Origin: Dillenia suffruticosa
Taxonomy: Eukaryota; Streptophyta; Magnoliopsida; Dilleniales; Dilleniaceae
DNA: 64,000 nt
Direction of reading: 5' to 3'
Assembly: GCA_033439265.1 (NCBI GenBank)
Contig: JAVTVX010000013.1
Location: forward strand, 7,404,501-7,468,500
The first letter of the stretch is position 1, and each line of letters starts with the position of its first letter. The translations under genes were made by a program, and so were the position numbers. The notes under the pieces are model-generated. The model saw only the letters and a list, made by a program, of their open reading frames with translations, did no database searches and had not been told where the DNA came from. Positions 1 to 64,000 of this stretch are shown piece after piece.

Positions 1-660
1 ACCCCAAGTCAGTTATTTGTGCAGAGATTCGTGGGCTCGCGGGTTAGAAGGCTTGCGGGCTTGCAGGCCGCAGTGGGCTTTGCGGGCCGCAGTGGGCTCA
101 CAGGTTGCACGCCCTCGAGGGTTGCGCGTGCTAGCGGGCTGGTGTGCGCTTGTGCACAGAAGGGCTCACAAGCAGGACTGCAATCACACGCTCACGCTGT
201 GGTACGCTCGAGCGGTCACGCGCTTGCGCTTGCGTTGTGGCGCGTTGGCGGAAGGTCGCACGCTATGGTGCACTCGTGCTCGTGCAGGGAAGCTGTTCTG
301 GGAAGATCGTATGTGCTCGTGTACGCTATGGTGCGCTCGCGTGGGGAAGATTGCGCTGTGGTGTGCTCGTAGGGAGGTTGTGCTCGCGGGAGGGAGGACA
401 TGCGATGAGAGAGAGGCGGATGGTGGCGGAGGAGAGGGAGAGAACGCTGTGCGCGCGGTAAAGGGAGAGAGAGAGAGTGAGACCGAGGGAAAGAGGGAGC
501 GACAGTGAGAGAGTGAGAAATAGTGGAACACGGCGGCGGTGGGTGGCGATCGGTTGCGACGGCGACGGAGGAGGAAGAAGATGAGGTGGCCGCGGGAAGA
601 AGGTGAAGAGGCGGAGAGAGAAAGAAAGAGGAAGAGAGAGAGACAGAGGGAGAGAGATTA
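1..660. repeat. GC-rich low-complexity block with degenerate tandem repeats
   Basis: This block is much richer in G+C and CpG than anything else in the window. It is built from variants of short words such as GCGGGCTTGCGGGC and TACGCTATGGTGCGCTCG. A short word, GCCGCAGTGGGCT, is duplicated near positions 67-100, and imperfect units of about 50-60 bases follow between 190 and 390. From 400 to 660 it turns into a purine-rich GA/GAGA tract. Both strands stay open for over 100 codons, but the peptides are low-complexity (Arg/Ala/Cys-rich on one strand, Ser/Pro/His-rich on the other) and match no family I know. The open frames are probably a by-product of composition. It could be the end of a transposon lying outside the window. 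Confidence 0.5.
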
Positions 661-1250
661 GTGCTAAAAGCCCTAATCTGATTTGGGTGTGCTGCGTTTT
701 GGCTCAAAACACAGTACTCCTCTTTTTTTTTTACTCTTATTATTGTTATTATATATATATATATATATATATATTCATTTTACACTAAAATTCGCAGATA
801 CGGCAAAAATTTAAAATATACCAAAAATTCAATTTAAATACCCCAAAATAAAAAATCAAAATAAATAAAAATTTCTCTATATATATATAACTGAGAAATA
901 TTTTTATTAAATTCCTGAATAGAAGTATCATAATACGGATACCGCAGTGTCAGTGTTATAGTTCCACCTCCTTATTTATATTGTCTAAAGCAACTTTGGT
1001 TGTTCTCTCCTTTTTATCTCCCTCTTTCTTTGTACAAGAAAGCTACCTAGTCGGGAGACCTTTTCACTCATCTAATCCACGTAGTGTCCCAGATGCTCAA
1101 TCTGTTCTTCTCTTTTTTAACTTTAGAACTCAACTAAAATAATAGTTTGCATAAAATACATTAGTCAAATAAAACAAAAAACCTAAATAAGATACACCTT
1201 AAAACGAAGACTCATACCCCGAGTCCAAAGGACATGATGACTTCATCCCC
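661..1250. other. AT-rich spacer with poly-T and (AT)n
   Basis: No gene is visible here. A T-run at about 722-732 is followed by a (TA)n microsatellite at about 752-773 and AT-rich sequence. The segment may be the flank of the retroelement remnant that follows on the minus strand, but no LTR ends or target duplication can be recognised. Confidence 0.4.
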
Positions 1251-2669
1251 CTAATCCATTGACAAGCCATTCAGTTCAAGCTCAGAACAATTGTAATCCA
1301 TTTGCTTGGCCATCCTCCTCGCCTCCGTAACATTTAGATAAACATAGCGATGGTTGCCGGTGTTGACCACTACAATACCCCTTTCCCGAAGATATCTCCT
1401 ATCGTCATAGGACCTTAGAAATATAGAAGGGAGGGGAGTGGTCCTTTCTGGCACTTTTGCTTTGCCCTTCTGCACCTACAAAGCCTCGGGAAAGGTAGAA
1501 GAAGGTCTATCTCGATATCCCCTCTCTTTTCTCCTTTTGCATCATCTCTATTAAAACCCTCCTTGACAATCTCATCTTCACCACCCTCCTCAAGAGCTAA
1601 TACCAGATACCAAAGAAAGATCACCTCTAGTTTAAACCCTCTGGCCTCTGCTTGTTCGGTTGCCCCTGGAAGGTAAACCTCATATACACTAGGCGAACCC
1701 TATTCCCCAGTTTCACCACCCCCCTCGCTTGGGCTTAGCAACATCTCTGCTTTCCTCCTCTTTCTCCTCAACATTGAATAGGGAGGGCGTTACTTGATGG
1801 AGCGCCTTGGTCTGATACGCTTTCTGCCTTCTCTGTATTTCTCTTAGATCTTAGTCTCATGTGCCTATCGGTGGTTATTTCAATCAAATCCTCACCTTTA
1901 ACTAAAGAAAGAACATCTAGAAGCTTTATGGCTTTATTTTTCATCAGAATAGGCATCTCGATCTTCCTTTTCTCTCCCACCAACAAATCCGCCAATGATA
2001 GCATTTCGTCATCTAGAAGAGTTTCTACGTAAATACGTTTACTCTTCACCGAGCCAAAGCCCCTAACTGAACACACAAAGTTTGAATGTTGAGAAGGTCC
2101 TGGGGATTTCAACCCTAGGAAATGCTCACCATTAGCGTCAAACAATATCGGCATCCGTTTCCTCTTCATGAATTTTACAAAAAAGAACTTTTACATTCAG
2201 TTCTTGTTGATGATTTCCTTGTAGAAAAAATTCCCCCTAACTCTAGTTTGGTTTGAAGACAGAACCAGCCCTCCATAGAAGTTCTAGTGGGACACCTTGT
2301 CAAAGTTAAAATTGATGACAATATCTCAAAATCAAATTTCAAACAACAAAAACTTATCAAACTCACTATTGTCATGACCATATGCCAAGCGCTTAGAATC
2401 AATATAGTAGGAAAGATATTCCAATGCATCAAAACCCGGGCAAAAGAACCCGTATATGGCAAACAAAAACCATACTTTACATACTGTTTATACATCGACA
2501 TACTCCCTTTAGGTGGCCTATTTGCCCTATATTCCTCTGTCAATGACAAAAAATTATAACCATCGACTAGATCCATATCATTAACCACCTCGTGTAAGTC
2601 ATCTTGCAATATCGTACTCTTAATATCGCTGATGCTATGGTGAGTGTGAGAAGCAGAACCTTTGACCAT
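1251..2669 (-). pseudogene. Decayed retroelement gag-like remnant (gypsy-type N-terminal domain)
   Basis: Three open stretches lie in succession on the minus strand (2669-2175, 2169-1768, 1624-1251) and are broken by stops and frame changes. The first starts with a plausible ATG at 2669. Around its residues 65-105 it carries the pattern YGFCLPYTGSFARVL, then a hydrophobic AWHMVM stretch, then GWFCLQ. That order resembles the 'putative gypsy type transposon' domain (Pfam PF04195, Transposase_28) that begins large plant gag-like proteins. The next two stretches are Lys/Glu-rich and not recognised. No reverse transcriptase, integrase or protease follows, so this is a remnant or part of a non-autonomous element. 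The domain call rests on pattern recall only. Confidence 0.4.
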
Positions 2670-2689
2670 CTCAGTTCTCTTACAGAGTT

Positions 2690-5125
2690 CTCTCTCACAA
2701 ACCTCGCAAACCCTAATTCACATAATATTTTCCCTCTCAACAATTTTGGTCAAGAATGGAACAGCTACAATAGTTGTAACCAATCCCAATCCACTTAAAA
2801 AGAAACGTGTCCAGGAAGATTCGCCAACATCAAGGTAGCATATCTCACATTTAATGCTTCACTTTCGCGTCCATGGCACGTACCCAAAACCACTCTCCCT
2901 ACATATTCTTTGCTTTCACGCCTATTACACTTACTCACAACTACTTTCTCTACACGTCCTTTCAAATTACTCAATTCTTATCATCTTAACTCTACTTTTA
3001 ACTTTATTTCTTCAAACTAGCATTAGGAGTGGGGGCAAATAATGGTACATTGTCTAAACAGCTCTTTACCTCTTGGTCTCTCGACCTCTCGGTCACTTTA
3101 ACTCTCAGTCTCTGAATCTTTCAGTTGTTCCCACTCCTTATTGGAAACTTTCCATTGACAAAGTAATTCCCATTACGTGATAAAGACAACATATGATCAT
3201 TCAATAAGGAATGAAATCTCAAACAAATATAAATCTTCCTTAATCTAATATGAATCTTCTCTAGTCTCGAGAAAACCTCTCTCAATAAGGAAATAGATCT
3301 CACAACTTGAATTTTCCTTGATCAGTAGGATTCTAAATCCCTTAAGAATCTTTTATTACAATTCTTGTAATCTTGAAAAATTCTTAGTAATCTCTCTAAA
3401 AGTAAACTATAGTTTTTACACTCCTAAACGCAAATGAGACTTGACATGCATGTATGTTATATACTCTAAACACTGACAACCAACCAGATACATTCATTAA
3501 CTCTACATTTATCAAACAGAGGCAATACAAGGCTACTTTACGTCTCTATTTAGATGATATTTGGTTTGCACTCGAAAATCAAAATCAGAATCAAAATCAA
3601 AGATATTAAGAATCGAAATCAGAATCAATTTCTACAAATTTTGGAATATGTACGATTACTATTTTTAATGTTTGGTTTATATATTTTTCAAAATGATAAT
3701 TATATAATTATCAATTTTACTTCTTATAAAGATGAACATTTGTTTAAGAATAAATTATTGTCAATATATATAATATTCTTAATTTATAATTTACATGAAC
3801 ATTTGTTCAATATTCTTATAAAATAATTGTTCATATGTATAACAATTATCTGTAGAACAAAACCCATCGCCAATAAATTTATATATATAATTCAATTTAT
3901 AATTGATAATTCTGATGCATATAATTTTTTTTACACAAACGTTTCCTATTGTAGAAATGTCTCAATATACTAAATTAATTAGTATTTATATAAAAAAATA
4001 TTTATATTTTCTATATTTACATATTTATCAATATTTAATAAATTATTTACTTATTAAATTATATATTTTTATTTTTATATTATGTGTCTTATAATTAATA
4101 ATTACATATTTAATTATTTTAGATTATCATTATAAAAAATAACTATTCTATTATTTTTATAAAATAATTTATATTTATGTAAAAATTTTTATATTTTTTA
4201 TATTCACATATTTTCTAATTCCATAATTTTATAAATTAATATTTTTCATATCTCATGGTATGATGTTCGTATCCATGCCACCTTGACCAAGGGTAATGCT
4301 TTATGTTTATGACTTTTTAAGTTCATCATTCCATAGCAATGAAGCTAGAACCATCCTTTTGATAATAAAGGAATCTTTTTCATACCTACAAGTCAAGCAA
4401 TTTCTGAGGATCATTCTCAAATTTTCTTTCTTTTCATTATCAACCTTTTTGTGATTAGATTGATTTTTGTCTCCGATTGATTCTTTGATTCAAGTGACTA
4501 TTGGCTTTATAGATTTTAGTTGAATTCTTATCAACTTTTGTTGATTTGATTTTATAGTTTGATTGATGTCTTCACATTCTATTTTGTATTATCTAGTTTA
4601 TTATGATTTTGTTTGTTTTTGAGTCTATTCAAGATTTTCAATGACTGGAATAATTTATGTCACCGGTGATTTGTTGTCTGAATCAAGTTCTTAATCAAAG
4701 TAATGATCAATTTATTTCTTACTTGATTGATTTCTTCAATTGTTATTGATCATGATTGATAGCCTAATTGAATAATTATTGGTTGATTAATTAAGATGTG
4801 TGGCCTAATTTCATCATTTTATATTTTTTTCTCTTCATATCTTTCTCATCAGGATTTATCAATCTTTAGAATTTTTGTTCTCTCATCTTCCTTTGCTCAT
4901 TTGAGTTTCGTCCCATCTTCATACAAAAGCTTTATTCAGGGTACAACAACCCAGAGTACCATTGATGCATTGGCAAACACATTGGCATAGGCTCCCCATT
5001 TTCATAAAAAAGGTTTATTTGTAGGTCTCCCATCCAAGAGGATCCGCTAAACACATCGGCACAGGCTTCCAATTCGAGTTAAAAGAGCAATCATCTGCGG
5101 GGGCCAAAAATAACCTCTAATAAAT
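2690..5125 (+). repeat. Putative diverged left LTR (or LTR plus flank) of a gypsy-like element
   Basis: Parts of this segment recur, heavily diverged, at 7890-8876. The matches are a stretch near 2850-3045 ending in CATTAGGAGTGGGGG against 7890-7993, and a terminal stretch at about 5010-5123 beginning GTAGGTCTCCCATCC against 8776-8876. A primer-binding-site-like sequence follows directly at 5126. This order (repeat, PBS, internal region, second repeat) suggests a 5' LTR. The outer boundary is not resolved and no target duplication was found. The middle (about 3550-4260) is extremely AT-rich and probably a separate insertion, since the second copy has no counterpart. From 4300 to 4790 it is T-rich with degenerate GATTGATT words. 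Confidence 0.4.
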
Positions 5126-5150
5126 TGGTGTCGTTCGTAAGAGCGACTGA
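5126..5150 (+). other. Decayed primer-binding-site-like sequence
   Basis: ATTGGTGTCGTTCGTAAGAG resembles a decayed form of the PBS-proximal sequence found just inside the 5' LTR of many plant gypsy elements (ATTGGCGCCGTCTGTGGGAA). C-to-T changes would account for part of the difference. It sits two or three bases after the presumed LTR end, where a PBS should be. Confidence 0.4.
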
Positions 5151-5171
5151 CTAACTGTCCATAGAAATTTC

Positions 5172-5369
5172 ATGCCTACCTCCTCTCTCCTAGTACCAAG
5201 CCACCAAAGAAAAGAAATGGAGGTGATGCCTCCAAAGCCAGACATAAAGTGGGTGAATGAATGTCTAACTCTGGCTTCGCTTGACATCGACACCCTGGAT
5301 CCAGTAATTCTTACTCATAGCCTACTATTACTTTGTCAATATTTTAGTATTGCTAATAAATTGTTTTGA
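5172..5369 (+). pseudogene. Short open frame at the gag position of the decayed LTR element
   Basis: The frame opens with ATG 46 bases after the PBS-like sequence and runs 65 codons (MPTSSLLVPS at its start) before a stop. Its place directly after the PBS is that expected for gag, but there is no recognisable gag domain, zinc knuckle or downstream pol. It is probably the last readable piece of a gag start in a non-autonomous or decayed element. Confidence 0.25.
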
Positions 5370-6060
5370 TCTAAAATCTTACTTTATATTCATTGCGACA
5401 ATAATATTCTTATTCCATATACTCTGTTACTTCTTCATTATATCTTGACTAACGATAGTTTAATATATCTCTTAGCACTAGAGTGCTCATTTTTGTCCAC
5501 CGCGGACTACTTCAAATTTTCCTTTGTGATTATTATGATAATAGTATATCTATTTTATATATTCTGCTACTTTTTGTAACATTTTGATTAGTAGTAAAAC
5601 TCAAGCCTTGACGATTTTCCACGAGACTCAGGCTGTGGCATTCATGAAACTCCAATTTATCATAATCTCTCTCGCAAGCTTAACTCTCTCAGCTTCACGC
5701 CTCACACGGGTCCCAGCACCCATTCTCTCAACTCTACAACTCAAATGCGTCATCAATACGAGTCTTAGCATCCGATTGGGTAGTCACGGCTCACATTCTT
5801 TCAGCTTTGTGCCTCACATGGGTTATACACCCAAGCTCTCAGCTTTATGCCCATCATTGGGATGCCTCTTAACATCACAGTACTCATCTAGGTCCATTGA
5901 AGGCCTCATTTAGTAATTTCTGTTCACTTTATTTTGTTAATTTTTTACCATAATATTTCTATTTCACATATTCTACCACATTTTCATTACATCCCCACTA
6001 ACCACGGTTCAGGACCTTATGCCCATAAGGCTGTAGTCTACCACTTTTCTTTTGCAGGGT
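5370..6060. repeat. Internal repeat cluster of the decayed LTR element
   Basis: Two sets of degenerate repeats lie here. One is an AT-rich unit of about 65-70 bases ending in variants of ACTAACCACGGTT; copies lie near 5398-5460, 5529-5598 and 5947-6012. Between the last two is a unit with CTCTCAGCTTCACGCCTCACACGGG-like text, copies near 5688-5735, 5800-5830 and 5837-5865. No coding sequence is recognised. Confidence 0.4.
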
Positions 6061-6098
6061 CATACTCTCTCGGTGCAACGTTTGGTATGATTTCTAGG

Positions 6099-6448
6099 GT
6101 GCAGTGCTTTTGAGTACTAGCGGCGCAACATTCGATATGCTGTCACGGCCCAACATCTCCGAGTATCATTGGTGCAATGCATGGTATACTTTCCACAATG
6201 TAATGCCTCCAAGTACCATTGATGCAATACCTTGTATGCTTTTCAGGGTGCAATGTCACCGAATATCATCCACACAATACTCGGTACACATTCTAGGGTG
6301 CATCGCCTGTAAGTACCATCAGCACAATGTCCAATACACTGTTCAGGGTGCAATGCCCCCGAGTACCATCTCCACGATGTCCGATATGCTTTACACACTC
6401 AAGGTACAAAGCCTCCGAGTACCTTATCGCAACGCGTGCCAGGGACAC
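6099..6448 (+). repeat. Tandem repeat, 50-bp period, about seven copies
   Basis: Units begin at 6099, 6149, 6199, 6249, 6299, 6349 and 6399 and are all 50 bases long despite many substitutions. A half copy precedes the array at 6071-6098. The core reads roughly GTGCAATGCCTCCGAGTACC followed by ATCNNCACAATGTCCGGTATGCTTT. The last copy is the most diverged. Strict spacing with diverged sequence points to an old minisatellite within the transposon's internal region. Confidence 0.75.
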
Positions 6449-6484
6449 TCTATTGGTTAACGACATGACATGGGTTCCACACCT

Positions 6485-6735
6485 ACTTTCTCAGTTTTCT
6501 ATTTATATACGGGCAATGGCTCTTGGATAAGATTCAGTTCACTTTCTCTCGATCTTCTAATTAAATATGGGCTTCAGTTTTTGAATGGGATTCAATTTCT
6601 TTTTTCTCAGTTTTCTGTTTACATATGGGTCTCGGTGCTCGAATGGGATACAACTCCATTTCTCTTGGTTTCTTGTTTAATATGGCTACTACTACACTGG
6701 ATGGGATCTTACTCCCTTTCTCTTGGCACCGTATC
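6485..6735 (+). repeat. Tandem repeat, ~57-bp period, about four copies
   Basis: Units begin near 6485, 6541, 6603 and 6659, with a partial fifth at 6716. The shared text is CTTTCTCNGTTTTCTNTTTA, then ATATGGGC, then GAATGGGATTCAA. It lies 40 bases after the 50-bp array, so the two arrays form one repeat-rich block without coding content. Confidence 0.65.
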
Positions 6736-6739
6736 ATTT

Positions 6740-7480
6740 CAGTTGCACTATTTGTTTCAGTATATATTCTCTTGGATCTAACACCTAATGCTCTCTTGCA
6801 ACTACAATGCCTTCAGGGACAACTTAGCGCTCAGTTTACTTTATCTCAACACAATCTATTTCTTCATTCATAAAATTTTTATATATTATGCAAGCATAGG
6901 ATATAATGAGGGCACAATGGTGATTGGCAAACATATTTTATTTCATATAAATTTCATACATCATTCAAATAAAATACAACTGATATAGCAGCACCGACCT
7001 CTCACACTCATCGAAAGCCTCGTCACACTAACAAAACACAGAATTCAGGTTAGTTTTCAAACACCTTATCTCTCTGTCTTTATCACTCAAAACAACATCT
7101 ATTATTCTTTCTTGTTTGATTCCCTCTAGCACGCCAACTTCTCAGTCCATAATCATAAAGTAAAAGATACGGGGCCTAATGGCCCTAACCACAGAGCCCA
7201 CAACTTGACCTTTCGATCTCTCGATATCTCGGTCACTATCTTACTCCTCTTTATACACAGCCTGGTCATCCTTTTTCAGTACACTTTACTCACTTGACCT
7301 TTCGACCTGTCATTCTTCTAACCCGTCAGTTACTTCGACACCTTACCGAATGCTCTGAGTTACTGTGGAAGTAATTCCCATTATACAATGAGTCTAAGTT
7401 GAGATTCAATACCCTTCACAAAGCCCACAGAGTGACCTCTCGACCAGTCCTCTGCCTTTCTCAATACACTTGACTCAACT
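6740..7480. other. Internal non-coding part of the decayed LTR element
   Basis: No coding domain is recognised. Scattered words such as CCTTTCGATCTCTCGATATC (7208-7227) announce the short-period repeat that follows. The stretch probably lies between the lost coding region and the right LTR. Confidence 0.3.
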
Positions 7481-7484
7481 ACTT

Positions 7485-7830
7485 CTCTTAGTACACTTTG
7501 ATCACTCAACCTCTCAGTCTCTTGACCTTCCAATCTCTTGACTTCTTGATCACTTGATTTCTTGGTCATTCGACCTTTCGGTTTCCTGACTTCTCGATCT
7601 CTTGACCTTTCAGTCTCCCGATCTCTCAATCATTCGATCTCCTGGTCATTCAAACTCTCAGTCTCTCGACTTCTTGATCTTCCAATCTCCCGGTCATTCG
7701 ACCTCTCGATCTCTCGATCTCTTGACATCTCAATCTCCCGATCTCTCGACTCTCGATCTTCCGATCTCTCGGTCATTCTACCTCCTGGTCTTCCAATATC
7801 TTGATCTTTTGACCTTTTGGTCGCCTTACA
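7485..7830 (+). repeat. Short-period minisatellite (CTCTCGAT / CTTGACC words)
   Basis: The segment is a run of degenerate words of roughly 8-12 bases, variants of ATCTCTCGAC, CTTGATCT and GGTCATTCGAC. It yields Ser/Arg/Asp-rich open frames on both strands, which I take as artefacts of periodicity. The same words occur at low density at 3068-3120 and 7205-7330, tying it to the same element. Confidence 0.65.
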
Positions 7831-7879
7831 AATTTCACAAATCCTAAAATCAAGATTTCTCTCAAATAATTCTCACAAT

Positions 7880-8876
7880 CTATCACCGATGCATTTCGCA
7901 CTTAATACTCCACTTTCATGCCTCTTCTGATTCCCCAATTCACTCTACTCCTAACACCTTTTTCCCAAAATGCCATTAGGAGTGTGGCTAAATGATGATA
8001 CCCGACTTAACAGCAAGAACTTTTCTTATTCTCGTGAATTCCTAATTCTCTAATACTCATTCAATAAGCAAGAAAATCCTTGACAAGTTTAAACATTTCT
8101 TAATCTCGTAGGATTCTAATTTGCTTGTACTCTCAATAAAGAAGGAAACCTTTATGAAATTTTAAACATTCCATAATCTCGTTAGATTCTTAATCTTTTA
8201 AAAACTTTAACCATAATCCCTATCATTTTGGAAGATCTTACACAAAAAGAAAGTAGAGTTTTCTACATCCATTCGAAGGCTATTTATATAGAGCAAAGGT
8301 AACCCATCAGGGCACTTCTACACACTTACCATAGAGGCATGATCACAACTACACAACTTCACTCTTAACCCACAACAAGAGAGAGGTATGACTTTATATC
8401 CAATTCTACACCATCGGAAGAATGGTTTCATGGTCAATTATACACAATCAAATGTACAAATTCATATTTTATTTTATAAACCATCGGAGATACAATTTCA
8501 TACTCAATTATGTATACGTAATATGTTTATTATCTCTCTCTACATGCATACATCACACATAAGGCCATATTTTTGGTGCTCTACACACAATACAAATAGG
8601 ATGAACTCTACACATAACAGTAGGCCGTATTCGAGACTTTTCGATTTTTCTATTATCACTTTATCTGACTTGATATCAGATTTCTCCCGTTGGGTCAACC
8701 CCGATGCACACAAAGGCAACACAAGACTATATTTTAGGCTCTCTCAATTTTTTCTCTTTCATTTATTTACTCTTGTAGGTCTCTCATCCAAAAGGATTCA
8801 ACGAACACATCGTCACAGGCTCCCCATTGGAGTCGAAAAAGCAATCATATGGGGAGGCAAAAAATAACCTCCAACA
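7880..8876 (+). repeat. Putative right LTR of the decayed gypsy-like element
   Basis: It shares diverged blocks with 2850-3420 and 5010-5123. It contains a TATA-like CTATTTATATAGAGC at 8280-8294, as expected at an LTR promoter, and ends with CTCCAACA at 8876, a plausible ...CA LTR terminus. The left edge is uncertain: the match to the left copy extends upstream of the GGAGTGTGG purine stretch near 7981 that might have been the polypurine tract. No 5-bp target duplication could be confirmed. Confidence 0.4.
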
Positions 8877-9303
8877 ATAACTAAAAATGTTATAAACATT
8901 TATTACTTTGTAACAACCTTGATTGTACCATGTACTTCTAGCCACCCTATGCCAAAATTTTTGTTCTTCCGTACCCAAAAACTACTATATTATCTAGTCT
9001 ATTGTGACTACGAAGTTAGAGAAATCTTCCTCTCCACTCATACTAGCTTTGGCCCCAGAGAACCTCTCAAAATTCCGTTACTCTTTATAAAAGCTAAACT
9101 GTTATATTTAGGATAACTAGGTTAATGTGCTACTCAAATTATTAGACAAAATGATCTTAGACATATTCATTAATTACAGTTTATGTGCACCTATATGATT
9201 TGTAAAATTCTATGTATAGAAAATTGTACTCACAATACCTTTTCGTGTGTTCTTGTTAAGCATTCACTTATTTTTACCCTTTTATCCTTTTGGCTATGTA
9301 TGC
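8877..9303. other. Spacer without recognised content
   Basis: No gene, RNA or repeat is recognised. It separates the right end of the decayed LTR element from the LINE target site. Confidence 0.4.
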
Positions 9304-9317
9304 ATGAAGGAAAAGCT

Positions 9318-11278
9318 AAATGCTGTTGGTGCGATGAACCTGACATCTCATGAAGCAGGTGTAGGAGGCTTAATTAGAGATGGAGAGGTTAAGAGATCAC
9401 TGGTTTCTATGTCAAAGTGGGCATATGCAATGTCCTGATGATTGAACTTTTGGGAGTTGATAATGTGCAAAAATGTTAATTTTATTATTGATGTTATGGT
9501 ATGATTTTGGATTAGTCATGTGATCTAATGGATGGTTTTATGATTTTTTATTTTTAAAAGATCAAAATTAGAGATTGGATCAAAGTGGATTTAATGAGGC
9601 AATTTTAGAGTTAAATGGCTCAAAATATCATTTGAGCCTATAAAGAAAGAAAGAGCATCTAGAGTGAAAGATTTAATTTTAGTAGAATTTTTATTTCAAG
9701 TAAATTGTTAAGGGGTTAATTGTTTCCTTATTTTAAAGGATTAACCTAATTCTTTAATAGGAGAATCTTTTTAGATCAAGATCTAGATCACAACAAGAGA
9801 AATCCCTAGTTCACTTTGGGAGTGTGGACTCACGACTATATATATATTTCTCTAATGTGAGTGGCAGCTAGGGTAGTACACACGAAGAACAATTCATTTC
9901 CTTTCTTAGGTTTTATTTTTCCTTTTTCTCTTTAAAGCATATTTGTTTTTTTATTGATTTAAGAACATGTTTGTCACAATGAGTGCTAATTTTTTTCTTC
10001 TGATTTAAGGAAAAATTTCATTTGATTATTTTTATTATGAGTTTATGTATTTCATTTAATTTCTTATCTTTTAATTCAACTATTTGTCGATTTTTGATTT
10101 ATTTACAAGAAAAATTTGTATTGGTTAATCTGATAATTTAATTCAATATTAATTTTTTTTATTACTATCTAGAATTTCTGTGATCCGTAATTGTCATAAA
10201 TGAATAGTACAAGTACCAACTAGATTATTTATGTTTATGAGTTTTTTTACCAATAGTCATGTTTAACTTAAAAAATTGATGGAACAAAATTAAATAATTG
10301 TGTGGCTATTCCAGTTAATGCTATCATTATATTAATATGGAACGTTATTGTATTCAGTCAATTAATGATAAATTTTGATTGGATGCTGAATTTAATCAAT
10401 TAATTTAAGAAAATACAAAATTTATTACGACTATTCTAATAAATTTAAGATTAAATACTTTAATTGTAAGAATAATATTTTTAACCCGTGATCAATGACA
10501 TAATCGAATGTGCGAACTCTTGAATCAGAATTTAGTATATTGAAATTCTTTTCTAATTTTTAGTATTTTTGCGTTATTTATTTGTTTTTTAATTTTTGAT
10601 TATTAATTTTTAATTTAAAAATATATTTTATAAACTCTCATTTTATTTTAGCAATAATTAAGAAATTAAGTTAATATAGTTTCCGTGTGATTCGATCTGG
10701 TACCGCTATTACTATAAATTTGTTTGTATTGACGAAATCAATATTAATTTGAGGGTTTCGTCAACCAGCCATGAGTTCATGAAGGCCTTATCCTTGCCAT
10801 GCCAGGAACAACAATCTAAAGAAGTTTGAAGTGGAATCAAATTCCATTATCTTGATCAAACTCTTCACAGAAGATCCTAAACAAGGCCACATGCTGTTAA
10901 ACATGATTATGGAATTTCGTCAAATCATGCTGGAGATGGAACTTCTAAAGGTGAAGCACATTTTCAGGGAAGCTAATCAATGTGCTGATCGTTTAGCTAA
11001 AATGGGCCTTTCAAGTTCTCAGAATTTAATTAGCCGGAGACTGCTCCTCATAAGCTCCTGCACTTGCATCATGAAGACAACAGGGGTACTCCCCATTTCA
11101 AATCTTAAGTTGGTGGATTTTGTAAATAAGTTATAATTCTATCGATACTGTTATTTTCTCTTTAGAGAATTCGAATTCGAATCTCCTCTGTGTACCAAAA
11201 CAATGTTGGTGGGCTTATTGGTTCTTTTGTTTATCCTCTTTGGCCGTTGGAGCCCTCCTCCTTGTAAATAAAAAAAAA
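9318..11278 (+). mobile_element. 5'-truncated LINE (RNase H end) with 14-bp target duplication, split by a later insertion
   Basis: The direct repeat ATGAAGGAAAAGCT occurs at 9304-9317 and 11279-11292, and the right copy directly follows an A-rich tail (11268-11278). This is the signature of target-primed retroposition. The inserted sequence encodes the C-terminal RNase H-like (RVT_3) domain of a plant LINE: GAMNL and GGLIRDGE near 9330-9390, then after the interruption FEVESNSIILI and HIFREANQCADRLAKMG near 10826-11005, the usual vEsDS and REaNxxADxLAk motifs. A one-base deletion near 10793 shifts the frame. The domain is split by 1.33 kb of unrelated sequence at 9435-10762. It is dead and truncated to about the last 630 bases of the parent element. 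Confidence 0.75.
9435..10762. mobile_element. 1.33-kb AT-rich insertion inside the LINE fragment
   Basis: Removing this segment joins the two halves of the RNase H-like domain in frame (AMS before, TSHEF after), which fixes the boundaries to within a few bases. It starts TGATGATTGAAC at 9436, contains a TATA-like CTATATATATATTTC at about 9837-9851, has no coding potential and ends in GGGTTTCGTCA. This fits a solo LTR or a non-autonomous element. The flanks share only GTC, so no convincing target duplication is seen and the class remains open. Confidence 0.5.
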
Positions 11279-11292
11279 ATGAAGGAAAAGCT

Positions 11293-12600
11293 GAGGCATG
11301 GGACAAGATTTGGGGATAGAGAGAGTGATGTGGTCTGCGAAAAAGTTATAACTAAATTTAATTGATATTAGATAAAATTTTTAATATAAAAAGTTATTGA
11401 CATAATAATAATATTAATCAATATTTTACTTTTATATAATACTTTTAATTAAAATCTAAGTTTTATTTATAAAACTCATTTGTGTTTTGATTGAAAAATA
11501 TTATGAGTAATATAAACAAAATAGAGACAAATTGAACTAAATTGAAATAAATCAAGATTTTTCAAATGATGCTTGAGAATACTAGCCCATTTGGTAAAAT
11601 TATTTTGAAAAGTTTATAAACTACTAAAACTCATATAATACTCTTAGAGATTGTAAGTTTCTATATCTTATGATCAAAATATCTTGTTAAAATATTTGTA
11701 TAAAATAAGATGAAATAATTTATAAATGTATCATGTGAGCTTATAAATTGTTGTTATGTTCAGTACTGATAGGCTTTAATAAATCATTTTTAGTATTGAA
11801 ATAACTAAGATGATAAAATATCGTCACTATTATCTAAATAGTTATTTATTAATATGCAAAAGAATAAATGTGAGATAATTAAATATTAATAAGGGGAATT
11901 TAGTTACTTTATAGTTTAAAATAAAATAATTTATAATCTGTATTAAAAAAATTCGGGTAAAACTACTTTATTTCTTTAAAGAAGGGATAAGAAATAAACA
12001 TCTTATTTTTACCCTAATAAGCTATTTTAGGAAAAAATTGCTAGGCAAATTTATTGAGTTAATAAGATTTCAAATATTTTATAAAATGCTTTGACAAGCT
12101 TAAGAGCTTAACGTTACAGATGTTTGGGTAAACTATTCTATGTTTTTTATATTAAATTTTATTTCAAATATATTTTATCTAAACTAAAAGTATTTTTATC
12201 AAAATGTAGAATTATTTGAGAAAAATAAACGTTTCATTAAAAATATAAAATAGTCGATACATGAATAAATTTAAGACTAGATATAAATTTAGTTTACTTT
12301 TAAATATGAGAAGAGATTGCATATAAAAACAATTTATGTAGTTATTCAATTTTATGAAAAATCAATTTTGTTTGTATCAATTTCGTTAGTTAATAATACG
12401 AGATAGATAAGATAAATAAAGTGAGTTATAAATTAAATGTGCCTAATTTTAAATGACAAACCATCTTAATATATTATTTTTTTTACTTAATTTAAAAGAT
12501 ATTTTAGTTAATTAAAAATTATTTAAATTTAATTTTTTAAATATAAATTAGTTGTTTAATTTATTTGATCCATATTATAACCATCCTACGATTGCCAGAC
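11293..12600. other. AT-rich intergenic spacer upstream of the SPOT1-like gene
   Basis: No gene is seen. The stretch is very AT-rich, with repeated short words of the type TTGGTAAAATTATTTT (about 11590) and TTGGGTAAACTATT (about 12124) that hint at an old MITE or duplicated piece, but no terminal inverted repeats could be established. Its right end should contain the promoter of the gene starting at 12740. Confidence 0.4.
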
Positions 12601-12739
12601 CAGGAGTGGGAGGTGAGCGCGTCTATTGTTCCCAATGATTCAATTAAAATATTGAGAGAGAGGGGGAGGGAGCTGGGGTGCGGTGTTTTAGGGCAGGAGT
12701 TGGCAGTGAAGACTCCGAAGACTGCAGTGCAGTGCGGTG
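12601..12739 (+). promoter_or_regulatory. Probable 5' UTR / promoter-proximal region of the SPOT1-like gene
   Basis: Composition changes abruptly from AT-rich to G-rich text (GAGAGAGAGGGGGAGGGAGC at about 12652-12671) just before the ATG at 12740, as is common for plant 5' UTRs. No clear TATA box was fixed. Confidence 0.4.
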
Positions 12740-12796
12740 ATGGATGGAAGTTGCAGATCTCTGTCTTTCTTAATCACAATTGTACTGCTGTTACTG
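12740..12796 (+). CDS. SPOT1: Exon 1 of the SPOT1-like gene: signal-peptide core
   Basis: This 57-base exon encodes 19 residues, [10 protein letters not shown] followed by LITIVLLLL, then a GTAAAATG donor. Joined in phase to the acceptor TTATCAG before 26248 it continues FIAARSHG, giving a textbook signal peptide (hydrophobic core, then small residues before a likely cleavage site), followed by the conserved SPYGTHKS start of the mature protein. I chose this ATG because it is the only upstream start seen that supplies a signal sequence in the right phase. The assignment is by inference from phase and hydrophobicity; the 13.45-kb intron makes transcript evidence desirable. Confidence 0.7.
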
Positions 12797-15700
12797 GTAA
12801 AATGCTTTCTATCATAAAGTTGCACGATTGTATATGTAATTTTGTTCCTTTTTATCATCTAGGGTCTGTTTATTTACATTTAGGTTACAGCAGCCATGAT
12901 TGCCATTTCTCATGAGAATAAAGCCTACCCTTGATGTTTACTGCGCCTTAATAGCAGGATGGGACGACAAAAGATGGTGGTGGTGGTGGTGGTGGTGGTG
13001 GTGGTTGTGGGAGGGGGGAGGAATTTGTTAATGAATATGGGATACTTCCAGTTTTTTATCGCAAATGTCCCTTGCAAGTTGAACCCTCTAGTCTTTAAAA
13101 AAAAAAAAATCAAATTGATAGATGTGCTTCTGATGTTCAGTGAATATTTGGATCATGAATTAACGAGAAAGGGCTGACCTATTTGTAACAAAGACATTCT
13201 GTTGCGTCTTGATTATGTGGGTTGATTTATAAAACATAATTATTCTTAAATATAACGGCAGAGAATAAAAGTGGGGTAACCTGTGGTTATAGGAATTGCT
13301 TTCAAGATTAAGGAGATCAGAAAAAATGAGTTATGGTTGCCAAATCAGTTGCGTATACAGTTGGGTGCAAGAAATTGATAGAAAGCAAGAAGGTAGCCAA
13401 TAAGAAGGGAAAAAAATATGAAGAGTTGAAGGCCATTTGAGTAGGAATTATACGAATCTCATTGATCACTCGTATGTTTTAACGCATCAAAGAGTCTTTT
13501 ACTGTCTAAATCATCTATAACTAATATTCAATTTATTAAGATCAACCCTAGAATTAAGAGTTTTCTGCCCACTACTATTTTAGAGAGCCCCTTGTGGAAC
13601 TTGTAGTTCTCAAAGAAAAAAAAAATTGTGGCAAGAGACTTTCTTATTTCTATGGTGCTGTTAGATTGATGATTCTCCAACTTGTAGGTGCTTATTGAGG
13701 CATGCAGCTTTGAATAGACAAGGAAATGAGGTGTTGGAATTTTTATATGAGTGGTGAATCCTACATCAGATAAATTGTGGATGAGTGAGTTTTGTATATG
13801 CAGAGTTGGCCCAGCCAATACCAGCTTAAGGTTTTGGCCAGAATGTTTGTGTTTAACTTTGTATGGGAAGTCAATGTAGCTCCTTTACTAGTATATATAT
13901 GTATGTTTGTATTTTCAATCAAATGTATCTGTTAGTTAACAAATGGAAATTGCTTGCATTTTTTTTATTATTTATTTGGTCAAATATGATGCTAGATTTC
14001 ATACAAATGGCACTAATATGACGAAAGATGAATTTTTTGCTTGCTTTATTTAATAATTCTTTCATCTGTGCCTAAGAAAGAAAATGAGGAAGACAAGAAG
14101 GATAGATGTATATATTTTAAACTCTCTCTCTCTCTCGCGGTACACATGGAGGAACAGCCTAGGATGTAGGAAACCCGAGCTGCCCAGCTTCCTTCCTCTC
14201 TATTATCCTCAACTTCACCTTCCTTGACCACCTCTCGAGACCCTCTCCCCTACTTCTCTAATCCCTGAAGCATCTCCACTTTGATGATGATGGAGCTGTT
14301 GTCAACGCCTCCACCAAGTATGAAGTATCTACCACTGTAGCTGGAGGATCTAGGCCTTCCTGCCCGACCTGATCTCAGCTAGGTTTGAAGCTTTGCTGAG
14401 CAGTTCTCAATTGGTGGTGCTGCTGCCATAAATGTCTATGGCACAGGCATCACTTTCCAAATAGTTTATTTAAAGCCGTTGGGTGAAGTTTTGGTCGCTA
14501 GGTTTGGGAACTATCAAGCAATTGCTCCAGGGAATTTCAATTTGTTGGGGGTCCTTACCAGGTTCTTTGCTTCATCTTCCAGTGTGAGCAACCATGATCC
14601 TCCTCAATCTCTAAGTGAGAGAGATGAGAGAAACATCATCATCCTTGATTCCTAGTGAGAGAGATGAGAGAAACATCCTTCTTTTATTTTATTCCTTCCA
14701 TTATTTTGATTTCTTTCTTCTTCTCCCTCTCTTTGTCATCTAAGCGCACAAAAGAAAATTATTATCATTTTTTGTTGGAGAAAGAAGCATAAAAGATAAT
14801 TTTTATTTTTATTTTTTTATTATACTAGTGCCAATGTCATAACACGTGTGGCCGAAATAATAATAAAAATGCCACGTAAGTAATTTCCATTTGTTAACTA
14901 ATATATAACTTAATTTTAAAAGTAAAGTTACTACATTAAAATAAAAGAAACCAATAGAGGTACTTAAATGAGAAAAAGAGCAATATACAAGTCCTTATGG
15001 TGTGATTGTGATTATTCCATAAGTATCTTGTGAGTGCAATTCCCAGTAAGCGGTACTAGCCACCCATTTAGCTCGGTATAACAGGAGTGGTCCAAGGAGA
15101 TGGAATTGTGCGCAATGCCATGGTTTTTGTCCCTTCCTTGGTCAATCAGTACTTTTGCCAATTTGCTATGGCTGAGTGGCTCAATGGTTAAATAGCTTAT
15201 CATGAACATTGGGACACGGATATTATTGGAAGTTATGTGCAGGTAATGAATCCCACGTCTAATAAACTGTGGGTGGGTGAATTGTTTATATGTTGACTTG
15301 GCTCAACACCTATCATTAGCAGCTTAAGTTTTTGCATCAAAATTTGTGCCTAACTTAGTGTGTATACACTCTATAATAACACCTCAAGTATCCCTCCAAT
15401 GTGCTTTCGACAAAAAGACAGTTTCTGGTTCCCTTGTCTTGTGTTCTGGATAAGGAGTAGGACCTTCAATGGAGAGGAAAATCACCAGATATTCTCATAA
15501 AATCAATTGGTTTAGGATCTTGAAACTTAACAAAGTTACACTATTATAGAAAGAAATTTTAGAAACTTCTGTTTTCATTTAATTTATTCATTTATTTTTG
15601 ATGCATGTAATGTTGAAATTTGAAAGAAAGATCACAAATTATAAGAAAAAAGACTGCAGAATTTATTGCATTTTGTGAACAAGACATTAGCTTTGTTTGA

Positions 15701-18700
15701 ACATTTGTTCATGAGTTTTAAAGGGAAGGATGAGAGGTATTTATAGGAGAAAAAGGGAGAATTTTGGGAGGACAAATGATGGCCCTCCAACAGCCAGAAT
15801 TCTGGCCGTTGGAGGGCCTCCAACAGCGAGCAGAACTAGCCGTTGGAATCCTTTCCAATGGCTAGTCTGCTGGCTGTTGGGGAAGGGCTTCAAGCCCTCC
15901 TTTCTTGGGCTGGAAGAGGGCCCTTCCTTGGGCCTGATGAGGCTTCTTCTTGGGCTGAATTGTTTTACCAAATATGCCTTGAGAGTGGGCTGAAGGTCTT
16001 GATTTGTTTGGAGAGGAATTGCAATACTCATCTTCAACTCTTCTTTCAATACTCCCCCTCAAGTTGGGTGTGTATATGTCTATGACACCCAACTTGCGTA
16101 CACACTTGAGAAGGTGACTAGCAGTTCCTGCCTTGGTAAAGATGTCCGCCACTTGATGATCACTTCTAGTAAAAAAGAGGGTAATGAGTTTATCTTCGAT
16201 CTTTTGTCTCACAAAGTGACAATCTATTTCGATTTACTTTGTTCTTTCATGAAATATCGGATTTGAAGCTATGTGAATTGCTAATTGATTGTCACAATAC
16301 AAATGAATTGGAGTTGGAACTGATAATCCAAGTTCCTCGATTAGAGCTCTTAGCCAAACTATCTCACTTGTTGCGGCTGCCATTGCTCTATATTCTGCTT
16401 TAGCACTTGATCTTGATACGGCATGTTGTTTTTTACTTTTCCATACTACCAAATTTCCTCCAACAAACATGCAATATCCAAGAGTTGATTGCTTATCTTC
16501 CGAATCTCTAGCCCAATATGCATCGCAATAACCCGTGATTTCTGAGCTGTTGTTCTTTTTCATCCAAATTCCCATGCCTAAAAACTGCTTTAAGTAGTGA
16601 AGAATTATTTCTGCGGCTCTCCAATGCTTCTTCTTGGGTCGGTGCATATGTTGGCCTACTTGACTCACAGCAAATGATATATCCGGTATAGTTATATTGA
16701 GATATATCAGCCTCCCAACGAGTCTTTGATATCTTTGCTCATCCTCATATTTTTCATCATCATCTTTGAGACCATAAGAGGAGTTTATGGGGCTGCATGT
16801 AGGTTTGGCACCTAATTTCCCGGTTTCCTTCAAAAGGTCAATCACATATTTTCTTTGTGATGGGACAAGCCCATTTGGACAATAGGCAAGTTCTATCCCT
16901 AAGAAGTACTTTAGTTTTCCTAAATCTTTGATATCAAACTTTGTTTGAAGAAATCCCCTTACTTGATTGATTAAGCCTAAATCATTTCGGTTATAATTAT
17001 GTCATCTACATAAACTAGGATATCAATAATATTTTCATTTTGTTTCTTAACAAAAAAAAAAAATGTATCACTATTGCATTTTTGGAAATTATTGTTAAGA
17101 AGAGTAGAGCTAAATTTGGCATACCATACTCTAGGATTGTCTTGACGAGATAAGCTCGGGGGAACTTTCATATACACCTCTTCTTCTAGGTTTCGTTGAA
17201 AAAAAGCATTTGCTACATCCATTTGAAACATGGGCCAAGAGTGATTGATGGCAAGGGGTATCAAGACACGAATTGTGTTCATCTTGGCTACCGGAGCATA
17301 TGTCTCCTTATAGTTTATTCCATAAGCTTGAGCGAAACCCTTTGCAACTAATCTTGTCTTGTACCTCTCTATGCTTCCATCACTCTTGTGCTTAATCTTG
17401 TAGACCCACTTGCATCCCACAACTCTTTTTCCCTTTGGAAGAGATGATATCTCCCATGTTCCATTCTTTATTAAGGCATCTATTTATTCTTTTATGGCTT
17501 AGACCCATTGAGGATGATGTTTGGTTTCTTCAAAGTTCCTTGGTTCTTGGTGTTGATCTAAGTTTCTTTTGAAGGCTTGGTGGCTCAAGGAAACATGTAA
17601 GGTTGTATGGTAGTCACAAATGGGATATCTTCGTCTCATCCACTCCGATGGAGGAAGTCTAAGTCTTGTTGATCTTTTAAGAGGAGGATCATTTTGTTCT
17701 TCTAAAACTTGCTCTTGTTCCAAATCAACTCCCCCTTCCTCTTGGTCCGTTTCATGATCAGAATGAGAAGAGGCCGATTCTTCTTCGGATGGATGGTCAT
17801 CTTCCCTTTGAATTGGTTCTTCTTCTTCATTTAGTTGTGGTGGATCCTTGATGGTAGGAAGTACTACATTCCAATGATCTTGGTCACCTTTCTCCCTTGA
17901 GTGCTCTTGGTTCTTCATTTATGCAAAATAAGGTTCATTTTTCACAAATATCACATCTTTAAATGTATATAGTTTGTTAGTTAAAGGATCATCTTTTCCA
18001 AAGGTGGAATAATATAAGCACACACATTTTTTTCATTTTTCATCTAGTTTGTTTCTAAAATATGCTAGTACATGTACATGGCAAGTGCATTAAAAAACTT
18101 TTAAATGAGAAATATTAGGTTTCTATTAAGAAGAAGCTCTAAGGGGGACTTTCCTCCTTGAACTTTCCTCCTAGGACGTTTGTGGGCATAAGGTTTATAA
18201 GGTGAGCTGCTATTTTTATGAGTTCACTCCAAAATTCTTTGGGAACATTGGCATAGAACATCATTGCTCTAGCTGTTTCCAAAAGATGCCTATTTTTTCA
18301 TTTGACAACTCTATTTTGTTGTGAAGTGTATACACATGACTTTTGATGAATAATCCCCTTTTCTTTCGGGAAATCCTCAAAGACATTACTAGTGTATTCA
18401 CCCCATGATCGGATCTAAGTATTTTGATATTGACATTGAATTGTTTAGTCACATATTTATAATAGCACTTAAGGGCTTCAAAAACTTCAGTCTTAGTGAC
18501 TAACAAATATACCCAAGTGTACCTTGTTTTATGATCAATGAATATCACAAAGTATTTAAAACCATTATAAGACACTATGGGTGAAGTCCAGACATCAGAA
18601 TGAATTAATTCAAATGCTAAATGGTGTTTGAAATCGGATAATACATTCTAGTTTGTTTTCCAAGAATACAAGCTTTGCATTGCCTATTTTCTATTTCTTT

Positions 18701-21700
18701 ATTTGGAAATAGGCGTTTCAAAGCTAGATCTTCGGGATGTCTTACGCGAGCATGCCATAAAAAAGATGCCTGATTTTGGACTTCAAAAGCTTGGTTTTCT
18801 TGTTCCAAGTAGTATAAGTTGTTCTTTTTAAACCCCTTTCCAATCAAGAGATTCGACTTGAGATCCTGAAATACAACTTGGTTAGGATCGAAAATGACTT
18901 TGCATCCTAGATCTTTAGTTAATTTGCTAATGGATAAAAGGTTGGATTTGAATTTTGGCACATATAGGGCTTTGGTTTTCTTGCCAAGAACTTCAACTTC
19001 AGCCATGTGATCAATTTCTAGTTTTTAACGATTAGCTACTTTGACAATCTTATGGTCAGATAGAGGAATAAATCTTTCAATTTTGTTTTTATCTTTGACC
19101 ATATGATTGTGACAACCGGAATCTATAAGCCAATTATTGAAATGAGATGAGTTTAGATTGTTACCCGAATGAAGAGCAACTGGACTGATGATCTTTTGTA
19201 TTTCCTTCCTCATTTCCTTTTGCATTTCTTCCATTTTGGTTTCAAGGGCAGCAACTTGAGAAACTTGTTAGGCATATGCTGGTTGTTCCATCTCCTTCTT
19301 AGTTGATTTGGGCCTCAGTTGAGGATGAAGAAACCAACACTTCTCTCTTTTGTGACCCGGCTTTTTACAATGGTGCACACTTCCCTTTTTGTGAAATTTT
19401 GAGCTTTGTTGGCTGCATGATCTTCTTGAGTTGTTTTGAAGGCCTGAGGTTCAGATTTGAGCTTGGATGATTCTTCAAGCGCCATACTAGTTTCAGCTTT
19501 TTGGATCATGAATTGAATTTCTTGGAATGAAGGAAAAAGCTTTATTCTAAGAATTTCTTGGCGGATTGTAGTATACTCATCTCCTAGACCCATGAGAAGA
19601 CCAAAGGTCATGTCTTCATCATTTCTTTGAAGTAGGGTCTTGAGATTTGTAGCAGAAGGCCTTAATAAATTGAGTTCATTCTATAGATCTCTATATTCTC
19701 CAAAGTATTCAGGTAGAATTTTACCTCCTTTTTGAATCTTGAAGATCTTCTTTTTTAACTCGAAGATCCGCCCGGTGTTGGTCTCTTGCCCATAAAGTGT
19801 ATGCATTTGATCCCACAAGGCCTTTGCATTAGGAATGCATATGACCATTGTTTTGTGGGTCTTGTCAAGAGATATTTGAAATAGCACCACCACTTGATCA
19901 TCACGTTTCTTCCATGCTTTGAATGAAGGATCAGCATCATCTAAGGGGTCCTCCAAAATATGATTTTTGTGGTTGAAGAAATTTAAGGACCTCTTGATGG
20001 TGTCTTGCCATGCATTGTAGTTTGTGACATCTAGAAGAATGGAAATGAATATGGAGGTTCTAATTTGTGGTGGAGGATCACCAAGACCGGAGGAAGAAGT
20101 ATAGAGGCCTGCTCTGATATCATGTTGAAATTTTGAAAGAAAGATCACAAATTATAAGAAAAAAGACTGCAGAATTTTATTGCATTTTGTGAACAAGACA
20201 CTAGCTTTGTTTGAACATTTGTTCATGAGTTACAAAGGGAAGGATGTGAGGTATTTATAGGAGAAAAAGGGAGAATTTTGGGAGGACAAATGATGTCCCT
20301 CCAACAGCTAGCAAAACTAGCCGTTGGAATCCTTTCCAACAGCTAGTCTGCTGGCTGTTGGGGAAGGGCTTCAAGCCCTCCCTTCTTGGGCTGGAAGAGG
20401 CCCCTTCCTTAATTCTCCTTGAGAGTGGGCTGAAGGTTGTTGAAATGAAGGAGAATTAACGATCCTCTTTGTAAGCCATCAAAGGGACAGATTTTTCCTA
20501 TTTTAAGTCCAGTCTGTCCAGCCCATTTAGGGACCCAAATTGGGCCCTAAATGGGCTCAGCCAGTGGGCATCCGCTGGGTCCTTTAGGACCAAGACTTTT
20601 TCATCTCAAAGGGGCCCATAAAGGGCCCCAACAGTCTTTCAAGGAGCTGTTGGGTCTGCCCCAATGGCTCGTAAAATATAGCTGTTGGGGACAGCCCCAA
20701 CGGCCAGAAAAGGAGAGGGTAGTGCCCTCTCCATTCTCTTTTTTCTCTTTAGCTCTCTCTCTCTTCTTTCTCTATAAATAGGGCTTTTAGTGGCTCTTTG
20801 AAGGCATGAAAAAATGCTCACAAGTTGTATGCAAATTCTCTCAAAATATCAATGATATTTTGAATTTTTATTCAAAGCATTTTGTACATTTCTTTTGCAC
20901 AATTCAACATGGTATTAGAGCAGGCAATGCTCCATCTTCGCAACACAAAAAATCACTCAAATTGGGTAGATATCATACAAAAATTGCTGAATTTATGCGA
21001 TGATTTAAGCCTCCTTTTGAAAGAGTTATTTGGAGCATTCAAATTCTTGGAGCTATAGAGGAAGTTGCATCAAAACACCTCAAATATAAAAGCGTTTCTA
21101 CATTACGAAGAAATAAAGGTCACCATTCAGCAAATAAAGGCATCCAAAATGCGTCAAAATAAAAACCAAATTCTGAATGGAGGGAAAGTCTTCGCTGCTA
21201 CAATGGAGCAGCAACAAAATGCATCCATTCCTCTCAAATCAGGCCACCAAGCTGCTGCACACTATGCAGATCCTTTATCATCAATAAGAGCCAAGTGTGA
21301 TGAGTTTCAAATCAAGTTAAATGAGTGCATAAAAGATCTACCACAGCCGGCCTAAAAAGAAAGACATCTCTCAAGTTCTATCCCTATTTAGCTCACAAGC
21401 AAAAGATCAAATTTCAGTCTCTATGATGGCCAAATGCACTGATCTCCAAGCAAAGGCAAATGAGCGCCTAAAGGGGCTTCATGAATCAGCTCAACAAAGA
21501 AGATCTTATGCTTCCGTGGTGACCGGAAGTGTTGCTCAATGTGCAGCTTTTCAAGATAAACCGTATATTCACTTGAAAAGTTTTCAACATTCAACGCACA
21601 TAGATAGTAACAATCAAAACCCTATCTCTTCTTTAAGCTCCTAAAAATTTCTTATAGGTTTCGGAATTGATCATCACATGATTAGGGATAGGAGAAAAAT

Positions 21701-24700
21701 CAAACGTTTTAAAAATCTCCCTAACCAAAGAGTAGTGTGTGTTGCTAATGGACAAAATCTAGAAGTAAAACAAATGGGAGAAGTTGAAATTTTTGGAAAA
21801 TCTACAAGTGCTTTATATGTTCCCCAACTTACTTCCGATCTTTTGTCTATTAGCAAGATTACAAAGGATCAAGGGTGTAGGACCACCTTTGATCTGGACA
21901 CAGTCACATTTCATGTTCTAAAGACAAATCAATTGATTGGCAGAGGAACTCAAAAGGGAGGCCTATATTACTTAGATCAAGAGCATTATGCACTCACTGC
22001 CCACATTAATGATGATGCTTCACTTTGGCATGCACGACTAGGACATCTAAACAATAAGGCATTGAAACTTCTTCCAAATTTGAGCATTGAAAACAAGCCT
22101 TGTGAAGCATGCATATTGGGGAAAGAAACAAGAACCACTTACCCTAGTTCGGAAAGCAAGTATATCTCTCCCTTTGAACTAGTACATTCGGACATTTGGA
22201 CTTTCCCTATCTTGTCACATCTAGGATACAAATACTTAATCATATTTATTGACCAGAAAACTAGGTACACATGGATATATGTTTTACATTCCAAGAATCA
22301 AGCTTTTGAGGCACTCAAAAGTTATTTCAAATATGCGACCAACTTATACAATGCCAAAATTAAGGTCCTTAGAACAGATCATGGTGGAGAATACACAAGC
22401 CACAAATTTGAAAACTTCTTAAGAAACAATGAGATCTTTCATCAAATGTCATGTGTTTACACACTCCAACAAAATGGGGTAGTCGAAAGGAAAAATAGAC
22501 ATATATTAGAAACCGCAAGAGCTATGATGATCCATGCCAATGTCCCAAAGAAATTTTGGTGTGATGCGGTTAAAATTGCAGTCCATGTAATGAACTTAAT
22601 GCTCACTGAAGTTTTAAAGGACTTATCACCATTAGAAGTCCTCTTAAGAAGAAAACAATGATCTCACATCTTAGAGTTTTTGGGTGTGTATGTTATATTC
22701 ACATTCCCTCACAATTTAGGGACAAATTAGATCATAGAGGTAGGAAATGCTTATTCCTAGGTTATGCATCATTTGATAGATGTTATGATCCTACAACTAA
22801 TAGAACATACACATCTAAGGATGTAATATTTGTAGAAAAAGAGTTTTTCTTTTCAGGAAAGGAGACACAAGAAGTACCCAAGGAAAATGCTCCAACAAAA
22901 ACTTGGGACTTCCTAGTTCTACCGTACCTACCGCCCTCTCAAATTGACGAAAGAAATGGTTCCCAAGATATGGCCCACTCTCAAAACAATGAAGAGGAAC
23001 CAGCATCTACCTCAAGGGGAGAACAACAAACAATGGAAGAAGAGACATCCGAGCAAGCTATGGAAGAATCGGATGCATCTCCGCCTCCTCTTCGAAGATC
23101 AACAAGGTTTAGACTTCCTCCATCGGAATGGATGAGTCAAAGATATCCAATTTGTGACATTATACCATCTCACATGTTTTCTTGAACCACCAAGCCTTCA
23201 TAAGAAACATAGATCAACATCAAGAGCCTAGAACCTTTGAAGAAGCCAAATATCATTCTCAATGGGTTCAAACCATGAAGGATGAGCTAGATGCCTTAGC
23301 TAAGAATGAGACATGAGAAATATCATTACTTCCAAAAGGAAAGAAAGCTGTGGGATGCAAATGAGTTTATAAGATCAAATATAAGAGTGATGGAAGCATT
23401 GATAAATACAAGGCAAGATTAGTGGCAAAGGGCTTCACTCAAGCAGATAGAGTAGATTACAAAGAGACATATGCACCGGTGGTCAAAATGAACACAATTC
23501 GGGTCTTATTATCTCTTGCAATTAACCACTCTTGGCCAATGTTTCAAATGGATGTAGCAAACGCGTTTCTCTAAGGGGACCTAGAAGAAGAAGTATATAT
23601 GAAAATTCCTCCTGGGTTTGCTCATCATAACAACAAAGTTTGCAAACTAAAGAAATCAATCTATGGTCTCAAACAATTTTTAAAAGCTTGGTACGCAAAA
23701 CTTTGAACTACTCTTCTCAATCATAATTTTAAGAAATGCAATAGTGATACATCTCTCTTTGTTAAACGGCAAGATGGAAAAATCATTATTGTGTTAGTTT
23801 ACGTAGATGATATAATCATAACCGGAAATGATTTAAATTTGATCAATCAAGTTAGAAAATTTCTCCAAACAAAATTTAACATTAAAGACTTAGAAAAACT
23901 AAAGTACTTCTTAGGGATAGAACTTATCTATTGTCCAAATGGGCTTGTTTTATCACAAAGAAAGTATGCTCTTGATCTTTTATAGGAAACAGGGAAGTTA
24001 GGTGCCAAGCCCGCATGTAGTCCCATCAACTCTTCCTACGGTCTCAAGGATCATGATGAAGAGTATGAAAATGAACAAAAATATCAAAGTTTTATAGGGA
24101 GATTGATCTATCTTACTATAACCAAGCCGGACATTTTATTCACCATGAGTCAAGTAAGCCAACACATGCATAAACAAAAAAGAAAGCATTGGAGAGCTAC
24201 ATAAAGGATTCTCCATTACCTAAAAGGCACTCCAGGCATGGGAATTTAGATGAAGGAAAACGGCAGCTCAGAAATTATAGGTTATTGTGATGCGGATCGG
24301 GCCAGAGACTCGGAAGATAGGCGATATACCTCAGGGTATTGCATGCTTGTTGGAGGAAATCTAGTGGCATGGAAGAGTAAAAAACAACATGTAGTATCAA
24401 GGTCAAGTGTAGAGGCAGAATATAGAGCTATGGTGGCGGCAACAAGCGAGATAGTTTGGTTAAAGGCTCTTATTGAAGAATTTGGATTCTCCGTCTCAAT
24501 CCCTATTCATCTTCATTGCAATAATTAATCGGCAATTCACATAGGTTCAATTCATGAAAGAATGAAGCACATCGAGATGGATTGTCACTTTGTGAGACAA
24601 AAGATTGAAGAAAAGCTCATCACTCGTAGCTTTACAAGGAGTGATCATCAAGTTGCTCATATTCTCACCAAGCCGGGAATCGCAAAACACATCCTCAAAA

Positions 24701-27700
24701 ATATGGACAAACTAGGTGTTATAGATATAAACACACCCAACTTGAGGGAGAGTGTTGAAATGACGGAGAATTAGGGATCTTCTTTGTAAGCCATCAAAGG
24801 GACAGAATTTTCCTATTTTAAGTACCGTCTGTCCAGCCCATTTAGGGACCTAAATTGGGCCCTAAATGGGCTCAGCCTGTGGGCATCTGCCGGGTCCTTT
24901 AGGACCCAGACTTTTTCATCTCAAAGGGGCCCATAAAGGGCCCCAACTGCTATTAAAATCTAGCCGCTGGGGACAGCCCCAACGGCCAGAAAAGGAGAGG
25001 GCAGTGCCCTCTCCATTCTCTTTTTCTCTTTAGCTCTCTCTCTCCTCTTTCTCTATAAATAGGGCTTCTAGTGGCTCTTTGAAGGCATGAAAAAATGCTC
25101 ACAAGTTGTATGCAAATTCTCTAAAAATATCCATGTATTCTGAATTTTTATTCAAAGTATTTTGTACATTTGTTTTGCACAATTCAACAAAGGTCTTGAT
25201 TTGTTTGGAGAGGAATTGTAATACTCATCTTCAACTCTTCTCTCAATATGTAACTTTTTTTTTTTTTTCCCAAAATCAAGTGCATGTGCTTCTATTCAAT
25301 TACATTTTTACGGGACTAATTTTTCTTTTACTGGGAGGGTGTTAAATCTTTTGCTCTTGAATCATTTAAGTCTCACTGGATGCTGAATTATTTTATTTTA
25401 TTTTATTTTATTTATTTATTATTATTATTTTCTTTCCACCTTTGTTTCCCTAAGACAAAGGAAGGGTCTGATGACGCCATATCTGTTTTCCAATTCTTGG
25501 ATTGAAGTAAAAATTAGGTCCAGATCTGAGAACGACCACCTTTGGTTGTCCCTGGAGATTTAAAAATTTATATATCCATTCTTTCATTTCTCCCATGGGA
25601 TGCTGTGCTTCAATTACCCCATGGAATAATATGTGAATAATAGACGAACTTTTCTATATTATACTCGGTTTTTGTTTTTGCATTTTTTTTCTTCTTTTAT
25701 TTTTTGTTTTTGTTGTTTTTGTTGTTTTTGAACCGTCAGGATTCAAGAGTTGAGGGCAATGTTTTCAGGTTTTTGTTGCATCTTCAATTTACATGTTTTC
25801 AGTTTTTGGTATGTATCCCTGAGCTATAAATTGCAACCAATGCTTGAATAGTTAACACATTGCCATAATCATGCGATTGCAATTGGTTAGGTGTGATATT
25901 CAAGTCTATTTATGTTTGCTTCGGTCTTTACTTTCCCTGTAATATTTATTTAACCTTGATTTACCATTTCATCATCATTATCAATACTCTTTCCAGAAAA
26001 GAGAAAACACCTAATTTTTCCTCATTTTTTGTCATTTCTGTTTATCACCTGTGGGTTTAGATTGTTTGACTGGAAGGAAATCCTGGTTGAAACACTAGAA
26101 AGTTACCAAAGAGTTTTATTTTCTATATTACTGTGGTACAATTATTTGAAATCTGGAGATATCCCAATCTCTTTGTGGCATGTTGCATGGATAAGCATTT
26201 GCTAGTGATCTAGGTTTCAACTGATTGGTGTTGGTGCTGTTTATCAGTTCATAGCAGCCAGGTCACATGGTTCTCCATATGGAACTCATAAAAGTGTGAA
26301 GGCTTCGGTTTTTTCTTTATTCAACCTCAAGGAGAGGAGTAGGTTTTGGAGTGAGTCTGTTCTCCGTGGTGGTATGTCTACTTTTTTCTGTTTGATAGTT
26401 ATTAGTATAGAAGTATGATTCAATTTCACTGCTGTAAAATATCCACTCATTTTTTTTACTTATTTATTCTTTTTTTTTTTTCAGAATTTGAAGAACTGGA
26501 ATCCTCTGTCCACGGGAAATCTAGTGTTCTCAATTTCACCAAGGCAGGTACTCAATGTGGATTCTGTATTTGAGATTATATTAAGCCTCAAGTTCATTAA
26601 GTTGAGAAAATGCATCGAATTTATGATGAAAGTGTTGGCTTGTCACTCAGAAAGTATGAAGTCACACTTCATACAAAAAAGTTCCGGCCAATGAATGCAC
26701 CTAGCTAAAGATCTTTCTGTGATCCTGCTTCAGGATCTGGTACTGGCATGGGAAGTGATTTGAAGTGACCCTTCAAATTTTGAACCACAGTGAATGTGGT
26801 CTTCTACTTACAGTGGATCTGCAGATGATAGTTTTCTGAGCTAATTTTTTGTTCTGTGTCCCTCATTGTTGGCATTAAATGTTTATTAGTTCGACTGCGG
26901 AGGGAAAGTGATGGAGATATGCTTTGTTGTTGTAGTCAGTACTAGGAGGGCAATCAAGTTTGGGACCCTTTTACCTGTAGATTATGGTGGACATATCTTG
27001 GAAATCTTCTAGATCTTTTCTCTGACATTGCTGTATCGAATATAGTCTTCATAATTCACATATCATGTTTACTGTATAAAGAGATTAATCTTTTCGCTGA
27101 TGCTGCTTTGTTAAATCCTTTGTGGTGAATCTTTGTGATGATAATATTGTTAGTAGTACTGCATGGGTTGATGGACTTTGAGGCTCCTTGTACTAGAATA
27201 TTTACTTGCCCCAACATAGGGGTTTTTCGTTTTCTGGGTTTGAAAAAGAATGTCTAAGATATCCTCACGGGACAAGAAAAAAAAGAAAGGGAAAACAAGG
27301 GGAGAGACCTGGAGTCAAGCAAAAAGAGCTGTCTAATTTGTATATACATCATAAATATAAGTACGACCTTGTTAAGGTTCTGCTGCAACAGTCGCTAAGG
27401 AGGCCAAGGACCACCTTATTCAAAAACAAATGCAGTGAAAGAAAAAGATTATCAATAATTCTTGACTTCCGCTCCAACCAATCCACAGGGATAAGATAAA
27501 GTGAGCAAATTGTAAAGAACGTCCAAAACCCATGAATTTGATAGCATACATCTCATTCAAGATAGTAAGGCAAACCCAATTTTCTCCCTACATATGTTAA
27601 AAATTTTATCCTAAAGAGCCCAAGCAAAATCTCGAAGTCTTATGGTCCCCTAACCTGCAGCACATCGTAGCTTGTGGCTTAATTTGCTTATTTGTTGTGG

Positions 27701-30700
27701 CATGTATAAAAATTTGGCAGTTCAAATCCTTCTCTAATTTGATTGTTAAATGCAGGTAACATAGCAAATTATCTGAATCTTTTGGAGGTTGATTCTATAT
27801 ACGTTCCAGTTCCTGTGAATTTCATCTTTATAGGGTTTGAAGGAAATGGAAACCAAGGTAACAGTTTTAGATTTTTTGAACTGTCTTGTTTGTTATAATT
27901 ATTCAATAAAAATTAGGTGGGAGGCTAATGTTTTGTTTTCATGTTTAGGATTTAAGCTCCATGCTGAAGAGCTTGAGCGCTGGTTCACAAAGATTGATCA
28001 CATCTTCGAGCATACACGTATTCCACATGTTGGAGAAGTTCTAACTCCATTTTACAAGCTTAGCATTGATAAAATACAGAGTCACCATCTACCTATCACT
28101 AGCCATATAAATTACAAGTAATGACTTTTAGTAATGTGCTTGTTTATTCTGGACTGTTTCTTGCTATATCTGTTAACAATGGTTGAAAAGTCTGTCCTTC
28201 AGACGGTACCATCATTATTGTGAATGTGCTTCTGCAGCTTCTCTGTTCATGCCATACAATTGGGTGAAAAGGTCACAAATGTTTTTGAGCATGCGATAAG
28301 CATTTTATCCCGCAAAGATGATGTATCAGGAAACAGGTAAATAATATGCATAATGTGCATATCTAACTGCATGAGATATTATATTCTTTTCTAAGATTGA
28401 CTTGCAAAATTGAAGGCAATAGAGATAAAATCTTTTAATTGTGGAAATTGGAACCTATTTATATGTAATGATAATGAGACAGGTTCCTATTGTGTGAGAG
28501 GTAACTGATTTTAGCATTAAATATGGTTTTTGTGTTTCAGGAGAATATGATCCATCTAAATGTATTTTTCTCTAATATAAGTAAAAATTTGAGTTAACGT
28601 GAAGTTTGTCTTTCGGTAAGTGACTTTGATTCTCTCTGCTATGAAAGTATTTCTAATATCTTACTTTGTCTAGGGACCAGAAGGATACGCTTTGGCAAGT
28701 GGATGTGGACTTAATGGATGTCATATTTACCAGTCTTGTCAAATACCTGCAACTTGAGAATGCATATAATATTTTTGTTTTGAACCCCAAGCATGATGAG
28801 CAACGAACTAAATATGGTTATCGGTAAGTATTTCACTATGAAATCTTTTTGTGCATTTTTTTTCTTTTCTGGTGGCCCTGTGGGGGGTGGTTGGGACAGG
28901 GCATAGTGGGGAGGCATGTATGTTTAAAACCAAGGAATTTATATGAAATCTACCATCATTCTCTTTGTGTGCTTCCTTCCCCCTTTTGGCATGGTTTTCA
29001 AGGGGGTTGTGAGTAGGCAGATTTGTGAAGCCCAGGGAGTCTTTTTACATGTTTGCTTGCCAGAGAAGCACTAGGATTAACACTTCACCATCCTTAGCTG
29101 GATTAACTTTTGAGACGAAACAAGTAATTGGCTAGCAGGTGTTGAACCTGTTTTCCTCATTAAAATGCTTGTTAAAAGTATGAAGCAAGCCAACCATTGC
29201 CTAATGATGTTATGTTCATCACTATTATTTAGAGTCATCTAGATGGTCAGTTTGCTGGATTATCATTATTATTTTTCATTTGAAACTTGATTTTGGTTTT
29301 CATGATGCTTAATCATGCACATATTCTACCATTGTGCGTTATAGAAAGTAGCTATTTAGAGACTTAATCTAGGCACACTCTGACACTCTAATGACAACTC
29401 ATGGCCACAACAAGGATTGGTTCAGTTTCTCATGGAAGGATGATGAACAAGATACTGAAAATTGATAGGCTGCAATGGAGCATAGGTTTAAAACTTGGTA
29501 GTCGTGGTAATGGTTTCAGATTACCATAATGGAAATTGCTTATTATGGATTGGTGGGCTTTCTCACTTGTGGAGGTGTCACAGCAGGGTTGTGATCATCG
29601 TGGGCCGCAAGGGGTTATCATTCGCAATCATTACAGTTGTCATGGGTTCAACAACTTTTACATCCTCCTTAATAGGCTGTGTCCATCATGGTAACTATTG
29701 ATATGGTTTCATTATGGCTGTTACAAACACTAGAAGTCCATCTTTGATTCCATGAAAGAAACGCGGCAAATGCGTTGGCATTGATGACTGAATGAGGTAG
29801 TAGAGAGTGTAGATTCACACCCTTCATGAATCATTTCCATTGTTATATCTTGAAGAACAAAAGAGTCAGGAAAGAATGAGATGGAGCACTTGAAGTGTGT
29901 GTTTGTCTTACTGAGTGACATAATATTAAACTGCAATAAAGAAATATAAGACACAGAAGTATGGAAAAGTGAGGGTTGAAAATCTATTTCCTCCACTAAT
30001 GGATATTGTCTGTATCAATTGGCTAAGATAACAATTGGAAGAGATAGAATGTTGAAGATTGGAGAAATAACTAGGTGTACCTGACATGGCACCTGAGTGC
30101 ACAGCAGAGCTAGATGGATGATGGGAGTGAAGACAAGTGCTGGAGTTTCCTATCTATGTGAGACATGTATATCACCGATGTCTTGATATCCTAGACCACC
30201 ATGTTTTCTATCTCCACCTGGTGTCCAAGTCATTAATGCCATTAGTTTATGTTCCAAACAAAAACCATATTTTTGGATCTGTATCCCACAGGAGTACGGA
30301 GAATACATGAGTAAGTCTCAACAAGAGATGGAATTTTTGGCTCCTTTTTATGATTTGATCAATGACTTGGGCAAATTCTGGACATAAGCTGGCTAAGTAT
30401 TCCGGGAGAGTCCATTGTCTCACTTCTTTGCATGGCAGTCTTGGTGCAAACTGGGATGACAATGGTCAACAGCTCAGCTACATTTTAACGGAGATTGCTC
30501 CTCAACTGATTTTTTTTTTTTTTTTTTTGAATGAACTATGAGAAGTATCTTACATTTTGTTTCTTTTTTGATAGGGAAAAAAAAAAGAATTCTGTTTGGT
30601 AGATTCGGAGAAACAGATTAGGACCGTTACATTGACTTAGAGGATAGAAAATCCTCGGAGGCAAGAATAACAAAGCCAAAAACAAAAACTTAAAAAGGAC

Positions 30701-33700
30701 TCTCTAAACTATGATCTTTTAATCTCTCAAGACTTCTAAAGCATCACCTAGAGCAAATCATAAAAATGATTTTGTTCCAAAGAAGAAAGGGAGTAACAGT
30801 ATAATTTTTAACCTTCCAGCATTCTGCTCTGTCAAAGTGTACCTGGGAATATTTGTAAGAGCATATCTTCTATGCCAAGAAGTATCTTTTTCCTTCCAAT
30901 ACTTCTGAACTTTGTTAGAAACAAATCATAGATACTTCTGGGGCAAACCCATTGATCATCACAAATATTAAAGACACGTATTCATGAAAATGCAAAGATG
31001 AAGGTGTATTGGGGCAACTGGCTAGTACCATCATGTCTTCTGAGTCCAAAAGTGATTTTTTTTTTGGGGGGGGGCAAGTGGTCAATTTGTTCTTGCTCTC
31101 TTTTGCATAAAGCACAATTTTAAACCAAATCAATAACTCTTCTTTGCAACTTGTTTGGGTTACAATCCTTTCTGGAGTAGCATTCCAAGCAAAGTTGCAC
31201 CCTTGGGGGGCTGAAGCTTCTCACATTGTGGTCCATGTGTAATATGAACCTCCCTTGAACAATCTCTCTTTCCATATGGCTTTTGTAACAGCTACTTATG
31301 CCAAGTGACCCTATGGAATCTTCCTTCACTGTCAATATCTACGAAAGCCCCATCCAAAAGCTCATGGAAATCATAGAAACTCTCTTAACCTCCAATCATT
31401 TGCAGCTTTCTTGAAGGTTACAATGCCAATGATGATTGCCTTCTTGGATCTGCATCTTGTTTGAAGCAATTTGAATGGATGAGGAGCCCCACCAAACATC
31501 TTTCTAGATGAGAACCCTTGAACCTTTCCCCACTTTAAACTTCAAACACCCCCTCGAGATGAGAACTCCCAACCCCTTCAGATGTCTTTAGGAAAAATTC
31601 CATGAAGAAACTTAAATATATGTTAGATTTAGAAGTAACTTCACTCGCATGTGGGAACAAGGTGAAAAGGAGTGTCATTGGATTTTATAATGCGATGAGC
31701 AGAGAAAGCAATGTGAGACGTACTTTTTCCTGTGAATATGCCATTCTTTTATGTATGACCCAAGAGGGGAGGGGGGGAAAAAGAAAAAGAAAAAAGAGAG
31801 GACTGAAGCTGGTCAGCCAGCAACATGAGTTCACGAACCTTCTTATAAGAAAGGACATCAAATCTGAGGATTTCTTTCTTCCATGTTTTTCATCAATGCA
31901 TGCTTTGTCATGTCTAATTTATTTGTGGATTTCAAGTGATTATTGGTTAAATGCATCTGAGGCTGCAACATGTGCTATTCTCTATTCAAGGCTATTTTGG
32001 TTGCTATCTACCTTTTTATTATTATTATTATTTTTTCACTCAGTCATACTTGCTATTTTGCAGGAGCGGATTATCAGAGTCAGAGATAAACTTTCTCAAA
32101 GAGGTACTTCCAAATAGCTTTCTTGCATCATCCTGTTTCTTTTGACATTACGAGCTGTCATTCCTTTAAGTGCATTGTAATCACTGATTGGGATTTCTTT
32201 GAGCATGCTTTTTGCCGTGGAGGCACTAGTTCTCCTATGATATGTTTGAATGTTCTGTGGTGTGGCTGATCCTATGCTAACACAGTTCTTATTGTGCAGA
32301 ACAAGAGCCTTCAGACCAGGATTCTTCAATCGGGAAGCCCTCCAGAAAGTGCTCTTGGTATGTGAAACTTCATTTGCCAGTTCGAGAAAAATATGGAAAA
32401 TGTCTATTGACTCAATCATACAGTGGGATACCTGACAACAAATTATTTTGGCAGCATTTGATAAGATTAAGAGACCATTGTATGAAAAGCATCCAATGGT
32501 GAAGTTTGCTTGGACAGTAACTGAAGAAACTGACACGGTTAGTATTCTTCATCTTTGAATTGTCAGGAATGTACATTCCCTGCAAGTACTGATCTTCTAC
32601 TTCTAACAACCATTACCTAAACAAATAGGCAAGGAGGGTGTTCCCCATCGATAAGAAAATTCAGCATGTTGACATTACAGATTCTTAATATTTGCCCACC
32701 AAAAGTCATGCCTGATGCTTGAAGGGAAAGCATGCCCTTCAATCCTGGAATTAACATTTGTTTTGTTAAGTTTCAGCTCTCCAGGTGGCAATATATGTGG
32801 AAATGGAAGACCTGTGAGACAGTTATTTGGGCATAGATCATCTTTTCTGCAATATAGTGACCTTTGGGTGGCTTGTAGATCCTTACTGCATTTAGTTGGG
32901 CATTTTGTTGTGGACAGTGCCAGTTGAGAAAGCACTTTCTTTAGCTTTTCAAATTGGTTAGAGGCTAGAATTTTTTTTTTTTTTTTGAGAAAAAGAAAAT
33001 TATATTAGATGTATAGAAGAATGAACAAAATTCTAAAGAATAAGAAATCCTTAGAGGTAAGAAAACTAACAATAAAAAAAATAATTGATAACTGCTATCC
33101 AATCCCTCTTCAAAACTATAATCCTTATAATTTCCACAGGCGTGACCCATGAAAAAGTATAAAAAACAACCATGAAATAGGGTTCTCTTCTAAACTATAA
33201 TCCTTATAATTTCCAAATGATTCCTGAAAAGCTGCTCTTCAAATCCATAGTTGAAAAGCCCAAAAACACAAATTTCCAAAGCAAGCAGGCATCTTTTTGC
33301 CCTCAAAACCTCAAAATTTTGTGAGAAACAAATTAGGGAGCCTCCTGGTACAAATTTAGTTATTTTCACATGTAGCAAATAGGCAATTCCACATCTCCCA
33401 AGAAATAGGGTGCTCTCAAAATAATTATTGATCTACTCTCAGAATTAGTATAACACATGATACATGTATATGGGGAGATAATGTTATAAGGTCTCCTCTT
33501 TCAGAGTAGATCATTGATTTTATTTTAGGAAATGTGCACATTGGGAGCATTGGATGCTTGTAATATATCTTTTTGTTGCTTATTAATTTATATGTTTACT
33601 GCTGTTAGAAACTATATAATGTGAAAGTGGGGTTGGAGGATCTGGTTTATTGGGAGCCTCTATAAGGAGAGTTCTTGAGGTTTAGGCTTACTATAAGCTA

Positions 33701-35053
33701 TTTCTAGATTGACTATATTTCTTTCTAACGAATTGATGAATTATGTTAGGGCTAAATTCGTTTACTGGAGATAAACTTCCTGTTTGGCTATTGAATTATT
33801 CATTTTGTTTTATTTATTTATTGTGGAGCGAAAATATTTTCTGGTCATTGGAGAACCTAAACCAAAATTTCTGAAGTCATTTCCTAGACATTCACTATCG
33901 GCAGAAATAGACCTTGTGAAACAAGTTTTGATTAAGAGATATGATGACGTTTGTAGCCAAACAGTTGAAAATATCTATTAATAAAATCCTTATCGTGAAA
34001 AGATTTTCCTCAACCAATGAATTTTCTTTCACATTTTTGGAGGAGTTGATTAATTATCTTCTTTTGCATTGTGAATGGGCATAAGAAATTTGGGATTTGA
34101 GCTAGGTGGTGCAGTTGGGAATACGATTTTGGTTGGGTAAATTGTGATTTAGTTAGAGGGGATGGATGAGCTAGGTAGCAAGTAGAGAAGAAGGGGAACA
34201 GGGATCATAATGTAGAGAAGAATAAGGAGGTGAAACATTGGGGAAATTAGAGAAAAGTAGGTAACTACATAATTGAAAAATGGATGCAGAGACCAATTTT
34301 GCCAGATCTCAAAGTTGAGAGAGGACATCGTTGAAAATTAAAGTTTAGGTGTAATTTGACAACTACCCATAGTTTTGGCTGATTTTTTGCAAGTTTCCCC
34401 AAAAAATGTGCTTGATAATAAATCGGTTTCTAAGAGAAAAATGAGCAATAATCGTGTTGCAAATGCAATTTATTAAATTTTAATTTAATTAGAATTAAAT
34501 TAAAACTCATAACAAATTCGATATTTGTTAATAAAGTTTGAAATTTATGTTTGGTGAAATATTGGCTGATATTGATGAAATATCAATTCAGATATCTCCC
34601 AAGATCTTATTAAACTACTACACTTTTTTAACCCTATCTTGTGTTAAATTCTCATTCTGATTTTTTACACTTTCTTGTTAAATCTGTTTTTCTGTAATGT
34701 ATTTTGAATTTACAATGTTTACAGGTGGAATGGTACAATATGTGTATGGATGCACTAAACAATGTTGAGAAGATTTATCAAGGAAAGGACACCATTGATG
34801 TCATCTATAACAAAGTTACCAGGGTATATGGTCCTATTCTCATCCTATATGGCAGGTTTGAGCAAACAGGATCAAGGATGAGACTCTGGAAGTTTACTTA
34901 CTTATGTTGATCACTTGTGTTTCTGTTCTTTTATTAGTTATTGAAGGGGGAGAATGGGGATATGAAACTTTTACTGCAGAAGGAACTTAAATCAGGGGAC
35001 TTCAGTGGTCTCCATGAGGAATGTCTTACAGATACATGGATTGGGAAGGACAG

Positions 35054-35096
<43 letters not shown>

Positions 35097-38000
35097 GTGC
35101 GTGCATATAATATTCATTTTTTTTGGGTGTGATGTTTTGACATTCTCTACTAGGTGGGCATTTATTGATTTGAGTGCTGGCCCTTTTTCTTGGGGGCCTG
35201 CTGTTGGTGGAGAAGGTGTGCGCACCGAGCTTAGTTTGCCTAATGTGGAGAAAACAATTGGAGCTGTTGCAGGTATTTCTGATTTTTCCCCTCTGCATTA
35301 TTTTGACTATTATTAATTTCTTATAATGTACATTATGCCATCTTCATTCTATCCCTCCCCTTGTGGGATTCACCATGGTGGTCCTTTTGTGTAATGATAG
35401 ACGACCCATATTTGTGAAACAGCTAAATCTGTTCTTTGTCACATGTAAATCAGTTTTTGATGGTAACCACTTGGTTTGACTTTTGTTTTGCAGACATGAC
35501 ATAAAATAAAATTTATTTCCTTTGCTGCTTGTATAGCATTAGACTTTTGTTTCTAGATAGAAGCTAGTACCCAAGGGCAGAGCCACAAACTTTTTGCAGC
35601 AGGTTGGAAATCAAATTTTCGTTGTAAAATATTTAATATAACTTTTGTGCAACATTGAAAACATTAAAACCTATAATTTTGTTAGTTTGTGAGAAGTAGA
35701 AAACTATCATTTGATATATTGTGTTGAATCTAAAAATAATTATTAAAATTTATAATAGTGTAATGTATATTAGATTCTTTTTTTTCGCACAGTGAAAATG
35801 TCAAGGGGCGACCAACATCTCTAAAAAAATTTATCTACAAGTTTTTGATTAAATAATTATTTAGGAAAAGTGTAATTTTGTCTCCCTAAACTTTGGGCTG
35901 AATACAAACGGATTCTTGAAATTTTTTTAATGCTTAGACCTCTCCTCAACAATGAAAAGCTACAATTTTGATCCTTCCGTTCATATTTTGTTAAATTTCA
36001 TTGTTAATTAATAAAAATAATAATGAAATAAAATAATATAGCAATTAAAACCAAATTAAAAAAATAATGCGTGTTTATTAAAATCCCTCTCTCTCTCTCT
36101 CTCTCTCTGAACATTCTTTCTTGCTAAATGGCGGCTGTCTCCACATCCTTTTCTTCTTGGCCTCCTGTCCCAAACCCTAAACCTAAAATCTCCTCTTGAA
36201 ACCCTAACAATAGAGATGTTTCGAAAATGGCAATGCTGCAATAAAACAGGACTTTCTTTTGCCCCTCTTCTCCCTCCTACACAGTAACCTTCTTCCTTCT
36301 CTCAAAACCGTAACCCTAACACCATAATTTGCTTTCTCACAAATTTCTTAGAATTTTAAGGAAAGCACAATGTTCTCTTCTTCAGCCAGAAAACTACATT
36401 TTGATTTTGGAAACATCAGCAGGGTTGGAAGTGAAAACTATGTAATTGATGTACAGGATGAACTCAAAATATCAGCACTAAGCAATGGGATTTGCTCTCC
36501 TGTACTGAACAAGTCCATATGCAATGCAAATAAAACTGATTTACTAGTAAAGTTGCCATAGAATGACTATATGTATTACATGTACATGCATAAGGAATAA
36601 TATTTTGTTGGTGTCATGTCCTATTCATTATGTAATTAATTATTTTTTAAAGGCAGTCACATGCCTTGCACATGACTTTTAACTTCAAGATTATACAAAC
36701 TTTGGATGGAAGGACTAAAATTGTAGTTTTTCAAAGTTGAGGGGAGGTGTGTTTGCATAAAAGAAAAGTTCTGGACCCGTTTGTATTTGGCACAAAGTTC
36801 AGGGATCAAAATTGCACTTTTCCCTAATTAATTTAAATGATTGTTTCGTAATTTTAATGGTTATGGAAATAATTTATACAACATTAATTACCTATCGGTT
36901 TTTTTTTTAATTTAATTATGAGGGGGGGACATGCCCTTACAGTTGATAAATGTGTTTGCATAAGCAATTCATTCTTGCATTTGTTTCAGCCGTGCAGTCA
37001 AATTAACAGGGTTTTTTTTATAAGAAATAATGAGAATTATCAAATATACCATTATGCCACTGCACCATCACTTATTGGACATTGTTAGCTTATTGTTGGT
37101 TCTCGGTGTTGACTGTGTATTTTTGCTCTACATAAAGCTTCTTAATCCTGTTTACCAATTTCTAACTTGTATCTATTTTGGGGATTCAGAAATTTCAGAA
37201 GATGAAGCTGAGGATCGCTTGCAAGATGCAATTCAAGAGAAGTTCTCTGTATTTGGTGATGTATGTGCCCTTTTTGGATATCCCACTCCATTTTTTGTCA
37301 TACTTGTTCCTTGGGCCACAATAGTTGCCCATTCTACTTTATTAGAGCCATTACTGGAATATCCTGGTGGGTGGCCTCATGAAAAATAATGCTTTTCTGG
37401 TTTCAAATTCTTGATTCATGCTATGTATAGTTTTTGTTCTATGATTGAAGGAATCATCTTGGGGGGTAATTAATAATGCTTTAGCGGTAGTATTGCAACT
37501 TCAGAAGCAAGAAAGTGCCATCTCCAAGAGAAGACAAAGTCTTTATTTGTTGTTTGTACTTGGTTCCATGGCTTAGGAGCTTGAATTGAACTTCAATGTC
37601 TACGATCCAGTACCAGAAAAGACTGATAGCCCAAGCAGAACGCTATCGTTGTTTTGTCGTCCGTGAAAGTTTGTTTGCTGTTTTTCTTAGAAGGGGATAT
37701 TAGTTGCACTTACTTTTGGCAAGTCAAGGCTCTAAATAATTGCTTCCCTACAGGGAAACAAATCAAATAGAAAAAATAAAAGTCACGGTTCGTGCATTTT
37801 GGTGGTGATATGCGGATTTTGGTGTTATGTAGTATACATTAACCGTCAATATATGAATTTTTCTTTTATATTCCAAATCAAAAGGGTGAAACCAGGGCTT
37901 AAATAAGGTAAACTTCTGCAAATATGTTCAAAACATGTGTACTTGTACTTCGTTTAGCTTAAGTTGTCCTCGCTATGACGCATGAATGTGTGATATGACA

Positions 38001-38527
38001 TGGCAGCAGGGACACAGCAACACAGCTTATATTTATAGGACGGGACAAGGCTCGGACATGACACCAAGAATATATTATTCCTTATATATGTATATGTAAT
38101 ACATATAATCATTCCATGGTAACTTTGCAAGTAAATCAGTTGCATTCGCATTGCATATGAACTTGTTCAGTACCGGAGAAGATCCTCTCTCACTTGCATC
38201 TTCATTGGGTGATTTCTAGCTCTGTCCAAAGTGAGCTGTACACTTGGAGTGGAGTGAGTTAGGGTATGTGCAACAAAGAGGAGACTTGTTAGGTTGCTCT
38301 CTCTTGCTATTTTTTGGTTGATTTGGAGTGAACAAAATTGGAGGATTTTTGAGGGGGGATGAACAAATGTTTCTAGAGTTTTGTGGACGTTGTTTATGTA
38401 TTTTTGGTAGTTTTCAAGTCTTTTATGTCCTTTGTAGAGGTGGTTGATTTTTTAGTCTTTGGCTTTGTCGAGTGGAAGTGGATAGCACTATCTTAGTGCT
38501 TTTTATCGTGTTTTTTCTGTTTTTATG

Positions 38528-38578
<51 letters not shown>

Positions 38579-41500
38579 TCCTGATAAAAATGAATTGGTT
38601 CCATTTCTTGAAAGTCACCCCTCTTTGCTTGGGCTCCAATACAATATACTTTTAGTTTGCAAGTTCCTTTTTCTTTTTTTTTGGGGGGGGTTCCATGTGG
38701 AAGGCTAAGGTTCCCTCCAAGGTCAAAGCTTTATTATGGTTTGTAATCCACAATAGGGAATTATACAAAGCATACAATATTTACCCTCTGTTTATACTTT
38801 GGATACCGTCTTTTCATAAATTGCAGTTAGCTTACCTAAATCAATGACGTTTGAAATTTTGTTAAAAGGAACATAGAGTTATACAATTGCTAATCTTAAA
38901 TATTAGACCTATGTTCCGAATTTAGCACTTATAAGATGCAAAATTAATGAAACAATGAGCTTACAATAACATGTTCGAGAATGTTAGTTGTAACCAATTG
39001 CAAAACAGAGTTCTAAAAAGAAGGACTCTAAAGAGTAAGGAAAAGAAAATATGGTAACATTTTTGTAATTTGCCCTTCATAGTAAGATAACACCAATGAT
39101 CTTTTTCAAAAGAGAAGGCCAAGTGAGGTGTTGAGTTTTGAATGGCTCATTTTATTTGGCACAAGTAGCAGGATGGACAGCCACCTTGTCCTGGCATCTT
39201 AGTTGCGTCCTTTAAGCGACAGAGAATACTGGATATGCTTGGAGATGTCCCAATTTCTTGGCACTGCAATTTAAGGCTTTGGCATTAAAAAACGCAGAAC
39301 TCTTATGGCATTGTGTTATTGAAAGGATTGTGATTGAATCTCAAAAAGTCATTGTTTCCCTAATCAATTCCCACAGTAGGTAGGTATGGCAGTCCGTGTT
39401 GGCTTGTTGTGTTAATTGTGCTAAAGGCCCACTTGTTTGTCATTTGACTTGCACAACTCATTTTTGCCGGTATCATGAGAAAATTAAGGTATAATTAGAT
39501 CATTAGTTGGCTAGAGGATAACTAAATGAATCATCCAAGGGAAATAGAATTATTGGTTGTGCAGCTTTTAAACATCTTGAAGTTAGAAATGTGTTAACAT
39601 GGCAAGGAGTAATAGCATTATTGGGGTGACCTTTATGGCTTGGCTAATCAGTCTGCAATATGACGTGATCGTTTCATGGTTTTAATCATGCCAGATGTCA
39701 AGTTGACACCAACCCAACATGGTGATACACTGGACCCACTTAGTGCAGGATGAATTTAGAGTTTTATCAACATGTCATATCCTGTTGCCATATCCTGTTT
39801 TACCTCCCACTATGGATAGAATTATATTCTTCTTTACTGGTTCATGGTCGGGTCTTTTTTTTTTTAATGGCTGGAATGTTCAAGGTGATTGGCACTTTTT
39901 ATTTTCTGGTGTTAAGAGGATCCGTCTTTCATAATAGAATTTCATTGTTCTACATCAGGAAAACCCATTCTGACTTTGTAGACATATTTACAGATACAGC
40001 ATGAAACATAGAATTCAGTGTCTAGATAAAATATGAGATTTGTTTTTATTATAGTTATTGATGTTTTTATATTTCTGAACTGTGAGCTTTTTATTATCCT
40101 TTTGTTTCATAGAATATGCATTTATTTGTTGCAGAAAGATCATCAGGCAATTGATATTCTTCTTGCGGAGATTGACATATATGAACTCTTTGCTTTCAAA
40201 CATTGCCGAGGAAGGAGAGTAAAGCTTGCTCTTTGTGATGGTAATATTCTTTTCCTTGAAATTGCAGTGTCAATTCTGGTCAAATGTTTTTACGGCTAAA
40301 AAATGGGGAAGTTATTTACAACTCAAAGTTCCTTTGATTCTCTCTCTGTTTTTTCGTTTTAATTATCTTCTATGTCATGGAGAGGCATGTTAACTAGTTT
40401 TTTTGCATACTCAATAATTGAGCAGAAGCATCTTTAGAAAGGATTGTAGAGTCATTTCTATGCGGAATTCACATAAGGCTATAAATACTGCAACGGATCA
40501 GTGTTCTTTTTTCATTTTTTTATAATTATTGGATGGTGATATCTTTTAGGATAATGAGAAGGATAAATTTTGGCCAATGCTGTGAAGGATGAATATGAAC
40601 ATTTCATATTTTACAGTATGTTATCATTATGTTTAGACTCAAATGAAGTTCACACTGTTGGAGGATTTCAATTAAATTTTATGCTTTTCCTCTTTGGAAG
40701 TTGCAAATTATAGATTTCAATTCTGGCTCTTTAAAAGATCTGAAATTATGAATCCTTCTTATTTTTTGAGAGGAGTCATGAATGAATTCCACTAGATTTT
40801 GCGAGACCTTCCTAACTGTTTATTAATAGCTAAATACAGCATTTTTGGTTATTCTAAATGTTAGATTTGAATTCAAAATCTCTTCCAACAAAATTCAAAT
40901 GAATTCTTCAGTTTTTATGTATCTTATATATATATATAATATCTTTCATTTAGCTAATGAACACTTATAAAATCCATTTCAATTGAACTAAGTTTCATTT
41001 TCATTTGGTTCCAATACAAAGTATATGCTTGACAGTGAGATAGTACCATGTCCTCCATTTGCCCCTTTAGTTTAAGATATTGAAACACATAACATGTCCA
41101 TCATGTCTCAGGTTTGTCTGTGTTAGACATGTTGCTAGTACTTGTAGGCGGTTGGTGCTTCATGGCACTGATGCCACTGACCGTCCTATTTTGATAAATT
41201 ATGATCAATTTTCCTTCACATATTTTTGCCCTTATGCTTATGATTAAAATTTTCGTCCTATTACATGCTGGTTGATGGAGCTATAGTTGAAATATATGCA
41301 TCACTTATTGGAAAAACCAAGTGATATTTGCTTTATATGGTTGACATATTTATTTTGCAACTTCAATACTCTTCTTTTTGTTTGCTTGTTTTATTTGCAA
41401 TTTGTGCATCACTGTGATTGGCATTTGGCCTATATTGCTGGATGTTTTCTCCATGTTGGAAATGTCATTTGGGCATGAAATAATATAACACTATGTAAGT

Positions 41501-44500
41501 TAAAATATGTGATTTGTTTTAAATAATTTTTTTTTTTGTTGTTCTGTCCAGGTGGCTTATGTGTGGTGTGCTTGTGTCCTTGCTTCATTGCAATCACAAT
41601 ATTCGCATGCTTTAGATTCTGGAAAATATGCTTTTCATAATGCTTTTTTACTTGCTTATGACATTTCCTTTCTTGCATTATAATCTGATTTAATTGCTTA
41701 CAAGCGTGGTTAATTCTTTTGGGACTTTCAAATTTTTCTTAATCTAATAGATTTCAGAGGCTCTTGAACTTACAAATCCATTATCTTTTTATTGATTCCA
41801 TTGTGCTATTTTCTCTTGTAACTCTCTTCTTATGCATCTCACTCATACTTCTAATGATGAAATTTACAACCTCATTTGAAGGGCTAATGTTCCCCTTAAG
41901 ATTAAGGCTGTCAAGACACATTGAGTAACCGTGTCCTTTTCAAATTGTTCATTGGTGCAGTTGTGAATAGATTTTTTGTTGTCCAGGGGGAGAATCAGGT
42001 GGCTCCATGTTTACTTAAGGAGTTTTTTGCTTCTTGATTTCATAGGGTTTTTTTTCTTTGATATAAATTTCATAGGGTTTTGGTGGTAATCGGAATGTTA
42101 CTTATTCTTCAAGACTGCAATTATGGAAACAATTTTATCTTTATGACTAGAAAGAGACTCTTGAATCATTAAGGATCAGAGTCACCCGATTCTATTGTGG
42201 TAGAATTATCCTTTTAGTTTCTCTTTGGGCCACATCTTTGGGTGTCCTGGGGTTTGGGGATACATGTAGGGATGTGAATCCTCTATTTTTTTTTTTTTTA
42301 TCTGCCTTCTCTTTTTCTTTTGTTTCTCATTCTCTGCTGTATTTTATGTGCATTTTTCTAAATCCATAATGTCCCCCCCCTCTCTCTCTACGTACATATA
42401 TAATATAATATATATTACCTTCAGATAGAAAATCCAGTTCTAGTATAAGATGTCTTTTTGCACATTTTGAATGCTTGTAATTGAAATTTTTAAAGCCTCT
42501 TATCACTGATCGTGATGATGCTTGCGAATCATGCTCATTGTATGACTTCTTGTTTTTGTGCCTATCTCTGCATTGGAAATTGACTAGCAAACTCCTTTTG
42601 CCATTGACATCTTTAGAGCTTGATGAGAGAATGCAAGATTTGAAAAATGAGCTTCAGTCTTTTGAAGGTGAAGAGTATGATGAAAACCATAAGAAAAAGG
42701 CTATGGAGGCTTTAAACAGGATGGAAAAATGGAATTTGTTTGGTGACACTAATGAGGTAAGTCTGTTCATTGCTCTATTTGGTCCGGGTCTGAGGGTATT
42801 CTGATGTTAGCTTCAGTTTAGTTTGTAAATATGATCTATTTGCAACATTAGTCATATTAAGTATGGTTTTGACACTTAAGAAGCTAAACTGAATTTGTTC
42901 AGTGATACAAATGAGATAAGTCTATGTTCCGTGGTCAATTAGGTCCAGGCCTTGGGGAATTCTGATCTATTAAGATTTAATTTTTCCCTGACGGTACTTC
43001 CTGTGCAGGACTTCCAAAACTATACAGTTGCCCGTGACACTTTCCTTGCACATTTAGGTTCAACTCTTTGGGGCTCGATGAGGCACATTATATCCCCTTC
43101 TACTGCTGACGGGGCATTCCATTATTATGAGCAGATATCATTTCAGTTATTTTTCATCACCCAGGAGGTATGATGTTTAATTATGAGTTTGATTGTGATC
43201 TATAAATTTCGTCAATATCTTTATTGTAGTTTTATTGAATGGATGCAGAGAGTTAGACACATATCAGAATTGCCTGTGAATCTCAAGGTTCTGATGGATG
43301 GCCTTTCATCTTTGTTGGTCCCATCTCAGAAACCTTCATTCAGTACAAAGATGTATGCACTTTGCTTCTTGTTTCATATTCTTAGCTTTCACATGGTCTG
43401 CCAAGGTCAATGCTTTTGTATTTCTTGGTCTGTTTATCCTCTGTGTTTTCTTTCATGAGACAGTGCTTTGAATTCTGATTTACATTTGGGAGTTAGGTAT
43501 TCTTCCATGCTGTATTTATGTATTAATGTTGATTGTTATTTTAGGCTACCGCTTTCGGAGGATCCTGCTTTGGCCATGGCATTTTCAGTTGCACGTCGGG
43601 CAGCAGCTGTCCCACTATTGCTTGTTAATGGAACATATAGGAAAACTGTTCGTTCCTATATTGATTCTTCTATACTCCAGTATCAATTACAGAGGCGGAA
43701 CGATGATGGCTCAGTAAAAGGTTGCTCACCATCTTACATACTGACTGATTGAAAGACCACCCTTTCCCCCCGCCCCACCCCACCAAAAAAATCAGCAATT
43801 AGTTTATCATGAGGATTTCTTCTCGTCAATACTTGTTTCATGTTTGTGAGTTTTATAACCGATATAGTTTCTAGAACTGGTAAACTTTGTTTCCTTAGTA
43901 TGATGCTGAAAAATATAGAAGATATCAACGTGATGGAATCCCTGACAATACATATGGTTTTTGAACTGATTCAAAACAAGTTTGATGTTATCTATCTGTA
44001 GGATTTTAGAATATTTCTATTCTCAGTCTATTTCTAAATTCTCTTTGGATTATTCTTTGGTTCTATATCCTGACATGTTTTAGGGCAGTGTCTACATATT
44101 TAGGCATTAAGATCTGTTGAAGTCTCTGTCTCTCCCTCTCTTGCTTGTCTCTTTCTATCTTCCTCTCTCAATCTCTGTTACTATTTCCCTCACAGCCCAC
44201 CTCCCTCTACTTCTCTTGTCTCCCTATTCTTTCTATACCTGTCCATTGCATCCCGCATTTTAGAAGACAGAGTCATTCCAATAAAGTTGATTTTAAAAAT
44301 TTTGAGTTCCTTGAATAGCCTTGAATTTGGTAGTTTTCCATATGTATCTTGGATCGTGCGATTTAGTAGATCAAATCATGGTCATTCCCCTAATGCTTGT
44401 GTTTTTGCTTGAAATGACATTTGTTTTCAATGTTGCAGGCATGCATGCTCATAGTAGATCGACGCTGGAAATTCCAATATTTTGGTTCATTCATGGGGAT

Positions 44501-47368
44501 CCATTATTAGTTGACAAGCACTATCAGGCAAAGGCTCTTTCTGACATGGTTATTGTTGTCCAATCAGAGTCACCATCCTGGGAAAGCCATCTGCAGTGCA
44601 ATGGGAAATCACTTTTGTGGGATTTAAGGTTTAAATGGGACGGATATTTTGTTAGTGAATTTCATTTTTGTGCATCTTGTATTCTATGTTCAAGTATTAC
44701 TAGATTGAACTGGAACATCCAGTTGTGGCTTTAGGTTGAGAAATAATAATTTCAGTGATGAATATTTCATGTATAAGTACAACCATGTTCTTGGATGAAT
44801 AGTCCAGTGTTTAGTCAACATGGACTTGGCTTATTGGCTTATAAGTGAAGGGATGCCAAACTTTTATATTGGTTGGGTTTGCCTCAAGGAGAGGAAAGAT
44901 TTCCTTAGTTTCTAGTTTGTTAGCTCTTCTAGTTTGTTTTGTTCCATGTAAGACAGCCTTGCATGTTTGTTGACATGCTATCCATGAAGTCTTCATTTTG
45001 GCTACTAATCATTTGGTCCATCTCTGTAGTGTGCTATGCTTGACTTTTACATGATGTGCCCATCACGGACTTTGTAATGAACCTACTTTTTTGTTCAAAT
45101 TTAAGTAATTAGAAAGCATTTTATGGCTTATTGGTTTCCCGCATTGATGTGGTATTTTTTCACCCTAGAGTTTACCGGATTGATGCTTTTACTGTTGAAA
45201 CTTTGTTGTTATTTCCTACCACAACTTATTAGCTTTTCGCGATTTCTTTTTTTTTTTTTCCAGGAGACCTATTAAAGCTGCACTAGCTGCTACTTTAGAG
45301 CATCTTGCTGGTTTGCTTCCCCTTCATCTTGTTTACAGTCAAGCGCATGAAATTGCAATTGAGGTATATGTAATTTTTGGTCTTCTTCCACCTTGTCCAT
45401 TTGTCATTCTCTATCAGCCAATAGAACCTATATACTGATACTGCAATCCTGGTTCCTGAGAAGAATGTCTGTAGATTTTGGGGCTGGGAGGCAGGGTAGA
45501 GCATAAATTTCATACTTTAAATAATGTAATCAATTCTGAATACTTGAGATTTTGATTTATTATGAGCGAAAAGTGAGTAGTCACTAATGCTTATTGTTGG
45601 ATATTTTGCTTCTGAATATTGGTCCTAGTCGTTAGTTCCTTAGTAATATAATTTGGAAAGTATTATTTGGACTGAGATGCCACTAAGAGATAGTTGCAGC
45701 TAGTGCACTAGGCAGGCTTACATTTAAAATTCATGAGCATCTTCAATAACCTTTTCTTGCAAAAATGATTGTGGTTATATATTCTAGAATAAGGGCCATT
45801 TATGGAGAGAGGTGGTCTTGGCAAGTAAAGTTTAGACTGTATTGATCATTTAACTTAGCCAATTAGAACTATTATGGTGTAGGATTTGCAAGAACGTGGA
45901 TTAGATTTTTGAATATTATGGGAGGTTGGTTTCTAGTGGATCGAGTGTCTTAGATATATGCATTTGTTACAGCCTCATGGTTCTGACCTTTTGTTATTTA
46001 ATGAAATATTCATTTTCTTGCATAGCATTTCTCTTGATATAGATGGAGGTGCCACTCTTCTGACTCTTGGCATTGCCTTGTGATCTTTTCACATCATTCA
46101 TTTCTTTTGTTTATTATTTCCATATTCCTTTTATTATATTTCCTCTTAAACTTATTTACTTTGGTTGCACATCTGGTTTATTTATGCCATATTTCCTTTT
46201 CTTCTCATTTACATAGAAAACAATGGTGTTGGTCAAATATCTTCAAACTTAGATAAAACTCGAGCCATCATTGTCCTTGCAAGCTGGATGGATGGAGTGC
46301 CGCCCTGTGGGATGTGCTTCCTTTTGAAACAGAAAAGGCTGTGTTGAAAATGTAGTTCTAGATCAGGATTAAAAATGGGCCTAATCTCAGGGATGCCTAG
46401 CCTTTCTAACAGACCTAATTTTGTCAAACTCAATATTCCTGAGTTAAGTTTGGGCTGTTTTTTAGGTCTTTCTGGTAAGGCTGCATCTTAGTGAAGGGGT
46501 TTCCCCTGAAAGGCATGCTTGACTTATTAGGCCGGGCAGGCCACAAGTTGTGGTCTAGCCTGCACTCCTCTTTGATACTTCTAGGACGATTTGCCCACTT
46601 GAAGACTCTAGATGGGTATATGGATTCAATTCTTCATTAAGTTAATGTATATAATTTTGTTTAACATGCATTTCTATTTCATGGTGTGTCCTATTATTTT
46701 TAATTTTTTGTGTAGTTGTAGTGTTGTATCCGATGTTCACATCAATGTTTCACACATACAGATGGGTTGTTTTTTTAAAGAAAATTACACTACAACTTTC
46801 ACAAACGTCCTTAATGTTTGTAAGGGTAACAAAATGGTCTTGTATGTTTTGATTGAATAACAAATTCATCTTTAGAGTTTTCTTCCATTACATCTATAGC
46901 ATTCTGCATATATGACAAACTTGTAGTATAAACCCAAAAAAAGTTAGAAGTCATCAATATTTTTCTTTTGAACTTCTATTAGATGATGAAACCAAGGGCA
47001 TGTCATATCTATAATATATATATTTTTAATAGAACATATCTAGAATATATTCTTTATCACACATGTAAGTGAGATACAATTCATGTCGCATCTGATTTGA
47101 GACCTAAAATCTTAGGAGTTCTGCGACAGTACACTTGCTAGAGAGCTGTTTAAATACCAACAGAAAGACCAGAAAGACCCTAAGGATGAAGTTGTTGGTA
47201 AATCATGACCCCTAAGATGATTCTGTTGGCATTACAAACGTCAAGGACATTGGTGAAATCAGACCCAAATATTAAGATTTTGTGGTGTAATTTTTCCTAT
47301 GTTCTATATTTTTGATAGATTAGAATAATATATATTTTGGTTACTTGGGAATGTATGATGACATGCTT

Positions 47369-47400
<32 letters not shown>

Positions 47401-50306
47401 ATGCCAAAACTGTCATGTCATTTTGTACGTGTCTAAGTTGGCAAATGGTTGTGGCCATGCATGCAATCATTGTAGTGGTGCTTCTGTGATGCCTGCAGAT
47501 TTAGTATGGTTAGTTATATCATGCATCAAGTGTTACCCGAGTTGCCTGCTAATTCTTAGGTATGTGACTACATTTTGACAGGATTGGTCATGGTCAGTGG
47601 GATGCAATCCTTTTTCTATAACATCTCAAGGCTCACATATTTCACAGTTTCAGTCTGACACAATTGCAAGAAGCTATGCCATTACAACCCTTGAGGAGTC
47701 AATACAGCTAGTTAATTCAGCCATTCAAGTCTTGGTCTCGGAACATACATGTATCCTTGCTGCTTATTATCGCTGTTGTATTATATTCTCCTTTTCCCTA
47801 TATTTTGTAGCTTACACTAGGTGTAAAATATTAGAAATTGTTGTGATTGAGTAGTCTTCTGTTTTCGTTCATAAAATGGTGATTATAAATGCAATGGTCA
47901 CTAATTTTCTGGCCATATGGGCTATGATGGTTTTGTCCATATGCCATTGTCCATCTTTCTGCCTATGTCTGAATGTGCCTGTTTGAACTTAACTAAACTA
48001 GCTGAACATACCTTTAAGCTCTTCCTGTCCCAGGAGCGCGAGCTTGTGAACAAGTATAATTATGTTGTTGGCCTATGGAGAAGGGTAAGTGCCTCTATCT
48101 GTTTCCATTTAATGACAAAAGTTTCTTTTTGTTTTGTAATTTCTGTGAAACTCATGCATATTTGTAGCTATAATCTATCATCTCTTTTCAGGTTTCAACC
48201 GTTAGTGGTGAACTACGTTATGTTGATGCTATGAGATTGTTGTATACTCTAGAGGAGGCAACCAAAGAGTGAGTCATTCTTGACTGTTCTGTTAAAATTC
48301 CCATCCTCGTCTTTTTTCAACTAGGATTTTTTGGCAAGTCACCTCCATTGAGAGATTCATAACTATTATTTTGTAGAGAATGCATCAAATTAATGGTATA
48401 TTAGTGTCTAGGCATATTGGAGCCTAGTTCAGTGAAAAAGTCTTGCTTTGGACTTGTACTTTCTAGGCTGTGAACCAGATTCTTTTCAGAAATCTCACAT
48501 TAAAGTTCGGTGGTTCCTTGGGGGTTTTAAACTTCTTTTTCTAGAAGTTTCAGGCATTTGTTGAACGTAATTACTATAGGATGAAACAAAAACAATAAAG
48601 GTACTTGTAACACTGCATGCCAGTTTTCTTCTTGATCCGTGCTTAAAGTTCGGTTATAAGAATTATTCATTATATGTGGAGACTCAAAACTCTTTTAAAA
48701 TCATTGAACTTTCGTTGAATTATTTTAGTTTTGGTCATGGATCTTTTCAAAAAATGTAAACCCTGTTGATATATTTTCTGTATTGTGGATGATGGTCTAG
48801 AGGAAAGGATATTAATAAACTTATTGTTGAGATTCAAGTAGTTTGTTTGCTAATTTAGATATGAGGAAAAGTTATAAAAGAGAAATAAAACGAAATAAAA
48901 GAGATTTTTTTTTTTTTTTTTGATTTCTTATGTATTGGATTTTGATTTAGGATTTGATTTTCATACCTGTAATTATTTAGGATACTTTGCTCTATAAAAC
49001 CTTAAATTTAATTGGTTGGTAAGTTTTGGTAAATGACCATTCATTTGTTGAATTTGAGTTTTTTGGCATCTCTTATTTTTCCTGGTTGATTCTCTATGGC
49101 TTCTCCCTTTACTGTCTTTAGTTTTTCCTATTCATTTTATCTTCTAGTCTTTCTCTCACTTTGTTAATTTTCAATAGAAGTTGATTTTGCTTTCATGATT
49201 TTTCCGTTTGTTTTAGTACTAGTATAGGTCTTTTGCTTGACTTGTTTTGATCAAAGATATTTAATTAGTGAATTAAGTTCCTTGGTATCTTTTGCCCCCC
49301 CTGTCTAAAAATGTCTTCTTTCTTTGCTTCTTCTCTTATGTTCTCTCTCCGAGTTTGAGTAATTAGTCCCTCTTAGTGAGTTCTCCATTAGAACAGCTGC
49401 TTAAATTTCTCAAAGCAGCTATGTTTTGGATTTCTTTGCAGGAGATAAGACGTGAGCTAGCAAAGGAAGTTTATAACATATAATCTGTAACATAATGCTA
49501 ATCGTATAGTTTAGGGTCCCCCCCCCCCCCAAAAAAAAAAAAAGAAAATGCTATAGATTGAGTTTCCATTTAAAGGTAGGCAAAGATCAAACTAAGGAAG
49601 TGAAAAGAGAAAACTGGCAATTATATGGCTGCCAGTTATAGACAATGCTGTTAACTTTTGTTGATTCTTATGTTTAATAACATGATGAACTTAGTTGGCA
49701 TTGTAGTCATATCAGTCATTTGAAAAGATTGGGGAGCACACACATCCCACATAATGGTATCTGGAATGCGTTATTTATTAAGAAAACACAAAAATTTCCT
49801 TTAACTAACTGTAATAGAAAAAAAGAGTATTTAACTAAATATTCAGGCATAAATATTCAATTCACTTATTTGCATCTGTTGATACATATGAGACTGGAGT
49901 ATGTTGTTTGCCATTTTTTAAAAAATCATACTCATTTAATACCAGATGTAAATATACTATTTGAAATTTTTGTCCAAGAAATGCACTAATACTTCCAGAA
50001 AAGCGTCCCTGTGCCCCCCTGAAGTTTGTATCATCATGGTTGTAATTCTGCATTTGCACATAGTTGCTGTAGAATAAGCATGGTGATTGCATGTTTATAT
50101 CCTAAACCTGTGACACGAAATTTGTTTTTTCCAGGTTTGTTAATCATGTTAATTCTACTGTGGCCCTTTTGCATCCCATCCGCTGCACTAGGGAGAGGAA
50201 AGTCGATGTGGAGTTTGATATGACTACAATTCCTGCCTTCTTGATCGTCCTGGGCGTTCTTTGGTTTTTACTAAGGCCAAGAAGAGCAAAGCCTAAGATT
50301 AATTGA
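12740..50306 (+). CDS. SPOT1: SPOT1-like (At5g58100 family) single-pass membrane protein, 25 exons, 941 aa
   Basis: Exons, all phase-consistent with GT/AG borders: 12740-12796, 26248-26371, 26485-26547, 27756-27857, 27949-28117, 28238-28336, 28674-28823, 32064-32103, 32300-32357, 32455-32537, 34725-34823, 34938-35053, 35154-35272, 37190-37260, 40135-40240, 42617-42756, 43009-43167, 43249-43352, 43545-43720, 44439-44628, 45264-45363, 47582-47750, 48002-48084, 48192-48268, 50135-50306. The 2826-base coding sequence gives 941 residues, close to the family's usual length. It has a signal peptide (residues 1 to about 28), a large lumenal or extracellular part, and a hydrophobic segment (about 917-931, [12 protein letters not shown]) before a basic tail PRRAKPKIN. 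Recognisable family stretches include [28 protein letters not shown] and [14 protein letters not shown]. In Arabidopsis the locus is linked to pollen exine patterning; the biochemical role is unknown. No stop or frameshift was found, so it looks functional despite transposon-filled introns. Confidence 0.88.
12974..13005 (+). repeat. (TGG)n microsatellite
   Basis: About ten TGG units near the start of intron 1 of the SPOT1-like gene. Confidence 0.85.
13738..13870 (+). repeat. Diverged repeat, copy 1 (partner at 15240-15372)
   Basis: This stretch (GGTGAATCCTACATCAGATA, then TTGTGGATGAGTGAGTT, then AGCTTAAGGTTTTGGCC) resembles 15245-15370 in the same orientation. The phrase 'GAATCCCACATC...GTGGGTGAGTG' is common near promoters of plant retrotransposon LTRs. 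Both lie in intron 1 just outside better-defined insertions. They may be two old LTR fragments of one family. Confidence 0.45.
13932..14900. mobile_element. ~970-bp terminal-inverted-repeat element in intron 1
   Basis: TTAGTTAACAAATGGAAATT at 13932-13951 is exactly reverse-complemented at 14881-14900. The similarity continues inward, diverged, for about 80 bases (an ATTATTT-rich part, then TGGCACTAATAT on the left against TGGCACTAGTAT on the reversed right arm at about 14005-14025 and 14815-14830). No target duplication is evident, so the superfamily is not assigned. The interior (14100-14620) is GC-richer than the arms and contains an open stretch with the peptide [20 protein letters not shown] at about 14429-14488 that I do not recognise; it may be a captured gene piece. 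It also holds a 24-base direct duplication AGTGAGAGAGATGAGAGAAA(CATC) at 14613 and 14654. Confidence 0.55.
15240..15372 (+). repeat. Diverged repeat, copy 2 (partner at 13738-13870)
   Basis: It shares GGTAATGAATCCCACGTC, AAACTGTGGGTGGGTGA and CAGCTTAAGTTTTTGC with the copy at 13738. It lies about 240 bases left of the outer copia element. Probably an old LTR fragment. Confidence 0.45.
15611..16051 (-). repeat. Outer copia element, left (3') LTR, 441 bp
   Basis: It begins TGTTGAAATTTG and ends TTTCAATA on the plus strand. A TATA-type motif CCTATAAATACC lies on the minus strand at about 15736-15747. Compared with the right LTR it has two extra stretches of roughly 30-37 bases, or the right copy has deletions. 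Confidence 0.9.
16052..16064 (-). other. Polypurine tract of the outer copia element
   Basis: On the minus strand CTTGAGGGGGAG directly precedes the 3' LTR. The inner element has the closely similar CTTGAGGGAGAG in the same place. Confidence 0.75.
16096..20110 (-). pseudogene. Outer copia gag-pol remnant
   Basis: Read from right to left on the minus strand: gag (about 20075-19320) with a conserved TNYNAWQ motif, and a [12 protein letters not shown] zinc knuckle in another frame near 19340-19380; protease with WLIDSGC near 19140 (the usual DSG core); the GAG-pre-integrase and integrase regions (19006-18261) with [12 protein letters not shown] and RSDHG; reverse transcriptase (17420-16977) with [10 protein letters not shown] and the catalytic YVDD near 17010; RNase H (16845-16100) with [13 protein letters not shown] and [12 protein letters not shown]. 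The frame changes several times, the integrase end is eroded, and the reverse transcriptase lacks the segment normally between the VPPSL and WYAK motifs. It cannot make an intact polyprotein. Confidence 0.88.
20111..20122 (-). other. Primer binding site of the outer copia element
   Basis: On the minus strand TGATATCAGAGC directly follows the LTR end. It differs by one base from TGGTATCAGAGC, the usual plant copia site complementary to initiator-Met tRNA. Confidence 0.85.
20123..20437 (-). repeat. Outer copia element, right (5') LTR, proximal part
   Basis: This is the first 315 bases (plus-strand order) of the right LTR. It stops at GGGCTGAAGGT where the inner element begins and resumes at 25195. 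The last five bases, AAGGT (20433-20437), are the inner element's target duplication. Next to the junction the sequence TTAATTCTCCTT (20409-20420) replaces about 45 bases present in the left LTR. Confidence 0.9.
20438..20909 (+). repeat. Inner copia element, 5' LTR, 472 bp
   Basis: TG...CA ends are present, with a TATA box CTATAAATAGG at 20771-20781. A stretch of about 35 bases around 20635-20690 is absent from the 3' LTR. GC-rich palindromic words such as GGGCCCATAAAGGGCCC occur inside. Confidence 0.93.
20910..20921 (+). other. Primer binding site of the inner copia element
   Basis: TGGTATTAGAGC directly follows the 5' LTR and differs by one base from the standard initiator-Met tRNA site TGGTATCAGAGC. 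Confidence 0.88.
20940..21660 (+). other. Region at the gag position of the inner element, not gag-like
   Basis: Between the primer binding site and the protease this element has no recognisable copia gag and no zinc knuckle. Instead there are two open stretches (21065-21355 and 21423-21644) that carry variants of one motif: [30 protein letters not shown] and [15 protein letters not shown]. The second also contains [11 protein letters not shown]. The motif repeats suggest an internally duplicated Lys/Gln-rich, possibly coiled-coil segment. I do not recognise it. It could be a very diverged gag, a foreign capture, or decayed sequence. Confidence 0.45.
21660..24774 (+). pseudogene. Inner copia pol remnant (protease end, integrase, RT, RNase H)
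   Basis: A long open stretch (21678-22661) covers the protease end, the GAG-pre-integrase region (LWHARLGHL, then CEACILGK) and an integrase core whose three acidic positions appear present ([23 protein letters not shown]). A frameshift near 22655 separates it from the integrase C-terminus (22658-23185; [11 protein letters not shown]). Reverse transcriptase (about 23290-23985) has [22 protein letters not shown] and YVDDIII, but several in-frame stops, for example near 23314, 23362 and 23573. RNase H (24250-24774) has [13 protein letters not shown] and [12 protein letters not shown], with further stops. The integrase is better preserved than the reverse transcriptase. Confidence 0.9.
24741..24752 (+). 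other. Polypurine tract of the inner copia element
   Basis: CTTGAGGGAGAG lies immediately before the 3' LTR start at 24753. Confidence 0.8.
24753..25189 (+). repeat. Inner copia element, 3' LTR, 437 bp
   Basis: It is collinear with the 5' LTR apart from one ~35-base gap and scattered substitutions: about a dozen in the first ~195 aligned bases by eye. The TATA box CTATAAATAGG is retained at about 25052. Confidence 0.93.
25195..25248 (-). repeat. Outer copia element, right (5') LTR, distal part
   Basis: The 54 bases after the inner element's second target duplication continue the outer LTR exactly where it broke off at 20437 and match 15992-16051 of the left LTR. They end with TCTCAATA followed by the outer target duplication TGTAA. 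Confidence 0.9.
30509..31590 (-). mobile_element. Truncated LINE (zf-RVT region) in intron 7, antisense
   Basis: A T-run at 30509-30529 is the reversed poly(A) tail. On the minus strand, upstream of it, the sequence encodes a zf-RVT-like zinc-binding domain typical of plant L1 ORF2 C-termini: [10 protein letters not shown], then [15 protein letters not shown], at about 31165-31080, with a stop inside. Further upstream (31420-31340) a WRLREFL-like stretch fits ORF2. The 5' end is lost; no target duplication was identified. Confidence 0.6.
32968..33480 (-). mobile_element. LINE 3'-end fragment in intron 10, antisense
   Basis: It begins with a T-run (32970-32985). The text after it (AGAAATCCTTAGAGGTAAGA at 33045-33064) resembles that after the poly-T of the LINE at 30509 (AGAAAATCCTCGGAGGCAAGA). 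Both are probably related LINE 3' ends. An internal 24-base repeat AAACTATAATCCTTATAATT(TCCA) occurs at 33113 and 33194. Confidence 0.45.
35056..35089 (+). repeat. (TC)n microsatellite at the exon 12 donor
   Basis: The run starts two bases after the GT donor of exon 12 of the SPOT1-like gene, so the donor reads GTTCTCTCTC, which is weak. Confidence 0.85.
35859..36832. mobile_element. 974-bp long-TIR element, Pack-MULE-like, in intron 13
   Basis: Inverted arms of about 120-125 bases lie at 35859-35980 and 36707-36832. The left reads AGGAAAAGTGTAATTTTG, then CCCTAAACTTTG; the right, reversed, reads GGGAAAAGTGCAATTTTG, then CCCTGAACTTTG. A near-perfect 10-base duplication flanks it: TTAAATAATT (35849-35858) and TTAAATGATT (36833-36842). 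Long arms plus a 9-11 base duplication are typical of Mutator-like elements. The interior (about 36085-36560) is not transposase. It reads like the 5' end of a plant gene: (CT)n leader, ATGGCGGCTGTCTCC at about 36129 opening a Ser/Pro-rich transit-peptide-like frame [20 protein letters not shown] that soon meets a stop, and a second open stretch 36370-36561. This fits gene-fragment capture. Confidence 0.65.
38240..38775 (+). mobile_element. Scrambled LINE ORF2 C-terminal fragments in intron 14
   Basis: Two plus-strand pieces resemble plant L1 ORF2 C-termini: [17 protein letters not shown] (38303-38353) and [20 protein letters not shown] (38694-38753). In intact elements the WKAKVP type motif precedes the WLIWSE type motif, so the order here is reversed, meaning two insertions or a rearrangement. 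A (AT)n microsatellite (38530-38570) lies between. No target duplication was identified. Confidence 0.5.
38530..38570 (+). repeat. (AT)n microsatellite
   Basis: About 20 AT units followed by a T-run in intron 14 of the SPOT1-like gene. Confidence 0.85.
41876..42290 (+). mobile_element. Possible LINE fragment in intron 15
   Basis: The peptide [13 protein letters not shown] at about 41884-41922 resembles the (W)KAxVPxKVKAF motif of plant LINE ORF2 zf-RVT regions. The rest is too decayed to place. Low confidence. Confidence 0.3.
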
Positions 50307-51321
50307 TGGGAATCAGGAGACCCTTCTGATGATTTCAACTGTTTCGGAAGCTTATTGAATAACAGTGCATAGACATTTCTTTTTGTTGCCTGTAGATTCT
50401 AGTTATAGAATTTTGACAGAAAAGCTTTTTCATTTATTTTTTTCCTTTCTCCCCGAAATATAAGATAGAATGGAGAGAAGATAGGAGGATAGCATAGAGA
50501 CAGGGCAGTTTAAAAACGTGAGTGAGATGCCATTTGTAAACTTTCTTGGACTGTTAAGTGTGGTTTGAGTTCCAGTTCCCATCATTGCTTTTGTAATTGT
50601 TAGTGAGCTACCGGTGATGCCAGGTGGTTCTTTTTGGTCTGATATTACTTTTAAAATACTCAACCAAGGACTCTTAACAACATAATCTTTGGTTCACCAG
50701 GCATCATTATAATAATGTTCACTGTATATCTCGAAGAAGCACCTATCCATTTTTCTTAAATGTGAAAATAACGAGATAAATGGTATCCGTCAGTTGTTTT
50801 CCAAATTTTGTCTTATTTCTTCCCATCTTTAAGGAAATGTTTTATTTAGGGTTTTAAGTCATTTTACTAAAAATGAATTAACTTAATTGAAATTCTTTTT
50901 TCATTATAAGATTCGTTGGCCCATTTTGGCATCAGAGTCTTACTAAAATAAAATTAAACCCGAGAAAGAAGAAATGGGAAGCCGTGGAGAGAGAGCGTTG
51001 CGGTCGGGTCGGATCGGGTCGGGGTTTCCGTAGAAGATTCGAGAACAACTAAACCCTATAATTCGTCGCATTTATTTGTTGGGAGTCAAAAAGTCAAAGC
51101 CATCGGTCGCAATTTCTTCTCTCTCTCTCTCTCTCTCTCTCCCTCCTTTCCCGGTTTTGTTTTTTGGGTTTTTGGTTGGGTGTTGTCTCCCCTCCATCGC
51201 AATCCAACCAGAAACTTCCTTCTCCTCTCTCTCTCTCTCTCTCTCTCTAGATACATTCGCGTCCCTCTTCGATATTATAAATAAAACACTCGGACAAATA
51301 AAAGTTTGATTGATTGGGGGG
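50307..51321. promoter_or_regulatory. Intergenic region: 3' flank of SPOT1-like gene and 5' region of the Aha1-N gene
   Basis: The first half is the 3' flank of the SPOT1-like gene. From about 50990 the composition rises in G+C, with repeated GGGTCGGATCGGGTCGGGG (51005-51024) and two (CT)n tracts (51118-51141 and 51226-51248). This is a typical plant 5' UTR for the gene whose ATG lies at 51322. No clear TATA box was found. Confidence 0.5.
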
Positions 51322-54300
51322 ATGGAGGGAGGCGCGATTAGATCATCAATGGAGAAAGAAGGATCAACGTCGTACACCTATTGGGTGAGAGAAGTGAAGA
51401 GCGAAGAAGCAGCTCCGCAACCTGTTCCGCGCAAACTTACCCCTCACGACGTGTCCTCCTGCTCCTCCAAGCCCTCTCTCGGATCCGCTTGGAATCACGT
51501 ATCTCTCTCTGACCCTCTGGATTTATTTATTTATTTATTTATTTTACTTGGGTGAATTTCTTTTATTGTCTGTTTCAATTAAATTAAATATCAAATCTGT
51601 CCAGCATCTCTTTCATGTAGAGATTCTGTGAATGAGGTAGGGGAGCACATGTCCTTTCAATGTTGGAGAATGGTATTTTCTAAAGCTTACAACAAACGTT
51701 GAATTAGGTTGGTTTAGGTGATTTTAGAAAATATGTGTTTAGGTTAGTAATTTAATAGCCCACTGTGTCGTGTTTTCGATGGGCTACATCCATTAAAACT
51801 ATTACCCTCCAATATACAATTCTTCCCCAGATTATGAGGTGAAGCAAGGAATATGTCTCGAAGGGTCTCTACTTTTGTAGTACTGCAGGTGACCCTTTTG
51901 AAGTGACATAACAGATACTTTATTATTATCAGTTTCTAAAACCATGAAAATTTATGTTGTTTATATAATATATACGACCCCCAAAGACATACAAATTTAA
52001 GGACATTTCGTTATTTATGAGGAGACTTGTCAATTTGAACGATATATTACAACACTGTACTACTCTTGAAATTCAGGTCAATGGATTCGAGATAACTCTT
52101 GGGTATCTCACTAGATTTGCCGTCTCTTGCAAAGCTATATAAATATGAAAGACTAAAATTGGCTTTTTTGTACCTGGAGACTTGAGTTTGTGTCTAAATT
52201 GTTTACTGCTCCATGCAGGCTGGAACGTGGGAGGAAAAGAACCTCAACAAATGGGCGTCTGATAGGATGAAGGTTTGTACTTTATGTGCTTATAAACTGA
52301 TAGTTGTACAATTATTGAATAATTTACAACCATGTTCTTAGACTATTGAGAGAACTAATTTGCTTGTTTTGTGTGATAATCATTTACCAAGTGAAATACA
52401 AGTTAATGTGTTTAAGTTATACTTGATGCTGATATTAATTTTTCCATTGCTTATGCTTTGAAATTTCATTTAACTTGCAGGAGTTGCTTGTATCTATGGG
52501 CTCTTTGGAGTTCTCTGGCGGCAAAGCTGATGTTACAGATGTTACAAAATGTGTAGGTGATGTGAGTTCTGGCGAAACTCTCTCTCTCTCTCCCCCCCTT
52601 TTATTTTTCCTTGGAAAAATCTCGTTTAAACTTTCTTTTTCATCATCATCATCACCACTATTATCAATCATGTTGTAATGATTGTAATCATTGAGATATA
52701 TTGATTGCGTGGGAACCTACATGGTTATGAGCATCATAACTCCCATTTAGGATGATCGTTGGACCTGTGAATGTGATCAAGACAAACCTTGTACCTGTGA
52801 ATATGAGACCAGACATTTGCTAATTTGAATGGAGTTATTCAACCATTTTAGAGAGTTGATGATTAGTTCTTCATTCATTGCATTCATTCATCAATTCACT
52901 TTTCTGATTATTAAAATGATCAGATGCAATTAGAAAAGTGAACCTCTTGTTGCAGTTGGTAAGCTTATTAGAATTAAAATGCTGTTTTTGCTAATTTGGC
53001 TGAAAGTGGAAGAAAATTCTTAATTGTTATCTCCTCTACTAGGCTCTCCCATGGCATATGTTATGTGTGTGTGTGTGTGAGGAGAAGGAACATGTGCATC
53101 AAGGCCCTGATGTTCACACTCTGAATTCATCTGTGTTGGGCAGTAACTTATGTTGTTGTGCATATATCAATTTTGTTTTACTGTGTACTTTTCAGTATCA
53201 ATTTGATTATAAGCATTTTCTAAAAGAGGAACTTATCTATGCATATGTAAATATCTTGCGGTAATTTAAATTTAGAAATGGTTGCCAAAATATAAACAGA
53301 TAATTCAAGTTATTCAGTATTTCCATGCATCATTTACCAAAGGGACTGAAAGTTGCTATCTCATTCTTGTTTGATGTGCTGCATATTTTTTTCCTGTTAT
53401 TATTGGGCCACTGCTTTTATCATCATCTAGTCATTGCAGTCTGTGGAGCATGGATATAGACAAAATTACAATTACTAGCCAAAACCATAAATAACACTGT
53501 GAACCTTAGGCCTACTTGCTAATAGTTCTTTGAACTCTTGTTGTTATCAATTTCTTCTCAAAGATTAATCACTTCCGTAAGTGGATGGAATCAGAATTCT
53601 GTTCAATTAAAGGTTATGTGCATGACCTCTGGTCTTTTTCTTCATCCTTTCTCTGGTGAGAAATGACACATTCAAGAGGGATAGAGGAAGGAGTCAAGAT
53701 GCAGAGAAAAGGGAAAGATTCATCCAGAGACTAGATATGGATCTTTTGTGAAAATTTTTAGACGAATCAAATTGGGTAAAAAAATTATTGTTGGAGGATA
53801 GAGAAATAAAAATCCAGAAGGTATCGAAAAATGTTATTGTTAGAAATTTTATGAATTTTTGTCTGAGAGAGAAGAAAGATGAAGAAAGCAAGCTACGTGC
53901 ATAATTTGGAGTCTATAATTTGGAGTCTATGTTTAGATGTCTTGTGAAAGATTGAGGGGAAGGTTGGAGAGGTTGTATTAACATTGGCAATGTAGAGATC
54001 GTATTGTAACCTATTTCAAATGTTTTGAGGCTTAATCAACTATAATTGAAGATTAGGTGGCTATTTGAATGTAACTCTTACCTGCTTAAATATATTAATT
54101 TATTATTATCTATTAATACACTCAATTTTTTTTTTTAAAAGAATTACAAATCAAGTTAAATTTAATTAAAAAAATTCAAATCAAAGACAACAATTAACGT
54201 AACAAAATAAATTGAGTATATTTGAAACATTATGAGGTTATGTGCATGTTCAGGTGATTATTTATGGTTTTGGCCATATTTTAAACCAATGAAAGTCATA

Positions 54301-55616
54301 AGGTGTCTGTATCATGTTGAGTCCAAATATGTGTCGAACATGGACATGGCTTAGTTCTAGAAGTAGAGATGCATTATATCTTGCAATATAATATTTTCAG
54401 TTACAGCTCCACTTCTTGCTGGTCCTTCATTTAGGATCAACTGTCTTAATATGCTGATATTTATGTCTTTTTGATACCTATGCACAGGCATTTTTAGTTA
54501 CTGTGAGGAACAAGAAACGAGTAGGGTACACCTATGAATTGGCATTGAAAGTGAAAGGTAGTCTCCTCTGATTGCTTTACCCTTTCTTATCTATTTTATT
54601 TCTTTCCTTTATATTTTTACATTTTCATTCCTGGTGATTGACAATGAGACAATGTTTGCCAGGGGAATGGTATGTTGGAGAAGAGAAAAAGGTGATTAAG
54701 GGCCATTTGGATGTTCCTGAGTTCTCCTTTGGTGAACTAGATGAGTTGCAGGTACATTTATATTACTGGAAAAGTAAGATAAGATAGGGTGCAATGATTA
54801 TGTCAGGTTTTGATGGGAGAATTGATGTGTGTGTGGGTGGAGGTTTTTTCAATTAAGGGTTGCAAAGGGCACTTAGATAGGCTGTTCTAAAAAATTTCAC
54901 TGGCTGGCGATAATTTGGGGCAACTTTCATTACAATGGCTAGTCTATAGATCTGGTACCAATTTGGGGCATCTTTCATTACAATGACTACTCTATAGATC
55001 TGGTATATGACATTTATCACAAAATGAAATGTCATTAGAGCTATTTGGTGTTCCTGAACTTGATAAATTGCAGTGAACACTTGTTCCCTTTTTTTTTTAT
55101 TCATTAGTTTGGGATGGAAGCTGGTTGCAGGTACGGGGGCACTAAAAGGGATTTACTGATATGGTTTTTGTAAAATTTATTTCCCCTTTCTGTGTAAGCG
55201 TGCATCCCCCCCCCCCCCCTCTCTTCCCCCAAAAATAAAATCTTGGTCCTTTTTTCCCTCCTCTGTTGGTGCTACATCTCAAAAGCTTGGCCTCAAGATG
55301 ACTCCAATTGTGACTTTAATTTACCGTGTAAAATGTATGACAATGAATGGGCTACTATCAACCCAGCGGTTCATATGGAACATAATGTGCAAAATTATAT
55401 GGTCTTTGCGAAAGCAACTTGGAGCATGTTTGTCAAGCAGTAAGGTGGTGCTATATTTGATGTGATGTGAAATTTTTGCAGATCGAAGTGAGGCTTAGTG
55501 AAGATAAGGATCTTGTGCTGGACGATAAAAGGAGAATCATCCAGGATATGGAGCAGTTTTTACAGCCTCTTCGTGAAAAGTTGCTCCAGTTTGAAGAGGA
55601 ACTCAAAGATCGGTAG
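51322..55616 (+). CDS. Aha1 N-terminal domain protein (Hsp90 co-chaperone-like), 6 exons, 201 aa
   Basis: Exons 51322-51498, 52219-52272, 52481-52561, 54488-54557, 54663-54751 and 55482-55616 join in phase with GT/AG borders. The product matches the N-terminal half of Aha1, the activator of the Hsp90 ATPase: WNHAGTWEEKNLNKWASDRM (residues 57-76) corresponds to the conserved tryptophan-rich start, and GYTYELALKVKGEW (about 116-129) to the core sheet. The C-terminal Bet v1-like domain of full-length Aha1 is absent and the protein ends in a charged helix (LQFEEELKDR). Arabidopsis At5g58110 is the likely counterpart; I infer Hsp90 binding rather than see it. A second ATG at 51349 (MEKEGSTSYTYW) may be the true start. 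No defects are seen. Confidence 0.88.
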
Positions 55617-58600
55617 CAAGTCGGGGCATAAGGTTTTACTTACTTTTTGCTGTTTTTGTTGAGAAGCCATTGCAAATGTGGACGCAATTAACAGTGTTAG
55701 ATTGCAACTTGAATTCCTAATTTAGCCACTATTCTCAATTATTTGTGCTGAAATTGAAGGCGCTGTTGAAGCAGATAAAAAACAAAAAGCTCCCTTCCGA
55801 AGCTCTTACGTGTCATTTTTCTAGGGTTGTAATAAGTGTGACTATGAATGAATCACGATGATTTTTTGCACGCTATTCTTGTTGTTTCATTTTGATCATG
55901 CTCAAATGATTTTGAGCCTTTATTTGTTGCAGCCCCTTTTTTTTTCAAGGGGGTTACAGGGCTGCGAGTGTATGATACGCAAGAACACCCAACATTTTGG
56001 GTCATTCATAATTTTTATGGAGTTACTTATATATCCACACCTTGATAATGTAGCTCCTTGTCTATCTAGGAGGGGCCTATAAGATGGGGCAGTGTGAATT
56101 CCTACTTTTTAATTTGGAGATTCAAAGGCCATGCTAGCACAGGGTTTTCTTCCACACGCTTAGTGTGCACGAGAACGTAATGAGTGAGAAATCACATAAA
56201 AGACTTGAGAAATTTGATTATATGCCTGCGGCCTTACCTAGAAGCTTCCCTCATGCCTTCAATTATGCAGAGTTCTGTTTACAAACCTATCCTTGCAAGC
56301 TAGCCATACGGAATTTCAAGACACAACGTCTGCACTCCACTTTCCCTAACCTCACCAAGATAGACTCCACTTTCCCTAACCTCACCTAGAGATTGACAAC
56401 CGCCTCCCCCCCCCCCGGGCAAAAAAAAAAAAACCCCATATACCCTTCTCTAGTTCACGACAGTCATCCAAGATTACAAAATAAGATCTCCCTTGAAATG
56501 GGATTGATATGTAAGCGCTTGTCACTAGATCTTTCGTGCGTTTAGAATATCTCACAAGGTGTATTTATAGCCAGGTGTTCCAACTAGCCATTAGAGAAAC
56601 TTTAATTCAAAATGTGATCGTTGGATATTTGTTCCAAATGTGCTCCTGAGCGTATGTGCTTCGGAGTAGCTCAATAGGCATCGCCCAAGGCGTTCGAAGT
56701 TTCTACTAGGGACTCCGGAAAAAAAAAAAAAAAAAAAAAAAGAAAAGAAAAGGCTCTCATAAGAAATCATCAAGTCATATAATTGCAAGCTAGTATGGTG
56801 AAACCATTGAGCACCTTAAAATTCTCAAAAATTCGATGTTGGTGTGAAAGTTTACAAATGACACGTATCTTCAAAATAATATAGTGATAAAGAAAAAATC
56901 ATTTTCATAAAAATCATGGTTTAAATATCAATTTAACTACCTACTCTTAATATTTAAAAAGGGAAATCATAGGAAGTAATTAAAAGGAAAATAAAGTAAA
57001 ATTTAATCTTAAAAAATTGAATTCAAAAAAGAAAAACACAAGAACACATCATTTTCTAGAGGATTTACTAGGAATTACTTTTTATAATTGTCAATGGAGA
57101 TCACAACACCACCAAGCTTGTTACAAGAGTCAGACACCAAGATTGTTACAATAGTCCATCTCTTTTTAAGATAAGTTTCATTACAAAAATATATATTAAG
57201 ATTTAGAAAATACTGTACTGAAGCCCCTCTTCTTCTCGTCAAACCTCATTGCATTCTCCACATATCCAAGTGTTTTTTATCAGAAGTCCCATTCTTAATA
57301 TGTTTTCCTCTCTATTCATATCCCTTGGGGAAGCTGGGGTTATCGCCTCTTTCTTTCCTTGCTCTCCAAGTTAGAATTTACAGTAATTCTGTAAGCAATT
57401 CACCTTCCTTCTTTCATTTCCATAAAAATTTCTGTAAATCTTCTCCAGCGCAGCTACTGTCCATGGTGCAATTACGCAGCCCCAGGTGTCTTTCCTCTTT
57501 TGCACTCTTCATTCAACTAAAACTAGTTTAGCCCTGCCTTGGAGTCTTATAGTTCTAGCTTGATCAGATTTAGCCTCAACCTGCTTCCCTTCTTTCATCG
57601 ACGCAGCAGGTTAACTCTTTCCCCCGTTGTGCTTTTGTAATGTCATCCGGGTCCATGTTTGGCTTCTTGGTCCTTGTCAGTTTGGACTAGGATTTGTGCT
57701 TATGTCACTTTGCTCCCAATATTACAGCGACTTGTCCATTGCCAGATTTTCTGGGCATTTCTCCAATTTACGTCCAAACTTGAGAAGGCTAATATATCAC
57801 ATTTTGCCAACTGGGGCCAATCGAGACTTTAAGGATTAGGGGTTTACCCAAGTTAATTTCCATACTAAAGCATATTTTGCTTGCACCGGTGGTGGCTGAG
57901 TCCACCCAATTTGATTTTCTCTATTTGGAATATGAGGTCTTTGTGGAAGTATTCTATGGGGTGTTCTGGCAGTCTCAATGAGATGGTTGTTGTGCTTAGA
58001 TTTGCTCGAAAGGGCCTGAATTCGCAATACCATCTTCTTGCCAAGAGGTAATGTCCTGCCACTGGCTAGGGGCCTAAGTCGAGGATTATCATCTACCTCT
58101 TGCTTGGTACCCTAACCAAGTAGAACCTCCCTTCTAGATCCACGATCTGTCTTCTTTATTATTTTTTTTTTATTATTATTATTATTTTTTTTTTTTGGGT
58201 ACAGCCATCTCTGTCTTCTCTCTACTTTCCAAAAAGACGAGCATCATCTTCCCTAAGACTGACACTGCAGTTTTCCACAGTTTTTGGTCTTCTTCCTTCA
58301 ATTCTAAGGGGATCTTCACATCCACAGTTTTCAGGGGTAGCTTTGATTTTGAAGATTCCTCATGTTCTAATTCTGAATCTATAATATCTAAGCTAGCCCT
58401 CCTAGTAATACAAAATTAGGTTCCCACTAGTTTATCCTTACCTGAATCTATTGAACGTTTACCTACCTTCTGGTCTTAGGATGTTTCTGTTTTTGGACAT
58501 ATCATAAAGAGCTATTCCTAATTCGTGTTGGTCAAGGTTTTTGCCCTCCTTTGTATCAAGGTCTATCATTATAAGGTTTGAATTGCCTGTAAATGTCGTA

Positions 58601-58982
58601 ACATTTGCCTCGTCTTTCCTCGCCAATTTTCTCGAAACACTTTTACTTCTTTACTACTTTTAATCATAATTACTATTTTTCTAACAAGGTTTGTGATCAC
58701 ATTTCCACAAATTACTATATTGCCAGTAATTATATACTAAATTTTAATAATTACGAAAACTTAAATACACTTTAATCAAGGAAACAATGATAGTAACGGG
58801 CCACTTTTAGCTAAGAATGGACCTAACATTTCAATATCTACCATGGACAGCCTTTATGGTACCTGGGATGAAGGGGAAGGGTAAAAAACCAAAACGAAGT
58901 GGGTAGCCTTCCCAAGATTCATAACCCAATCCGAACTTTTTAACCTAAAGATCGAATGGGAAATCAAACCTCGTCTAGATTC

Positions 58983-59054
<72 letters not shown>

Positions 59055-59417
59055 TACCATCCTGTCGAGGGGCTTTTGATAACCATCCTACCTCTGCGAG
59101 AGAAATTCAATCCAATCAAAGATTCTAGTACTTCTGTAACTAAACACAGAAAATTAGATCACCAAAATCCCCAAAATTTATTTTAATCTTATACTTTAGT
59201 CCATCTATACCAAAATAACAATTCATCTAGAATGAACAACTTCCCAGGAGGGGAGAAAAAAAAAATTCTAAAACTGAAAAAAAAAAATGATCATTCAAAC
59301 ACAAACAAAGACTCGACATTCTATACCGAAACCACCACATCTCTTGGTCTGCAAAATTAGAGCATTAATGGTACCGGAGACAATTAAATCATTCATGATA
59401 TCTGGGAAACTTCGACA
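55617..59417. other. Convergent intergenic spacer, mostly unrecognised repeats
   Basis: This separates the 3' ends of the Aha1-N gene (plus) and the ROS3-like gene (minus). It has homopolymer runs (55926-55936, 56406-56434, 56720-56740), a 23-base tandem duplication ACTCCACTTTCCCTAACCTC at 56334 and 56364, AT-rich text (56820-57200), and a C/T-rich stretch (57220-58160) with short open frames on both strands that match nothing I know. A long (AG)n run sits at 58986-59050. In Arabidopsis a TIR-NBS-LRR gene occupies the corresponding interval; I see no NB-ARC or LRR motif here. Confidence 0.5.
58986..59050 (+). repeat. (AG)n microsatellite, ~65 bp
   Basis: Nearly perfect AG repeat, the longest simple repeat in the window, about 370 bases downstream of the ROS3-like stop codon. 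Confidence 0.95.
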
Positions 59418-62340
59418 TTAGGCTTTCTTCGAAGCTAGGATTTGCTTCTTGTCATTACCCTTTTTTCTCAACTGACTGCTTAAAGCCGCCTTTGTTTTCT
59501 TCCACTCCTTGACTGAAGCATCACTCCTCATGAAAATGCAAGATTTACCAATTTCAGAGACTGCTGTTCCCTTTAATGCTGGACTATTTTTTTCCCTCTG
59601 CATTAAAGTATCTTTTCCAACTTCTAAAGGTCTAATTTTCTGCCCTTCACAAGATGTAGCATCCTTTGCAAACCCCAAAGAACTAGAACCACTTGCAATA
59701 GATTCAATTCTGCACTTGCCTCCCGAATCACTTTGCTTGCCACCAACATTTTTTGCAGCATCCGCTCTGTTTGGTTTCACAGCTTCAGGTGGTTTCTGCT
59801 CTGCAAAAGTGACACCTGGAATGATGTTGGAGATGCTGAACATATTATCAGTCCCAGTGCCAACCAGACTTGTCCATGAGGATTTCTGATGCCACGAAAC
59901 ACCACTGGTCAACTTAGTTACAGGCTCAACTTTTTTAAGATCCTCCATTTTATTCAGATCCCTTGATTGGTTTCCTGAGATATGATTTGCCAAATTGTGG
60001 TCCTTTTCAGTTGAGAAGTTTGGCGCCTTAATATCATCTGACTCTGGCTTCTCTTCATGTGAAGAAGTAGATTTTGGAGGAGTAAGTGAAACACCAGAAT
60101 CACTGTTGCTACTATCACCCATTACCTCTACCTGTGCAGAAATCTGAGATGAGTTTGGATTTGTTTCTGATGGCCGGACAAGTGACTCAGGTTGAGTTTG
60201 GCGCTCCTGTATGAGTACTTTTGACTCCTTTAAATGGCTACCTCCACCACTCTCCTTTGTAGAGTTTAATTTCTTCCTCTTGTTAGATGTTGGGAAGGTA
60301 GCACCTGCCGGTTCACTTTTCTTCTTGGTGTTCTTGTGGTGCTGCGTTCGCAAGTCTTTGAATGTTTTTGACTCATCAAGTCTTGTTTCCTGTTACAAAG
60401 ACAACAGAATAACACTGAGGAAATGCAAGAAGAAAACAGGGTGAAGTACTACATCAGAAGAAGAGAAGCTTAGTGATTGCATAGTCTATATCAACCACAT
60501 GCTTATACTTACCTTAATCTTTTTTCTTTTTTGGCTCTCTAACAAGACATCTATGTCCATGGCCCCATTAATTATGTTGGTAATGAGGTTGTCATCAACT
60601 GTCATATCATTTGCTTCATTCTCATCAATCAGTGGATCTAACTTACTGGTAGGTTTTTCACTTGCCATTTCATTGGTCCTCCTCAACGCAGTCTTTGAAT
60701 CAGTATCCCTCTCAAAGAGCCTATTCATAACCATATTCATCATGTTAAGCTCCTGTTCAACAACTCCACCCTTCTGAGTATCAAAATCACAATTTGTTCC
60801 CTTGGGCATGTAAGAAAAATCAGAATGCTCCTCACAGCCACAAAAATGGAGAGGGAGGGAAGAAGGAACATCAACCCGAGGAAAACTGTACTTGTGTTTT
60901 CCAGTCCCACTAAAAGGCAACAGCTTCACCTGCAGAACAAACCTAAATTCATGTAAGAGTGCTTGATTATCTATAATAAAAAAAAGGATATAATCATGAT
61001 TCTCCTTCAGTGGAACATTATTTTACAATCCAGAATCCAAAACATGCAATGAAGATTTGCGACACCATACAACTCAGTAACCAACATATGACAGCTCAAA
61101 TATTTGCTTTTCTTTTGGGGGGATTATTTGTGAAGCTTTACCTTTCTCAACTTGGGAAAGAATATCCGAAGCTTCATGTTTTCCAAGTTGGGAGCCTTTT
61201 TGGGCTTTTCCAACTCTTGTGGTGCAGTCGTACTAGGATTAGATTTAGATGCAGCAATTTCAGCATCTTGTGCCCACTCACGTTTCAAGCGAACAAGATA
61301 ATGCTCTTTAGCCTTCTCAAGTCTCAGTTTACCCCCTCTCCATGCACACCCGTTATACTGTTTAAAAACACATCAAAACATCAAAAACACACACACACAC
61401 ACACACATGTATATCAAATGAAAATCACCAAGTGGTAACTGATAGATCAATTCAAGTTCATCAGCAAGATTTCTAGGCAAAACAATTTGAGAAAGATTAG
61501 ACAGTTACACTAGCCTTGACTCATTGAAAGGCTCTTCAACAGTCACTTACATAAAAGCAAACTCACTTCTCTAAAACTACGGCAATTACAAACAAGAGAC
61601 TTAAAAAATTTAACATAGAACAGTTTTATTGGTCCAATAATATCATAAATTTTACCTTTTAATTTCTAAAGACTACTGAAACAGTGCCACCTCCGATCGG
61701 TCATTAACTATATCATCAATTCATCTAGCATCACTTTAAAACATATTACTTAGATCTCTCCTCATATTCACTCAGTTGGCTTTCATTCATTTCACCCTCT
61801 TCATTTTATTAAAAGTAAAATTCATTTCTTGTCAAAGGATGCAATCACCATAGTAAGAGCAGCAAAGATTTCTTCACAAATAAAGGAGCTGATATAAGTG
61901 TTGGTCCAAGGAAAGCTTGGGTATGCTTATGCTATGTTCCTCGCACGTGAAATACTAGTACAATTCAACATCCTAAGAAGACTACATAGATTAGAAGCCG
62001 TTCCAATGAATTTTGAAATAAAAAAAAAATGCAAGGAAATAATTTCAAGGGCAGCAGAGACAGAGCAGGCAATTGTTACTCTAATGAATTCACTTAGTGA
62101 ATAATCTAGAGAGATAGAGAGAGAGACCTTGCTGAAGAGCTTGGGAAGAGAAGAAGAAGAGGAAGGCAAGAAATCCAAGTAAGCAAAGCTGCGACCTTTG
62201 GTGCGGACAATGTGAACAAAATTGATAAGACCGAGAGATTGTGACGAAAATGTGGCGCGCAGATCATCCTCCGTAACACTCTCTCCTAAACCCCCCACGT
62301 ATATCCGAACCTCCTCCTTCCTGCCCTCTTCCATCTCCAT
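59418..62340 (-). CDS. ROS3: ROS3-like RRM protein, 4 exons, 605 aa
   Basis: Exons on the minus strand: 62340-62128, 61357-61142, 60929-60513 and 60389-59418, in phase with GT/AG borders. One RRM occupies about residues 11-90: RNP2 IYVGGL (13-18) and RNP1 KGRSFAYLDF (48-57), continuing into exon 2 with YNGCAWRGGKLRLEKAKEHY. The remainder is hydrophilic and probably disordered, with Lys-rich nuclear-type signals (QKRKKIK, KNTKKK, NKRKKLN) and a short segment LTSGVSWHQKSSWTSLVG (about 435-452). This matches Arabidopsis ROS3 (At5g58130; 748 residues), an RNA-binding nuclear protein needed for ROS1-type active DNA demethylation; the C-terminal half also resembles NOL8-type nucleolar proteins. The ATG at 62338-62340 is the first in the frame; a second follows two codons later. 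Confidence 0.88.
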
Positions 62341-62540
62341 TGCCGCTGCTGCTGCTCTCTCTCTCCTCTCCAAAACGGCGCTAAAGCCCTAGTCCTGGCC
62401 CGCCGCCTCTCTTCCGCATCCCCGAGACGAGTAATAACGGGCGGGCCGGACAAATGGAGTACAGAATTAGGCCTAGCGAAGCCCATACTCAAAAGAATCA
62501 GGCTGGGCCCATTACCAGAGCAAAGCCGGGTTTTTTAAAA
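62341..62540 (-). promoter_or_regulatory. 5' UTR / promoter of the ROS3-like gene with site II elements
   Basis: Upstream of the ATG (minus strand) the sequence is GC-rich and contains several TGGGCC/TGGGCT words (near 62415-62420 and 62475-62515, both strands), the 'site II' type elements typical of promoters of constitutively expressed plant genes in growing tissue. The role is inferred from motif content. Confidence 0.45.
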
Positions 62541-63385
62541 CCTAAATCGAATCCACACAGTTTATTGATATAATAAAATAGAATATTAAATTTTAGATTT
62601 AAAATTTAAGAATAAAAAAATTATATTAAATCTCGTATACGTTCAAAATTAATTAATCAAAATATAATTTTTGGTGGTCGAAAATAGTCGCCGAAGCCAA
62701 AATGAAGTCTCAAGCCGGCAAATTCAAACCATAAAAAAAAAAAAAAGAAAAAAAAATTGAGCTTGATGCGCTGCGGGGATGGGAGCGTACTTGGTTGGAT
62801 TTGATTAGCCTTTGAAGAGTTGGGTTTTTTTATTTATTTTTTGGGTTTTAAAGGCAAATTATAAATTTTACTTTATTTAAAAACAATGATATTTAGTGAG
62901 AATTTGTATTTATGAGGGTAATTAATTTCGATGCACACTCAATCGTATTGAAGGGTCATATGGGTTTCAAGACATTAGGCTAATAATGATCTCATTTTTC
63001 AAAATATTAGATATTTCTCATACTTATACTCCACAATTGAGATGTTATAAAAAGCAAACATGCGACCCAAGACATTTTGCACTTTCGTCCATTTTTCCCC
63101 AATCTCAAATTTAATTTAACATATATTTTCTTAAAACATATTTTTACATAAGTTAGCTTAAATTTAGGATCAAGAATTATTTTACATAAGTGTATTCTTT
63201 TCACAATCAAATGTAATTAGACTCTCTCATCACTTTTTTGCAAAATCTAGAAATGACCCTTGAACCAACAAGCAACAAGAGATAATATGTGATCTAATAT
63301 AATTATTTTTTTCATTCATAAATTAATTCAAAGAAAATAGAGAATTTGTACTTTGAATCTTTTTAAAAGTTAGACTTAAATCTCT

Positions 63386-63416
<31 letters not shown>

Positions 63417-64000
63417 CCAAACATAAAACTCTAGAATTGATTTCAAATCTTAAAAAAAAAATATGTAATTGACTTCATTCTATTTTCTAACCAACAAACA
63501 CTTGGGGGAGAAGAAAAAGTAAAGAAATGGATTATTGAAAACAATGGTCTGTAACGTCTCTGATCACGAGATGACAATTTTGCCACTCCCGCTCAAGAGC
63601 CGGTGGCAGGTTTCGGATGGAAAAATTAACTCAAGTATAGGTTCGGCGGCTTTGTATGGAAACAAATAGCTCCGCCGAGAAAAATATACTTTAAAACAAC
63701 GCAACTAATATATTTTAGGTAATCAAAAGGTATCACATTTATATCGAGTTTTAAAAACTTGATATATTTTAAAAAATAAACATGTCAAATCTTAAAAACT
63801 CGACATACGTTTAAACAATACAAGTCGAGTTTTTAAAATTTAACATGAAAATAGTATGCCCCATTATGAATTTTACAAATTCTATGCCAACTTTATTTAC
63901 AAATTTCAAACTCTAAAATATTTTTTACAATCAATCTTCCAAACAGAATCAAATTTGTGTACAATACAACCCAAATATTAGAACAAAATAGTAAATCCAA
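62541..64000. other. AT-rich spacer at the right end
   Basis: No gene is seen. It holds poly-A tracts (62735-62758, 63388-63415) and a cluster of inverted and direct repeats of TCGAGTTTTTAAAA at 63738-63846. One short GC-richer patch (63590-63660) is not recognised as coding. Confidence 0.45.
63738..63846. repeat. Cluster of CGAGTTTT/AAAACTCG inverted and direct repeats
   Basis: ATATCGAGTTTTAAAAACTTGATAT (from about 63742) is itself a near palindrome. Two further copies follow, ATCTTAAAAACTCGACATAC (about 63788-63807) and AAGTCGAGTTTTTAAAATTT (about 63822-63841), in opposite orientations. This may be a decayed MITE or hairpin-rich piece. Confidence 0.5.

Follow-up and report, generated by a model that had tools for sequence, protein, structure and literature searches.

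A probable KNS3/SPOT1/IEF orthologue with a split signal peptide and a first intron enlarged by nested copia retrotransposons

The gene described here is homologous, and probably orthologous, to Arabidopsis KNS3/SPOT1/IEF (At5g58100). Intron 1 splits the core of the signal peptide, has been enlarged by two nested copia elements and would be transcribed and spliced through; we give this reading a probability of about 0.85. The analysis covered a window of 64,000 nucleotides, and all positions are window coordinates. Gene family, exon phase, order of nesting and orientation of the elements can be read directly from the DNA. At the very point where a mistake would delete the secretion signal, this apparently intact gene tolerates nested retrotransposons totalling 9.6 kb. 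It also carries a warning for annotation, as the true start codon is probably 13.5 kb away, upstream of exon 2, where it might be overlooked. The gene model, on the + strand, comprises:

12600-12739, +, probable 5′ UTR (G+C-rich leader)
12740-12796, +, exon 1, coding, 19 codons, phase 0 out (donor score, start context, hydrophobic core)
12797-26247, +, intron 1, 13,451 bp, GT...AG, phase 0 (splice sites, exon phase)
26248-26371, +, exon 2 (phase-0 join to exon 1, exon chaining)
26485-26547, 27756-27857, 27949-28117, 28238-28336, 28674-28823, +, exons 3-7 (exon chaining)
32064-32103, 32300-32357, 32455-32537, 34725-34823, 34947-35053, +, exons 8-12 (exon chaining)
35154-35272, 37190-37260, 40135-40240, 42617-42756, 43009-43167, +, exons 13-17 (exon chaining)
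43249-43352, 43545-43720, 44439-44628, 45264-45363, +, exons 18-21 (exon chaining)
47582-47750, +, exon 22 (reading-frame listing, placed by phase and likeness to relatives)
48002-48084, +, exon 23 (protein continuity)
48192-48268, 50135-50306, +, exons 24-25, stop included (exon chaining)

Arabidopsis KNS3/SPOT1/IEF is an ER/Golgi membrane protein; formation of the pollen wall (exine) depends on it, as does the exit of a boric acid channel from the ER. In a Pfam profile search, the product of the window gene matched DUF7906 (PF25483; E 3.8e-20, 73.1 bits, cut-off 27), a domain which we take to be linked to KNS3. Since the relatives KNSTH1/2, 26-28% identical to KNS3, may also carry DUF7906, this match shows the family and not orthology. 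Published Arabidopsis KNS3 mutations affect E490 in exon 15 and Q735 in exon 20. E483 and Q728 of the 25-exon model, matched by position and letter alone, each fall 7 residues short of these landmarks. They form the single pair with a common offset among E 459, 464 and 483 (exon 15 or its end) and Q 705, 717 and 728 (exon 20). The codon of E483 is split between exons 15 and 16, with its first base in exon 15, and Q728 lies in exon 20; the exon numbers equal the Arabidopsis 15 and 20 only if one exon precedes 26248. The C-terminal residue (938 versus 945 in Arabidopsis) has the same 7-residue offset, but this is contingent on the chosen exons 22 and 23. The protein tail, PRRAKPKIN, agrees with the Arabidopsis PRAPKPKIN in 7 of 9 places, and the sequence suggests a C-terminal membrane span with a short K-P-K-I-N tail.

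Translation of the model yields 938 amino acids with the final stop as the only one, so that all 25 exons are open, as had been predicted. All 24 donors are GT and all 24 acceptors AG, including that of exon 23 at 48002. The exon-chaining script depends on an intron penalty chosen by the analyst: counted from exon 2, the chain had 23 exons at -12, whereas -10 returned 39 and -14 returned 20, and the exon count, hence the exon numbering, is contingent on this choice. The value of -12 was preferred because its additional exons resembled one protein; the Arabidopsis exon numbers were already known at that point, and the comparison was made only afterwards. Low penalties of -4, -6 and -8 produced 205, 140 and 95 exons, taking in retroelement pieces, and were dropped. 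Exon 22 was missed at -12 and found in the reading-frame listing; its placement drew on phase and on likeness to relatives. A start of exon 23 at 48005 yields a stop and a non-AG acceptor and was replaced by 48002. The splice sites at the exon 22/23 junction are weak, scoring 2.5 and -0.1; with an acceptor at 48034, three alternatives that keep the frame score better and yield proteins of 914-922 amino acids.

At the 5′ end, the original prediction had a 19-codon exon, carrying the start of a signal peptide, in exact phase with exon 2 across an intron of 13.45 kb. The exact coordinates bear this out: the donor at 12797 and the acceptor ending at 26247 join the two exons in phase 0, and together they complete one signal-peptide-like hydrophobic core (mean Kyte-Doolittle 3.53 over 11 residues). 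Most of the secretion signal is encoded by exon 1 and the rest of the core by exon 2, which would also offer A-x-S or S-x-G cleavage positions. The next in-frame methionine after exon 1 is residue 219, so a signal peptide has to be supplied by an exon further upstream. The ATG of exon 1 lies in the context GTGATGG, with a purine at -3 and G at +4, and its donor scores 5.1 (rank 58 of 3191 GT sites). The acceptor of exon 2 scores only a moderate 3.5 (rank 347 of 3571); 10 nt downstream, at 26258, lies a better-scoring AG (4.3) whose phase does not fit exon 1. The codon score of exon 1 is slightly negative (-2.6). G+C content reaches 0.53 in bin 12600 and 0.46 in bin 12700, versus 0.16-0.23 in the six 100-nt bins of 12000-12599; bins 12900 and 13000 (GGT repeat) are also G+C-high, at 0.48 and 0.42. 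The probable 5′ UTR contains one upstream ATG, at 12635.

Candidate first exons were defined as phase-0 ATG...GT pairs with a donor score of at least 5 and an 11-residue core of mean Kyte-Doolittle at least 3.4, thresholds set after exon 1 had been seen. On the + strand of 1-26182, 8 of 466 phase-0 pairs have such a donor, and exon 1 alone of these passes the core threshold. None of the 47 decoy strong donors passes it (0/25 on the minus strand, 0/22 in 26372-64000), and of 60 Markov-simulated sequences, each 14.2 kb long, one gave a qualifying first exon. Another signal peptide could be supplied from a promoter and first exon closer to exon 2, within 25.25-26.2 kb, 12740 then being abandoned or part of a different transcript. 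A candidate at 25380-25465 (donor 3.3) is in frame to acceptors at 26214 or 26262. Among the 18 phase-compatible combinations with a start in 25249-26200, only these two reach a core hydrophobicity of 2.4. However, its codon score is very poor (-10.3 versus -2.6), it was not found paired with the acceptor of the 26248 exon, and the exon at 12740 surpasses it in donor strength and comes with a good start context and the G+C-rich leader. We regard such a substitute first exon as very improbable and retain exon 1 at 12740.

Most of intron 1 consists of the nested copia unit at 15611-25248, and about 3.8 kb would be left without it. The intron contains:

13912-14921, no strand assigned, possible non-autonomous TIR element, arms 13912-13955 and 14878-14921 (imperfect inverted arms)
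15611-25248, -, E1, Ty1/copia-type, 4,881 bp without insert (LTRs, 5-bp duplication, domains)
15611-16051, -, E1 3′ LTR (LTR pairing; minus-strand TATA-like motif at 15738)
20123-20437, -, inner piece of the E1 5′ LTR (LTR pairing)
20438-25189, +, E2, Ty1/copia-type, 4,752 bp, within the E1 5′ LTR (LTRs, duplication, domains)
20438-20909, +, E2 5′ LTR (LTR pairing; sense TATA-like motif at 20773)
24753-25189, +, E2 3′ LTR, candidate internal promoter or poly(A) region (LTR pairing; sense TATA-like motif at 25054)
25190-25248, -, outer piece of the E1 5′ LTR, severed by E2, starting with the second AAGGT copy (LTR pairing)

E1 is bounded by the target-site duplication TGTAA (15606-15610 and 25249-25253) and E2 by the 5-bp duplication AAGGT on both sides; these duplications and the LTR pairing establish the nesting of E2 in E1. 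The two nested copias of 9.6 kb that had been proposed are thus confirmed at 9,638 bp, with both duplications and both LTRs of each element, one of them split. In the profile search, E1 gave RVT_2, gag_pre-integrase and a sub-threshold gag match, and E2 gave integrase core, gag_pre-integrase, Pol_BBD and SH3-like domains; the integrase-side domains were found in E2 and RVT_2 in E1. DNA of E2 matches the RVT_2 region of E1 at 78-82%. Sequences seen by eye in both elements are taken by us to be an initiator-tRNA-Met-like primer site and a polypurine tract. The predicted TIR element is recovered in part: inverted arms are present, but they are imperfect (44 nt, 80% identity), no clear target-site duplication was seen by eye around 13912-14921, and its class is uncertain.

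LTR divergence (K2P) is 0.065 for E2 and 0.060 for E1, a small gap between point estimates. E2 must be younger than E1, yet its LTR divergence is not smaller. LTR ages calculated from such values are not taken as dates. The divergence also bears on a reading in which the gene no longer makes a full transcript and the block parts exon 1 from a decaying remainder. The weak sites at exons 22/23 would suit such decay. Nevertheless, the open 25-exon frame persists despite LTR pairs about 6% different, E483 and Q728 hold one offset to Arabidopsis, and an unused gene of such age would be expected to show stops or frameshifts. We find decay extremely unlikely.

The E2 3′ LTR might act as a promoter in the sense direction, from which KNS3 transcripts would start without exon 1, as E2 lies in the gene sense and the motif at 25054 is about 1.2 kb before exon 2. 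An RNA started there without a new first coding exon cannot make a secreted protein, the next in-frame methionine being residue 219, and E2, with its diverged LTRs, is not recent. This promoter activity seems improbable to us; it could coexist with transcription from upstream of exon 1, as noise or regulation.

Pol II transcription through the nested block is suggested by the open 25-exon frame together with the agreement with Arabidopsis exon numbers. As E1 is antisense and only E2 lies in the gene sense, poly(A) sites of LTR origin in the sense direction would be confined to 20438-20909 and 24753-25189, and would not be expected in the E1 LTRs (15611-16051, 20123-20437, 25190-25248). The premature ends in copia LTRs that had been suggested would accordingly be expected in E2 but not in E1. 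Sense AATAAA sites in intron 1 lie at 12917, 13264, 14862, 14940, 15261, 19067, 19664, 21112, 21133 and 21158.

It is plausible that the gene is a client of IBM2/ASI1-EDM2; such dependence is a reasonable generic inference from published work, and nothing in the DNA singles out the KNS3 gene. As raw counts, which bear at most indirectly on heterochromatic (CHG/H3K9me2) marking of the elements, C/T transitions pooled over both LTR pairs affect 3/20 CG, 6/96 CHG and 17/551 CHH sites. CAG/CTG observed/expected ratios are 0.41 and 0.42 in the internal parts of E1 and E2, versus 1.10 in other introns. We considered this depletion as a scar of CHG methylation and set it aside, as it is absent from the LTRs (1.15, 1.10) and inherited codon bias is possible. 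That KNS3 is a true client, in which the joining of the signal-peptide exon to the lumenal domain hinges on silencing of the sense copia within the antisense one, appears doubtful. If it were true, loss of silencing would give RNAs that stop inside the intron and contain exon 1 only, as well as RNAs started in the LTR that could not encode a secreted product, and TE silencing in the anther would be tied to exine formation and boron-channel traffic.

In the favoured history, an ancestral intron 1 of about 3.8 kb or less would already have split the signal-peptide core in phase 0. E1 then inserted antisense into this intron, and later E2, in sense, into the E1 5′ LTR, so that the intron now measures 13.45 kb. 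The promoter would lie directly upstream of 12740; Pol II would cross the block, and the intron would be removed whole or stepwise. Silencing of the elements may mask the sense LTR signals of E2, as in TE-bearing introns of Arabidopsis and rice. If expressed, the gene would be a convenient reporter for splicing and read-through of TE-filled first introns in plants.

Arabidopsis KNS3/SPOT1/IEF resembles the window gene in the exon numbers at the two mutations, the tail, the hydrophobic N-terminus and the C-terminal membrane span. The window gene is set apart by its length of about 37.6 kb and its 13.45-kb retrotransposon-filled intron 1, in a comparison that covered published Arabidopsis exon numbers and residues. 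IBM2/EDM2 and intronic TEs have been studied in Arabidopsis (PMC4417168, PMC10241880), and OsIBM2 is the rice counterpart (PMC7145194). Arabidopsis RPP7, AT3G05410 and AT1G11270 (COPIA78/ONSEN), whose heterochromatic intronic TEs have been examined in ibm2 and further mutants, are transcribed genes that also contain long retrotransposons of about 5 kb, some of them full-length (PMC4417168). Heterochromatic introns of rice are long, TE-bearing and biased to gene 5′ ends, and the window intron shares length, TE content and 5′ position with them and with OsIBM2-affected genes (PMC7145194). The window gene differs from the three Arabidopsis genes in its two nested elements of opposite orientation. 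The label 'giant' given to the intron should be weighed against other plants: grapevine is reported to have 2,697 introns between 3 and 100 kb long, versus 20 in Arabidopsis (PMC3058033). Enlargement there was driven by LTR retrotransposons, and in 39 compared genes more than 40% of large introns were intron 1 or 2, called predominantly 5′ (PMC3058033); window intron 1 is alike in both respects. The favoured model fits this literature, in which rice heterochromatic introns and large grapevine introns lean to gene 5′ ends. A TE-enlarged intron of this sort is already well known in plants, and the gene described here is a further case.

We read the plus-strand multi-exon gene whose 3′ end lies at 50306, located from reading frames and an exon-chaining script, as a homologue of Arabidopsis KNS3/SPOT1/IEF in which exon 1 is spliced to exon 2 across a copia-enlarged first intron (probability about 0.85). 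The number of exons depends on the intron penalty: values of −10, −12 and −14 gave 39, 23 and 20 exons, respectively, counted from exon 2. The model used here takes a penalty of −12, with exon 22 added later. With exons 22 and 23 placed at 47582-47750 and 48002-48084, respectively, it comprises 25 exons encoding 938 residues, and all 25 are open as originally predicted, since no internal stop occurs. The exon 22/23 junction (donor score 2.5, acceptor score −0.1) was set by protein continuity and by likeness to relatives; higher-scoring alternatives lead to 914-922 residues.

The encoded protein has a match to Pfam DUF7906 (E 3.8e-20). Excerpts of the Arabidopsis study describe KNS3 (At5g58100) as a protein with a signal peptide at the N-terminus, a membrane span at the C-terminus and a cytosolic tail of nine residues (PRAPKPKIN, ending at N945), and report the mutations E490K in exon 15 and Q735 to stop in exon 20 (PMC11629988). 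In the window gene the tail reads PRRAKPKIN, and E483 (its codon is shared by exons 15 and 16) and the exon 20 residue Q728 each fall 7 residues short of the published positions. Among the glutamate candidates 459, 464 and 483 and the glutamine candidates 705, 717 and 728, this is the sole pair with a common offset, a pairing by position and letter from published Arabidopsis residue numbers and not by protein alignment. Agreement in the exon numbers 15 and 20 requires one exon upstream of 26248. The protein end of the 938-residue model also fits the 7-residue offset; this agreement is not independent, because of the way the exon 22/23 junction was set and because better-scoring alternatives exist. 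For this reason, and because the exon count is penalty-dependent, our confidence was lowered from 0.87 to 0.85.

The 19-codon putative signal-peptide exon (12740-12796) can be spliced in phase to exon 2, which starts at 26248; this bears out the original prediction. Its donor is strong (score 5.1, rank 58 of 3191 GT sites), its start context is favourable (GTGATGG), G+C content rises from 0.16-0.23 to 0.46-0.53 in its leader, and it has a codon score just below zero (−2.6). Together with exon 2, it yields a single uninterrupted hydrophobic core. We surveyed phase-compatible first exons with starts at 9.0-26.2 kb, a donor score >1 and an acceptor score >0; 13 of 337 distinct candidates reached a core hydrophobicity of at least 2.4. 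Four of the 13 are more hydrophobic than exon 1; these are stretches of valine encoded by a GGT repeat (12959-13077), and their donors are weak (1.1-1.4). Another, at 25380-25465, is the only one past the copia block and could act as a nearer first exon replacing that at 12740, but its codon score is very poor; we consider such a replacement quite improbable, if slightly less so than before the above reassessment. Under a stricter test (donor at least 5, core at least 3.4, both cut-offs picked once exon 1 had been seen), 12740 was the sole match among 8 strong-donor in-phase candidates in 1-26182, with no match among 25 on the minus strand or 22 in 26372-64000, and a match in 1 of 60 Markov-simulated sequences. 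As the next in-frame methionine after exon 1 is residue 219, a translation start in exon 2 cannot give the whole lumenal domain.

Intron 1 (12797-26247, 13,451 bp) harbors two Ty1/copia-type elements, E1 and E2.

Features of the nested copia block
15611-25248: nested copia block, E1 interrupted by E2
Within 15611-25248, minus: E1, duplication TGTAA at both ends
15611-16051, minus: E1 3′ LTR
20123-20437 and 25190-25248, minus: E1 5′ LTR, two pieces parted by E2
20438-25189, plus: E2, duplication AAGGT
20438-20909 and 24753-25189, plus: E2 LTRs

Both elements contain copia-type domains spread across several frames. The LTR divergences (E1 0.060, E2 0.065) are too similar to reveal the insertion order; the nesting makes E2 the younger. 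Without the nested unit and one TGTAA copy, the intron would measure 3,808 bp. Both E1 LTR copies start with TATTG on the minus strand (at 16051 and 25248), in place of the TGTTG present in E2. CAG/CTG is strongly depleted inside the elements (0.41 of expectation in 16052-20122, 0.42 in 20910-24752; GAC/GTC control 0.74 and 0.63), without depletion in the E1 and E2 LTRs (1.15 and 1.10). The elements share pol at 78-82% identity in opposite orientation (16044-17687 and 23084-24760), so a read-through pre-mRNA would carry an imperfect inverted repeat of ~1.6 kb.

Of the elements expected to make up most of the intron, the copia pair is borne out, and the TIR element is possible but unproven. The stretch 13912-14921, upstream of the copia block, has imperfect inverted arms and is possibly a TIR element. 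It is flanked, still ahead of the copia block, by two intron stretches, 13733-13880 and 15237-15360, which look alike by eye. Upstream of exon 1, an RNase H-like fragment (10783-11133, plus; RVT_3, 8.1e-10) is probably a retroelement remnant.

Ordinary intron growth through insertion is the likeliest history, with splicing preserved since the splice sites lie outside E1 and E2. When the two LTRs of each element are compared and the counts of E1 and E2 added up, C/T differences affect 3 of 20 CG, 6 of 96 CHG and 17 of 551 CHH sites; these small counts point in the direction expected of past methylation. In rice, according to excerpts, loss of OsIBM2 leads to premature polyadenylation within heterochromatic introns (PMC7145194), and by analogy only with published work the window gene may depend on IBM2/ASI1-EDM2. 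Truncated transcripts had been predicted to end in the copia LTRs. Because E1 is antisense to the gene, only the two E2 LTRs would be expected to supply LTR poly(A) sites in sense, and the prediction narrows to these; sense AATAAA motifs also occur elsewhere in intron 1. The E2 3′ LTR holds a TATA-like motif in sense (25054) and is possibly an internal promoter, whose RNA would be without exon 1.

Downstream of the gene, open frames span 59418-62388 (minus); the frame at 61927-62388 contains an RRM domain (RRM_1, 4.5e-05). The start of this frame resembles ROS3 (At5g58130), a demethylation-pathway gene; judging from a search listing, three papers mention both names. If ROS3-like, it would amount to microsynteny with At5g58100 and place a demethylation-pathway gene near a TE-bearing gene. 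An open start, MEGGAIRSSMEKEGSTSYTYWVREVKSEEAAPQPVPRKLT, lies at 51322-51552 (plus); it resembles an AHA1-type co-chaperone N-terminus (At5g58110-like), and Pfam on this stretch alone gave no match.

None of the listed literature titles on the KNS3 names (15 of 22) or on At5g58100 and exine (3) is on this intron, in searches not aimed specifically at it. Seven other introns of the gene measure 1.8-3.3 kb; together with the large 5′ introns of grapevine and rice, they make this a kind of intron already known. The grapevine excerpts give 2,697 introns of 3-100 kb in 2,563 genes; for the 39 genes with a one-to-one comparison, they call the large introns predominantly 5′, >40% being intron 1 or 2 (PMC3058033). 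Rice heterochromatic introns are described as long and 5′-biased within genes (PMC7145194, excerpts). As far as these excerpts go, intron 1 resembles the grapevine large introns in being big and at the 5′ end of its gene, and the rice heterochromatic introns in being long and 5′-located.
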